DNA from: Sphaerolaimus hirsutus
Taxonomy: Eukaryota; Nematoda; Chromadorea; Monhysterida; Sphaerolaimidae
Assembly (NCBI GenBank): GCA_964036195.1
Contig: OZ038450.1
Location: forward strand, 3,846,701-3,910,700
Reading direction: 5' to 3'
DNA length: 64,000 bases
Shown here: in pieces, positions 1 through 64,000 of the stretch
Layout of the letters: the number at the start of each line of letters is the position of its first letter
How positions within the stretch are numbered: the stretch's first letter is position 1
Notes under the pieces: model-generated
Databases searched by the model: none
What the model saw: only the letters and a program-made list of their open reading frames with translations
Told to the model about the DNA's origin: nothing
Program-made: the position numbers and the translations under genes

Positions 1-305
1 GCGATAGCTCCACTCGTTCTCAAGTTATTCATGCGAACGCGTAATTGTCACTTTTCCACCACCTAGCTTTACGGCCAATTACGCAAGCGCCCGCCGATTT
101 ACTTTTGGGCATAGCGAATTGGTGGCGGGCGTGCACGCATTTACGCATGCAGCTGCGAAACGTAAACCAGAAAAATACTGGAAAAAAAAAAACAATCCTA
201 TCCCGGTCCCGAAAAGTCAATCCCGTTTGAATGATATCACAAGGTGGCGGAAAAGTGACAATTACGCTTTCGCATGAATACTTGTGAACGAGAGGAGCTA
301 TCGCA
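1..305. mobile_element. Palindromic miniature element, arms about 65 bp
   Basis: The first 65 bases, beginning GCGATAGCTCCACTCG, return as an imperfect inverted repeat ending at 305. The arms include the reverse-complementary words GTGACAATTACG and CGTAATTGTCAC. The interior is AT-rich with a short CCCGGTCCCG segment and codes for nothing I recognise. The left end coincides with the window edge, so a target duplication cannot be checked. It is a non-autonomous inverted-repeat element of unknown superfamily. Confidence 0.7.
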
Positions 306-432
306 GCCATATTTTCAGGGCTTGTTCCCTATTAAATTGTTAATGTTGACCTAAAATTTGACGTTAATCCGACTACCCAGTGACAAGTTATTCAAAACTT
401 TATGGGGTCCGTCTAAATTGCCGCACCCTGCA

Positions 433-1556
433 TAGGGTTGGAAAAAAAACGTTTTTTTTTAACTCGATGTTTTTTTTAATAAAAAAAACGTTTTTTTTTA
501 TAAAAAAACGTTTTTTTTAAAACGTTTTTTTTAAAAGCTCCCAGATATGACCTAGTCTCAACATATATAGGTATATCAGACACTGGCAATACTCTGTGAT
601 GTTAAATATGACCATATAATGGCTGTGGAGCCATGGGATAGCATTATAAGTGGTGATTTGTGTCAAAAATATCCATTTTTCGTCGACATATCGTTCGTAT
701 ATCGCCTTATAGTCGAATGTTCGTGACTTCAGGTAAAGTTTGGCACGGAATGGTGATCAAACAAAGTTATAAAAGGAGGTTGTTACTTTGGGAGTGAAGT
801 TACACACTGTGGAGGTACATGGAAGCACATTACCTCAATATTATATATTACAGCAACATATGTCGGCTTATTCACCCATGGTAGCACATAGAAATGGATG
901 TTTTCAGTGGCGTAGCCAGGGGGGGGCGGGGGGGGCGGCCGCCCCCCCCCCTTCCCGGGCCGGACAGAAAAGATGCCAGGAATGGCACATTTCCAAAGCG
1001 ATTTTGTGCGTGATTTGAAAAAATTTTGCGCGCAAGCGCGCATTTCCGCACGTCACTACCTCTATTATGCTGATGTACGTTTCCGGAGTGTAAAAACCGA
1101 TACAAATTCAAAAATGTTGTGCCACATATCATAATTTTAGGTATATATAAGTCATACATGGTAAACTTAGGCGCCATTCCCAACGCCAATCACGTCATGG
1201 CGCGGCGCCTACGAATGGCGCCAGCGCCATACCTCCTTTCCGCAGCTATAGGGCCCAAATTTTAGGGGGGGGGGGGGGGCGCCGCCCCCCCCGTTCGCCG
1301 GGCTCCGTATACAATCCGCCCCCCCGCTCAAAAATCCTGGCTACGCCACTGGATGTTTTGATACTAAAAATGCAACAAAACCAATGACAACAACCACCAA
1401 TGTCAATTTGTGTGTGAAATTACGCGCTTGCGCGCAAAAATTTTGCAAAATACCTAGTGCTTAGTACTAAAAATTTCGGCCGATGTTTTTAAAAAAAACA
1501 AAACATTTCGGACGTCAACAAAAAAAACGTTTAAAAAAAAACATCGGCCAACCCTA
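433..1556 (+). mobile_element. hAT-like element, TAGGGTTGG ends, AACGTTTT word arms
   Basis: It starts TAGGGTTGG and ends CCAACCCTA, and is flanked by the 8-bp duplication ACCCTGCA (425-432 and 1557-1564). The arms are runs of T and A broken by AACG. The core is shared with the copies at 25250, 39741 and 63813 (key words CTCCCAGATATGACCTAG and GGCTGTGGAGCCATGGGATA). It is interrupted at 905 by another element. No transposase frame is present. Superfamily is inferred from TSD length and short termini. Confidence 0.88.
905..1351 (+). mobile_element. hAT-like element, CAGTGGCGTAGCC ends with G/C runs
   Basis: Ends are CAGTGGCGTAGCC and GGCTACGCCACTG, with target duplication GATGTTTT at 897-904 and 1352-1359. 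It is nested in the 433-1556 element. Just inside each end lie long G runs followed by C runs, and the middle has GGCGCC-rich palindromic words near 1170-1230. There is no coding capacity. This is the most frequent family of the window (others at 1905, 9338, 12572, 39239, 57529). Confidence 0.88.
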
Positions 1557-1608
1557 ACCCTGCATGTAGGTATTTGTGCTGGAGTTGCAGAAGTATATGG
1601 GTACCAGG

Positions 1609-1800
1609 GACGTAGCTAGGGTCCACACGGGATCCCGATCCCGAATCCCGCGAAAATTCCGGGATTTCGTGATCCCGATCCCGAAACCTCAATCCCGATC
1701 TTGAAATTTTAAAAAGCCAATCCCGATCCCGAGACTTTGAAAATCCCAATCCCAATCCCGAAAAAAATGCCCCAATCCCGATCCCGGAAAATTTTATGGC
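1609..1800. mobile_element. Element fragment built of GGGATC/CCCGAT words
   Basis: A CAGGGACGTAGCTAGG end at about 1609 leads into roughly 170 bp of repeated CCCGATCCCGAA words. The same word array is found in complete elements at 43151-43364 and in 35839-36579. No matching right end or target duplication was found, so this is probably a broken copy. Confidence 0.5.
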
Positions 1801-1904
1801 TCATGAGCAAACATAAAAGATGCCAGAAATGGCACTTTTACATGATAATTTCATGGGGTATCTTGCAAAAATCTTGCGCGCAGGCACGCATTCCGCACCT
1901 TACA

Positions 1905-2338
1905 CAGGGCCGTATCCAGGGGGGGGGCGGGGGGGGCTGCAGCCCCCCCCCCTCCCAGGGCGAGACCGAAAAGTGACCGGAAAATGCGACTTTTTCAACG
2001 TCAGCGTAAAAAATTTTGCGCGCGAGCGCATTCTTCACCAGACATAAGGTATTATCATCGGATTTGCTCCATGTGGCCACAAATCATTATAAATACACTC
2101 AATGTTGTGTTTTTTTGCTGTTTTGTATGTATATTTACATACATATACAGCATTCCATGGCGCTGACGCCAACGCCAATGGCGCCATGGCGTGGCGCCTA
2201 CTAATGGCGCCAGCGCCATGGCGCCATTCCGCCACTATGTAGCTAAAATTTTAGGGGGGGGGGGGCTGAGCCCCCCCCCCTCGCCGGCCTCCGTAAACAA
2301 GCAGCCCCCCCCGCTCAAAAATCCTGGATACGTCCCTG
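1905..2338 (+). mobile_element. hAT-like element, CAGGGCCGTATCC ends
   Basis: Flanked by the 8-bp duplication ACCTTACA (1897-1904 and 2339-2346). Ends are CAGGGCCGTATCC and GGATACGTCCCTG. Inside are G-run/C-run pairs, a GCGCGCGAGCGC motif and a GGCGCCATGGCG palindrome cluster near 2160-2225. Non-coding. The sequence before it (about 1800-1896) looks like interior of a related element. Confidence 0.88.
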
Positions 2339-2486
2339 ACCTTACAGTATAGTTAATCCTCTGCATAGGCATAGAAACCACTATAAATGTAATCAATGTA
2401 GTGCCCATTACCGTGAATTGATATGTGAGAGCATGTAAGAAACCGACAAGTAGGGATGGCCAGAGTTTTCTAACTATTGCTCAAAC

Positions 2487-2983
2487 CAGGGGTCTCCTAG
2501 GGGGGGGGCTGGGGGGGGGCTGCCCCCCCCCCAAATCGGCCAGCTATCTATCTATCCCGGAGGCCGCTCAGCTATCTATCTATCCCGAGGCAAAATTTTT
2601 GGCTACTACCCCAAAAGACCCCCCCCCCAAATCGCTCAGCTATCTATCTATCTGGAGTGGTTTTTGAGAAATTTTGCCCCAATTTTCGCTCAAAATCACT
2701 AATGTTCGCACCTTTTTATAGTTTTTCACCTTCAAAATCGTGCTTTCCGGCTATATACATGGTTATATACCTATTTTTAGCCATTTTTTACCTACTTTTG
2801 GCTACTTTTAAGTGATTATTAGCGATTTTTTCCCCTTTCTGCCTTCTTGACCTTGAAAAAGCATATATATTGTGCCCCCGCCAGCCCCCCCCCCCAGAAA
2901 AATTTTCCAGCTATCTATCCCTCCGGAGGAGCGATTTGCTATCTATCCAGCCCCCCCGAGGGCCAAAATCCTGGAGACCCCTG
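2487..2983 (+). mobile_element. hAT-like element, CAGGGGTCTCC ends
   Basis: Ends are CAGGGGTCTCC and GGAGACCCCTG, with target duplication GCTCAAAC at 2479-2486 and 2984-2991. The arms contain several copies of the word AGCTATCTATCTATCCCGG plus G and C runs. The core is AT-rich (TTTTTCACCTTCAAAATC). Same family as 12508, 16298, 21894 and 45300. Confidence 0.88.
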
Positions 2984-3250
2984 GCTCAAACGCTAATATC
3001 GAAACCGTTTTTGTAAAGATGGCCGCTGAAATTTTCAGCGCTGATTCACGAGGTACTTTACATTACTTTTGTAAATTTGTAAATATGTTAGAATCGCGCT
3101 CATGTGCCAAAAATAACAAAATACTTACTGAATTGCTACCAAAAAATTGTCCTTTGAATTTTTTAAAAAATCTGGTTGACGGCTGATTTTTAATACCAGT
3201 AAAACCACTATGTTGATTCAAAACCATATTTGGGAGGCTTTAAAACAAGT

Positions 3251-4102
3251 TCTAACTCGAAAAAAATAACGGTTTTTCCATTCCTAATCCACTGGAATGA
3301 AACAAGTGGAACATTGTTATTTTTTCGTTTTTTCATTGGTGAATTGGTTTTTGTATCCCTACCTAGGAGCGCCGTTTGCTGTGTCAAGCCTCCCGGGAGG
3401 GTCAAAATCTTGAATACCCCTGATACCAATTTTGATTTACAAACTCGAAAAAAACAACGGTTTTTCCATTCCTAATCCACTGGAATGAAACAAGTGAAAC
3501 ATTTTTGGCTAGCACCTCAGTGGGGACTGCGCATTACATTTTAGGCATATGATATACTCTCAATCCTCGAATAAGAACCCAGGGTTATTTTTTCGTTTTT
3601 GAGGCGGGAGTTTATCAAGGGTCCTATTCGAGGATTTGCGGTAGACGAATTGACAAGACTAGATAATAAAAATACATAAAAAAGATTTTACATGAACTTT
3701 CCTTCAGAAATAGTACTGCGCATGCGCATGTAAATTGCGACACACTGGAGAAAAAATGCCAACGTTTACTAACGCATAATTAATTGTGTTCCGCAGTAGC
3801 ATAATGAAAGAAGTAATTCTGTGATGTCAAACTGCTGATAAAAAATCGCTTATAAAATGTTGCTGGAGTGTAAATGATGGCGTCTCCCATGAGGAAAGTC
3901 ACCCCACCCCTCAAGTCACCCAGCAATATAGCGGTCGAGAGAGACTTTTTGAGAAGTTTTACCCCAATCTTTACTCAAAAATTTTAGGACTTTCATTGGT
4001 GAATTGGTTTTTGTATCCCTACCTAGGAGCGCCGTTTGCCGTGTCAAGCCTCCCGGGAGGGTCAAAATCTTGAATACCCCTGATACCTGTTTTGATTTAC
4101 AA
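3251..4102. repeat. Interspersed direct repeats in transposon debris
   Basis: A block of about 110 bp at 3331-3442 recurs at 3991-4102 with only a couple of differences, in the same orientation and 660 bp apart. A second pair of about 55 bp, containing CGGTTTTTCCATTCC, lies at about 3252-3308 and 3440-3496. Around 3560-3645 is a degraded copy of the CCGTATTTCC family. No genes are seen between 2992 and 4180. Confidence 0.7.
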
Positions 4103-4180
4103 AGATTTGACATTTTGAACAGCGGGCAGTAAACAGAGAATAAAATGTAACGCCACGCTCCAACGTCAAAAAAACCTCAC

Positions 4181-4463
4181 CCCAACCAACCATCAAGTGC
4201 TCTTCAGGCACTTTAACCTCGCCACACATGGTAATCTTGGCACATTCATCGCAACTTCTCTCTCCAGTGTTCGGGTCGATATAAAGTCGGGTCGTGTTGC
4301 AGCGGCGCAAAAGTCTGATCGGATTCGACTCGGCGCGCACGGAGAGCACGTCGGACCAGAAGCCGGCGGCGCGCGGCAACAACGTGTCCGAGATGAACGA
4401 CAGTTTCGCCGGGGGCAGGCTGGGAGGTTTGGAAGAGGTGGGGTTAGGGTTGGAGATTGACAT
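4181..4463 (-). CDS. First coding exon of an unidentified minus-strand gene
   Basis: Reading leftwards from the ATG at 4463, 94 codons plus one base stay open to a good donor (G|GTGAGG, intron starting at 4180). The peptide begins MSISNPNPTSSKPPSLPP, then has a segment with KLSFISDTLLPRAAGFWSDV and a Cys pair in ERSCDECAKITMCGEV. Codon third positions are GC-rich, as in the eIF5B exons and unlike the surrounding AT-rich repeats. I do not recognise the family. No further exon was found between here and position 1, so the rest should lie left of the window. The gene is head-to-head with eIF5B, 2.7 kb apart. Confidence 0.55.
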
Positions 4464-7135
4464 ATTTACAGATTTTGTGAATTGGGATTGGGGTGAATTG
4501 GGATTGATCGCAGATCGATCAATTTAAAATTGGAGAATTTTAACGTGAGTGTTTGTGATTTTCAAAACGCCGACAATTTACTGGATGGCAGCTTTGTGAA
4601 GCAGATAAAACAGTCAAAGCGGGTGTAAAATCAACAGCGAGACTAGTGAGGTTTTTGAAGCTGGTAGCCGCACAAACGAAATCACTTTTTGATGTTGATA
4701 TTACCTGTGGACGCTGGAATCCAAATATGGTATTATTCTGAGCGGTTGAAAATCATCGGACGCCTGTCTTTTTGCTCTATGATGCTCATTAAGTAATCCA
4801 TTTAACGGCACGTGCGTGATAATCTGCGACAAAATTATAGATTATATAGAGAACACGATATAACCGAAAACAGAATACCACACGTTGAATGTGATCGTTG
4901 TCAAATTCAAACCATAAATATTGGTCTTTAGTTCCGGGAAAAATTGAGCGGAAAATTGCCAACTTTCGTCACGAATTAAAAACATCGAGAAATTCATCAG
5001 CCGAGAAGTTTAGAATTTCTCAGACCTACCTCTCCGTTTGTAGTTTATCGTTGTCCAGAGAATATAAATGTCAATGCAAATAAAAATTACGTGAAGGCAC
5101 AAAACACACCTCATCCTGTTTAGGCAACTCATAAGTACAACTTCTATGGCTATTCGTTGAATCAGTATGCAAAATTACAACCAAAAACAGTCGGAATAAG
5201 GCCCCGACTGGTATAGCCCATGATTTGAAACATTCACTCATTTCCGCAGCCTAAAGCCGCCCCGAAATTGAATGAAAACGTCAGCCGGAAATAACAACAG
5301 CGGCCGACATCTTGGAATTTATTTCTTTTTATTGAGAGAACCACTCGTGCTGAAACGTCGGTAGATGACTTTTCTCAATACTACCGTAATTCGCTCAATA
5401 TGGGGCGGATATACTTTGGAAAATGTGAGAGAAAAGAGGTTTTTGCGGGCACGCAATTGAGGCATCTAGTTCCGAATGTCGGTAAAGACCAAAGTGTAAA
5501 AAAATGAGTTAAGTGCGGATCTGTGATAAGTGCACTTATTTCTTCATGATAGCAAAAGAATTTTTTCAATATCTTATACCGTTCCCGAGATATATATATG
5601 CCGATTTTTAGAAAAAACAAAAAAAATCATCCGAAACAGGGTATCTCCACCCTCAAATTGGAAAAAATTCACTCGAAACAGGGTATCTCCAAAAAGAGCC
5701 ACCAAAAATTTTACTCGAAACAGGGTATCTCCAACAACGGAAAAAATCATCCGAATTACGGTATAGATTTGACGCAAACAGTCCAAATTCCCATACAAAA
5801 CAGAAAAAATCATCCGAATTACGGTATAGAATTCCAAACCAGTTTTTGAAAAAAATCATCCGAAACAGGGTATCTCCAAAAAAATCTTTGTCGGAAACAG
5901 GGTATCTCCAAAAAGTCTTTGTCCGAAACAGGGTATCTCCACTGCTCTGGGTAAGAAATTTGCTCTCAAGTGGGGCCATGGGCCAGCAGAACGGCAGCAC
6001 AACCGGGCCTGTTGATCCCATGGACTAAGTGGAGATACCCTGTTTCGAGTGATTTTTTTGAAAATAATCACTCGAAACAGGGTATCTCCACTGAATCTGC
6101 TGACCTGCTGTCAATCAAATCATCATAACTCTAGCTATATACGCCGGCCGCAGGGTTTAAAATATGGAAAATGTAGACAATTCCATAAGCTTTTCAAAAA
6201 GTCTTGGGCAAGACTTGTCACTTTAAAGTTGCACGCTCGGGCCAACTTTGAATTTTCAAATGCAATTTTGGAAAAACCTAAAATGATGGAGATACCGACA
6301 TTCGGAACTAGATGCCTCAATTAACTTCTACTTAGAATTATAGCAGTGGGAACCGGGATTCGAAACCCATGAGTCCAGGAAGTTGTTAAAGGGCTAAAAA
6401 CAGAAGTTGAGTTACAATAGATTTTTTCCTGCAGTGTCTGCAATAATGCTAGAACGGAAGAGATCCCATATGAAAAATTGACAGCCGGCCAAAATTTCTC
6501 AATCGCTATAGCTATATAAAAAAAATAGGCTACAAAAGCTAAAAAGGATATAAATATGTGTATTTACAGCTAAAATTGGCTAATATTGGGAAAATGGAGT
6601 TATTTTACCGATTTTGTACACTTTAAGCGCTTTCACTCTCGTTCATACCACACGCAATTATTAAGTTGGACGTGGGCCAAGTTCACACACATGACCCGAT
6701 TCACGGAACAGCTGTGGATGATAAATCTGAAAAAGATTCACTCAAGGATTCCTCGTATGAGAACGTTCGTGTTTTATTCGATTTCTTCAAGAGAAAAAGC
6801 TGCTAGGAGAAAAATTTTGTGGGAAAGTCGACGTCATCAAATCAATTGAGTATCGAAAGTAAAAATTCGCAAAACTATACGTGAAACGAACGTTGCTCAC
6901 TTCACCGTAAAATTAAAAAAGATTTACACCCGTAAAAGTTTCATCATTCCACTCCGTATTGCGTTCTATCATAAAAGCGTCCAAAAACCTTCAAAGATCA
7001 CAGTGAATCGCCTACAATTTCACATGGTTTCTTCGACTTTGCGAGACGAAAGTTGGCGTCATTCCAGACGCGGGAATTGTGTGCATGTGCGCAAATTTTT
7101 GGTCGGCCGTTTAAAGTTCGGAAGTCGAAAGGAGA
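4464..7135. other. Intergenic region between divergent genes
   Basis: Separates the minus-strand exon from the eIF5B start. Apart from the palindromic element at 5455-6322 I see AT-rich, apparently unique sequence. It must hold the promoters of both genes, but no TATA box or other promoter motif convinced me. The 5' untranslated part of eIF5B probably lies within the last few hundred bases. Confidence 0.5.
5455..6322. mobile_element. Palindromic element enclosing a GGGTATCTCC tandem array
   Basis: Inverted ends AATTGAGGCATCTAGTTCCG (left) and the complementary CGGAACTAGATGCCTCAATT (right) bound about 870 bp. Between about 5630 and 6092 the word GAAACAGGGTATCTCCA occurs at least seven times in direct orientation and once inverted (near 6031), separated by AT-rich spacers of variable length. 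The spacer variation and absence of near-identical repeats exclude a CRISPR array. No coding potential. Superfamily unknown. Confidence 0.7.
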
Positions 7136-7190
7136 ATGTCTGAGGAGGCAGTTCAAGTGCCAGCGGCGCCTGCAGACGCAGCTCCCATGG
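7136..7190 (+). CDS. EIF5B: eIF5B exon 1 (start codon)
   Basis: Encodes [18 protein letters not shown] and the first base of an Asp codon. The donor is G|GTTTGT. The ATG sits in GGAGAATGT. The exon is chosen because phase 1 joins perfectly to exon 2. An upstream non-coding exon or another start is possible, since vertebrate eIF5B starts with a Lys-rich MGKKQKNK segment not seen here. Confidence 0.7.
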
Positions 7191-10100
7191 GTTTGTATTC
7201 ATTTCGGGGGAGTTTGTTGAATATTGTGTTTTTGGCCCTTTGCCAAGTGATGGCCTGCTATTGCTGTGCTGGTTGTTGTGAACCTGACAAATACGGTGGT
7301 ATAGAAATAATTCCTTTTGACCCATGCAAGTAATGCGCACGCTGTGTCTGCATATCGACCAATGAATAAAACATTTTCACACGATTGTTCTCCTGCTAGT
7401 TGGCTGACTACTGGCTTTTTCAATGCTTGGTAAAGATCCTCGAACCTCGAACCTCATTGCCTTAAAATGCCCAAATATTCAAGACTCATAGCTCCTGTAT
7501 CTGCAAAATGCATGTCTAATTTCATAGAATTTTTCGGTTGTCTTTTTCAGATGACGAGGCAGCGAAAAAAGCGAAACAAAAAGAAAAGGAACGGCTGAAA
7601 AAACTACGCCAAAAAGAGAATAAGAAAAAGGAGAAGGATGAAAAAGATGAGAAACCAAAGGAGAAAAAGACCGCAGTCAAAAAGCCGCCTGTCGGTTTTG
7701 GGGCCAATAATGCACTGTACATGTGGCCCTCAGATGAATTTTTTTGTTAGGGAAAATTTCAAGGAATGATAATTGGCATCATGCCAATGCCCCTGACATT
7801 GCATTTCCAATAATTACCCCTTTTGAAGCCGTGACTGTCGCCTGACAGAGAATTTTGATGACTGCAGGAAATTGATCGTCTATAATCTCTAGCCTACATG
7901 ATTGCGGAATTTGAACCGGTTTTCTACAAGTGTCTCTCAAACGATTAGAAACATTTCTAAGTTCAAAAAAAGCCTGTCACATTCTTCAAATGTAAAAATT
8001 CAATAAATTTGTGAAAATTTCTGCCAATGTCCCATCCCCCAATTTTAGGTGGCTGCAATAAAAGAGGCACTAAAAAAGAAACAAGAGGAAGAAGAGAGAG
8101 AAAAGCAGCGCATTGAGGACGAAGAAAAACGCGCTGAGGAACTTAGAATTCAGAGGGAAGAAAAGGTTATAATTACTACTTGATCGTTTTTTTATTATTT
8201 GTTTGATTTGATTTTGAATGAAATTGCTGGACTCGATGATTTTTCGGATAGAAATACATCATTACATGAATAATTTGATCGAAGAGAGCTATTGAGACTT
8301 AGGTTTCTGTCTTGTTTTAAATTTATCGCCCACAATTTATAATCCACCAATTGAAGATTTCAATTCCCGCATTATATGAGCTAGGGCGGCATAAAGAAGT
8401 CTCAATTTCTGGTTTTCGAAATCCGAACCATAGATTCCTCGCTCCATTTGTAAATCAAAATTTTGGTTCTCACACAGGCTCGCATAGAAAAAGAGCGCAA
8501 AGAGCGAGAAAAGCAAAAGAAAAAAGAGCGCATTGCCAAACAGAAAAGAGAAGGCACCTACCTCACGCCGGAGGAAAAAGAACGCCGCAGGAGGGCCCAG
8601 GCCCAATTGGAGCTACTCAAGGCACAAGGTCGTATTTTTACCCATTAATCGAAAGTTGTGCTATGCTGATAATTTTACCGTACTTTCCCGATTAAGTCGG
8701 ATGATAAATTTGCTTCAAAATTGTCAATACATGTAATGCAGTGGGATGAGAGTGAAAATTGTTATTGGCTCTTTATGAAGATGATATAGTGTAAATTGAG
8801 CATTCAGCAGTAGGTTTTTTTATCAATATGTACAAAGTTTTTTATAATCTAACTGTTTGTTTAAAAAATTGTGTTATTAATAGTGATGTGAAAAGCGCCA
8901 TAACGTTGGCGCCAAGCGCCAAGGCGCTTTTCCGACCCAGCGCCAAGCGCCAATGGCGCCACAGCAAAATGGCGCCAAACGCCAGAAGCGCCATGGCGCT
9001 TATACATCACTAGTCATTAACGTAATAAAAAGGTATTTTTCATCCCTAATCAGTAGATTATGCCGTTTTTACCGTTTTATTTCAACACATTATTCAACGT
9101 ACCCAGATTTCGTGTTTTCAGGGTTGATTTTGCAAGGATCGGCCCGTGGCGGTAAGGAAAAACGTGACACCGCGTCACCCTCAGATGAGAAAGCGGCGCC
9201 TGTCGCTGAAGAAAAAGTTTGTTTCATTTGACAAGTGGTTGCAGGAATGCTGTAAGATTGTGTGGGGGTGCATACTACAAAAATACATAAGTAAGTATTT
9301 TTCGGGTAATCTAGGATCTTTCAAAATTGTGCACTAGCAGGGACGTAGCCAGGATTTTTGAGCGGGGGGGGGCGGATTGTATACGAAGCTCGGCGAACGG
9401 GGGGGGGCGGCGCCCCCCCCCCCCCTAAATTTGACCCCTGTGGTAAAGGAATGGCGCCTTGGCGCCAGCGCCATTCGTAGGCGCGACGCCATGGCGACAT
9501 TGTCGTTGGCATTGGCGCCAAATAGTGCTGTACTTGTATGTATTTTACATACATATACAGCGACGGGGGCGAATTTTCAGTGCTTTTTGGTCCCAAACCA
9601 TAGGTATAACTAAAATATACTGTGCGGCGCAAAATATTTTCCGGACAGGCGACATAATCGCTTTACGGAAGCACCATTTCGGGTATATTTTCTTGTCCGA
9701 CCCGGGAAGGGGGGGGCGGCCGCCCCCCCGCCCCCCCCCCCCTGGCTACGTCCTTGTGCACTAGTTAACAATCAAGATAGTTGATGAGATAACAATCACG
9801 TAGTGTAGGGCTGTAGTAGGTGGGGCTCCCTTTCCCAATGACCCATCTGGTGCCAATTCCGCATGTGGAGAAGTAAAACATTTTTGAGAAGTTAAAATAA
9901 AAGTAAACGTTTCACTTTTCACTTGTAAATTAACCTTATCATGAACCTTTCGTTAAACTTTTTTCTCGACATTTGAAAACGTTTTAAGACGTTTTTAAGA
10001 CGTTTTAAAAATTTTAAGACGTTTTTTTTTCCACTTATTCACTTGCGGAATCCACCACTGATCGAGCAGTTTCATAAAACAACAAAGAACAAACATCCAC

Positions 10101-13100
10101 TGCAGCAAAGCACCGAAACCGAAGCCAAACCTGAACAACATCCAGAAAAATTGGACGCGGGCCAAAAATCACAATCAGGTTCAGAACCAGATGAAAATGT
10201 TTCCGAAAGTGAGGAAAGTGTAGCTGACGATTGGGAGGCGGGGCTTGAGTCTGAATCCGAGAAAGAACCGGATACAGCCCCTCCTGTTGTAGAAGATAAG
10301 TCCAGCAAGGATGATGCTGTTAATGGACACGTTGCTCAGGTGTGTACTTTTTCAGTTTTTCAGCAAGATCGTTTTCGCACTTTCACATCAGACACCTTAG
10401 ACTATTTCAGCAGTATTTTAGCCAGGGTTTTTGAGCGGGGTGGTTGTATGTATACGGAGCTCGGCGAATGGGGGGGGGGGTGCCCCTCCCCCTAAAATTT
10501 CGCCCCTGTAGTAAGGCACTGACACCATGGCGCTTGAGCCATTCATTGGCGCCACGTCATGTGTATGGAGCCATTGACGTTGGTATTGGCGCCGAAGACC
10601 GATGTGTATGTAAATCTTTATGTATTTTGCTTACATATACGGCGATCTTGATACATTGTATGCATTTGGTCAGTATTTGAGGCTGCCGAGACCGGTCTGA
10701 TAAAAGTAAGTGCTGTGTTAAGCAAAAATGCGCGCTTGCGCCCTAATGTTCACACAGCACCCAGTATTTTTACGGCTTTTTACCCCCAATTTTCAATTTC
10801 CAGAAGCCAAAAATTGTGGAAAAACCCGTGGAGCCGCCGTCTGTGGCTCCATTGACGTCCGGTCGACCTGAAGACCCGCCTGAGAAAATTCCGCAGAATG
10901 AAACAAAAGAGGAGGCGAGGATCAGGATTGTTCGCAGAATCAAGGTTTTTTGGGGTATTTTCTGGGGTTACCTGAAGCTATTCACTTTCGTTTCAGCAGC
11001 CTTTACGCGGTTTCGTGTGCCGACAAAAAAGAAGTGAGACGGTTCCATAATTCCATAATAACGTTCGATATCTGCAAGAAATAGCAGTTATTTAGGCGAG
11101 TGTGCTCACTAGTTAAGCGTACACACATGCCGATTTGCAGATAATTTGAACCTGCCGTTCAAGACTTATAGGCATTTGAGGATGAATTTCAGTTGTCGGT
11201 TCGGTTTTTGTTGTGAACCCGAACCGACAACTGAAATTCGTTTTCAAACTTGAATGACATGCACTAATTGTCAGCAAGTTGTGTACACTCAACTAGTGAT
11301 TATACATCACTGTTGCAGATGTGTAACTTGTTTCCGGAATTTGGAACTTTTCACTTTCAATTTTTTTGTCGGTACAAAATGCAGTGTAAATGTGGCTTAA
11401 CCATTTATGTGAAATTTATCATTTAAAGTTTTTAATATTTATACGATAAAATACAAAAAAAACCGCGGATGGAGCGAACGACCCACGTTTAGGTTGTTTT
11501 ATATAGAGAACGCTGTTCAAAATCAGCCAAAACTTGGAGGATACACAGTTAAGTGAATGAGAATATCTTCATTTTCATTACCGGAAGTAAATCACGTAAT
11601 TAGACAGCACTAATATCTAGCCGTAACGTTCTCCGAGACCCTACACACACTGGTTGACAACGACAGCGAATGTCAACCGGTTCCAATCCCAATTCAAAGC
11701 TTGCTGACGAGCCGACAAACGGCGTTCAAATGAGAAAGTGTTGAATCATGTTGCAAATGAAGCTGCAGTGTGGAGTACTGTATTGCGGAATCTGCAATGC
11801 CAAAAATACCACCCTCGATTTATCGTATGGGTGATGCCAAGTCACAAAATTACACTAAAAACTGAGTGTTCCACAACTCACCCAAAATGTGGCCGTTTGG
11901 GTTGCAAACTTCAGCATAGGTGTCCTATGGAGTCTACTGTATTGTGTTAAATTTTCATTGTGATAGCTTAGCTCGAGCTATCGCGTTTTTCCAGCGGTAA
12001 CTGAAGATGCCCACCCTGTACAAGGCGCGCAAGAAGTAAATATATGTGTATACAATAATGCGTAGTGTTACTTGTCAGCAAGCTTTGAATTCGGATCAGG
12101 ACCAGTTGACATTCGGTGTCATTGTCAACTAATGCGTACAAAGCCGAGTACCCCACCCAGTTCTCGCACAATCACACACACACTTTAAACACTATCAACC
12201 CCAACCCCAACCCCAACCCCCCACCCACAACAGTCGCGCGCAAAAGCCGCCCTATCATCGTCGCAATGCAACCCCCGTCTGCGCTCGCCCGTCGTCTGCG
12301 TACTGGGCCACGTGGACACGGGCAAGACCAAGATGTTGGACAGAATCAGGAGGAGCAACGTGCAGGACAACGAGGCGGGCGGCATCACGCAGCAGATCGG
12401 CGCTACTAGGGTGCCCGATTATACGATTTTGGAACAGGGAAAGTGCGTGAAGGATGTGAGTTTGCGGGGCTTGGGGCTACTCGAGATGCTTTTTAAGTGT
12501 CATTATTCAGGGGTCTCCAGGATTTTGACCGTCGCGGGGTTTGGATAGATAGCAAATAGCTCCCCCGGAGGCAGGAACATAGCCAGGATTTTTGAGCGGG
12601 GGGGGGATTGTTTACGGGGGGGCGCCCCCTTAAAATTTAACCCCGGTAATAGAGGAATGGCGCTGGCGCCATTTGTAGGTGTTGCCTGGCGTTGCCATTG
12701 GCGCCAAAAACCGATGTATATGTATGAATTTCACATACATATGCAGCGACGCGGTCTCATTTAGTGCATTTGCACGGCATTTGAGGCCGCCGATACCGGT
12801 GGGCTGAAGTTTACAGTCATATGAAAAGGGTAAATGCGCGCTGGCGCGGTAAGTGTTTACACACCACCCTTGGAAAATGTCCCAAAAATTGCCAGTCCCG
12901 GTAACTTTCTTTCGATTTCCCGGGAAGGGGGGTGGGCGCCCCCCCCGTTAGGGTTCAAACGATATATCGTATCGAATATCGAATATCGGATATCGACCAT
13001 TTTTTAATATCGAATATCGAATATCGATATCGAAAATTTTGAAAAAATATCGAATATCGAATATCGATATCGAAAATTTTGAAAAAATATCGAATATCGA

Positions 13101-16100
13101 TATCGAATATCGACCATTTTTTCGATATATCGAACATGTATTGTGTCCCCAAATTTACTTTTCATTTTCATTTTGAGATGTTTATGGTTGATCTGATGTG
13201 CTTATAGTATTGTATTTGATGAGTAAAAGTACAGTATTTATAATTTCATTGTTGTTGGAGTGCTAAATTTGAAGCCAGAAAACGCTGATATACTTTTTTT
13301 TTGCAACATGCCCTTAAGCAATTAGGTTAGGATGAACTGTAATATCTACCAATTGTTATTTGTCTGATACACTTTGATTCATCATGTTTTTCTTCTATTT
13401 TCTACCATTGAGTGATGTAAAGCTTGTTAAAATCACTTGTACCATTCAAATTTCAGTAAAGAGATGATTAAACATGTGTGCAACCACATGAAAATACAAT
13501 ATGCCACTTGAAATATGCCTTGCTATACCAAAAGCATATCGCAATATCGAATATCGAATATCGACCATTTTTCAATATCGAATATCGAATATCGATATCG
13601 AGGTTCCATATCGTATCGATATCGAATATCGAGTTTCAGAAAAAAATATCGAATATCGAATATCGATATCAAAAATTTTGAAAAAATATCGAATATCGAA
13701 TATCGATATCGAAAAGTCATATCGTTTGAACCCTACCCCCCGTGTCTACGTTTCTGCCGGAGGGATAGATATATGAAAACATTTTTGGGGGGTGTTCACT
13801 GGGTTTCAATATGTAGCTCTTTTCAAGGTGCAGAAAGCAGAAAACAGGGAAAACGGGGAAGATAGGTTAAAAATAGCTGAAAAAAGTTAATAACTCACCG
13901 GAGACCCCTGTCTCTATTGTAATTAACATTTCAATTCCATGCTTTATTTTATAGTGTTTTTGTTTTATGTGTTGTGTTTGTTCGCAGTTCAAACCGGACA
14001 AATTGAAGTTGCCTGGGTTCTTGGTGATCGACACCCCTGGCCACGAGTCTTTCAGGTAGGTTCTAGTTCTTTTGATGCCGTTTTTTCACACAGAGAAGCT
14101 TCTGTGAAGTTTCAAACAAACAGGGGTGGAAAAAAGTTTTAAAAACCGGCTTTTTCAAAAGTTCCCACGTTGTGAGTAGTGCGTCGAAACAATTTAACGG
14201 GAAACGGCAAAAAATTTAAGCTTTCCTGAAAACTAAATGGGAAATTTTGTTTTGCAATTCCGGAAAAAACGAAAAGCAAAAATTCCACGGAAGCGGTAGA
14301 AAATTTTGTCGGAAACTGAAAAAAATTGCAGAAATTTTGCTGGGAACAAAAAATTGCAGAAATTTTGCCGGAAATCGAAAATGAGGCGAAAAAAATCTTC
14401 AGAAGCATTGCTGGCAAAAGATTGAATGAACGGCGTTTTAGACTTATTGTCAGTACTTTTCTATTGCATGCGGCGCGTGAGGTGGGTCAATGCATGTGCA
14501 ACCGACGTCATTATGCGGTTTAGGCGGATTAACGTAAGGCGGCGTTTACACGGATTTCATGGCTACGACAAATTTTTTTTTAAAGTTCCATAACTCCGGA
14601 ATAAAGTTCCATATTCAAGAGTAAAAATGGTTGAGTATATATCATACTTAGTTGTATATGTGTGTGTAAATTCAGTTCAATTGGCTTAGTCATTAAATAG
14701 TTATGGACCTTAAAATTTTCTTTATTCCGCCTGGCCTTCCGACAGCTTTCCGACAAATCTGAAAAAAACTCCATTTTCACGCTGCGACAGTGTGACGATC
14801 ACAGATGGTCGTCACGCACAGCATGCGACAAATCATCAAAATTGTTGATAACTGTCAAAAGCTGTGAACGTGTTTTTTATGTGACGACAATGTGACTTAT
14901 AAAGAAAACAGAAAGTTGAGCCAGAAAAAGAAAAAAATGAGGTTGAAAAACAGAAAATTGAGGCAGAAAATGGAAAAAAGCAGAAAAACCGGGAATTGAG
15001 CCGGAAAATGGAAAAAAGGCAGAAAAACTAAAAATTTGGCCAGAAAACTGAAATGAGCCAGAAAAAGAAAACAGAAAATTTAGTGGCTAGGAAAAATTTC
15101 AACGGCCGGAAAACGGAAAAAATTTGCCTGCGGAAAATGGAAAAGGAAATTTTACATCCTAATCATGACACTTTATTAGCATTCTTACTGTTAACTGTGA
15201 TGCTTTTAAAATTGTTTTTGTATTATTTAGTTGACATTGAGTTGACACAAATTTGCGATGTCAACTAGCGTGTGTGGGCCCAATCAGCCAGCTATCTGTC
15301 TATCTATCTGGGGCGATTTTTTAAAAATTTTGCCCAAATTTTTGCTCAAAATTGATTTTTTTGTACTTTTTTAGTTTTTCACCTTCAAAATCGCTATTTC
15401 ATGTAAAAGCGCCATGGCGCTAGCGCCAAAGCAAAAAGCGCCATGGCGCTTGGCGCTAAAATGCTCTGGCGCCATTGGCGCTTGGCGCCATGGCGCTTTT
15501 GGCGCTTGGCGCTATTTTCCGGTGGCGCCATTGGCGCTTGGCGCGAGCATTTTAAAAAGCGCCAAAAAAGCGCCAGAGAATGAAAAATTTACGCTGCGAT
15601 AACTGACTGCGAATTGCATAAGCTCGATGGCCAATTCATTTTATGGCTATTTTTTATTCTTATGAATGAAGTGTGCATCATACTACCGGTCTAATAAGTC
15701 TTTAAAGTCATGTAAAATGCCCTGTAAAATGTGAAACATATTGAAATTTGACATTCTATGCGGTCTTTCAAATGACATTTTACAGAATATGTTACATGAC
15801 ATTTGACATTTTACAGGTGTATTTTTACAAAACTTTTGGCATTTTACTGGTAATTTGACACTTAACAGAGTTTTACAAGGTCTGGGAGTGTCCCCAGGTG
15901 GAATTACTACCTTTAGTGTTAAGCAAGAAAGCTTTTTGGCTTTCATTAGGTTATTATTACGTTCTGGGAAACGATAGAAGTCATAAGGTGATGAAACTGA
16001 TAGGTGAACTGTGCCTGCGTCATAAAAGGAAAATATTTTGGCGCTGGCGCCATTGGCGCTTGGCGCCATAGCCTCCTGGCGCCATTGGCGCTTGGCGCCA

Positions 16101-19100
16101 TGGTCTGGAAAAGCGCCATGGCGCTTTTGGCGCTTGGCGCTAAAATCCTGGCGCTTTTTACATCACTATTCATGTGTTTCATTGCCTATTTTCAACTAAT
16201 TGTGTACTATATATACTTATATAGTTGTTTTTCACCTACTTTTAGTGATTTTTTCCTTCTATACCTTGGAAGAGCCTATAGGTACATTGCACCCACACAG
16301 GGGTCTCCAAGATTTTGGCCCTCGCGGGGGCTGGATAGATAGCAAATCACTCCTCCAGAGGGTTAGATAGCTGAAAAATTTTCTGGAGGAGGCTTGGGGG
16401 GGCTCCCGGGGGCAAAATATATAGGCTTTTACAAGGTAAAGAAGGCAGAAAGGAGGAAAAATTGCTAATAATAGGTTAAAAGTAGCCAAAAGTAGGTTTA
16501 AAATGGCTTAAAATAGGTATATAACCATGTATTTATATAGCTAAAAACCATGATTTTGAAGGTGAAAAACTATAAAAAGGTGCAAAAATTAGCAATTTTG
16601 AGTGAAGATTGGGGCAAAATTTCTCAAAAATCATTCAAGATAGATAGATAGCTGAGGGATTTGGGGGGGGGGTCTCATGGGGTAGTAGCCAAAAATTTTG
16701 CCTTGGGATAGATAGATAGCTGAGCAGCCTCCGGTATAGATAGATAGCTGGCTGATTTGGGGAGGGGGCAGCCCCCCCAGTCAGTCCCCCCCTAGGAGAC
16801 CCCTGCACCCACACAAAACTGGCTTTTGTTTACTATGATCCTTCACAAAAATTTGTAGTGAAATAATTAGGGTTCAAAACAATATATCGTATAGAATATC
16901 AAATATCAGATATTGACCATTTTTTAATATTGAATATCGATTTCGGAAATTTTGAAAAAATATCGAATATAGAATATCAATATCAAAAATTTTGGCAAAA
17001 TATTGAATATCAATATTGAATAATGACCATTCTTTTGATATATCGAACCTGTGTTTTGTCCCTAAATTAAATTATCATTTTCATTTTGAAAAATTTATGA
17101 TTGATTTGATGTGCTGATGAGTAAAAGTACAGTATTTATAATGTTATTTTTGTTGGAGTGCTAAATTTGAAGCCAGAAAATGCTGATATGCTATTTTTTG
17201 CAACATGCCCTTAAGCAATTAGGTTATAAGTATGAACTGTAATATCTACAAATATCTCAATTGTTATTTGTCTGATACACTTTGATTCATCATGTTTTTC
17301 ATCCATGTTCTACTTTTGAGTGAGTAAACCTTGTTAAAATCACTTGTACCATTCACATTTCAGTAAAAAGATGATTAACCATGTGTGGAACCACATGAAA
17401 TACAATATGCCACTTGAAATATCCTTGCTATACCAGAAGCAAATCGCAATATCAAATATTAAAATTATTGAATATCAACCATTTTTAATTTCAAATATTG
17501 AATATCGATATCAAGGTTCCAATATCATATTGATATTGAATATCGAGTGTCAGAAAAAAATATTGAATATTGAATATCAATATTGAAAAGTCATATTGTT
17601 CAAACCCTAGAAATAATGCCCCTAGAAATAATGATTTTAACAGGGTTCACAACAGTCAAAATCAGAAAATGGAAGAAAAACATGATGAATCAAATTGTAC
17701 CAGGAAAACAATAATTGGTATCAATATAAAACATCCCAGTCCATACTTATAACAGTTGCTTAATGGTATTTTGTAAGAAAAGCAGCATAAATATCAACAC
17801 TTTCTGGTAGGTAGGAAACCAAACTAAATACAAGAAATGTTGAATAAGCACTCCAACAAAAATGAAATTGTAAATACTTAACTTTTACTCCTCAACAAAA
17901 ATCTTATACACACATCCTACATATCTCAAAATGAAAATAAAAAGATAATTTGGGGGCACAAAACAGGTTCGATATATCAGAAAAATGGTCGATATTTGAT
18001 ATCGATAGTAAAAAATGGTCGGTATTCGATATTGATATTTGAAAATGGTCAATATTCAATATTGATATTCTATATTTTTTCAAAATTTTCGATGTTGATA
18101 TTTGATATGAAAAAACAGTCGATATCCGATATTTGATACAATATATTGTCTGAACCCTAACGGTAGATGCCACTGCATAAAAAAATCGATGATGGGTCAC
18201 ATAACAGGGGGGTCTGACATGCAAAGTGTATTTTGGATGGCATTCAGTCCCAGGGAAAGTAGTACTGCAGTGTGCAATGAACTGCAACCAACCTAATCCA
18301 ATTTTCCAGGGCATTTTGAATAACTTGCATGCCAATTTGACATTGGGACTTTTACAGAGTCTGGGGTTTACCAAAATACTGCATTTAAAGGTTTAAATCC
18401 AAAAAATTCCAAAAATTTCCAAATTCAAAAAGTTGCCAAAAACTCAAAAAGTGACAAAAAAATGCAAAAATCAGAAATTTGAAAACTATTTAGGGGAAAA
18501 ATTTGGAAATTTAAGTCATTTTTGAAAAAAAAAACAAAAAAAAACAACAAAAAAAATATAAATACTGTTTTCTGGAGGGGTTGCCATCATTAGCACCAGC
18601 AAGTCGCCTGCTGTTACGGTACCCTTGGGTGCCAGTGTCACTTTTTGGGAATGGCACTGTTGCCCCTGTAGTGTGATTAGGGTGTCAACCATTTTTTTTT
18701 GTTTCTGCTTTCTGCTGGCAAATTTGTCTCCATTTCCGTTTACTGGCTGCTTAAATTTTTTTCCATTTCCATTTTTCCGGCACATCTTCTGTTTTCCGGC
18801 ACATCTTCTGTTTTCTGGCTAAATTTTCAGTTGTCTTTCTAAATTTAATTCATTTTCATTTTCCAGCTCAATTTACTGTTTTCTGTTTCAGTCAAACTGG
18901 TAAACATGCACACAGGTTCTCAATTATGTGAATTTTTCCTATATCTAGCAAGATTTCCGCAAATTTTGTTATTTCTGGATCAATTTTTGCAATTTTTTTC
19001 TGTTTCCAGCAAAATTCCAGCATTTTTTTCCATTTCTGGCATAATTTCAGGAAATTTTTCTATTTCCGTTTTCCAGCCTTTCATTTAGCCATTTTCTGGC

Positions 19101-22100
19101 AAGTGCAAAATTTTGTCTGTTTCTGTTTTCTGCCAAAAAGTTTTTGTTGACACCCTAAGTGTGATGCCCTTGTTGGCTAGTGCCGCAAGGTGCCAGGTGT
19201 CTTTTCTAAGGAGTTGCATAGGTGCCTGTGTGGTGCGTAATGATGGCAATCCCTCCGGAAAAAAGTTTTTAAATTTTTAACTTTTTTCTAAATCAACTTT
19301 TCAAATTTTCAAAAATTCAAAAAAATTTCACCTAAAAAGTTTTCACATTTTTAATGTTTTTAATCATTCAATCTCTTCGAATTAAAAAAATTAAATTTAA
19401 AGCTTTAAATGCAGTATTTAGGTAGTTTTATGTTCAGATAACTGTCTAAACCTTATATTCATAGTTATGTGAACCACTTTATTGGTTCATTCACTCATCC
19501 ATCCAATACAAGCAAAGCAATGAACAGACATTTTCAAAATAGACACAAACCATCCACAAAACGCACACACTTTTTTCAATTCACTCAAATCATGCATAGT
19601 TGTTCAAAAGTATTTGTTTACTCGAAAAGTACGTATACTTGAGTACTGAGTAAATATGTTTACGTATACTTTGAAAAAAGTAGCTGTACTTGCTTTTATG
19701 TATACTTTTTGAAAGTACTCGAGTACAGAATACGTATTTCAGATAGGCTCTTTAAAGGCTTTTTAAGGCATAGATGGGAAAAAGGGGGAGAAAAAGCGAA
19801 AAACAGGGAAAAAACTGCTCAAAATAGGCACATAACACATGTACTTGTGAATTTGAAGGTCAAAATGGTCAAAAGGTATGAAAATGAGTGATTGTGAGTA
19901 ACAATTGGGCCAAAATTTTCCAAAAATACTCAAAAATACATTTTCTGGAGGGAAAGGTACTTTACTCATGTTTACTCATGAGTAAAAGTAAAAAAATTTA
20001 CTTGGCATTTTCTGTACTAAGGGGGGGAGTAAAAAATATATACTTTACGTTCATATACTTTAAAAATAGTTTGGTACTTTTAACAACTCTGGAATCATGA
20101 CTAGTGATGAAAAAGTGGCAAGCATTTCCCACCAAGCATTAAAAGTGCTGTGGCACGTTTTGCTCACCATGGCACTTTTCCATCACTAATCACTCCTATT
20201 CTTCTCTCAATCTTTTCACTTTTAAAAATGTTCAGTTCCCAGGGCCAGTGTAAACCGACTTTGAAAATGCCAAATGTCATGCAAAGTGTCCAAAGTTATG
20301 TAGATGCCCTGTAAAATTTTTATCATTTTTTAAGCTGTACAAACTGTATTTGTTCAAAGTGTCTTTGACATTTCATACCAATTCATCTCGCAGACGTCAT
20401 TTTGAGGCTTTTTGACCCAGTTTCACGTGTTTTTACAGGCTCAGATACACCACAAATCAATTGTGTTGACTGATTTAGCACATTGAACTTTTGACTACAT
20501 TGACTGGCCTTCAATTCCCTGAAAGATTCAGACAGTATTTTCAAATTTTTGAGTTTTGAAGAAAAGAAACATCAGTTTTAAGTGTTTTTTTCAACGTGTG
20601 CTCAAACAATTTTAAAGTCAAAAAAATTTAAAATTTGGAAACATTTTCAAATTTTCGTATCGTTTTTTACCATCGTTAGTGGTGCCATATTTTTCAGTGC
20701 CTTTAACATCGCCAATTAGGTATAGCATGACCATCTTTCAATTTTTCAGAAACTTAGCCAAATCAGCATGAGAAAATCTAGCATCACTGAACTGATGCCA
20801 AAATTGAATCCGACATGTCCTCCCAATCATTTTAAGTGTAGAATGGTCTAAATAAGTTGAAAAATGATTGAGATATGATAAATTTGATTTCTTTGTCGGA
20901 GACATGTAAATCAGCCTCGCTAGCGAGGCGTTCCGACAACTTTCCAACAAATTGCCATTTTATTTACAGATGCGTCTCAAAATCGTCGTCACAAGCTGTG
21001 AACGTGCTCTGCTTGTGACGACATTCCACAGGTGCCATCACCCAGTGGCATCAGAAGTCCTTGCAAAGTGCAAGAAATTCATGGCACATTCAAATCAATA
21101 TGTTGTGCCAACAATACCGTGGGTTTTTTAGAGCAAAAAATGGCTTTTTGAGTGCATCGTATCAAAATTTATGTTTGTCGGAGGCCACGAGGCCAATTTT
21201 TGTCGGAATTAACGAGGCCGATTTGTCGTCACATACCTAAAATTTGCAATTTTCATCGAAAAAAGGTCTGTGACGACACAATTTTTTTGTCGTCACACGA
21301 AATCCGTGTAAACACGGCCTAACGTTTGTAGATAAAAAATGAAATAGAGACAGAAATGATCGAGTGCATGATCACATGCCACACAATGCGCCTTGATAAA
21401 ACTACGCAAAGTTTTTACCTGCATATGAATGACAGCCAGTTGCAAATAACTTTTCGAAATTAATTCTGCAAATTAATTAATTCTGCAACGTTCTGCAAAT
21501 CATTGATAATTCCCCCGCCCACGGCTGAGAAGTTCATTTGTAACATCACAATTAAATCACTGCATTGTATTATATTTTACTTTACATATGAATATTTGTG
21601 CTAACGGCGCATGTAGCACAGCCATTGACCCAAGCCACGCGCCGCATGCACAAATGAACAATGTGGGGAAAACAGCCTCATTTTTATAGAAATGTTCAAT
21701 CAAAATTCATTAGTGGTGTCTCTCGCAATACTGAAATCGTCAACGAAAACCAGGGGTTAGCCGCGCACCGTGTAAAATAGGGAATAAAAATGAAGATATT
21801 AATGGGCGCTTCTCATTTTATGAGATTTGAAAAATTTCTGTGACGTTTTACATAGCGTTTTTCATGGTGCGTGACTCTCCCCTGGCTCCACAGCAGGGGT
21901 CTCCTAGGGGGGGGGCTGGGGGGGGGGCTGCCCCCCCCCCAAATCGGCCAGCTATCTATCTATCCCAGAGGCCGCTCAGCTATCTAACTATCCCGAGGCC
22001 AAATTTTTGGCTACTACCCCAAAAGACCCCCCCCAAATCGCTCAGCTATCTATCTATCTGGAGTGGTTTTTGAGAAATTTTGCCCCAATTTTCACTCAAA

Positions 22101-25100
22101 ATCACTAATGTTCGCACCTTTTTATAGTTTTTCACCTTCAAAATCGTGCTTTCCGGCTATATACATGTTAAATACCCATTTTTAGCCATTTTATACCTAC
22201 TTTTGGCTACTTTTAACTGATTATTAGCGATTTTATCCCCTTTCTGCCTTCTTAACCTTGAAAAAGCCCTTTATATTGTGCCCCCGCCAGCCCCCCCCCA
22301 AGCCCCCCCCCAGCCCCCCCCCAGAAAAATTTTCCAGCTATCTATCCCTCCGGAGGAGCGATTTGCTATCTATCCAGCCCCCGCGAGGGCCAAAATCCTG
22401 GAGACCCCTGCTCCACAGTACCTTTTTACCTTAATTTGGTTCATTTTTTCAGCAATTTGCGCTCGCGTGGTTCATCTCTGTGCGATTTGGCTATTCTAAT
22501 CGTTGACATTATGCACGGATTGGAACCGCAAACGATCGAATCGATAAATTTGTTGAGAAAGAGAGGCACTCCGTTTGTGGTAGCGCTTAACAAGGTGAAT
22601 GTTTATAATAGTTTATTGTGTTTTTAGTAATTTTCTACAGTAAACTCCCTCAAAATCAAGAATTGATGCTGTCCATTCATAACCGCAAACTTCAAACTCT
22701 ATTTTTGTATTCATTCCGCCTTCGAGGATATTCTCGCTGCCAATCAATGTATGCTATACAAGGGAAGTTGCCGTATTTTACCGAATAGGCCACATCACGT
22801 GTAAAATTTGCGCGAAATTCACACGAAATGAAAGATAGGTCTGTGCATGTAAACTCGGTGCGCATGTATTTTAACCCGGTGCCCATGTAGACCCGGTGCA
22901 CATGTTCAACCGTCCGTGCGCACCAATTTACATGGGCACCGGTCTACATGGGCACCGGATTTATATGCATGGGGTCTACATGCGCACAATACCCATGTAC
23001 AAGTACAATGCAGTGTTGCTGAAATACTGGCATTTTTGAAAAGCATAAACATAAATACCTTTTCCAAATTTCAAGTATAAATACTAAAACGTATTTATAT
23101 TACTAAAATACCTAGGTAAACGTAAAATAAATGTAAACATAAAAATTTCGAGAAGTGCTCTGATATTATGTAAGTAATATTTACCAAGGGTGAGATAACA
23201 TGTTTTTGGAAAACGTAAACGTAAGTATAAATACCTGAATACCCGGGTATTTCGGGTAAACATAAATACGTTTTTGCAACATTGGTACAATGTCATCCAC
23301 CCCTCACCCATTCATTCAGAATATATGGTAGATTTGATTGTGGAGTGCGCAGTCGGTAGACTAAATATTTACGCTCCACCGTATCGGCTATTTCTCCATT
23401 CGCCCAGGTCGACATGCTGTACAACTGGAAGTCGGACGCGCGCAAAGACATCCAGGCGTTGCTCAAATCGCAACCGCAAAACACGCAGCTAGAGTTCAAG
23501 GACCGCGTCAGCCTCGTGAAGCAGCAGTTTCAGGAACAGGTTGGATTTTGGCCGTTGGGGGTCGGGATTTTCAGTTTCTGGTATTTCCTCGAAATACCCC
23601 CTTGAATTAACCCCTCCCCCTTCTCGAAATACCCCCAGGTGTTTTCGAGCTGATGAAATTGGAAAAGTAACCGCCCCCATCGAAATACCCCCCCCCCCTC
23701 CCGTCTGGAGTAAGGTACACCATGTATGTAATGAACACAGGGCCGTATCCAGGGGGCGGCCCCTTCCCGGGGCGAGACCAGAAAGTGACCGGAAAATGCG
23801 ACTTTTCCAACGTCAGCGTAAAAAATTTTGCGCGCGAGCGCGCATTTTTCACCACACATGAGGTATTCTCATCAGATTTCCTTCATGTGGCCGAAAATCG
23901 TTAAAAATACACTTAATGGTGTGCTGTGTATGTATATTTACATACATATACAGCGTTCTATGGCGCTGGCGCCAACGCCAATAGCGCCATGGCGTGGCGC
24001 CTACTAATGGCGCCAGCGCCATGGCCCCATTCCACCATTCTGTAGGTAACTTTAGGTAGGTTATTCCTAGACCCTGCCCTGTAAACTGCCAAATGTCATG
24101 CAAAGTGTGGAAAGACATGTAACATTAAAAAAACTGTCAAACGTCCAGTAAAAATAGACATTTTGCAGAGGATTTTACATGGCTTTTGACACGTTGCATT
24201 ACATGTGACATTTTCAGCGTATTGGAGACTGGTGTGGCCCGTGATGATTGTAGAACGGTAGGAACATAATCCAATTTTCAAAAAGTGTAAATGGAATGTA
24301 AAAAAGTATGATTTTATAAGAAGTGTCTACGCAAGCTTTATGATAACTTATTTTAGTAAATTTTGAGTTTTGAAAATACTCAAATAAGCTAAATAGACAA
24401 AAAAGACAAATAACACTTCAAGCCACAAGGATCTTTTCTCTCTCTACTCGTGTAAATAATCTACTTAACCAATGACCCTCTAAATCCCCTAAATCATCCC
24501 CCCAACAATAACCCCCTAAATCATCCCCCAAACACCCCCAATCTACCCCCCCCCCAGGGTCTCAACGTGTGTCTGTACTGGGACAACTTGGACACGAGCG
24601 AGTACATCAGCATGGTGCCCACATCGGCCAGGGTCGGCGACGGGGTGGGCAACCTCATGGTGCACTTGGCGCTGTTCGCGCAGGAGAATTTGGCTGAAAG
24701 GTTGACCTTTGTCGACCATTTGCAGTGCACTACTCTGGAGGTTGGGTTCGGACTTGGGGTGGATGGAAATTTGATTCGATTCGATTTTCAGTGTTGTTGT
24801 TTTTTAATGGAGTTGAGGCTTGGCTTTATTTGGAGCGGTCGTTCACGGATAAAATAGCGATCACGTTTCAGCGGGTGCGGGAATATTCGATAACATTTCC
24901 TGTTGGGGTAGGCAACTCATTAATAGTAGCCCCCCGCACGGGTCCCACCTAGGGTTGAAAAAAAACGTTAAAAAATAAAAAATACATATCCAAAATCTAC
25001 ACACCCCCCTATCTCACACCCTTCAAATCAACCCAGGTGAAAGCCCTCACGGGCCTGGGGATGACAATCGATGTGATCCTAGTAAATGGCAGATTGCGAG

Positions 25101-28100
25101 TAGGCGACACGATTGTCGTTGCCGGATACGATGGACCCATTGTGACCACAATCAGGGAGCTCCTTATGCCGCACCCTTTGAAAGAGCTGAGAGTCAAGGT
25201 TTGTGGAGGGGTCATTTTAGTGTGATGAATACAATCTTTGGCTTTTGACTAGGGTTGGAAAAAAAACGTTTTTTTTTAACTCGATGTTTTTTTTAAAAAA
25301 AAAACGTTTTTTTTATTATAAAAAAACGTTTTTTTTATTATAAAAAAACGTTTTTTTTAAAAGCTCCCAGATATGACCTAGTGTCAACATATATAGGTAT
25401 ATCAGACACTGGCAATACTCTGTGATGTTAAATATGACCATATAATGGCTGTGGAGCCATGGGATAGCATTATAAGTGGTGATTTGTGTCGAAAATATCC
25501 ATTTTTCGTCGACATATCGTTCGTATATCGCCTTATAGTCGAATGTTCGTGACTTCAGGTAAAGTTTGGCACGGAATGGTGATCAAACAAGGTTATAAAA
25601 GGAGGTTGTTACTTTGGGAGTGAAGTTACACACTGTGGAGGTACATGGAAGCACATTACCTCAATATTATATATTACAGCAACATATGTCGGCTTATTCA
25701 CCCATGGTAGCACATAGAAATGGATGTTTTGATACTAAAAATGCAACAAAACCAATGAAAACAACCACCAATGTCAATTTGTGTGTGAAATTGCGCGCTT
25801 GCGCGCAAAAATTTTGCAAAATACCTAGTGCTTAGTACTAAAAATTTCGGCCGATGTTTTTTTAAAAAAACAAACATTTCGGACGTCATGTTTTTTTAAA
25901 AAAAAAAACGTTGTTTTTTTAAAAAAAACGTTTTAAAAAAAACATCGGCCAACCCTACTTTTGACAGCTCAATTGCTATTTTTGCCGAAAAGGCGAGATT
26001 TTGAATCATTCATCATATTTTCCAGTCACCCCTCCCCTTTTTTCCCCATCCCCATTTTCCAGTTTTTTTATTATTTCCGAATCGGGGATTTTGAACGAAA
26101 ATACAGCAGAAAAGATTTTGAACAAAAATACAGCAGAGAAGAAAATACGGTCGACATCAATGGGGGGGAACCACCCCCCCCCCCCCAAACCGCATAGCAT
26201 CATCTACCCCGGAGGCGAATTCTTGGCACACCCTTCATATGTGCTTGTATACCTATTTTGTTCTATTTTTCACCTATTTCTAGCTACTTTTTCTCCCTTT
26301 TCTTCCTTCTATACCTCGAAAATGTCTATACATTGAACGCCCGCGACCCCCCCCCCAATCCCAAAGCTAAGCACAATCTTTCTATCCCTTCGGACAAGCG
26401 ATTTGCTATCTATCCAACCCCCAGAGGGTCAAAATCTATAATACCCCTGGTGGACTTACAGCTAACGAATTTTGATAAGCTATAATTATAAAAGTGGAGA
26501 TTTCAAATTTCTCAATCTAAGTAAAATTGTCACTTCCAAAGTCAAATTTCTCCATTTTTCCGGGATTGGTATCGGGATTGCGGAAATTTTAGTCTGATTT
26601 GAATTCTTTGAATCGGGACTGAACCCTGCCCCGTGCGTTCTCTCAGAACCAGTACGAGCACCACAAGGAAGTGCAGGGCGCGCAGGGCATCAAGCTGTTG
26701 GCAAAGGACCTGGACAAGGCGCTTGCTGGCACCCCCCTCTCTGTCGCCATCAAAGAGGATGAGGTGATATGGGCGTGGCTTATATTTGCATTTGGGGCTA
26801 TTTTTGCCTTCGTTTGTTTCCCTGTTCCAGGGGCCAAATCCAATTTGAAATTAATGTATTTTGCGCAATTTCACGCGCTTACTCGCGTCCCGTTTCCTTT
26901 TCGTGCGCTTAATAGACATTCTAGGTAAATTTAGCGCCGGGAACGCGTTTCTGACAATTTCTCGTGATTTTTATATCTGACTTGAAACAACAGGGGCGAA
27001 TTCCGCAAAAAGTGAAGTGAAAAACGAAGTAAAATGTGTAGGGAAAGGGAAGTGAAATGAGAAGTGAAAAAAATTCAAAATAAAAACGTAAAGGATGAAT
27101 GCTGACTTAGAAAGCATTGTTTCTGATGGCGGTTATGATGATTTAGTGGGAAACGTGCCGATTTTTCGCTTGCGTCGGAACTTTCGAATTGAAAATGTTA
27201 CTCTATCCAAAAAACGACACTATAAAATTTCAGATCGCTTTTCACTTTTTGCAGAGGTGGCACTAGATGCGTTTTCATCAATAATTCATCCATTTTTAGG
27301 TGGAAATTCTGTGCGAGGACGTGGACAACTACGTGCGTAAGGCGCTGGAAACATTCCGCCTTAAATTGAGCCCTATGGGTGTATATGTGCAAGCTTCCAC
27401 GCTTGGGTCATTGGAGGCACTTTTGGAGTTTCTTAGGGTGCAGAAAATACCCGTTGGTCGTTTTTCTTTTTGATGTTTTTCAATTTTTTTTTAATTTTTA
27501 TCACATTTTTCACAGTATTGCGGTATCAACATCGGACCGGTGCACAAAAAGGATGTTATGAAAGCGTCTACTATGCTGGAACACGATGCGCAGTCGGTGG
27601 CGACCTTCTTTTTTATTTGGATTTTTTTATGCGTTGATAAATTCGGTATTTTGAATTAAATGTACGCTAAGCTCTGTAATACTAACTTGTTATAGTCCAC
27701 TCGACTATCTTTGCACATGCAAATTTATTTGACAAGAATTCTTAATTAGAATAAGACGCGAGCTTTCCACCCCCATCATCTCCGCATTTCTTTTTAGCAG
27801 ATACACATTTCCAATTCTACTAGATATATTCAAAATACCCTGAACCCCCGTTAAATTTGATTGCTGTGATTTTTGAATTAGCGTGATTACCGTATTTCCT
27901 CGAAATACCCCCAGGGGGTTTATTATTTCGCTAACAAATTGACAATGGGGTCTTATTCGAGGGAGGTCTTTATTATTTCGTCAGAAATTTTCGTCAAGGT
28001 GCATAGTAAAAATAGGCTTTTCCACACCTAAAACTGGAGGTAAACGTGACAAAACACGACATATTTGTACATATATAGGTATACATCTACACAAACTAGT

Positions 28101-29269
28101 ATACATATGCGATGCACTTTGACAGCGATTAATACATCATGTATATTGCATACATGATGTACATCATCATTCAAGAGGGGTGTATTTCGAGGGGGTATTT
28201 TTTCCTCAGTTCACTCACTCCTGGTGGTATTTCGAGGGAGGGGGGATAATTCGAGGAAATACAGTAATCATTTTATGAAAAGTTTTTAATCGTAGATGGG
28301 CGGTTATACTCGCGTTTGACGTCAAAGTCGAACGGGAAGCCGAACAGATTGCAGATGACCTTGGTGTAAAGATTTTTACGGCGGATATCATTTATCATCT
28401 GGAAGATGCCTTCATCAAACACAGGTTACTCATTTTTTAGATTGAATAGCATTGGCCTTACACACACTAGTGACCGTGACTTCTGTGAAAACTGAAATGG
28501 CGACATGGCGACATACAGCCTACTCTTATCGTATGCTATATGTGTTTTAGTTTTCAAATTTTCTAATTTTAACTAATAAAAATTCACATTTAAATTAAAT
28601 CAAATCATTCAAGCGTGTTGATTAATTCGCATTTGGAAAAAATTCAGTTTTCAACGAAGTCACTGTGACAACTAGGCTGTGTAGGCACAGTGAGTACCCA
28701 AAAACCACGCCCGAAATTCTTGCAGAGAAGAGCAGCGGCAACGGGAAAAACAGCGCCACGCCCACTTGGCTGTGTACCCGTGCAAAATTCGAGCCCTGCC
28801 GCAGCACGTGTTCAAATCTCGCGATCCAATAGTCATGGGCGTCAGTGTGGATGCTGGCCAACTTAAAGTGGGCACACTTTTGTGTGTACCCAGCAAGGAG
28901 GTATGTGTGTTGTTGTTGTTGTTGTTTTTTTTGGGGGGGGGGGTTGTTGTGTGGGTGGTGAAATCGTCGGCATGCTGTATTAAATGGGTACGCTATATTG
29001 TACCCGCCCAAAAAAATTGGCCAGCACTCCAGGGGTCACCAAGATTTTGGACCTCGCGGGGGCTGGATAGATAGCAAATCGCTCCTCCGGAGGGATAGAT
29101 AGCTGAAAATTTTTCTGGGGGGGGGCTCGCGGGGGCATAATACATAAAGAGGCGAAATAGCCAGAGGGGGGTTATTCAAGGGGAGGAGTTGTTTTATCCT
29201 CACATGGCCAACGGGGGAGGTCTTATTCAAGAATGTACGGTATTTACAATCGCGCAAAAAGAGATCGCT

Positions 29270-29336
<67 letters not shown>

Positions 29337-30888
29337 AGCGTTTCCGCTCATGTACCTGGAGTATAATATAATCGCCTGTTTCTAGCCATTTGTGACTTAT
29401 TTTTGCAATTTTTAACATATTTTTGTCGAGTTTTCACCCCGTTCTGCTTTCTATGCCACGAAAAAGCCTTTATTTGACCCCAGCAACCCGCCCCCCCCAC
29501 CAGGCGACACCCCGCCCCCCCAATTTCAGCTACGTATCTATCCCACCGTAGGAGCGATTTGCTATCTATCCAACCCTCGCGAGGGTCAAAATCCTAGAGT
29601 CCCCCGACTCAAAAACCAACCCAAATACACCCTAAAATTGACCCACTCAGTGCATAGCGCTGGGCTCGGTTTCTTCAATCGAGATTAACAACAAACCGGT
29701 GGACATCGCCAAAGCCGGCCAAGAAGTGTGCATCAAAATCGAGAATACCACTGGCGACGCGCCAAAAATGTACGGCAGACATTTCGATCACGAAGATGTG
29801 ATTGTGAGCAAAGTTGGTTTTTTTGGGGTGCGCTGCGGGTTTGAGATGGGTTTTCTGTGCGCGAATTTGTGTTGTCAATTGAGAAATAAAGTTTCAGCCT
29901 CTCTGTAAACAGTTTTCCGGTATTTTGAAACTTTACTTGCCATTTGACTACTATGAAAGTTTGTTTGAAATTCGTCATTTTAACGGATGTAAGATTGACT
30001 CTTGATTAGCACAGTTGTTAAAATGTACGTACATTTACCCGAAAAATACGCGTACGCGAGTACGCGGTAAATATATTTACATTTACTTTTTCAAAAAGTA
30101 ATGTACCGTATTTCCTCGAAATACCCCCCCCCCTCGAAATACCCCCCCTCAAAATGGGCACCATGGATTTGTGGTCCGGGAAATGCATAACAGACGTTCA
30201 AAACACTTACTGTGTTACGTTAGAACATCGTTTATACTATCTACATCCTTATATAAGGCTGCACAAACTTAAAAATGGTGGTTATTGTTGCATTTTTCAC
30301 GTTTTTCCCTCAAAATTCTCACTCTGAAACAATAAACCCCCGGGGGGTATTTCGAGGAAATACGGTATTTACTTTTACGCGTACATTTCAAAAGTACACG
30401 CGTACAGAGAAACTGTATTTTTTGTTGCTAAAATCACAATTTTTTGTTGCTAAAATCACAATTTTCGGTTGCTAATATAAGACGGTTTCAAAGAAATCAT
30501 ATCATTTTTCTAAGTCACCAAAAAATGACATATATTGTGTCTCACAGTGTAAAACTCATTCTCACATGTAAAAATTAGTGTAAAAATACGTTTTCAAGGA
30601 GACAGGTACTCGCTTTTACATTTTCCCGGGTAAAAAAGTATTTTACTCACATTTACGCACGAGTGCGAGTAAAAAAAGTACTTTACATTTTCTATACTTT
30701 GTGGTGAGTAAAAATAAAATACTTACATTTACATATACTTTTGAAAAAAGTTCAGTAATTCTAACAATTCTGCTGCACAGATCACCCGCGAAAGTATCGA
30801 TGTGTGCAAGAAATATTTTCGCGAAGAACTCACGAAAACCGACTGGCAATTGGTGGTCGAACTCAAGAAAATGTTGGATATTTTGTGA
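7136..30888 (+). CDS. EIF5B: Eukaryotic translation initiation factor 5B (eIF5B), 20 coding exons
   Basis: eIF5B is the cytoplasmic IF2-type GTPase that, with eIF1A, joins the 60S subunit to the 48S complex in the last step of initiation. Joining 20 exons gives an uninterrupted frame of about 932 residues (927 if the alternative exon 2 donor is used). Residues 1 to about 320 are a Lys/Glu-rich, low-complexity N-terminal region. The GTPase domain carries GHVDTGKT (348-355), [10 protein letters not shown] (switch I, from 371), DTPGH (412-416), NKVD (466-469) and VPTSA. Beta-barrel domain II, domain III ([18 protein letters not shown]) and the C-terminal barrel follow, ending in [14 protein letters not shown]. 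Human eIF5B is about 1220 residues; the difference is in the N-terminal region. Every exon junction keeps phase. All introns are GT-AG. Identification is from remembered family sequence. Confidence 0.95.
7551..7690 (+). CDS. EIF5B: eIF5B exon 2, Lys/Glu-rich
   Basis: Follows the acceptor TTTTTCAG. It encodes a highly charged segment starting [18 protein letters not shown]. The donor is uncertain: CCT|GTCGGT at 7691 (used here) and GCA|GTCAAA at 7676 are both in phase 0. The first matches another GTCGGT donor in this gene (exon 16); the second aligns better with the vertebrate protein. Confidence 0.75.
8049..8165 (+). CDS. EIF5B: eIF5B exon 3, charged coiled region
   Basis: Acceptor AATTTTAG, donor AAG|GTTATA, phase 0 at both ends, 39 codons. 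Encodes [20 protein letters not shown] and on, the Glu/Lys/Arg coiled segment preceding the GTPase domain in animal eIF5B. Confidence 0.88.
8478..8628 (+). CDS. EIF5B: eIF5B exon 4, charged region ending LLKAQG
   Basis: Acceptor CACACAG, donor CAAG|GTCGTA (phase 1). Contains [20 protein letters not shown] followed by LLKAQG, which matches the conserved 'EGK-LT-R-ARA-A-L-LLQAQG' segment of animal eIF5B. Confidence 0.9.
8881..9012. mobile_element. hAT-like mini-element made of GGCGCC/AGCGCC words
   Basis: Ends TAGTGATGTG and CATCACTA with a near-perfect 8-bp duplication (GTTATTAA at 8873, GTCATTAA at 9013). Almost the whole body is the words GGCGCCAAGCGCC and GCGCCATGGCGC. It lies in eIF5B intron 4. 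Similar word clusters at 15409-15575 and 16030-16170 are related copies. Confidence 0.8.
9122..9216 (+). CDS. EIF5B: eIF5B exon 5
   Basis: Acceptor GTTTTCAG, donor AAA|GTTTGT. Taking phase 1 from exon 4 it reads through [20 protein letters not shown] to PVAEEK. This part of eIF5B is poorly conserved, so the acceptor position is less certain than for the catalytic exons. Confidence 0.7.
9338..9756 (+). mobile_element. hAT-like element, CAGGGACGTAGCC ends
   Basis: Target duplication TGCACTAG at 9330-9337 and 9757-9764; ends CAGGGACGTAGCC and GGCTACGTCCTTG. G and C runs lie beside both ends, with a GGCGCC word cluster near 9450-9520. In eIF5B intron 5. Non-coding. Confidence 0.88.
9844..10060. 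mobile_element. Inverted-repeat element ending 9 nt before exon 6
   Basis: TGGTGCCAATTCCGCA on the left is answered by TTGCGGAATCCACCACTG on the right. The arms contain repeated AAGTAAAA and TTTTAAGACGTTTT words. No matching target duplication. Its right arm supplies the poly-T tract used by the exon 6 acceptor. A related element (GAATTCCGCAAAAAGTG) lies at about 26992-27255. Confidence 0.55.
10070..10339 (+). CDS. EIF5B: eIF5B exon 6, acidic low-complexity
   Basis: 90 codons, phase 0 at both ends, acceptor GAGCAG, donor CAG|GTGTGT. Rich in Ser, Glu and Asp, including [20 protein letters not shown], which parallels the acidic 'DDWEAMASDEE' segment before the GTPase domain of animal eIF5B. 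Confidence 0.82.
10404..10740. mobile_element. Degraded hAT-like copy in intron 6
   Basis: CAGTATTTTAGCCAGGGTTT followed by a TTTTTGAGCGGGG motif, a G/C-run pair at about 10470-10490, and GCGCGCTTGCGCC at its far side mark a decayed member of the CAGTGGCGTAGCC family. The right terminus and target duplication are not recognisable. Confidence 0.5.
10804..10944 (+). CDS. EIF5B: eIF5B exon 7
   Basis: 47 codons, phase 0 both ends, acceptor TTTCCAG, donor AAG|GTTTTT. Starts [17 protein letters not shown] and ends [15 protein letters not shown], the basic helix that leads into the GTPase domain. Confidence 0.85.
11646..12136. mobile_element. Palindromic element with GTTGACA/TGTCAAC arms
   Basis: Left arm words CACACTGGTTGACAACGACA and AATGTCAACCGGTTCC are mirrored on the right by GACCAGTTGACATTCGGTGT and TTGTCAACTAATGCG. 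Near the centre both arms carry the AAGCTTGCTGAC word or its complement. A related copy lies at 32541-32681. It ends about 95 nt before exon 8. Confidence 0.65.
12234..12455 (+). CDS. EIF5B: eIF5B exon 8, P-loop and switch I
   Basis: 74 codons, acceptor CACAACAG, donor GAT|GTGAGT. Encodes [19 protein letters not shown], with the G1 P-loop GHVDTGKT, then [16 protein letters not shown], the switch I/G2 region. All nucleotide-contact residues expected of the family are present. Confidence 0.96.
12572..13756. mobile_element. hAT-like element (CAGGAACATAGCC), second level of a nest
   Basis: Begins CAGGAACATAGCCAGGATTT and ends GTCTACGTTTCTG, a decayed version of the CAGTGGCGTAGCC family ends. It is flanked by CCGGAGG on both sides, shifted by one base. 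G runs, GGCGCC words and a GCGCGCTGGCGCGG segment identify the family. Confidence 0.65.
12949..13735. mobile_element. hAT-like element with GATATCGAATATCG word arms
   Basis: Starts TAGGGTTCAAACG and ends CGTTTGAACCCTA, with perfect target duplication CCCCCCGT at 12941-12948 and 13736-13743. About 180 bp of each arm is built from TATCGAATATCGATATCG words. The 340-bp core (13140-13540) is AT-rich and shared with 16868-17609. No coding capacity. Confidence 0.9.
13988..14055 (+). CDS. EIF5B: eIF5B exon 9, switch II
   Basis: Acceptor TTCGCAG, donor CAG|GTAGGT (phase 2). Encodes [20 protein letters not shown] plus SF: the G3 DTPGH motif with the catalytic histidine. Confidence 0.96.
14885..15150. 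repeat. Array of AGCCAGAAAA/CGGAAAA words
   Basis: Repeated GAGCCAGAAAAAG and GCCGGAAAATGGAAA words; the complement of the word array in the elements at 18678-19157 and 31767-32250. Likely one arm of such an element, the other end of which I could not pair. Confidence 0.5.
15409..15580. repeat. GGCGCC/AGCGCC word cluster
   Basis: Dense AGCGCCATGGCGCT and TTGGCGCTTGGCGCC words. Same composition as the 8881-9012 element, but without clear termini. A second cluster with the same words occupies 16030-16170 and ends at TTACATCACTA. Confidence 0.6.
15690..15905. mobile_element. CCCAGAC/TGTAAAATGTC palindromic miniature element
   Basis: Words GTAAAATGCCCTGTAAAATG on the left; TTTACAAGGTCTGGGAGTG on the right. 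Same family as the element serving as intron 10 of bora (44753-44948) and copies at about 18171-18378, 20233-20450, 24075-24235, 35655-35812 and 60228-60400. Confidence 0.6.
16298..16805 (-). mobile_element. hAT-like element, CAGGGGTCTCC family
   Basis: Perfect target duplication CACCCACA (16290-16297 and 16806-16813). It lies in the opposite orientation to the 2487-2983 copy. The arms carry GATAGATAGCTGA words and G/C runs. Confidence 0.9.
16868..17609. mobile_element. hAT-like element, decayed GATATC word arms
   Basis: Starts TAGGGTTCAAAAC, ends TTCAAACCCTA, target duplication GAAATAAT at 16860-16867 and 17610-17617. The core is clearly the same as in 12949-13735, but many arm words have become AATATCAATATT by C-to-T and G-to-A changes, as expected for an old methylated copy. 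Confidence 0.88.
17641..18161. mobile_element. Decayed GATATC-word element
   Basis: AGGGTTCACAACAGTC on the left and TGTCTGAACCCTA on the right bound a reversed, strongly mutated relative of the two preceding copies. GTCGATATTTGATATCGATA words remain near 17985-18125. No target duplication recognised. Confidence 0.6.
18378..19420. mobile_element. Element with TGCATTTAAAG ends and AAAATTCC words
   Basis: ATACTGCATTTAAAGGTTTA and its near-complement GCTTTAAATGCAGTAT bound about 1 kb. The arms are repeated AAAAATTCCAAAAATT words. The 18678-19157 element is inserted in it. Flanking duplication not clear. Confidence 0.55.
18678..19157. mobile_element. hAT-like element with TTTCCGTTTTCTGGC words
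   Basis: Starts TAGGGTGTCAACC, ends GTTGACACCCTA, perfect target duplication AGTGTGAT at 18670-18677 and 19158-19165. The body is a run of TTTCTGTTTTCTGGC and ATTTTCTG words. A second, less intact copy lies at about 31767-32250. Confidence 0.88.
19595..20091. mobile_element. hAT-like element, CATAGTTGTT ends, GTATACTT words
   Basis: Ends CATAGTTGTTCAAAAG and CTTTTAACAACTCTG. Flanks AAATCATG and GAATCATG agree at 7 of 8. The arms carry GAAAAGTACGTATACTTGAG words. Same family as 30012, 35964 and 46952. Confidence 0.82.
20100..20188. mobile_element. Mini-element with TAGTGATG ends
   Basis: TAGTGATGAAAAAGTGGCA on the left, TGGCACTTTTCCATCACTA on the right, about 89 bp. Termini are those of the GGCGCC-word element at 8881, but the word here is GTGGCA. 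Flanking octamers agree at 6 of 8. Confidence 0.6.
21894..22410 (+). mobile_element. hAT-like element, CAGGGGTCTCC family
   Basis: Perfect target duplication CTCCACAG at 21886-21893 and 22411-22418. Very similar to the 2487-2983 copy, so a young insertion. Its right end lies 42 nt before exon 10. Confidence 0.92.
22453..22594 (+). CDS. EIF5B: eIF5B exon 10, GTPase core to NK
   Basis: Acceptor TTTTTTCAG, donor AAG|GTGAAT. With the AG of exon 9 it starts [20 protein letters not shown], followed by [15 protein letters not shown] and VVALNK, the first half of the G4 NKVD motif. Confidence 0.97.
23011..23284. mobile_element. hAT-like mini-element, CAGTGTTGC ends
   Basis: Ends CAGTGTTGCTG and TTGCAACATTG with perfect target duplication GTACAATG (23003-23010 and 23285-23292). 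The arms carry GCATAAACATAAATACC and GTAAACGTAAAT words. Only 274 bp, in eIF5B intron 10. Confidence 0.9.
23408..23539 (+). CDS. EIF5B: eIF5B exon 11
   Basis: 44 codons, acceptor TTCGCCCAG, donor CAG|GTTGGA. Begins [19 protein letters not shown], completing NKVD. Corresponds to the helical part of the GTPase domain that follows G4. Confidence 0.95.
23540..24557. other. EIF5B: eIF5B intron 11: transposon fragments
   Basis: Contains a CCTCGAAATACCCCC fragment (about 23580-23700), a partial CAGGGCCGTATCC-family copy from 23741 to about 24045, and a degraded TGTAAA/TGTCA palindromic element at about 24075-24235. The rest is AT-rich with nothing recognisable. Confidence 0.6.
24558..24740 (+). CDS. 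EIF5B: eIF5B exon 12, VPTSA (G5)
   Basis: 61 codons after a C-run acceptor CCCCCCCAG; donor GAG|GTTGGG. Encodes [20 protein letters not shown], then [14 protein letters not shown] with the G5 motif, and ends QCTTLE at the start of domain II. Confidence 0.96.
25037..25198 (+). CDS. EIF5B: eIF5B exon 13, domain II
   Basis: 54 codons, acceptor CAACCCAG, donor AAG|GTTTGT. Encodes [20 protein letters not shown] and [20 protein letters not shown], the conserved beta-barrel domain II. Confidence 0.97.
25250..25957 (+). mobile_element. hAT-like element, TAGGGTTGG ends, AACGTTTT words
   Basis: Perfect target duplication CTTTTGAC at 25242-25249 and 25958-25965. Intact copy of the 433-1556 family without the nested insertion; core almost identical to the copies at 433 and 39741. 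In eIF5B intron 13. Confidence 0.93.
26160..26455. mobile_element. Partial CAGGGGTCTCC-family element
   Basis: G-run/C-run pair, GCGATTTGCTATCTATCCAA and an ATAATACCCCTGG right end are those of the CAGGGGTCTCC family. The left end is lost or diverged. In intron 13. Confidence 0.5.
26647..26763 (+). CDS. EIF5B: eIF5B exon 14, domain II/III
   Basis: 39 codons, acceptor TTCTCTCAG, donor GAG|GTGATA. Encodes [20 protein letters not shown] and [19 protein letters not shown], a segment strongly conserved in all eIF5B proteins. Confidence 0.97.
27300..27452 (+). CDS. EIF5B: eIF5B exon 15, domain III
   Basis: 51 codons, acceptor CATTTTTAG, donor CCC|GTTGGT. Encodes [19 protein letters not shown] and [20 protein letters not shown], the domain III start. 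Confidence 0.96.
27516..27592 (+). CDS. EIF5B: eIF5B exon 16, domain III
   Basis: Encodes [20 protein letters not shown], then LEHDAQ with the Gln codon split. The only donor that keeps phase with exon 17 is CA|GTCGGT, which gives [12 protein letters not shown] as in the family. This validates an unusual 5' splice site. Confidence 0.94.
27890..28264. mobile_element. CCGTATTTCCTCG inverted-repeat element, TA flanks
   Basis: CCGTATTTCCTCGAAATACC on the left and CGAGGAAATACAG on the right, each flanked by TA. The terminal repeat is itself a small hairpin (GTATTTC-CTC-GAAATAC). In eIF5B intron 16, ending 31 nt before exon 17. Related copies: 30106-30365, 33699-34794 and 59541-59865; a TA target suggests a Tc1/mariner-type origin. 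Confidence 0.75.
28296..28424 (+). CDS. EIF5B: eIF5B exon 17, domain III end
   Basis: Acceptor ATCGTAG, donor CAG|GTTACT (phase 2). Encodes [20 protein letters not shown] and [13 protein letters not shown], joining domain III to the long helix before the C-terminal barrel. Confidence 0.95.
28726..28900 (+). CDS. EIF5B: eIF5B exon 18, domain IV
   Basis: Acceptor CTTGCAG, donor GAG|GTATGT. Encodes [20 protein letters not shown], then [19 protein letters not shown] and LCVPSKE: the connecting helix and the start of C-terminal domain IV. Confidence 0.96.
29031..29612. mobile_element. Fragments of CAGGGGTCTCC-type elements around the tRNA gene
   Basis: CAGGGGTCACCAAGATTTTGG at 29030 with GATAGATAGCAAATCGCTCC words, and a mirrored part at 29480-29612 with GCGATTTGCTATCTATCC. 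A piece of CCGTATTTCC-type sequence lies at 29150-29245. The pieces may be one element interrupted by the tRNA-containing segment, but no clean target duplication is seen. Confidence 0.5.
29266..29339 (-). tRNA. tRNA-Asn(GUU), antisense in eIF5B intron 18
   Basis: On the - strand the sequence folds as a complete cloverleaf. The acceptor stem GCTTCCG pairs with CGGGAGC (one T-G pair). The D arm is TGGCGCAATCGGTTAGCGCG, the anticodon loop CTGTTAA has anticodon GTT at 29303-29305, and the T arm contains GGTTCAAGCCC. Box A and box B promoter sequences are intact. A TTTTT stop for RNA polymerase III follows directly downstream on the - strand (about 29256-29260). No intron and no encoded CCA. It closely resembles animal cytoplasmic tRNA-Asn, so it is likely functional rather than a SINE relic. 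Confidence 0.93.
29651..29812 (+). CDS. EIF5B: eIF5B exon 19, domain IV
   Basis: 54 codons, acceptor CCACTCAG, donor AAA|GTTGGT. Encodes [20 protein letters not shown] and [16 protein letters not shown], the conserved 'MFGRHF' barrel segment. Confidence 0.96.
30012..30772. mobile_element. hAT-like element, CAGTTGTTAAAA ends, GTACGCG words
   Basis: CAGTTGTTAAAATG at 30012 and TTCTAACAATTCTG ending 30772 are the ends. The arms carry ACGCGTACGCGAGTACGC and TTTTACGCGTACA words. A CCGTATTTCC element is inserted at 30106-30365. It fills most of intron 19 and stops 8 nt before exon 20. Flanking octamers do not match. Confidence 0.75.
30106..30365. mobile_element. CCGTATTTCCTCG element with TA target
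   Basis: Complementary ends CCGTATTTCCTCG and CGAGGAAATACGG, TA on both sides, C and G runs just inside. Inserted in the 30012-30772 element. The interior is non-coding. Confidence 0.8.
30781..30888 (+). CDS. EIF5B: eIF5B exon 20, C-terminus
   Basis: Acceptor CTGCACAG, then [20 protein letters not shown], then [15 protein letters not shown] and TGA at 30886-30888. This matches the C-terminal end of the family (DWQLIVELKK). The terminal helix contacts eIF1A in yeast and human proteins. Confidence 0.97.
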   Translation: MTRESIDVCKKYFREELTKTDWQLVVELKKMLDIL

Positions 30889-31361
30889 AGTTTTGCCAAA
30901 AAAAAAACTGTGTTATTTTTGGTGATGGGTAGACTTTGATTTTGCGATGACTGAATGTCAAGAATGTTTTGAAATAAGTTTGTCCCCATTCTCTTTCATG
31001 TGAAAAAATTCATTCATCCTGTGAATAATATTTGTTTTATCGTGACGGTCGAAAAAATGCGGCCGTGACGGAGCTGCGTGATTTTGCGTTTTTTTGTTAC
31101 TGAATTGAGTTCGCTGTTTTGAGATTTGTTGGGCTTATGATTTGTTCTTATTCTTGATGCGACCGCTCATTTCAGAGAGTATCTTAATTATTGACCCGTG
31201 ACCGCTGTTATAAAAATACTATTTTTCGATAATTTTGCCGCATAAATCGACATTTCTTCAGAGATGATAAATACCATATTCGTTGCGAATGAAGGTAAAA
31301 CATAATATCATAAATATTTACGTAGACATAAATGTAAAATAAAAAAACGAGTGACGAACGG

Positions 31362-31387
31362 AATAAAAAATAAATTTAAGCAATAAA
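31362..31387 (+). terminator. Candidate poly(A) signals for eIF5B
   Basis: Two AATAAA hexamers (31362 and 31382) lie about 480-500 nt after the stop codon. Placement only; no transcript data. Confidence 0.35.
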
Positions 31388-31766
31388 ACGGCTGAAAGTG
31401 CGCGCATTCTATACATTCCGTGTGAATAATCATGAAAATGGCTGCCTCCATTCCATTGTTTGCGCGTAATCAATCACACTGCTCTGTATCACAAATCTTT
31501 GTATTTATGTCACGTTTCCGCTGTCTGACGTAAGCTGGCACGAGTTTAGGTGTTTTTTAAATTTGTTTTGGAAGTGTTGATGCGGATATTTTGAGTTGCC
31601 GTAACCTGTCAGGAATTTCCTTTTTCAACTGGTGTTGCGTGTTGCGCGGGACTGGCACCAGGGTAAACTCCAATTTGTTCGACATTATGAGTTTCCTCAA
31701 TTCTGGTGGCGTACTGGTGTGCTTGACCACAATACGTGGTTTCCATGCAATGCTTGCAAATGTTAC

Positions 31767-32250
31767 CTATGTCGGGGGTGTCAAATGTCCTTTGTCATTT
31801 CTGCTTTCTGCTGTCAAATTTTTTCCCGTTTCCGTTTTCCGGCTGCAAATGTTTGTTTGTTTTTTCGTTTCCGTTTTTTTCGGCTCATTTCCCGTTTTCT
31901 GGCTAATTTTCTGTGTGTGTTTTTCACCCAATTTCCATTTTCTGGCTAATTTTCTGGTGGGGGGGGGTTCGCCTCATTTTCTATTTTCCGGCTCAACTTT
32001 CTGTTTTCTGTTTCAGCCAAACTGGTAAACATGCATGTATGTTTTTCAATTATGTGCATTTTTCTGTTTAAAAATTTTTTTTAACCATTTGTGGCAAATC
32101 TTCTGCAATTTTTTTCTGTTTCTTGCAAAATTTCTGCAATTTTTTTTCGGTTTGCCATGAAAATTTCGTTTTTCCGTTTTCAGTTTTCTGGCAAGTGTAA
32201 AATTGATAAACGTTTCCGTTTTCCGTAAAAAAATTTTTGTTACACCTTGT
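31767..32250. mobile_element. Element with TTTCCGTTTTCTGGC words
   Basis: GGGGTGTCAAATGTC on the left and a decayed TTTGTTACACC end on the right bound a run of TTTTCTGGCTAATTTTCTG words. Second copy of the 18678-19157 family, less intact. Confidence 0.65.
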
Positions 32251-32540
32251 GCGTTCGCATACCACTGCTCTAGTGTGGGAAATTCTAAGTAAAAATTTTT
32301 TATTGCTAAACAAAAGCACCATTTTAGGCGTTTAAAATCACATGATACTTAACAAATAAATATTCAGGTGCGTTCCGTTTAGGTCGCACCTTTAAGTATT
32401 AGCAACGTAAAAATACAACTTTTACAATGCCAAGCGGATCAGAAGAATTCAGTTTAAATGATAAGTGCTCGAATGTTGACTGTTATGCTTACGAAATGTG
32501 TGTGTGTGCGTGTGTTTTTTAAATTCGCTGCAATGGCCCC

Positions 32541-32681
32541 ACACACACTAGTTGACATCGACACCAAATGTCAACTGGTTCCCATACCAATTCAAAGCTT
32601 GCTGACGAGCCAACGAACGACGTTCAAAAGCTAGCTTGGAATTGGGATCGGAACGACTTGACATTTGGTGTGTATGGGGTC
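32541..32681. mobile_element. GTTGACA palindromic mini-element
   Basis: ACACTAGTTGACATCGACAC on the left is mirrored by GACTTGACATTTGGTGTG on the right; the centre carries AAGCTTGCTGACGAGCCAAC. A shorter relative of 11646-12136. Confidence 0.65.
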
Positions 32682-33272
32682 AATGCCTGCACTGCATGAT
32701 ATCAAATTTTCCATGTCTGTTCAAAGCGAACATGCGTGAAACCTACCGATTTTCACCACCACTCTCCATAGCGTCAGCGATCGTATGACGTCATCACCGG
32801 GGCACTTTTTGTCGCTATAACAAAAGTATTTGTCGAGTACTTGACGCTAAAAAGTGAAGTGTACTGGGGTTATTTGTTTATTGGGCGAACAGTAGGTTTT
32901 ATTTACTTTGTAAAATGGATTTTTTTGTTGGAATGTGTATTTCACCCGCGGGGATATTTACCTAGTTTTGTCAAAAATGCCAGAGCTGAGCCACCAATTT
33001 ATAGTTACCATGAATAAATACTGTCACTCGAATGTTTGGATCTGAATTGATAGCGCCCTGCGCCAGCTCCATTCGCTCGATGTTCCATTTTTTCAAAAAG
33101 CTATGCGACATGGCAGCTTGCCAATTTTCTTGACGGCGCCTTTGTGGAGCCTGATGCAATGCGCCAACGCCGCCACAGAGAAATAACGCTAAGCGCCACT
33201 GATTTTGGTTTTCACGCCAAATCTATGGCGCCGTTCCACCACTAGCACGCACCACTTGTAAATATGAAGAGT

Positions 33273-33597
33273 AAATAAACACCTTCCCGGTCACGTCCGG
33301 CAGCCATTTTTTGATTTTACTTCTTATATCCTATCCCCAGTTCTAGGGCGCCCCCGAGGCTGAAACTTGGGGGAGATATTGTCGCAACCCCCCTCTACTT
33401 CGCATGAATTTGGGGGGTCGCGGCGACCCCTCTCAGGGTGGGTCGCCGCGACCCCCCCCAATTCATGCGAAGTAGACGGGGGTTGCGCCAATATCTTCCC
33501 CAAGTTTCAGCCTCTGGGGTGCCCTAGAACTGGGGATAGGATGTAAGACGTAAAATCAAAAAATGGCTGCCGGACGTGACCGGGAAGGTGTTTATTT
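33273..33597. repeat. Near-perfect 325-bp palindrome (hairpin element)
   Basis: Two arms of about 160 bp, from AAATAAACACCTTCCCGG inward to a centre near 33435, match with roughly ten mismatches. The arms contain GTCACGTCCGGCAGCC, CCTATCCCCAGTTCTAGGG and GGGGGTCGCGGCGACCC. The central tract could form a very stable stem. No reading frame and no clear target duplication. Confidence 0.85.
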
Positions 33598-33698
33598 TAT
33601 TTGAATAAATGGTTTATTTTGTGGGCGGCCCCTTTGTCGACTGTTGGCCTGGGATCTGATGAAAATGACTGCCACATTGTTGCGCAAAATTCCATTTG

Positions 33699-34794
33699 CC
33701 GTATTTCCTCGAAATACCCCCCTCAAAATGGCCACTATGAAGTCATAAACCCCCCCCCCCCCCTCGAAATACCCCCCCCCCCCAATTTAGTGTCTAGAGG
33801 ACGTAAATGACAGACGGGGGTTTGTCATCCGGGCAATGAAGAACACACGTTAAAAACAATGACTCTGTTACGTGAGAACGATTTTTATACGTCTACACAC
33901 TCATACAAGTCTTTAGAGTTTTATAAATGAAGGGTGTGCTTCTAAAAGTACCGATCTACAAATTTTTCAAATTTGAGTTAGGACCATTTTTGGGGTCCCC
34001 ATAAAAATGCGCTTTAAAAATATATATAATATGTGGGGGGTGCGAAATTCAATTTTGAGATATGGGGGGTCGAAAAAAGCAAAAAAATCGCAAATTACAG
34101 TTTTTGAAATTTTAAAAGTACCGATCTACACGCTTTTTCAGCTTTTGTGTCTTTAAAAGTACCGATCTACACACTTTTTTCAAAACTGTTCTTTGAAATG
34201 TACCGATCTGCACATTATTTTTTGTGCTTCTAAAAGTACCGATGTCAGATCGGCGTCCGCTTGCGCAAAAACTCATTTTGTGCTTTTTTATTATGGGTAA
34301 AAGTACCGATCTACAGCTTTCTGATTTTGTGCTTTAAAAAATACCGATCTACACGCTATTACCAATTTGTTCCTTTCAAATGTACTGTACTGCAAAAATA
34401 CAATTCCCTAAATTTTATATAGCTAGTGTTACGTGTATAATCAATGATTATACCCATGCATGTGGATACCCAACAATATGGCCGAAATACCCTTACCCAA
34501 AATTCCCATACCCAATACCCATGTATGGGTATTGCATGCTCCAAACTTTCAATCGCGATTATCTCAAAATCGATTTTTTGTAGATCGGTACTTTTAGAAG
34601 CACACCCTTCAAATGGTGATTTTTGTCGCATTTTTCGACGTCTGCGTACGTTTCAAACGACAATTCAGTACTGGTATATCAAAAAATTTCTGGCGAAATA
34701 ATACCCCCCTTCGGAATACCCCCCCCCGTTTAACCCCCCTCAAAATTCTCACTCTAAAAAATAAACCCCCTGGGGGTATTTCGAGGAAATACGG
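33699..34794. mobile_element. CCGTATTTCCTCG element with nested insertion
   Basis: Left CCGTATTTCCTCG, right CGAGGAAATACGG followed by TA. It contains C-run and CGAAATACCCC segments at both arms and the 33929-34610 element in the middle. Non-coding. Confidence 0.75.
33929..34610. mobile_element. Element with AAAGTACCGATCTACA word array
   Basis: GAAGGGTGTGCTTCTAAAAG on the left is mirrored by CTTTTAGAAGCACACCCTTC on the right. The word AAAAGTACCGATCTACA occurs about seven times in the left 450 bp and once inverted at the right end. The repeats are degenerate and unevenly spaced, so not a CRISPR array. Confidence 0.75.
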
Positions 34795-35192
34795 TATATC
34801 CGGTCTACAATTGCGAAAAGTGATGTGCAAGCGCAGAATATTTCCTTGTACCCGCCCACATTTTTTAATGCAGCGACACCGCTCTCAAGCTGCGGCGCCT
34901 GTGCAAACATCTCAGCCAAAATTCAAACGTCTTACCTTTACATATATATCCCTATGTATTTTCCGCACAAACGGATTGTTTTCAGTCAAGTGTGTCTTTT
35001 CTTTCATAATATCCACCTTGTTCCCCTTTATTTTTTCTTTCTGGAACAGAAATTGCGATAATTACACATTGCAGGCTAAAATACACCGCTGAATCCGTCT
35101 AAATATTGTAGAAGTCAACCAGAAGAAAAAGTCACCTAAACTTAAAACGAGAAAGAAGGAAGGAAATAAAGCAGTAAAAAAGAAACCCCACC

Positions 35193-35421
35193 ATGATAGG
35201 AGTGACCGACGTGCCATCGGACCTCTTGCCCTGCGCCCGGGCCGACCCGACAATGGGTTTGCAGGGCCCGCCCACAATTGGCCCGGCGCCAATGGCCAGA
35301 TCCATGCCAGTGATGGAACAGATGCCGCCCAGGATGAAACACGCGCCGGTGCCCTTGATGATCGGAGTCAGCAGCGAGGGCACCGTCTGGTCGGCTAGAT
35401 ATTCCGCTGGCAGTCCATTGA
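35193..35421 (+). CDS. BORA: bora exon 1 (proposed start)
   Basis: ATG in CCCACCATGA with an in-frame TAA 18 nt upstream. Encodes MIGVTDVPSDLLPCARADPT and a Met/Pro-rich stretch, ending at the strong donor A|GTGAGT in phase 1, which fits exon 2. The opposite strand also reads open here with hydrophobic residues, but without splice sites of this quality. Assignment to bora rests on phase only. Confidence 0.55.
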
Positions 35422-38400
35422 GTGAGTTTTGGGTTTTTTTGTACTTATGTGATGGAATGGTGCCCTTTTAAACGTTGCCAAATGTGTAGGCGTTATTGTA
35501 AATACCTAGGTAGCTCAATTTTTGGAAACAAATATCTCTGGCCCTTCAAAAGCGCCGTGGTGTGGTCATTTTTGTGTTGTGCCCTTTGCACTTCTTTTTT
35601 TGGATGCCTGCCAACTTTCTAGCACTATTCCATCACTGACTATTCTACTGGTCTGGTGCAACTCTCATACCTTGTAAAATGCCATGCAAAGTGTCAAAAG
35701 TCATGTGAAATACCATGAAAAATTGCAAATCGCTTGGCTTTTTCGAGGGCATTTTACATGACTTTTGACACTTGCATTGACATTCGGCATTCTACAAAGT
35801 CTGGGAGTGTTCCTGGTATGGTTCCAAGTAATCAGAACTAGGGTTCAAACAGGATTCCGTTCCCAGATCCTGATCCCGAATCCTGAGAATTTTCGGGATT
35901 TTGTGGTCCCGATCCTGAAACCTCAATCCCGATCCCGAAATCCCAAGAAAGGCAATCCCGATCCATAGTTGTTAAAACGTATTTACGTTTACTCGACAAA
36001 TACGGATACTCGAGTACTGCATAAATACGTTTACGTTTCCTCCCGAAAAAATTACGGTACTCACTTACTCGAGTACAGAAAACGTATTTCAAACAGGTTT
36101 TTTAATAGGCTTTTTCAAGGCAGAAAGGAACCAAAGGGAGAGAAAACCTTAAAATATGGTCAAAAAAATATCCAAAATAGCATAAAAATAGGCAAAAACA
36201 CATTAACTAGTGAATTTGATGGTGAAAAAGTTCAAAAAGTAGTGATTCTGAGCAAAATTGAAGCAAAATTTCTCAAAAATACGCACTTTTATGTTTTCCG
36301 GGGACAAAAGTAATTTACTCACGTTTTCTCATGAGTAAAAGTAAAAAATACTTTACGTTTTCTGTACGCACGTGTGAGTAAAAAATAAATACTTTACGTT
36401 TACGTTTACTTTTGAAAAAGTTCGGTACTTTCAACAACTGTCCCGATCCCGATCCCGAAAGTTTTCAAAACCCAATCCCGACCCGATCCAGTGACTCCAA
36501 TCCCGAACCCGTAAAAGTTAGTGGAAATAATAAAAAAGTAAAAAAATGAAACTTTTGCACTAAAAAATGTGAACCCCATCAGCTATTTTATGCNNNNNNN
36601 NNNNNNNNNNNNNNNNNNNNNNNNNNNNNNNNNNNNNNNNNNNNNNNNNNNNNNNNNNNNNNNNNNNNNNNNNNNNNNNNNNNNNNNNNNNNNNNNNNNN
36701 NNNNNNNNNNNNNNNNNNNNNNNNNNNNNNNNNNNNNNNNNNNNNNNNNNNNNNNNNNNNNNNNNNNNNNNNNNNNNNNNNNNNNNNNNNNNNATAGCAC
36801 AGCTCACGCAGCTGTGATAAACTTGAGTGAATTTTTTTCCTTTTTATCTCAGATAGTTGAAGGGTGTGAAACTTTTTTTACATGGATGTATAGGTCTAAC
36901 ACTGTAATCTGCCTTGAATACTATTGAATAAGTAAAAGTCTGGGTTCCATGTGAGACATTTCTCACAATGCAGATGTAATGATATATTGCTTTTGTGCAT
37001 TTAACAGTCAATACATGTAACTCTTGTGATGTAATACAAATAGTTTCTTTATTCAGGTGGGATATGTAACCACAGCAAAGTGTGTTATCAGTGAAGTGTA
37101 TGCCATTTTCTAAGCAATGATACATTACTTTTGTGCATCCAATATATATTAATGTCCATTTGAGAGACGCACTTCATTTCCATTTGAGAGACACACTTCA
37201 TCTCTATTTGCTGTGGAGGCAGCGTCCACTTTTTGTTTGGCGTTAGCCATTTTTTTATTGATATCCACTTATTGTTTGTATTCTATATTTTCATGTAGGT
37301 AAAATATCAGGTAAAAAATATGGTTTTTTGACATTCCTTGTAAAATGTTGTTAAATGTAGTATGCGATAGTGAGATTGTGAATAAAATTTGGACCAGTCC
37401 TGTGTCGGAAATGTGTGAGTTTCAGCTGTAGATCATTAGTTTACAGTTGAAGTTTACAGTTTCCCCCTGAAAAGCAAGGCGACACAGGCGGCATTTTCGT
37501 AAAGGGAATGAAAAAACCTAAAAGCGAATGTAACTATACAAAAACTTATCTGAGCTGATGTCAGTTGTTCTAATTTGAGCTCTAGAAAGCAACAACACAT
37601 CAGTTAAAGTTTTCAATTGAACGCTGTTCTTATCTCTAACGATTGAAGTATATTTAAAATGAACATTCCTCAATTTCTATAGGATGACAATGTTCGCACA
37701 AAAACAACCTCTCCGTATAAAAACGAGCCACTGGAAAAAAAATCTACGGTCAAAGCGAATGAGAACCGAAAATTCCGACGTGTGACAAATTTTCCACATA
37801 ATCCGACTACATAAACCCAAAAACACATCGAAACAATGAACCAAGGCCAGGAACCCCCGCCTGGCCAAATTTATCCCCAATAGAAGCCCCCAAAAATGTT
37901 CACCAGCACCGTTTTTTAAGGCGCCGCCGCCAATGTTCATTTAGGGGCCCAGCCCCTTACTAGCTGCTCGATTTGCGTCAGCTACTGCGGTGATTGAAGA
38001 GAGAAATCATGGATTGTTGCAGTCTACTGCGTATGACGACAGTGTACTCGTGTTTTCTGGTAATGCCCTGGCGAATAGCATTGACCAGTCTGTGAGTTTT
38101 CGGGGGGGGGGGGGGGGTTCTTGTTTTGGTAATGTTTTATACCTGAGGGGCGTTCACACTAGGGTTGGGACGATATGACTTTTCGATATCGATATTCGAT
38201 ATTCGATATTTTTTTCTGAAACTCGATATTCGATATCGATACGATATGGACCCTCGATATCGATATTCGATATTCGATATTAAAAATGCTCGATATTCGA
38301 TATCGATATTTCGATATTTTCGATATTTCGATATTTTGCTTTTGGTATAGCAGGGCATATCTCATTTGGCATATTGCATTTCCATTTGATCACAAACCCA

Positions 38401-41400
38401 ACAGATCATCTCTACTGAAAAGTAGATTATACAAATTTAAATGGCACACAATGATCAAAATGAGAAAATGATTTTAAAATGTGACAGATGTGGTAAGGAA
38501 AAGGTGCCAGCATCATTATAGGTGCCATGCCATGGTGCCATTGATGTTTCCATGGTGTAAGTAGTTATTAAACATACATATACTCTTATGTGAACATCTG
38601 AGAGAGCATTTGCACAAGATTTGATGCTGCCGCAAGTGCTGAAACAAAAATACCTTTCATGTGAGAACAAAGTGCGCGCTTGCGCGCAAAATTTGGTCAA
38701 ATTGCTCATGAAATCACCCTCGTATAGTGCCATTCCTGGCTTATTTGAAGTCAGGCCCAGGGAGTATAGAATATCGAAAATATCGAAAAAATGGTCGATA
38801 TTCGATATCGATATTCGATATTTTTCCAAAATTTTCGATATCGATATTCGATATTCGATATGAAAAAATAGTCGATATCCGATATTCGATATTCGATACG
38901 ATATATCGTCCCAACCCTAGTTCACACGGCTTTTCTGCGATGGAACCGATTTTTTGTCGTCAAACTAAATTTGTGACGACAAAACAATTTTCATGTGTGA
39001 CGACAACGCAGTCGCACTGAACTCGACGACAAAAATCTTGTCCAGTCACAGTTTGTGTGACGACATTCTGTCGCATGCACTTATCGTCACACTGTCGTTG
39101 AAGCAAAAAATGTGGCGACAATTTTTTTCTCCAATTTATTGAACAGACGACTGAAATTCATTTATTCAATTGTCATATATCCATAACTCTTGACCGAAAG
39201 ACAGCGATAATGTAAATTGGCATGTCTGTACGCTTAACCAGGGCCAGGGACGTATCCAGGATTTTTGAGCGGGGGGGGCTGCTTGTTTACGGCGGCCGCC
39301 GAGGGGGGGGGGGCTCAGCCCCCCCCCCCCTAAAATTTTCGCTAAATAGTGGCGGAATGGCGCTATGGCGCTGGCGCCATTAATAGGCGCCACGCCATGG
39401 CGCTATTGGCGTTGGCGTCAGCGCCATGGAACGCTGTATATGTATGTAAATATACATACAAAACAGCAAAAAGCACAACATTGAGTGTATTTACAACGAT
39501 TTGCGGCCACATGGAGCAAATCCGATGATAATACCTTTATGTATGGTGAAGAATGCGCGCTTGCGCGCAAAAATTTTTACGCTGACGTTGAAAAAGTCGC
39601 ATTTTCCGGTCACTTTCTGGTCTCGCCCCGGGAGGGGGGGGGCTGCAGCCCGGATTTCATTTCATTATCATCGGATTTGCTCCATGTGGCCACAAATCGT
39701 TATAAATACACTCAATGTTGTGTTTTTTTGCTGTTCTGTATAGGGTTGGAAAAAAAACGTTTTTTTTTAACTCGATGTTTTTTTTTAAAAAAAAACGTTT
39801 TTTTTTTTAAAAAAACGTTTTTTTTTAAAAGCTCCCAGATATGACCTAGTGTCAACATATATAGGTATATCAGACACTGGCAATACTCTGTGATGTTAAA
39901 TATGACCATATAATGGCTGTGGAGCCATGGGATAGCATTATAAGTGGTGATTTGTGTCAAAAATATCCATTTTTCGTCGACATATCGTTCGTATATCGCC
40001 TTATAGTCGAATGTTCGTGACTTCAGGTAAAGTTTGGCATGGAATGGTGATCAAACAAGGTTATAAAAGGAGGTTGTTACTTTGGGAGTGAAGTTACACA
40101 CTGTGGAGGTACATGGAAGCACATTACCTCAATATTATATATTACAGCAACATATGTCGGCTTATTCACCCATGGTAGCACATAGAAATGGATGTTTTGA
40201 TACTAAAAATGCAACAAAACCAATGAAAACAACCACCAATGTCAATTTGTGTGTGAAATTGCGCGCTTGCGCGCAAAAATTTTGCAAAATACCTAGTGCT
40301 TAGTACTAAAAATTTCGGCCGATGTTTTTTTTAAAAAAAAAACATTTCGGACGTCATGTTTTTTTTTAAAAAAAACGTTTTTTTTTTAAAAAAAACGTTT
40401 AAAAAAAAACATCGGCCAACCCTAGTTCTGTATGTATATTTACATACATATACAGCATTCCATGGCGCTGACGCTAACGCCAATGGCGCCATGGCATGGC
40501 GCCTACTAATGGCGCCAGCGCCATGGTGCCATTCCGCCACTTTGTGGCTAAAATTTTAGGGGGGGGCTGAGCCCCCCCCCCCCCTCGCCGGCCTCCGTAA
40601 ACAAGCAGCCCCCCCGCTCAAAAGTCCTGGATACGTCCCTGCGCTTAACTAATAATTATACTTTATTTAGGAATTGTGGAACCTTTTTCACTCATTTTTT
40701 TGTATAATTGCTATAATTTCTATTTCTCAAAAATCGCTCTAGAGAGCTAGATAGCTGGCCAATTTGGGGATCGGAGTTTCAGGGGATAGTAGCCAAAATT
40801 TGCCTCCGGGATAGATAGATATGGGTAGAGATATAGCTGGGCGGTTTGGGGGAGGACCCCCCATTGGAGACCCCTGTATAGCCACTATCCAGTGTTCGCA
40901 GCCGCATAAAGCTACAGCATTATTCCTTGCTGTTTTTCTCAATGTTTTTTTTCTCGCAGGATTCTCGTGGCGCGCTCAAGTCCTCTTCTGTCCACGCAAA
41001 TGGCGCAGCTGATTCGGTCCGTGTTTTTACCGTTTTTTTCATGCATTTCCCAAAAGGTTTCTGTTTTTGGTTTGACCTTTGGCCGGTTTCTGGGACTTCT
41101 TATCTGGTCATTGTATTTTGTAGCATGAAGCTAACACAATTACATGATGTTAACGATCACAATTCACAAACATATCTAAATGTACAACACAAGTCATAAA
41201 CCAAAGTCTGCCGTGTCTAACTAAATAGATCCTTTTTTCAAAATCAGTCAGTTTTTCAAAGTATTTCAGTCGTTTTGGTGGGTATGTATTTGGCACAAAA
41301 TTGTTTATGGAGAATGCCATCATCTGTGAATGATTTTTAAAATGAAATATGGGGCTTCAAACTGACGGGGAGTATAATTGAGTTTTTGACTTTGAAATGT

Positions 41401-44400
41401 TGAGTTTATTACCCGAATTTTCATACTTTTATCATTTGGCAGCTCGCCAGTGACATGTCATCCAGCGCGGCTGCACCGCGCAACGAAAGTGAATCCGGTT
41501 ACTGCACCGGACCGAATGTTGTTAGCACCGACTGCGTTTTCCAGGCGCCGTGTTCTTCTAATTCTGGTCGGTTGATACTTTTTCATTGCATAAAAGTATC
41601 GGTTTAAAACAATGTAATTAAAAACGTGTTGGCTGCTTTAACCCGGTGTTTCTGTCATGACAAAAATTTCTGTTTTGTTACTTTTTTTGGTGGGGGGGGG
41701 GTAAAAAGAAATACTTGTTGTGTGTGTGAACTGTGATGCCTCCACCGATCGTATTTTTATCATCCTCACTTTCTAGCACAAACACTTTAATTTCATCTCA
41801 CGTAACACGCTCACTAGAACTTGTTTTCTGGGAATTTGTCCTAAGCGGTCGCGCAGCGCAATTTTCTATTTTCATGACAAAAAGATGGTTGTAAACCCGA
41901 TCGAATTGTTGTCACAAAGGAACGTAAACGCCGCATTAGATATGACGAATTTCATTCTTTCATATGCGAAATAACCGGGTGTGTCATTGAAATGTACAGT
42001 ATGAAATGAACTGAATGAAAAATACTGAAATGTCGATGATGTTATTCACGCGAGAACAAATTTACAAAACATTAATTGGTGATCTCGCAGGCAGCGATGA
42101 AGTAATCAAAAGCTCCAAGACCACACCGCTGGGCGGTATTCAGGAACAGCGTGGGAATAGCGCCGCCGATGGTCGAGTCATGTTTCCGGTATTTTGAAAT
42201 GCTGTAGAATGTTTTAGATTGTAAAAATTTTAATAGTAAAATTAAATAGTAAAATTTTGCGTTCAAGCGCGCAGTTTCACATGGAGAATAACTGGCTCGC
42301 TCGTTTTCATGGCTTTTGATACAACTGTGGCGGTGCAGTATCGCTTTCTCTATGCATGTTTCGATGCTTGCGTTGTTTTAAATAAAAATGGTTTAAAAAA
42401 GCTGGCATCCCTGATCCCTATGTACGTCTACTTTGGAATTGGGGCGCCATGAAGGCGGCAGTAAGAATTATGGAATCAGTCAATAACCCAACCCACTTAC
42501 ACTCATCCATATGCGATCACCCCCACTCCCAGCCAGAGAGCCAAGCTCCGTGCGACAGCGGCAAACACCGCACGCCTATTTCCACCGGCGGCAGCAGTTG
42601 CAGCGGGTCGCGCCACGTGCCCCTGCAGCACTGGCAGCGCACGCCGCTCTCTTCGCAGTCTGCTGGCAGCGGGCCAAGTGCGCGCGTGGTCAACCCGTTT
42701 GAATCCAAGCTGATCGAGAGCCTTCATGGTACCATTTTCAGTCCATCCGTGTTTCACACGGTGATCAGTCCCGGCGCTGATGCGGTGCGTTTGGGTTGTT
42801 TTGAATATTTCTTGCTCTAAAATCGGCGATTCAAAGAGGAATGAAACATGAAACTTTTCTGAAATATAGATATCTGGCGTTATTTTTTATTGTAAAAACG
42901 CCACGCCACACAGCATGTGTTGAAAAAAGTTTGCTCTCCATTTCCCAGAAATTTGTATTTTTTATCTTTCAGCCAAGCAGCGGTGCCGCCGGTACGGCGG
43001 GGGCGGAGTCTGGCGATTTCCGATGGTCGATTGAGCACGTGGCCGAGTTGCAGCCAGCGGATATCGATGAAAGTCGCCTTGGACATCAAATTGAACACGG
43101 GTGGGTCGCTTGCAGTTTCCATACTGTTGAAATGCCTTTCGACTTATTCCTAGGGTTCAAACGGGATTGACTTTTCGGGATCGGGATTGCCTTTCTGAGA
43201 TATCGGGATTGGCTTTTTGAGATTTCGGGATCGGGATCGTGATTGGCTTTTTGAGATTTCGGAATCGGGATCGGGATTGGCTTTTTGAGATTTCGGGTCG
43301 GGATCGGGACTGCAAAATCCCGAAATTTCTCGGGATTCGGGATCGGGATCCCGTTTGAACCTTACTTATTCCTATGAGTTTGAACTTTGCTGTTAAACAA
43401 TAAAAGTAGACAAGAAGTCAGCATTTTTCTCAGACACGACCCTCACCTGGAAAACCTGGCACATCGCCAACTGGAGCATTTTTGGACGTGGGTTGACAGC
43501 CACGGCAAAGTGGCTCCCTCTCCGGCTGAAAGTGTCCGCCGAAATAGGCTGATTGAAAGGATGTTCCGTGAGTTCAAGATGTAAAAACAACTTTTTATTG
43601 TTTTCATAGTGCAACGGTGCGGTAGATGGTTGGTTTTTTGGAAAAACTATTAAAATCAATGTTTGAATCTAATTGTGAAAAACTCACCAGTTCAAACGCA
43701 TTTGAGTTCACCATGATCATTAAATATCGAACTCTGTCAACGGCAGCAAAATCAAGTGCATTCAAAGCTGATGTATCAGTTTCCGAAATTTAGGCCGTAA
43801 ACTAGGCTGCATGAAGGCATTGCGCTCGCGTTCAATTCTCCCCGTGGTGCCATGACTTGCAAAATGACCAGACCCGTGATAGCGGTCCAAATCGTAACCC
43901 TTTGCAACTAGGGTTCAAACGGGACTTGTTTTTCGGACCGGGACTGGGACCGAAAATTTTCTAATGTCGGGACCGGGACCGGGATTGGCTTTTTCCAATT
44001 GTCGGGACCGGGGCCGGGATTGTCTTTTTCCAATTGTCGGGACCGGGACCAGGACTGGGGTGTCGGGACCGGGACCGCCCCATGTACCGAACCATGTACC
44101 GGGACCGCGGTCCCGTTTGAACCTCATTTCCAACCCCCCCCCCCCCAACTACAGCGGGCCTCAGTCCGAGCAGCTCGCCAGTGTCTTCCAGCTGCGCCAA
44201 CGGCAGCGCCACTGGTCGGCCAGTTGGCGCCAGACCGGCTCCTGGTGCCGCCCGCGACGCCTATGCTCAGACTCAGCTCACTTTCCCACCGCATGTTGAC
44301 TTGTTTCAGCTGTTGGGTGAGTTTTTGGGGGTTTTGGTAACTTTGAGTGGTCGATGGGGGGTTGAAAGTGGCGGTAAAACAGTGAGAAAAATATATACTA

Positions 44401-45699
44401 TTTCTGATATAAAAAATTGGTATTTATATATATATTTATATTGTTGTCAATAAAAAATATTATATCGAGAAAAAAGCGAAAATCGAGTTGAATAGCGTTC
44501 TATTTTTAACACCGCTGTGTAGGCGGCTGTTTCCGATACGACGAGGACACTGAAAAACTGTCCGAAAGTTTCGCCGCCGACGCGGCAAATCTGAGCATGA
44601 ACAGTTTGCGTCGGCGGCTTTTCGCCGCCGGCACCGGCCGCGGCGGCGGGAAATCTGACGCGCCAGCGACAAGCGACGATAAAAAACGTCCGGGCGGCGG
44701 GCGGCGCTTGTCGCGCAGCTACACCACCGGCTGCATCAACGACGAAAGTGTGCTGGTGCCAATCCCAGACTCTGTAAAAGCCCCTGTAAAATGTCAAATG
44801 TCATGCTAAGTGTCAAAAGTCATGGAAAATGCCCTGCAAAATGGCGACTCGGTTGCCATTTTGCAGGGCATTTTCCATGACTTTTGACACTTTGCATGAC
44901 ATTTGACACTTTACAGGGCTTTTTACAGGGTCTGGGAGTGCCACCTGGACGACAGCGACCCTTACTGCAGCTTTGCGGATGGTGCTAATGTAGAGAATGA
45001 TCCATTTGATATGGAGTGTGCCGCGAATAGAACCGACCCCTCCTGTTTTACCACACCGTCGCCGGTCGGTTATTTAAAATTTATTTATTTTACGGATGGA
45101 AAAACGTTTTTTTTAACGACCCTGTTTTTTAATCCTTTGAAAAAAAACGCCGGCTTTTCCTAGTAAATTACTAGTTTTGGTTTGAGTGAATGCTGATTGG
45201 AGCGGTAGTTCGCTAAATAGACGAAATTTTTAGCGACTTAACTAAACTTTTTTCCGAGTGGAGCGGAGTTCGCCATAGCATGACGTCGTGTGTGCAACCC
45301 AGGGGTCTCCAATATTTTGAGCAAGGGGGGGCTCAGGGGGTAGTACCCATAATTTTAGCTGAGCGGCTTCCAGGATAGATAGATGGCTGGCTAATTTGTG
45401 GGGGGCAGTCCCCCCCCCCCCCCTAGGAGACCCCTGATGCAACCTCCAAATTCGGTCGTGACAATTTCAGTCGCGGCGCGGCCGGCGCCCGGCTGATCTG
45501 ACGTCGCCGCCGTTGAGTCCGCTGCACGCCGGACAAAATCGCACGCCGCTCAGCGACGCCAGTTCGCCAAAAGGTCTGTTCTGTGTTTTTCACACGTTTT
45601 TTAGAAATCTAATTCTAAAATTTCTAATTTTCAGTTGTTCGCGATCCGTTTGGCGACGGGATGTGTTCGCCCGATTTGTCGCCCATCGGACACCGATAG
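35193..45699 (+). CDS. BORA: Protein aurora borealis (Bora), 13 coding exons
   Basis: Bora, once phosphorylated by cyclin-Cdk1, binds Aurora A and Plk1 and lets Aurora A activate Plk1 at mitotic entry. Thirteen exons give one open frame of about 612 residues (human Bora is 559). Family marks: VNPFESKLIESLHG (about 265-278), SPSVF, DFRWSIEHVAELQP with the Phe/Trp pair of the Aurora A contact (312-314), a VAPSP Cdk-type site (Ser368), and LSMNSLRRRLF (461-471). These match remembered NPFES, KFRWSID, VPSPW and MSSLRRKLF motifs. About 265 residues precede NPFES, against about 24 in human. The first five exons are tied to the rest only by phase continuity. The frame crosses a 200-N gap in intron 1. 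Confidence 0.85.
35655..35812. mobile_element. CCCAGAC/TGTAAAATG miniature element
   Basis: ACCTTGTAAAATGCCATGC and AAAGTCTGGGAGTG ends, with the AGTGTCAAAAGTCATG word mirrored. In bora intron 1. Same family as the bora intron 10 element. Confidence 0.65.
35839..36579. mobile_element. TAGGGTTCAAAC element with CCCGAT words
   Basis: Starts TAGGGTTCAAACAGGATT after ATCAGAAC. The arms are GATCCCGAA words. The right end is probably GTGAACCCC at about 36570, followed by ATCAG. The 35964-36440 element is inserted in it. The right boundary is uncertain. Confidence 0.6.
35964..36440. mobile_element. hAT-like element, CATAGTTGTT ends, CGTTTAC words
   Basis: Perfect target duplication TCCCGATC (35956-35963 and 36441-36448), itself part of the host element's word array. 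Ends CATAGTTGTTAAAACG and TTTCAACAACTG; the arms carry TTTACGTTTACTCG words. Confidence 0.9.
36594..36793. other. Assembly gap, 200 N
   Basis: Exactly 200 undetermined bases, inside bora intron 1. The round length is a scaffolding placeholder, so the true distance and even the order of the flanking contigs are not established. Confidence 0.99.
37082..37265 (-). repeat. Inverted copy of 54216-54399
   Basis: About 184 bp is the reverse complement of the sequence that ends at the second gap, with very few differences (word GAGGCAGCGTCCACTTTTTG). Both ends of the contig between the two gaps therefore carry inverted copies. Confidence 0.85.
37964..38091 (+). CDS. BORA: bora exon 2 (proposed)
   Basis: Acceptor CCCCTTACTAG, donor TCT|GTGAGT. 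Takes phase 1 from exon 1 and reads ARFASATAVIEERNHGLLQS, then VFSGNALANSIDQS. An inner acceptor GCGTCAG, also in phase, would make it shorter. No known motif. Confidence 0.6.
38160..38919. mobile_element. hAT-like element, TAGGGTTGGGACG ends, GATATC words
   Basis: Perfect target duplication GTTCACAC (38152-38159 and 38920-38927). Arms of TTCGATATCGATATTCGATA words; right end CGTCCCAACCCTA. Core unlike that of 12949-13735. In bora intron 2. Confidence 0.92.
39239..40641. mobile_element. hAT-like element, CAGGGACGTATCC family, with nested copy
   Basis: Target duplication CGCTTAAC at 39231-39238 and 40642-40649. The left end has the CAGGG hexamer doubled (CAGGGCCAGGGACG). G/C runs and GGCGCC words lie inside both ends. 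The 39741-40424 element is inserted in its centre. In bora intron 2. Confidence 0.88.
39741..40424 (+). mobile_element. hAT-like element, TAGGGTTGG ends, AACGTTTT words
   Basis: Perfect target duplication GTTCTGTA (39733-39740 and 40425-40432). Core nearly identical to the copies at 433 and 25250, suggesting recent activity. Confidence 0.93.
40725..40876. mobile_element. Partial CAGGGGTCTCC-family element
   Basis: GATAGATAGATATGG words and the right end GGAGACCCCTG at 40866-40876. The left half is missing. In bora intron 2, about 85 nt before exon 3. Confidence 0.6.
40960..41016 (+). CDS. BORA: bora exon 3 (proposed)
   Basis: Acceptor TTTCTCGCAG, donor TCG|GTCCGT, 19 codons, phase 0 both ends: DSRGALKSSSVHANGAADS. 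Short and unrecognised; supported by splice context and phase agreement on both sides. Confidence 0.55.
41443..41566 (+). CDS. BORA: bora exon 4
   Basis: Acceptor TTTGGCAG, donor CTG|GTCGGT in phase 1. Encodes LASDMSSSAAAPRNESESGY and CVFQAPCSSNSG. It contains an internal ATG (41455) that would be an alternative start, giving a shorter N-terminus. Confidence 0.65.
42091..42188 (+). CDS. BORA: bora exon 5
   Basis: Acceptor ATCTCGCAG, donor CCG|GTATTT. Only one frame is open and it fits phase 1 before and phase 0 after: SDEVIKSSKTTPLGGIQEQR, then GNSAADGRVMFP. Ser/Thr-rich, no known motif. Confidence 0.65.
42533..42784 (+). CDS. BORA: bora exon 6, NPFES motif
   Basis: 84 codons, acceptor CCACTCCCAG, donor GCG|GTGCGT. 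Ser/Pro/Gln-rich start, then VVNPFESKLIESLHGTIFSP and SVFHTVISP. The NPFES and SPSVF elements are hallmarks of Bora. Several SP/TP sites (RTPIS, RTPLS, ISPG) are potential Cdk targets. Confidence 0.92.
42973..43100 (+). CDS. BORA: bora exon 7, FRW Aurora A contact
   Basis: Acceptor ATCTTTCAG, donor CGG|GTGGGT (phase 2). Encodes ESGDFRWSIEHVAELQPADI and DESRLGHQIEH. In human Bora the equivalent KFRWSID segment docks on Aurora A. Confidence 0.93.
43151..43364. mobile_element. hAT-like mini-element, GGGATC words
   Basis: TAGGGTTCAAACGGG to CCCGTTTGAACCTTA, perfect target duplication CTTATTCC (43143-43150 and 43365-43372). Nearly the entire 214 bp is TTTCGGGATCGGGATTGGC words. In bora intron 7. 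Confidence 0.92.
43434..43567 (+). CDS. BORA: bora exon 8, Cdk site PSP
   Basis: Acceptor TTTTTCTCAG, donor TTCC|GTGAGT (phase 1). Encodes HDPHLENLAHRQLEHFWTW, then VDSHGKVAPSPAESVRRNRL. Equivalent to human 'AIEEFFTKDVIVPSPW'; the Trp after Ser-Pro is replaced by Ala-Glu. The frame would stop 9 codons later if unspliced. Confidence 0.88.
43909..44126. mobile_element. hAT-like mini-element, GGACCG words
   Basis: TAGGGTTCAAACGGGACTTG on the left, GGTCCCGTTTGAACCTCA on the right. Flanks TTTGCAAC and TTTCCAAC (7 of 8). The body is GTCGGGACCGGGACC words. It ends 28 nt before exon 9. Confidence 0.87.
44155..44316 (+). CDS. BORA: bora exon 9
   Basis: Acceptor AACTACAG after a C run, donor TGG|GTGAGT. 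Encodes a Ser/Pro/Ala-rich linker (GLSPSSSPVSSCANGSATG), then AQTQLTFPPHVDLFQLLG, comparable to the 'LSFP-DL-LEKVLGEYF' part of Bora. Phase 1 at both sides. Confidence 0.85.
44523..44755 (+). CDS. BORA: bora exon 10, SLRRRLF motif
   Basis: Acceptor GCTGTGTAG. Encodes GCFRYDEDTEKLSESFAADA, then ANLSMNSLRRRLFAAG and a Gly/Arg-rich tail ending SYTTGCINDESVL. The donor is either CTG|GTGCCA (44756, used here) or TCT|GTAAAA (44774), both phase 0 and both in or beside the palindromic element. Without splicing the frame ends at a TAA near 44806. Confidence 0.88.
44753..44948. mobile_element. Palindromic miniature element occupying bora intron 10
   Basis: CTGGTGCCAATCCCAGAC on the left is mirrored by GTCTGGGAGTGCCACC on the right. 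Inside, TGTAAAATGTCAAATGTCAT and AAGTGTCAAAAGTCATGG match their complements through to a centre at about 44850. Exons 10 and 11 abut or overlap its ends. The same element sits at the equivalent place of the second copy (about 55028-55223). Exact ends are uncertain because the terminal repeat seems to extend into coding sequence. Confidence 0.8.
44939..45064 (+). CDS. BORA: bora exon 11
   Basis: Frame and phase require the acceptor GGGAG|TGC, inside the element's right terminal repeat. Encodes CHLDDSDPYCSFADGANVEN, then DPFDMECAANRTDPSCFTTP and SP. Donor CCG|GTCGGT. No stronger acceptor keeps the frame. Confidence 0.7.
45300..45436. mobile_element. hAT-like mini-element, CAGGGGTCTCC family
   Basis: Flanks GTGCAACC (45292) and ATGCAACC (45437) agree at 7 of 8. 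A 137-bp deletion derivative keeping both ends, a GATAGATAGATGG word and the C run. It ends 34 nt before exon 12. Present also in the second copy (about 55575-55710). Confidence 0.87.
45471..45573 (+). CDS. BORA: bora exon 12
   Basis: Acceptor AATTTCAG, donor AAG|GTCTGT (phase 1). Encodes SRRGRRPADLTSPPLSPLHA, then GQNRTPLSDASSPK: several Ser-Pro sites, as in the C-terminal half of Bora. Confidence 0.85.
45635..45699 (+). CDS. BORA: bora exon 13, C-terminus
   Basis: Acceptor AATTTTCAG. Completes VRDPFGDGMCSPDLSPIGHR and stops at TAG 45697-45699. The SPDLSPI ending resembles the SPDISPI-type ends of animal Bora. Confidence 0.85.
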
Positions 45700-46951
45700 C
45701 GAATTGTTTGGGATTTTAAACGTAATTGGATTGCAGTTGAATGTGGATCGAAATTACAATCGACAAAGATATGCACGAATTAGGTGCGTTTGTTTCGTTA
45801 CAGCTGGCTGGCTACTATTATTTATTTATCTAAATGGACTGCGATCACCGCTTTTGTATTTGTTTTATGAAAAGTTCAATTAGCATTAATATTAGCGTTT
45901 CTATGAACCCTGTGGTGCTCGAATCTGAAATCCTCAACTTTTTATTATTTCGTGCGTTGAGGATGCAAAAAATTCCGTAGTTTGTGCTATTGGGCTCTGT
46001 GCCAAAAATGCTTAATTATTTTTTTACTGATCCATGAATTAAATATGTTGAATGAGAATGGTAGCAATCTTTTATGTGACGAAGTCATAGATTTTAGAGC
46101 AACTATATGAATCCACCAGGTAGACAAGTATTTAAGCTTATTTGTATCTATTTATTTGTTCTGTTCCGTATTCATTCCCCGTCAGGTTTTGAACCGTTTT
46201 TAGGGTAAATGTTTGATGAAAATCATTGCAAAATCTAAGCACCCGTGAGTTTTTTCAAACCTTTTTTGGAAAATATTCGCGTGAGTTGCTGGAATATTGA
46301 AGAAACTGTTAGCGGGCGGCTTTCCGCGCGATCATAATAATAACGTAATTATAAACATTTCATTTATTTTTGGTGATTTGTGTCAACAACACGATTGTCG
46401 CTTTGACTGTTTGGTGCTGGAACCTGTGTAATGTGCAATTCCCATATTTATTTATTAGACGCCTGACCGAGCTAGTGTATTTTCGTTAGTCGAAACCGGC
46501 TAAGTATGTTGATAAACTGCGCAGAAAAAAAGTTCTGTTTCGTTTTGCAAGTAACGCGTGCCGTCGGACATCTGAATACACCAAAAAAGTTTCTCTGTGC
46601 AGTTTTGTTCTCAATTTTGTTATTTATTTGTGTGCGCGATGGTGATTTATTGCAGTTTTGTTTTCTAGTTCAAAGTGAGCAAAATCCTTGACCGTCGGGA
46701 AATTGTTTTTAACAAATAATACGTTTTCCGACATTGACCGCGGTTGATTTACAAGCACTGCGTTTGCAGATACATTGCCGCGCCTGCAGCCTGTTTCACT
46801 CCTTGTAAAAAGTGAAAATATCGAATTTGTCAAGTGTCAGTGTCATGTAAAGTGCTTTGTAACATTTTCCACGTTTTACATGATTAGTGACTTACTTACC
46901 TGTTTTAAGAGTCGTTTTACATGATATTTTACAAAATTTCTGACATTTTAC

Positions 46952-48081
46952 CAGAGTTGTTAAAATACCGGTATTTTTGGAAAGCGTAAGCGTAAGCGTA
47001 AATACACTTTCCCAATTTTGAGTATGGATACTGTAAGCGTAAGGTATTTTTAAAATACCTAGGAAAGCGTAAAATAAAGCGTAAGCGTAAATTTTTTTGA
47101 GAGAGTGCTCTTGGCATTGGCTCTTGGAATACTCTTGCTTTCACATTTAGATCAATGTATCACAGATTCTGTCCATTTTTGCTCAGTTAATTCTTTTCAA
47201 AACAAGATCTCGGTGACATTTTTCGGTCGTCCATTTGGTAGTAGCCCTCGTAGCAATTTATGGGCAGCGACACTTATATCATATTCTAACTCGGATTTCG
47301 TGCTGTCGACGTCAACAACATTGTCGTCGGAATCCATTTTCTGTCCCAAAATCACTAATCTAACGCCACGGTATTGCACGACGACACAATATTGACCAGA
47401 CATTCATATTGGTGCCAGATACGCTGGATGTCGACTGTTTCGGTGTCAACTCGATTTTAGTTCAATTTAGGTCGCAGGACAATTTTCAAGTGCACGTGCA
47501 ACAAAGTCGAAGAGAAATTTATATGGCCAAGTGCATTTGAACATGGGTTCACAGCCCATAAACGCAAAATTTATGAAAAACGGTTGGCCCAGTTGACATC
47601 CGGATGTCAACTGGTCCAACAGTTTTTCATAAATTTTTAGTTTATTGGCTGCAAAATTATGTTCAAAAGCACATGACAATATAAATTCCTCTTACACTTT
47701 GCCGCTCGTTCACTAGAAAATCGTCCTGCGACCTAAATTGAACTAAAATCGAGTTGACACCGAAACAGTTGACATCCAGCGTGTCTGGCGCCTTTGCGAC
47801 ACAATTTATACATGTGCCGCTATTTCCAGTGCAATACTGCGCACACGCAGTCTCTATTTTTTGTATTTCTTCATTTTCTTTTTTGTAGTTTTACACTTTT
47901 TCGAAAGCGTAAAACTGGGTCATGCGGAAAGCATTTTTACGCTTTTAGTATCCGGGTAATTTTGACAGGAAAGCGTAACAAAGCGTAAGGGTATTTTACG
48001 AAAGCGTAAGTGTAAGCGTAAGTATAAATACCCATTTACCCGGGTATTTCGGGTAAGCGTAAATACGCTTTTGGAACTCTG
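46952..48081. mobile_element. hAT-like element, CAGAGTTGTT ends, present in copy 1 only
   Basis: Starts CAGAGTTGTTAAAATACC, ends GGAACTCTG, perfect target duplication CATTTTAC (46944-46951 and 48082-48089). Copy 2 has the single, uninterrupted CATTTTAC at 57218-57225. The arms are GGAAAGCGTAAGCGTAAG words. A GTTGACATCC palindromic element is nested at about 47410-47795. 1130 bp, no transposase frame. Confidence 0.96.
47410..47795. mobile_element. Palindromic element with GGATGTCAACTG arms
   Basis: GCCAGATACGCTGGATGTCG on the left and CAGTTGACATCCAGCGTGTC on the right. The arms run about 170 bp each, with GTTTCGGTGTCAACTCGATT and GGTCGCAGGACAATTTTC. A second complete copy lies at about 51165-51533 and a shorter relative at 48930-49115. 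Confidence 0.8.
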
Positions 48082-50096
48082 CATTTTACTGGGTGTGCAG
48101 CGGTCTCCATGACGGATTCTCAAGTGTTAAGAACAAAAAATTGAAAAAAACTACAAACCTACGTCATGAATTTTTACTTCACAATTGAGTGTTCGGCTTA
48201 CCACTTTTACATTCGACCTATAATCGTGTACCCGATGTTACCGTATATCCTTGAATAAGCCCCCCTCTCGAACCCCCTCGTCCTCTGATCCTTCCCCCCC
48301 CGTTAGCTGAGTGAGGGAAAAATAACTCCTCCCCTCGAATGACTCCCCGTCCCTTCTTTTTATGGGTAAGAATGATGTCACATGTATAAAAAAATTTCAT
48401 GTATCTAATCTGTAAATATGTATTGCTTTGCAGCTATTGCTTACTAGTGTTGGTTTTATTTCTTCAATAATAGAATTTGTATACAGCGTTATGATTTATG
48501 AAGCTGATTTAACCCAAATTTTGCCGTGAATGTAACATGTATTTTATGAAAAACTCTGCCAGTAACATTACTACCCCCCCCCCCGAATAACTCCCCGGTC
48601 AAAAAATTCTGTCGATAAAATAAGTACCCTGGGCACTAATGTGACGATTTCCGGTATTTTAATTGTCCAGTGCCACGGTTTTATAGCGCCGCGCCGCGTT
48701 ATTTTCTCTAAAATCATTCTAGAGTGCCTTCCTGTCCGCTAAGACAGGTGGTCTTTTTTATTTTGAAGCTTGTCTCCTCCGGAAATGGTGGGGCATGTCG
48801 TTTTACAAGTTTTCGGGGTCGCTTGTCAAAAGTATGTGAAAGACACTTCTGGGCATTAACATATATGCGTAGGTGCCACTTGACCACTTAATTTTTCGCA
48901 CAGTATAGCTGATCAACAAGATTGGCGGCTCACACACTCGTCAACTGGTCCGTGTCAACTCAAGATTTCGTATTTACGTGTTGCAGAGTGATCATCCAAT
49001 GCACTTGCCGTAATATTTATTTTTCAACATGGGTGTATGTGCATTTGGAGATCGCCGTGTGACACGTAGCCGAAATCTGAGTTGACAGACCAGTTGACAC
49101 ACCAACTAGTTTGCGTGCCGCCGTTAAACGTAGTCTAATGCGGAAGTACGGCCAAAAACACACTGCCTAGGTACTTTCGGGACACACCAAACACAATAAC
49201 GTTACCTCTTATTTCTGTGTCTTTATACCATGGCCCATGTCTGCGCGATATGGCCACTTGCCTGGTTTAATTGTGTGGTGACTCTTGCGACTGGTCACGC
49301 GATGGATGGAATCATGACGGCCCAGGTCTGTGCCATAAGTGGTGCACAGCTGCGGCCATTGGTATTCCAAAATTTGACCCGCCGTGGAGTTGGATGGATA
49401 GGAAATCGCTCCTCCGAAGGGATAGAAATGGGGGCGGGTTGTGCACCCCCCCTTCCCGGGCCAGTCAGAAAAGATGGCAGGAATAGCACATTTCTAAAGC
49501 ATGTTTGTAGTTTGTTTGACAATTTTCGCACGCAAGTGTGCATTCCCAGACCACACAGTCACTGTTTTTCTTATGTACATTTCAGGAGTATAACTACTGC
49601 TACAAATGACTGAATGCAGCTCAAGATTTATGATATGATAATAGCCTAGGTAAAAATATATGTTCTAAATACTTGAAATTGGCGCCAACGCCACTAATGC
49701 CATGGCGCGGCGCCTACAAATGGCGCCAGCACCATAACTCCATTCCGCTAATATAGGGGCAAAAAATTTTTTTTGGGGGCGCCCCTCCTTCCCTTCGCCG
49801 GGCTCTATACAATTGCCCCCCTCGCTCAAATGGATTCCCTGGATCCCATTGAATGGATTCCCTGGACATTCATGGATTACAGGCTTTCAAGATAGGCAAA
49901 ATGATGGAAATACCAAGATAGTAAAAAGCCACATGGAGTATATCCTCAGCTAGTTTTTGTCTCGATTGTTTGTTGTGTCAAACTTTGGAGGAACTGTTCA
50001 AAGGGAGGAATTTTTGTGTCTGTGTCAGATACATTTCTATCAACTTCAAATTTCTTTATGACAACCCTGTGGATTGGTAACCTGTAACTGTGAGAC

Positions 50097-50791
50097 TAGG
50101 GATGGCAAGCGCTTTTTTCAAGTACTTTTAAAAAAAAGCCGCTTTTTTTAAAAAAAAGCGCAAGGGTCCCAGCGCTTTTTTTTAAAAAAGCGCTGGCAAA
50201 ATTTTTTGTACTCATGCACTAGGTATTTTGCAAAAAAAATTTTGCGCGCAAGCGCATAATTTCACATGCAAATTGCCATTGGTGGTTGTTTTCATTGGTT
50301 TTGTAGCATGGCATTGCTTCTATTCCTGCATGGTATCATGTAATAATAAGTTGAGGAGATATGTCAGTGTAGTAAATAATATCCAGCCAATGTGCTTCCA
50401 CTTTTCTACAGTGTGAAACATCACTGTCATGTATCAGCCATCTTTTATAGCCAAATTTAAGCACTATCTAACTTCACTTGCAGTCAAGAAACATTCAAAA
50501 ACGGCAATATACATAATTAGTCGACATAAAATTGGATTTTTTTGGCAGAAATCAGCACTTATAATGCCATCAGATGATTACATAGCCATTCTGTGGTTAT
50601 ATATCATCACAAGTACTGCCACTTGTCTGATATACCTATATATATATTAACTCAGGACCATATTTGGGAGCTTTTTAGGCAACGTCTTGACAATTTTTGA
50701 AAAAAAGCGAAAAAAGTGAGTTTTTTTTAAAAAAGCGCTTTTTTTATAAAAAAGCGGGGCCGTTAACAAAAAGCGCTTTTTTCTATCCCTA
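50097..50791 (-). mobile_element. hAT-like element, TAGGGATGG ends, AGCGCTTTTTT words
   Basis: Perfect target duplication TGTGAGAC (50089-50096 and 50792-50799). Ends TAGGGATGGCAAGCGC and TTTTTCTATCCCTA. The core is homologous, in reverse, to that of the AACGTTTT-word elements (GGTTGTTTTCATTGGTTTTG, GCGCGCAAGCGC), but the arm word is different. Confidence 0.92.
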
Positions 50792-51164
50792 TGTGAGACA
50801 TAGATGCCCCAATTGCATACATTTTTGACATCTGGGTATTTGTAATGGGGCTTTGCGAAAGTGCTTACTTTTTGCAAACTCGCTATGCAAGCTTCTCAGT
50901 AATCCTACAGAATGAGCACAACCTTTGCGACACACCTTCCAGTAAAATGCGCGAGCTTGTGAGTGGCTTGTGATAAATGTGGTGGCATGGAGAATAATAA
51001 ATCTAACCGGCTTTGTTGTCGGAATTGTTTTATTTCAGACACTGCGCATAATCTTTCATCAGATATACATATACCAGAAAATAATAAACTCTCAATTTTT
51101 AGTCTCATTCTCAGTGCGAGTGTCATAATGCATTCATCGCATTGCTGTTCACCCATGTTGCTTT

Positions 51165-51533
51165 GGTGCCACACACGCTGGATGTCAACTGTTTCGGTGT
51201 CAACTCGGTTTCAGTTCAATTTATGTTGCAGGACAATTTTCACGTGCACGTGCGGCATGGTCGAATTTTGTGCGTTTGAACATAATTTCGCAACCCAACA
51301 ACTAAAATCATTATGAAAAACTGTTGAATCAGTTGACATCCGGGCGTCAACTGAGCCGCATTTTTCATAAATTTTTGGTTATTATATTCATAATATTCAA
51401 ATGCACATGGCAATAAAAATTCCTCTCCGACTCTGCCGCACGTGCACTTGGAAATTGTCCTGCAACAAAAATTGAACTAAAATCGAGTTGACACTGAAAC
51501 AGTTGACATCCAGTGTGTGTGGCGCCTTTGCTG
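51165..51533. mobile_element. Palindromic element with GGATGTCAACTG arms
   Basis: CCACACACGCTGGATGTCAA on the left, TTGACATCCAGTGTGTGTGG on the right; arms about 150 bp including CACGTGCACGTGCGGC and its complement. Same family as 47410-47795, sharing GTTTCGGTGTCAACTCG. Confidence 0.8.
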
Positions 51534-52642
51534 CACTGTTGATGCTGCATGTATTTATTCTTTTGGATCGCAGAACGATGGTAGAAGGTGCTAGCTATTG
51601 GATATGGTGTATTTGCCCTTCCAACATTATTGGAGAGCACTATTTGTTTATCCTGACCAATAGGTAATAAGGCTGTTCATGGATTGATAACCCCCCCCCC
51701 CGGGATAGATTGATTTGTCGACAGTGGTGGTTATTTTTATAACCTCTTTGGTCCACGGGGGGGGGAGATACTACAGCCATCGATCTACAGGGGAGATCTA
51801 CAGCCATCGATTTTGAACGTGTGTTCTGCGTTGCCCGGACCACAAACCGCAGCCTTAGTCATTTACACTCAATTTTGGGAGGATATTTCGACGCGGTTGA
51901 TAAATTTATAGTGACTATTTTGAAGGGGAGGGGGTATTTCGAGGGAATGCAGTATACTTTTGATATTTTTTCTGCGTTCATAGAGATTTAATAAATTTTT
52001 TGACAGATTTTCTGAGATTATATGTAATTATATTCTCTGAAAAACGCCCATTTTTGGAACGCTAATGGTGGCGTGTTCAAAAAGGTTGTTATAATACACG
52101 TTGTGACCTTCCTGGCTCGAGTGACTTTCCTTTTGAGGCTGGATTTATAGGTAAATTGTATTATTTATATGTTTATGCTGGCTAATGTGACGACATTTTG
52201 GAAGGCCTGCGGCTAGTGAACTTTTACTACCACCTACGCAAAATATCTTCTTGATCTGTAGTGGCGTACGCTGGATCATTTTTACTTCCTGGTTTTATTT
52301 GCTAAGCCCATTCAGCTATATAATCTTGCGGTGTTTTTTTATAATTTCCGCTTCCCAAATTTTTTTTCAACTGGGCGTGGAGATGTACATAAATATCGGG
52401 TGGGCGCGCCAGCGCCATCCCTCGCTGCCGAGGGAGGGCGCAAGCGACCCACCCATAATATGGTCGGACACACCAAAATGCGGAAATCGCAAATTTAAAA
52501 TCGCAATAACTTCGGAACGCAATGCGCTAGTGCAGAACCGACTGCACCATTAAAAAGCCCGTGTCGAAAAGTACCACCATGCAAATTTTCACATACAACG
52601 GTTGAGTTCGGAGGAAGTTATTACGGATTTTATTTTTCAAGT

Positions 52643-52658
52643 AGTGTTGTTGTTGTTC

Positions 52659-52690
<32 letters not shown>
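52643..52690. repeat. GTT microsatellite
   Basis: About sixteen TTG/TTC triplets. On the opposite strand it reads as poly-Gln, but within a short frame lacking any other support. Confidence 0.9.
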
Positions 52691-53083
52691 CTTCTTGTTC
52701 TCCCGACAATCTTCAAACTGCAATAACTTCCTTGAAACACGACCGATTTTCATGGTTGATGGCTCATATGAAAGAGCATATGATGCCATTTCTTATTTTC
52801 GGGAATTTTTGTCACAGGCTCCGCCCACTTTGGGACGGGATCTGTTTGAAATTTTCAAACCTCGATAAATTTCAAATTTGAATACAAATGCGGCAAAAAA
52901 AAAAAATTTGTTGGTGTGCGCCATGACTAGAGCTTTCGAATGAGTTAATATTTGGCGATTTTGGTACAGATTTACAAAAGTTATTCAAGTTTGCTTATTT
53001 TGTGTAATATGCGCAAACATGCCTGAACTACTGCTTGATGTGATACTGACCATGTGACCTTGCATGGTGATTACTATCAGGTC

Positions 53084-53755
53084 ATAAATGTCTAGTGGTT
53101 AATGTCAAGTCAAATGTCAAGTTATAAATGTCAAGTCAAATGTCAAGTGATAAATGTCATGTCAAATGTCAAGTTAAACGTCATGTGATAAATTTCAAGT
53201 GAAATGTCAAGTGATAAATGTCATGTCAAATGTCAAGTCAAATGTCAAGTTTAATGTCAACTGATAAATGTCAAGTGATAAATATCAAGTGATAAATGTC
53301 AAGTGATAGATGTCAAGTTATAAAATATCAAGTGATAAAATATCAAGTCAAATATCAAGTGATAACTTTCAAGTCAAATGTCAACTGGTAAATTTCAACT
53401 GAAATGTCAAGTTTAATGTCAAGTGATAAATGTCATGTCAAATGTCAAGTCAAATGTCAAGTGAAAAATTTCAAGTGAAATGTCAAGTAATAAATTTCAA
53501 GTCAAATGTCAAGTTAAATGTCAAGCTTAATGTCAAGTGATAAATGTCATGTCAAATGTCCAGTTTAACGTCAACTGATAAATTTCAAGTGAAATGTCAA
53601 GTTTAATGTCAAGTGATAAATGTCATTTCAAATGTCAAGTCAAATGTCAAGTTAAATGTCACGTGCTCAAATATCAAGTCAAATGTCAAGTTAGCAATGT
53701 CAAGTCAAATGTCAAGTTGTAAATGTCAAGTCTAAAGTCAAGTCAATGAGTTTTG
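53084..53755. repeat. Minisatellite of AAATGTCAAGT units
   Basis: Roughly 55 variants of AAATGTCAAGTGAT / AAATGTCAAGTC, unit about 11-13 bp, in direct orientation over 670 bp. It lacks inverted structure and terminal repeats. The word resembles the TGTCAAATGTCATG word of the bora intron 10 element, so it may have grown from one arm of such an element. Confidence 0.85.
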
Positions 53756-54215
53756 GATATGTCATTTAACACATAGCATATGCAAATATCGTTGGCACAT
53801 GCTGGCACCATGCCAGCCAATATTTGTAGGATGAAATTCACCCTGTCACATATAAACTTGGCCCTCATCCAAGTTATGGGTTGCATATTTTTGATCAAAA
53901 TATACTGCTGTTTGATGTGATACTGCCACTATATGGGTCTTCAATGGTTATAATTTCAAATTGTGCAATTTTATGGAGTGGTGCCATCTATACCAAAATG
54001 GTGCCATTTTCATGGAGTGGCGCCAACTACACCAAAGCGGCATCATTTTCATGGATGGCGCCATCTACTCCAAAACAGCAGTGCCATCTACTCCAAAATG
54101 GTGCCATTTTTGTGGAGTAGCACCATCTACTCGCCAGCATATTTATATATTGTTCAGCAAGACACCTACTGGGTGTCATTTGGGGAAGCCTGGGCCACTG
54201 GCCACACAAAAGAAG

Positions 54216-54399
54216 TATATCAGTAAAAAAATGGCTAACGCCAAACAAAAAGTGGACGCTGCCTCCACAGCAAATAGAGATGAAGTGTGTCTCTCAAATG
54301 GACATGAAGTGCGTCTCTCAAATGGACATTAATATATATTGGATGCACAAAAGTAATGTATCATTGCTTAGAAAATGGCATACACTTCACTGATAACAC
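54216..54399 (+). repeat. Inverted copy of 37082-37265 at contig end
   Basis: Reverse complement of 37082-37265 with very few differences, running directly into the second gap. In the other copy the sequence continues 288 bp further to the first gap. Confidence 0.85.
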
Positions 54400-54599
54400 N
54401 NNNNNNNNNNNNNNNNNNNNNNNNNNNNNNNNNNNNNNNNNNNNNNNNNNNNNNNNNNNNNNNNNNNNNNNNNNNNNNNNNNNNNNNNNNNNNNNNNNNN
54501 NNNNNNNNNNNNNNNNNNNNNNNNNNNNNNNNNNNNNNNNNNNNNNNNNNNNNNNNNNNNNNNNNNNNNNNNNNNNNNNNNNNNNNNNNNNNNNNNNNN
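54400..54599. other. Assembly gap, 200 N
   Basis: Exactly 200 undetermined bases, a scaffolding placeholder. It separates copy 1 from copy 2 of the bora 3' region. Confidence 0.99.
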
Positions 54600-54797
54600 T
54601 AAAAGTGGCGGTAAAACAGTGAGAAAAATATATACTATTTCTGATAAAAATTTTGGTATTTTCATATATATATATATATTGTTAATAAAAAATATTATAT
54701 TTTTTGTTGCATTTTTCAAAACATTTAATGAGTTGAATAGCGATAAAATAGCGAAAATCGAGGTGAATAGCGGTCTATTTTTAACACCGCTGTGTAG

Positions 54798-55030
54798 GCG
54801 GCTGTTTCCGATACGACGAGGACACCGAAAAACTGTCCGAAAGCTTCGCCGCCGACGCGGCAAATCTGAGCATGAACAGTTTGCGTCGGCGACTTTTCGC
54901 CGCCGGCACCGGCCGCGGCGGCGGGAAATCTGACGCGCCAGCGACAAGCGACGATAAAAAACGTCCGGGCGGCGGGCGGCGCTTGTCGCGCAGCTACACC
55001 ACCGGCTGCATCAACGACGAAAGTGTGCTG
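54798..55030 (+). pseudogene. BORA: bora exon 10, second copy
   Basis: Differs from 44523-44755 by three substitutions that I can see, none breaking the frame; one lies in the codon before LFAAG. No exon 9 precedes it. Listed as pseudogene only because the copy is incomplete here; it may be an allele. Confidence 0.75.
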
Positions 55031-55213
55031 GTGCCAATCCCAGACTCTGTAAAAGCCCCTGTAAAATGTCAAATGTCATGCTAAGTGTCAAAAGTCATGG
55101 AAAATGCCCTGCAAAATGGCGACTCGGTTGCCATTTTGCAGGGCATTTTCCATGACTTTTGACACTTTGCATGACATTTGACACTTTACAGGGCTTTTTA
55201 CAGGGTCTGGGAG

Positions 55214-55339
55214 TGCCACCTGGACGACAGCGACCCTTACTGCAGCTTTGCGGATGGTGCTAATGTAGAGAATGATCCATTTGATATGGAGTGTGCCGCG
55301 AATAGAACCGACCCCTCCTGTTTTACCACACCGTCGCCG
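55214..55339 (+). pseudogene. BORA: bora exon 11, second copy
   Basis: Identical by eye to 44939-45064, again preceded by the palindromic element whose end supplies the GGGAG|TGC acceptor, and followed by CCG|GTCGGT. Confidence 0.75.
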
Positions 55340-55744
55340 GTCGGTTATTTAAAATTTATTTATTTTACGGATGGAAAAACGTTTTTTTTAACGACCCTGT
55401 TTTTTAATCCTTTGAAAAAAAACGCCGGCTTTTCCTAGTAAATTACTAGTTTTGGTTTGAGTGAATGCTGATTGGAGCGGTAGTTCGCTAAATAGACGAA
55501 ATTTTTAGCGACTTAACTAAACTTTTTTCCGAGTGGAGCGGAGTTCGCCATAGCATGACGTCGTGTGTGCAACCCAGGGGTCTCCAATATTTTGAGCAAG
55601 GGGGGGCTCAGGGGGTAGTACCCATAATTTTAGCTGAGCGGCTTCCAGGATAGATAGATGGCTGGCTAATTTGTGGGGGGCAGTCCCCCCCCCCCCCTAG
55701 GAGACCCCTGATGCAACCTCCAAATTCGGTCGTGACAATTTCAG

Positions 55745-55847
55745 TCGCGGCGCGGCCGGCGCCCGGCTGATCTGACGTCGCCGCCGTTGAGTCCGCTGCA
55801 CGCCGGACAAAATCGCACGCCGCTCAGCGACGCCAGTTCGCCAAAAG
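55745..55847 (+). pseudogene. BORA: bora exon 12, second copy
   Basis: Identical by eye to 45471-45573 (SRRGRRPADLTSPPLSPLHA). The preceding CAGGGGTCTCC mini-element is also present, with one fewer C in its C run. Confidence 0.75.
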
Positions 55848-55908
55848 GTCTGTTCTGTGTTTTTCACACGTTTTTTAGAAATCTAATTCTAAAATTTCTA
55901 ATTTTCAG

Positions 55909-55973
55909 TTGTTCGCGATCCGTTTGGCGACGGGATGTGTTCGCCCGATTTGTCGCCCATCGGACACCGATAG
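55909..55973 (+). pseudogene. BORA: bora exon 13, second copy
   Basis: Identical by eye to 45635-45699, with the same TAG stop at 55971-55973. Confidence 0.75.
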
Positions 55974-57528
55974 CGAATTGTTTGGGATTTTAAACGTAAT
56001 TGGATTGCAGTTGAATGTGGATCGAAATTACAATCGACAAAGATATGCACGAATTAGGTGCGTTTGTTTCGTTACAGCTGGCTGGCTACTATTATTTATT
56101 TATCTAAATGGACTGCGATCACCGCTTTTGTATTTGTTTTATGAAAAGTTCAATTAGCATTAATATTAGCGTTTCTATGAACCCTGTGGTGCTCGAATCT
56201 GAAATCCTCAACTTTTTATTATTTCGTGCGTTGAGGATGCAAAAAATTCCGTAGTTTGTGCTATTGGGCTCTGTGCCAAAAATGCTTAATTATTTTTTTA
56301 CTGATCCATGAATTAAATATGTTGAATGAGAATGGTAGCAATCTTTTATGTGACGAAGTCATAGATTTTAGAGCAACTATATGAATCCACCAGGTAGACA
56401 AGTATTTAAGCTTATTTGTATCTATTTATTTGTTCTGTTCCGTATTCATTCCCCGTCAGGTTTTGAACCGTTTTTAGGGTAAATGTTTGATGAAAATCAT
56501 TGCAAAATCTAAGCACCCGTGAGTTTTTTCAAACCTTTTTTGGAAAATATTCGCGTGAGTTGCTGGAATATTGAAGAAACTGTTAGCGGGCGGCTTTCCG
56601 CGCGATCATAATAATAACGTAATTATAAACATTTCATTTATTTTTGGTGATTTGTGTCAACAACACGATTGTCGCTTTGACTGTTTGGTGCTGGAACCTG
56701 TGTAATGTGCAATTCCCATATTTATTTATTAGACGCCTGACCGAGCTAGTGTATTTTCGTTAGTCGAAACCGGCTAAGTATGTTGATAAACTGCGCAGAA
56801 AAAAAGTTCTGTTTCGTTTTGCAAGTAACGCGTGCCGTCGGACATCTGAATACACCAAAAAAGTTTCTCTGTGCAGTTTTGTTCTCAATTTTGTTATTTA
56901 TTTGTGTGCGCGATGGTGATTTATTGCAGTTTTGTTTTCTAGTTCAAAGTGAGCAAAATCCTTGACCGTCGGGAAATTGTTTTTAACAAATAATACGTTT
57001 TCCGACATTGACCGCGGTTGATTTACAAGCACTGCGTTTGCAGATACATTGCCGCGCCTGCAGCCTGTTTCACTCCTTGTAAAAAGTGAAAATATCGAAT
57101 TTGTCAAGTGTCAGTGTCATGTAAAGTGCTTTGTAACATTTTCCACGTTTTACATGATTAGTGACTTACTTACCTGTTTTAAGAGTCGTTTTACATGATA
57201 TTTTACAAAATTTCTGACATTTTACTGGGTGTGCGGCGGTCTCCATGACCGAGTCTCAGGTGTTAAGAACAAAAAATTGAAATAAAAAACTACAAACCTA
57301 CGACATGAATTTTTACTTCACAATTGAGTGTTCGGCGTACCACTATTAGTCTATTACATTCGACCTATAATCGTGTACCCGATGTTACCGTATTTCCTTG
57401 AATAAGCCCCCTCTCGAACCCCCTCGCCCTCTAATCCTTCCCACCTGTTAGCTGAGTGAGGGAAAAATAACTCCGCCCCTCGAATGACTCCCCGCCTTTC
57501 TTTTTATGGGTAAGAAAGATGTCACAAG

Positions 57529-58810
57529 CAGGGCCGTATGCGGGGGTGGGGGGGGGGGGGGGTGCAGCCGCAAGTGACCGGAAAATGTAACTTTTTCAAT
57601 GTCAGCATAAAATGTTTTGCTAGCAAGCGCGCATTCTTCACCAGACATAGGTATTATCATCAGATTTGCTCCATATGGCCGCAAATCGTTATAAACACAC
57701 AATATTGTGATTTTTGCTGTTTTGTATTAGGTTGTAAACTAAATAACCTTAATTTTTTGCGATTTCAGATTCATGCGTCCCATTCTGTTGTACATTGGCA
57801 GATATTAATGCCGTTCGAGTATGTTGGAGTTTGGGGTTGGGGCTATGCCGAAATCTTTCTGTTTCCTCGAATAAACCCCCAGTCCTGAGATAATGGGGGT
57901 CTATAAAAAGGTGGTCATTTTGAATAGCCGATCTGGACGTTGACTTTGAAGCTCCATAAATCGGCCATTTTCAGGCCGATTTGAATCAGTTAACACTTAA
58001 AATGATCAGTAAAACCCACAGATTCCATTTTTGTAGTCGGATTAGTGATGTTTGAATTTTTTATGCTGATTTGACCCGGTTTGTCAACACCAGAAATTTG
58101 TGTTTCTGACCATGCTATCATAAACTTTGGATAAAGAGAATTCATCTGACGCAAAAAAATTGTAAATATCGCTTTCCAATCAACCGTTATAGCACTTTGA
58201 AATTTAGCCTCCTAACTATAGGAAAAGGTAACCGCATAAAGCGGCGGGAATGCAACTTCTCCATATGCATATCCTTTACGCATCTCTGATGGGAGAAGAT
58301 TTGCTTAACTTACATCACTAATCCGACCACAAAAATGGAATCCGCAAGTTTTACTGATCATTTTAAGCGTTTATCGACCCAAATCGACCCAGAAATGGCT
58401 GATGTATGGAGCTTCAAATATCCGTCCAACATCCAGATCGGCCATTCAAAACGACCACCTTTTTATAGACCCCCCTTATCTCGGGACTGGGGGATTATTT
58501 GAGGAAACAAAAAATTTTCGTCATAGCCCCAACCCCAAACCCCAACATACTAGAGCAGCATTAACTTCCGCCAATGTACAACAAAATGGGACGCATTAAT
58601 GTGAAATCGCAAAAAATTAAGTTATTTAGTTTACAACCTAATATGTAGATTTTCATACATATACAGCATTCCATGGCGCTGGCGCCAACGCCATGGCGCT
58701 ATGGCGTGGCGCCTACTAATGGCGCCATTCCGCCATTACGTAGGCCCCCCCCCTCGCCGGCCTCCGTAAACAAACAGTCCCCCCGCTCAAAAATCCTGGA
58801 TACGTCCCTG
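57529..58810. mobile_element. hAT-like element, CAGGGCCGTATGC/CGTCCCTG ends, copy 2 only
   Basis: Flanks GTCACAAG (57521) and GTCACGTG (58811); the empty site in copy 1 is GTCACATG (48377-48384). CAGGGCCGTATGC start, GGATACGTCCCTG end, G/C runs and GGCGCC words as in its family. A 913-bp palindrome is nested at 57728-58640. Confidence 0.92.
57728..58640. mobile_element. Long-arm palindromic element, TAGGTTGTAAAC ends
   Basis: TAGGTTGTAAACTAAATAAC and its exact complement bound arms of 300 bp or more (mirrored words TTGTACATTGGC, CCTCGAATAAACCCCCAGTC, AAAATGATCAGTAAAAC). The centre near 58190 is AT-rich. It splits an otherwise recognisable TTTTGTATGTATATTTACA stretch of its host element. Confidence 0.85.
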
Positions 58811-59237
58811 GTCACGTGTAATAAAATGTTTTATGTATCTAATCTGTAAAAATGTATTGCTTTGCAGCTATTGCTTACTAGTATTGGTTTTATTTCTTCA
58901 ATAATAGAATTTGTATACAGCGTTATGATTTATGAAGCTGATTTAACCCGAATTTTGCCGTGAATGTTACATGTATTTTATGAAAAACTCTGCCAGTAAC
59001 ATTACTACCCCCCCCCCCGAATAACTCCCCAGTCAAAAAATTCTGTCGATAAAATAACTACCCTGGGCACTTATGTGACGATTTCCGGTATTTTAATTGT
59101 CCAGTGCCACGGTTTTATTGCGCCGCGCCGCGTTATTTTATCTAAAATCATTCTAGAGTGCCTTCCTGTCCGCTAAGACAGGTGGTCCTTTTTATTTTGA
59201 AGCTTGTCTCCTCCGGAACTTGTGGGGCATCTCGTTT

Positions 59238-59466
59238 GGGGGTGCACTGATACGCACATCTGCCCGATACGCACAAATATGCCCGTTTTTTCACTTGACA
59301 CTTTTTCAAGTGATTTTCAGATATGAGTTAAGTGAAAAAAAGTTCACTAATGTCATTGCGCAACTTTTTTCACTTTACTCATATCTGAAAATCACTTGAA
59401 AAAGTGTCAAGTGAAAAAAACGGGCAAATGTGCGTATCGGGCAGATGTGTGTATCTGGCCTGCCCC
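59238..59466. mobile_element. Palindromic mini-element, 8-bp TSD, copy 2 only
   Basis: Target duplication TCTCGTTT at 59230-59237 and 59467-59474; the empty site in copy 1 is TGTCGTTT (48796-48803). Arms contain GATACGCACATCTGCCCG and CACTTGACACTTTTTCAAG with their complements. 229 bp. Confidence 0.9.
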
Positions 59467-59540
59467 TCTCGTTTTACAAGTTTTTGGGGTCGCTTGTCAA
59501 AAAAATGTGAAAGACACTTCTGGGCGTTAAAATGTACATA

Positions 59541-59865
59541 CCGTATTTCCTCGAAATACCCCCCTCGAAATACCCCCCCCCCCTCGTTTGACCCCCCCTC
59601 TCGAGACCACTATGAAACAATCACCCCCCCCCCCCCTCGAAATACCCCCCCCCAAATTGAGTGTAAAGGGAACGTACATGACAATAACTGTAGTTTGTGT
59701 TCCGTGTACTGCAGAACACAAACTGCAGTATTTGGCATGTACGTTCTCTTTACACTCAATCTGGGGGGGGGGTATTTCGAGGGGGGGGGGTGATTGTTTC
59801 ATAGTGGTCTCGAGAGGGGGGGGGGGGGGTCAAACGAGGGGGGGGGGTATTTCGAGGAAATACGG
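59541..59865. mobile_element. CCGTATTTCCTCG palindromic element
   Basis: CCGTATTTCCTCG left, CGAGGAAATACGG right, arms about 150 bp with C and G runs, ACCACTATGAAACAATCACC and TACATGACAATAACTG words. Left flank TA, right flank TC. The inner centre near 59705 is a perfect hairpin. Confidence 0.8.
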
Positions 59866-60460
59866 TCAATGTTATTTCTCAACCGCTCCGGTTTTTAAAT
59901 TATATTTGTTATAAAATTCGCACATTATTCCTAATAGGTATAATACTAGATGTAGAATCATGAAATAACCCGATACCAGGGTAACCCGATATCCCAAATT
60001 TTGACCCTCCCGGGGGCTGGATAAATAGATAGCAAATCAGGGGGAAAGATAGTGGAAAAATTTCTCGAGGGGGCGGCTCGCGGGGCTAAATATATAGGGT
60101 TTTTCAAGGTGAGAAATGTGAAAAAATCGCCAAAAAATAGGATTTTTGTGGAAATCGAGGATTTTTGAGCGGGGGATGGATTGTATACCGCCCGGCGAAC
60201 TAGGGGGGCAGCCCCTTTGTTTCCAGAGGTGGCACTCCCAGAACCTGTAAAAGTTAGATGTCAGGAAAATGTGTAAAAAATTATCTATAATGTAATAATA
60301 AATATCAGAATGTTCTCTCTTTTTACCGGCATTTTAATTTTTTTAATGATATTTTATGTGACTTTTTCACTTTACATGATATTTTCCAGTGTATGACAGT
60401 GGCGCCCATGCTGTATCTGGTGTATGACTAAATAGGTCCTCGGTTGGCACTATAAAGTAG

Positions 60461-60593
60461 TACCGTATTTTTCCGTTTATAGCACCCACTCCTTGACCTA
60501 ACACCCAGGTGTTATACAAGTTTAAAAAAGATAGCTGAAAATTGATCCCAATTTTGTATAACACCCGGGTATTATAAACAGAGAAATACGGTA
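60461..60593. mobile_element. Palindromic mini-element, TACCGTATTTTTCCG ends
   Basis: TACCGTATTTTTCCGTTTAT on the left, ATAAACAGAGAAATACGGTA on the right, with ACACCCAGGTGTTATACAAG mirrored inside. TA is the probable target. Confidence 0.7.
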
Positions 60594-61030
60594 GGCCTTT
60601 CGGTGCTTTTAGTTTCCCAATGCTACATTTAATTTTACTAATGAGATCTGACAAGACGTACTAATGTTTATGCCGATACTATTTTTAATAAAAGGTACCT
60701 ATGTATCTATGTAGCGTTTCACTCTGATTAAATTCGACTGTGACTGCACTAGGGTTGGATCCAAAAATCTATTTTATGTGTTGTTGCATTTATTTCACTT
60801 CATTGAACTTGTCACTCGGAAAAATATTCTTACACCTAAAATTTGGCCCCATTAATAGCGGAATGGAGCCATGGCGCTGGCGCCATTTGTAGGTGCCGCA
60901 CCATGGCGTTCTTGGCGCTGGCGTTGGCGCCAATGGCTACAATATAAGAATATATATATATACCTAAATGCATGAAAATTGGTACCGCATTAAGAGATTT
61001 TTAGCGGTATTTATACTTGTGAGACGTACA

Positions 61031-61674
61031 TAGGGATGGATAAAAAGCGCTTTTTTTAACAGCCCCGCTTTTTAAAAAAAGCGGTTTTTAAAAAAAAACG
61101 CGCTTTTTTGATTTTTTTCAAAAAATGTCAAGATATTCCCTAGAAAGCTCCCAAATATGGTTTTAAGTCAATATATACAGGTAAATTTATATATTACAAG
61201 TGGCAGTACTTGTGATGATATATAGCTATAGAATGGCTGTGGAGCCATGGGATAGCGTTATAGGTGGGATTTTTATGCCAAAAAAATCCACTCATTATGT
61301 TGACTCGTTATGTAAATTGCTGTTTGTCAAATGGTCATGAGTTCACGTGAAGTTAGGATGAAATAATGCTTAAAAAAGTTATAAGAGAAGGCTAATACAT
61401 TGAGACTGATGTTTCCCACTGTAGAAGTATGTGGAAGCACATTGGCTGGATATTTTATATTACACTAACTCATCACGGCTTTTTATTATATGAAAGCATG
61501 CAGGAATAGAAGCAAAGACGCTAAAAATGCACAAAACCAATGAAAACAACCACCAGTGGTAATGTGCATGTGAAATTGCGCGCTTGCGCGCAAAAAAAAT
61601 TACAAAATACCTAGTGTATAGGTACAAAAAATTTTGCCAGCGCTCTTTTTTTAAAAAAGCGCTGCCCATCCCTA
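61031..61674 (+). mobile_element. hAT-like element, TAGGGATGG ends, AGCGCTTTTTT words
   Basis: Perfect target duplication GACGTACA (61023-61030 and 61675-61682). The core keeps GGCTGTGGAGCCATGGGATA and AAAACAACCACCA as in the AACGTTTT-word copies, while the arms read AAAAAGCGCTTTTTTT. It is itself inside a larger, decayed CAGTGGCGTAGCC-type element (about 60160-61852, right end GGCTACGCCACTG). Confidence 0.92.
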
Positions 61675-61852
61675 GACGTACATAATATTAAGAGCGATTT
61701 TGAGGTGCGAAATGCGCGCTTGCGCGCAAAAATTTTCCAAAAAAACCTATAAAATCACTAGAAATGGTACCATCCCTGACAACATTTCTGTCTGCCCCGG
61801 AAAGGGGGGGGGGCGGCCGCCCCCCCGCCCCCCCCTGGCTACGCCACTGCAC

Positions 61853-63812
61853 ACAGCCAATAACTTTCTTCTCAACATCTTATGTGCGAAATTGCATGCT
61901 TCTGCAAACATTTAGATAAAGAATCCACATCAAAAAAATTTGGCTCCATTAAATTTAATGTCAGTTTCCATGCTAAAAACTGCTTCCATGCTAAAGAAGG
62001 AAAATTCCCAACCATAGACTACACACTGTAGCCATTCATGAACTTTCTATGCCAGATGCCATTCGTTCAGGTCCAACAAAGTTACAACAATGGTGTCTGC
62101 CACTGATAGCTTGTTCATGACATGTTATGGATGAAAATTGGAACACCCTTGGGATTAGTCACTCTGTGGGGCTTTTCCCAGAATAATCAGTTGTCAAGTG
62201 GATGTAGTCTACTTACCGTACACTTTACAGTGAAATCTACCTCATTGAAAAATATTTCGAACCAGAAAATTGTTTCTTATCTAGGGATGGCCGGAGTTTA
62301 TTTCAAAGGTTTTATTTAAACGGGACATGCAAACATGTTCTGGAATAGAGATGTTTCATACTTCAGAAGTATGTGGAATTTGAATTCATGTGCTACAGTG
62401 ACATCACAGCTTATCATTACACATTAGAATAAAAAATGGAAACTTGGGCACTAAAAACATCCAAAAAAACTGATGAAAACAACCACCAATGTCAAATTGT
62501 ATGTAATTAATTGTGTGTTTAATTGCACGCGAAGGATTACAAAATACCTTGTGAGTAGTACAAAAAATTTTGGCTGCCATAAAAAAACGGCTTCGATCCT
62601 TGTGTTAAAAAAACAGCTAAAAACTTCCAACTGTGCGTACAGCAGATCATTCATTCCAAAAAGCACGGAGTAAATAAGTAGGTGCAAGTTAACACTTGCC
62701 GCGGCATGGTTATTCATTCCTGTAGCTGACAGAACAGACTAGCTTCAGGGTGAAACAATAAGCGATACAAATTCGTTTTCCCCAGACAAATCGACTAAAT
62801 ATATGCTTGGTGTTGCCGTGTGCTGTGCACTGCAGACGCCACTTTCATTATTTCAGTGTCAGCACTTACTATTTTGGGGTCAGTAGAAACTTTCTAGACT
62901 ACATAGCTTGGATTGTTGTTTCACCGCTTACAGGTTTTCCGTGGTGGTGCTGATGGAAATAGGTCATATTTTTACGTCGATTCAAGTGCGCCTGTCCAAA
63001 TCCCTTCTCCAAAGCTCCGTTAAAATGCATCACTAGTCCGCGATGACATATACGCCATTTCGCTAATATTTGTTACCCATAATCATTAATAATCGTAAAT
63101 AATAAAAATGAAATAATAATTGGTTATTGAAATAATACATTTGCGTCGCTTCCCCGTTGCATCATTAGCACCACAATTTTCTGCCAGTTAATCATCACTT
63201 TTTATTTAAAATGTTTGCCAATTCATTTTTGCCGCCAACTTTCCAAGTTATTATTTTCAAATTAATAACCAACACCTCAATTCTGAGCATTATTCAATTT
63301 CAACTCGACCATCCTTTGAGCCATTTACATTTTTAACTTTATCCATCCAATTCACTGAGAATCGGCATCGATTTTATCGGGAAACATCGAGCAAGAGACC
63401 CCAATCAAAATATTTAGCTAAAAATGGGAAACTAGAAATCGGGAAACAGTCCAAACTCGTCTCGATGCTGTACAGAAACCCATTGGAAATCAAAGGCGGC
63501 CAGATACGACCGCAGCCTCGATTGCTAAGCGCAGTGCAGTGCAGAAATATACCAATGCAGTGCGCTGCGGCACCGGTTGCTTACCATCGAGCAGCTTTTT
63601 GTATGCACGCGCGGTCCAGTGCGGGGCGCCGCGGCGGCAATTATCAGCTGCGCGGCTGTAACATTGCCAGCGTCAGTGTGCGCCGCGCATGGCTTATTTC
63701 ACTTGTGCATGAATGAGCCACTGTGGTGGTGTTCTGCAAGCTGGCGCCCCCATTGCCATGCTACGGTGTGAAACTCTATCCTGACCACGGCTGATCTGCC
63801 TGGTGTCGTGAC
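61853..63812. other. No gene recognised; one decayed element
   Basis: 62286 to about 62600 is a degraded relative of the TAGGGATGG elements (TAGGGATGGCCGGAG, AAACAACCACCAATGTCAA). 62700-63812 looks unique. A GC-richer patch at 63540-63720 is open for about 80 codons but has no recognisable motif or splice context. Confidence 0.5.
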
Positions 63813-64000
63813 TAGGGTTGGCCGATGTTTTTTTTTAAACGTTTTTTTATTTAAAAAAAACGTTTTTTTTATTAAAAAAAACATGACGTCCGAAATGTTT
63901 TTTTTTTTTTTAAAAACATTGGCCGAAATTTTTAGTACTAAGCACTAGGTATTTTGCAAAATTTTTGCACGCAAGCGCGCTATTTCACACACAAATTGAC
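63813..64000 (-). mobile_element. hAT-like element, TAGGGTTGG family, cut by window end
   Basis: Begins TAGGGTTGGCCGATGTTTTT, the right end of the 25250-25957 family in reverse, and follows its sequence (AGTACTAAGCACTAGGTATT, GCACGCAAGCGCGC) to the edge. The left flank GTCGTGAC should recur beyond the window. Confidence 0.85.

Follow-up and report, generated by a model that had tools for sequence, protein, structure and literature searches.

The N-terminal DNA-binding domain of hAT transposases is a BED finger, and family-specific subterminal words as well as diverse hAT specificities are already known. In the available text on Ac/Ds of maize, 8-bp duplications flank short termini, one hexamer is repeated many times in each end of about 200 bp, and non-autonomous copies are alike in little besides their ends and hexamers, in all of which Ac/Ds resembles the elements described here; its hexamers (AAACGG) are bound by the Ac transposase, and three of them can suffice (PMC3260210). 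Unlike the present elements, Ac/Ds has in that text one family word, with none swapped between related Ds classes, and its arms are less dense in words (PMC3260210). Hermes, as far as the available part of its description goes, has a BED domain that binds short subterminal repeats, and its ends are asymmetric in a way that matters, with a quasi-palindromic pair of sites directly after the left terminus and the first site of the other end inside the terminus, an arrangement like ours; the Hermes site, AAG(T/C), is in contrast a single word that is scattered and not packed into dense arrays (PMC10368747). Among hAT-derived BED-type proteins, preferences for CGG, GCGC or AT-rich motifs are described, with four hAT proteins found to match the subterminal regions of their own elements (PMC8097297). 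The hAT-19-type CGG-binding proteins are comparable in that BED-type specificities differ and the motifs match the subterminal regions of the proteins' own transposons, but that comparison crosses species and concerns domesticated genes, and the portion of the source available contains no swapped-arm series on one backbone (PMC8097297). Galileo, of the P superfamily, also has ends that are long and repetitive inside and offer many sites to its transposase, several THAP sites in its termini among them, but in the excerpted account it belongs to another superfamily with another finger type (PMC3688188), and bacterial REP sequences, likewise in excerpt, are repeat families paired with their own transposases, but these systems are bacterial, use single-stranded tyrosine transposases and have no arms (PMC2817692). 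In the open-access papers covered by the search, nothing was found that describes words swapped in concert on a shared backbone, and no match to the terminal sequences was found in paper texts.

The genome of Sphaerolaimus hirsutus carries thousands of short hAT-type elements in which both arms are built of one six-letter word. The window considered here is a stretch of 64,000 bases (C1:3846701-3910700), and the genome searched comprised 348,482,957 bases in 762 contigs. A preliminary description of the window had reported five elements of a shared plan, and all five are present at their places with 8-bp duplications that agree at 8/8 positions in four and at 7/8 in one; they are short non-autonomous hAT-type transposons. 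These elements and other copies in the window are as follows, with end A and end B defined below.

12949..13735, minus strand: CGATAT-class element of 787 bp, end A right, duplication CCCCCCGT (8/8), 45 words
13262..13335, plus strand: fossil of a hAT transposase C-terminus within the CGATAT element at 12949, 12 residues and then 11 in another frame
16868..17609, minus strand: old CGATAT-class element whose words have decayed, duplication GAAATAAT (8/8), 7 intact words, fossil transposase C-terminus near 17160-17240
38160..38919, plus strand: CGATAT-class element of 760 bp with terminus TAGGGTTGGGACG, duplication GTTCACAC (8/8), 39 words
43151..43364, plus strand: CGGGAT-class element of 214 bp, end A left and end B right, duplication CTTATTCC (8/8), 14 CGGGAT/ATCCCG words
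43909..44126, plus strand: CGGGAC-class element of 218 bp, end A left, duplication TTTGCAAC/TTTCCAAC (7/8), 11 CGGGAC/GTCCCG words and 2 CGGGAT
17632..18159, no strand assigned: another CGATAT-class copy, decayed, with a terminus at 18147-18159 and the opposite one not found
1617..1892, minus strand: incomplete CGGGAT-class copy, TAGGGTCCACACGGGATCCCG at left
35839..36571, minus strand: CGGGAT-class copy, interrupted by a nested element at 35965-36441
35965..36441, no strand assigned: the nested element, termini ATAGTTGTTAAAACGTATTT / ACAGTTGTTGAAAGTACCGA, AAACGTA- and ACTCGAGTAC-rich arms, duplication CCCGATCC
18678..19157, minus strand: TAGGGTGTCAAC-terminated element whose CGGAAA/CAGAAA arms have decayed, related to elements in which a hAT C-terminal exon is retained, duplication AGTGTGAT

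Six further window elements have 8-bp duplications and no word arms (905-1351, 1905-2338, 2487-2983, 9338-9756, 16298-16805 and 21894-22410); their termini are CAGTGGCGTAGCC, CAGGG(A/C)CGTA or CAGGGGTCTCC, and C runs or AGATAG dominate in them. Low-complexity and CAGGG-type repeats from general scans were examined and set aside. The window also contains a minisatellite of AATGTCAAGT units (53086-53743), a tRNA on the minus strand (29266-29339, 68.4 bits) and an open frame on the plus strand (12189-12548), which we take to resemble translation factor eIF5B.

The exact terminus TAGGGTTCAAACG occurs 7752+7762 = 15,514 times genome-wide, compared with 5+3 for the same sequence backwards. It is followed by CGGGAT in 8,581 exact instances, by CGATAT in 3,241 and by CGGGAC in 2,549, the three words together accounting for 14,371/15,514 (93%). 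Close reading was carried out on 328 kb of contig C1, made up of the window and 39 stretches that were picked around the first-listed ends and are therefore not a random sample of the genome; here the hexamer after 83 exact termini was CGGGAT in 41, CGATAT in 21, CGGGAC in 18 and another in 3. The sample contained 41 duplication-flanked pairs of ends, from which 3 were removed, one for its different word class, one as the host of a nested element and one as a duplicate. The 38 paired elements that remain are 100-1357 bp long, and 37 of them have the same word at end A and end B, a number that reached at most 28 under label permutation (100,000 trials); in the sole mismatched pair, at C1:1029263, the right end is occupied by another element. 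Within 100 bases of either end, own words number 235, 244 and 91 in the paired CGATAT, CGGGAT and CGGGAC elements, against 1.3, 1.8 and 1.6 after mononucleotide shuffling of the same bases, and foreign words number 0, 12 and 1, with GTCCCG/CGGGAC making up 11/12 of those in the CGGGAT-class ends. GTCCCG, the other class's word, stands once at a fixed place, CAGTCCCG, in every intact end B of a CGGGAT element. The suggestion that the arms might be ordinary microsatellites unrelated to the element ends does not hold, as the word arrays are bounded by paired termini with duplications. Left unclassified as mixed or decayed were C1:957703, 1051178, 1564871, 1558116 and 2295017; the first three have TAGGGTTCAAACGGGATC ends with words that are mixed or few, and are either decayed copies or intermediate lineages.

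Terminal inverted repeats of hAT transposons are short and start with (T/C)A(A/G)NG, and their target duplications follow the consensus nTnnnnAn. Most copies have TAGGG at both ends, in agreement with this repeat consensus; a single end is mutated in each of the elements at 43151 (TAAGG) and 43909 (TGAGG), and TGAGG lies outside the consensus. Exact 8-bp duplications, as in hAT, flank 33/39 counted pairs, with T at position 2 in 20/33 and A at position 7 in 13/33 as raw counts without a background control, and the subterminal repeats are also those of a hAT element. Being short, present as 15,514 exact ends in 348 Mb and without an intact transposase gene, the elements have the properties of MITEs. 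Long matches within a class have a median identity of 88% for CGGGAT (36 pairs, top 99.7%), 81% for CGATAT (24 pairs) and 77% for CGGGAC (7 pairs), and recent movement is indicated by two CGGGAT copies that differ in their duplications but are otherwise 99.7% identical. One CGATAT element is nested within a CGGGAT element (C1:2513987/2514312) and another within a TTGATT element (C1:1446246).

Directly next to the terminus stands the same hexamer that is most frequent in the arm, and the words are therefore better phased as CGATAT, CGGGAT and CGGGAC than as GATATC, GGGATC and GGACCG, the phasing first proposed; that one word is used consistently throughout each element, including the bases adjacent to the terminus, was correctly described. 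The two ends had been described as mirror images, which they are not: end A consists of the terminus, the word, a CTTTTCG/TTTTTCG joint and the arm, whereas in end B the terminus is followed by a palindrome (CGATATATCG, CGGGATCCCG or CGGGACCGCGGTCCCG) and the arm, and the joint is absent. Since the elements at 38160 and C1:2514312 have a different terminus, TAGGGTTGGGACG, on the same CGATAT arms, terminus and word can vary separately.

Between the CGGGAT and CGGGAC classes, the arms can be aligned at both ends over about 165-187 bp, spacers included. In a comparison of one element pair per end, base 6 of the word was the same at 2/35 sites and different at 33/35, nearly all T to C; bases 1-5 were the same at 158/170 positions (93%), and spacers were the same at 75/108 and different at 33/108. 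For two distant pairs within the CGGGAT class, the corresponding identities were 13/14 and 12/15 at base 6, 53/72 and 53/71 at bases 1-5, and 42/51 and 42/53 in spacers. Because words within a class are no better kept than spacers, the 93% seen between classes is no proof of selection on each word, and because arrays of unequal length align loosely, the strong statement concerns base 6. The proposal made from the window alone, that a word is exchanged over both arms of related elements, is supported. Between CGATAT and CGGGAT arms, alignment stops about 52 bases in from end A, no DNA homology was found on comparison of the CGATAT core with the CGGGAT core, and the cores of the three classes are mostly unalike as DNA.

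A similar exchange is found on a second frame, which has TAGGGTTGG or TAGGGATGG termini and a complex core. The arms of 13 such elements consist of AAACGTTT in 7, TTGATT in 3, AAGCGC in 2 and a kind of its own in 1 (C1:1444656). Three AAACGTTT and two AAGCGC elements are located in the window.

433..1556, plus strand: second-frame element (TAGGGTTGG), word AAACGTTT, host of a further element at 905-1351, duplication ACCCTGCA
25250..25957, plus strand: second-frame element, word AAACGTTT, duplication CTTTTGAC
39741..40424, plus strand: second-frame element, word AAACGTTT, duplication GTTCTGTA
50097..50791, minus strand: second-frame element, word AAGCGC, core homologous to that of the AAACGTTT elements, duplication TGTGAGAC
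61031..61674, plus strand: second-frame element, word AAGCGC, duplication GACGTACA

Across words, the second-frame cores are 68-81% alike and homologous over 350-630 bp. The arms are full of their own word, and the only foreign word counted was one AATCA/TGATT in the element at window position 61031; one AAACGTTT element has zero exact AACGTT in one arm. In a tree of the 13 cores, each word occupies one side of a branch (AAACGTTT 100/100, AAGCGC 100/99, TTGATT 94/86), and the labels require 3 changes for 4 groups, the minimum, a value as low as this being reached in 0/200 shuffles; for AAGCGC alone, with its two rows, 45/500 shuffles were equally low. The prospect that word classes would prove to have unrelated termini and cores fails most clearly here, because three words sit on one homologous core.

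Further words occur on further frames, with exact or nearly exact duplications: GGCGCC arms on TAGTGATG elements (C1:958624, duplication 7/8; C1:1561309, 8/8), ACTCGA arms on a TAGGGCTCGAA element (C1:1546727), CGGAAA arms on the TAGGGTGTCAAC frame, and AAACGTA/ACTCGAGT arms on the window element at 35965. Nine words are listed (CGATAT, CGGGAT, CGGGAC, AAACGTTT, TTGATT, AAGCGC, CGGAAA, ACTCGA and GGCGCC) on about six terminal frames, and CG is present in all of them except TTGATT. GGCGCC-rich stretches in the window (8940-9012, 15438-15544, 16038-16101 and 39380-40509) look like parts of TAGTGATG elements, and a AAACGTTT element lies inside such a stretch near 39400-40500.

The link to hAT transposases comes from their C-terminal dimerisation domain. 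The Dimer_Tnp_hAT profile has 28 matches in this genome and 0 in 14 control genomes. In the family with the TAGGGTGTCAAC terminus and CGGAAA arms, a C-terminal exon is kept in 5/5 checked copies and is assigned to Dimer_Tnp_hAT by Pfam (2.4e-7). A fossil of this C-terminus is clear in 8/13 sampled CGATAT elements, including those at window positions 12949 and 16868; most of these fossils are interrupted where the reading frame shifts in a run of T, and among the best 150 of 1,438 candidates scored the fossil is unbroken at at least 6 places. The CGATAT fossil is 88-93% identical to three Dimer_Tnp_hAT matches (C2:29257544, C6:16776156 and C6:16777007). CGGGAC elements contain a different fossil, found in 1/8 sampled and searched for in the genome among the best 150 of 244 candidates, and none was found among 17 sampled CGGGAT elements. 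The two fossils, 27 and 23 residues long, had no Pfam match by themselves, and together with the CGGAAA exon they form a gap-free alignment up to a shared stop, with 0/20,000 shuffles scoring as high in each of the three peptide comparisons. The domain is thus recognised by identity in CGATAT, by homology in CGGGAC and by Pfam in CGGAAA, and these fossils, together with the 8-bp duplications, bear out the hAT affinity first suggested for the elements.

In the listed part of C1, CGATAT fossils lie inside CGATAT pairs in 3/3 cases and in CGGGAC pairs in 0/3, and CGGGAC fossils lie inside CGGGAC pairs in 6/6 and in CGATAT pairs in 0/6. Each fossil being confined to its own class, word and transposase lineage travel together. 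The earlier proposal that words co-evolve with the transposase therefore stands at the C-terminus for the CGATAT and CGGGAC classes, where fossils are class-specific, and does not extend to CGGGAT, whose sampled elements yielded no fossil. No zf-BED match was found near the 28 hAT matches, out of 8 zf-BED matches genome-wide.

Two candidates for an autonomous element were rejected. In the CGGAAA family, the copy at C1:11855867-11856995 (1129 bp, duplication GCCACACC, 8/8) has 16 and 17 words in its ends and none in the middle, and is a deleted copy. Downstream of C4:15146606 there is a TAGGGTGTCAAC end with 17 CGGAAA words; downstream of C3:12442421 words are few and no terminus lies within the 291 bases taken. 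For the hAT family at C15:19125109, word arms are absent from about 1.25 kb downstream. The second candidate, C1:1038292-1044856, is a tandem duplication that includes flanking sequence, with the same duplication, ATTATCTG, at three ends; it is a large CGATAT element that, as judged by eye, has a piece of another transposase inside.

We consider it probable that the words are the sites of the zinc finger at the N terminus of the transposase, and that lineages have split by changing word and protein together. The words are read as transposase sites because their layout and range of motifs match those of Hermes, Ac and hAT-derived BED-type proteins, and by the same analogy the transposase would bind them. 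The elements would be non-autonomous descendants of hAT transposons, and the word would be the recognition site of the BED finger, with a single site where the terminus ends on its inner side, two sites forming a palindrome straight after the end-B terminus, and, in both arms, site arrays that may raise local occupancy. Each word class would have been moved by its own transposase lineage, and a change of specificity in a lineage would have led, through selection for matching copies, to replacement of the word through both arms, assisted as word arrays inside them were gained and lost. The exchange of words thus probably records changed recognition by the transposase. We infer, in addition, that residues of the BED finger differ by class, that the classes do not mobilise one another, and that the arms were rewritten in this manner.

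A reading in which the arrays are neutral is unlikely, though of the alternatives it fares best. On this view the word plays no part in recognition: slippage, unequal exchange or gap repair would have carried a mutant word along the arms of one founder copy, which would then have multiplied. Array length does vary among copies of a class (2, 3 or 4 ATCCCG units ahead of GGATCCCGTG in end B), the arms contain higher-order units of 34-40 bp, and words within a class are no better kept than the spacers, all as neutral arrays would have it. Against it, the words next to the terminus, which lie outside the arrays, have changed too, at both ends (14,371/15,514 carry one of the three words), the two ends agree in 37/38 pairs, the spacers can still be aligned where base 6 has changed at 33/35 sites, similar swaps occur in the second frame, and word class goes with transposase lineage. 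Arm regrowth by slippage, which had been offered as an alternative to co-evolution, does occur, as the varying array lengths attest, and since these vary between copies, array turnover is likely to be the means by which arms followed a change of specificity; slippage may in this way have carried out the swap, so that the two options are not mutually exclusive.

It is considerably less probable that the word classes are separate old hAT families whose TAGGGTT-type terminus converged or was exchanged, with no swap on a common backbone. The mostly unalike cores of CGATAT, CGGGAT and CGGGAC and the other terminus on the CGATAT arms of 38160 would fit such an origin, but CGGGAT and CGGGAC arms align at both ends with their spacers, the CGATAT and CGGGAC fossils are homologous, and the second frame, with its core homologous across words, weakens it further. 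Least credible is that the words are sites of a host factor (a BED-type, other DNA-binding or methylation-sensitive protein). In its favour, 8/9 listed words contain CpG, and a zf-BED cluster at C1:7466186-7488779 points to one or more host genes in which several BED fingers are present; against it, no tie between those genes and the elements was found, the word classes follow the transposase lineages, and known hAT subterminal repeats bind transposase. That cluster comprises 6 of the genome's 8 zf-BED matches, on one strand and about 3-6 kb apart, and a CGATAT element lies about 200 bases past the last of them.

The transposase-site reading bears on the open question of how joint change comes about in a DNA-binding protein and the dozens of sites it binds, and one genome here offers several stages of such change: sister families one word base apart, three words on one core, and thousands of copies. 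Whether hAT elements radiate through a recognition code, the finger and nearly all of its 10-70 sites changing together until families stop mobilising one another, seems to us evenly balanced. The nine words on about six frames would constitute natural finger-site pairs, in which single-step swaps such as CGGGAT/CGGGAC would be readable like a code table. If the transposases do bind these words, such pairs would become available for BED domains, MITEs could be matched with their transposases, and the exchange of words would be a mechanism that makes transposon families mutually independent.
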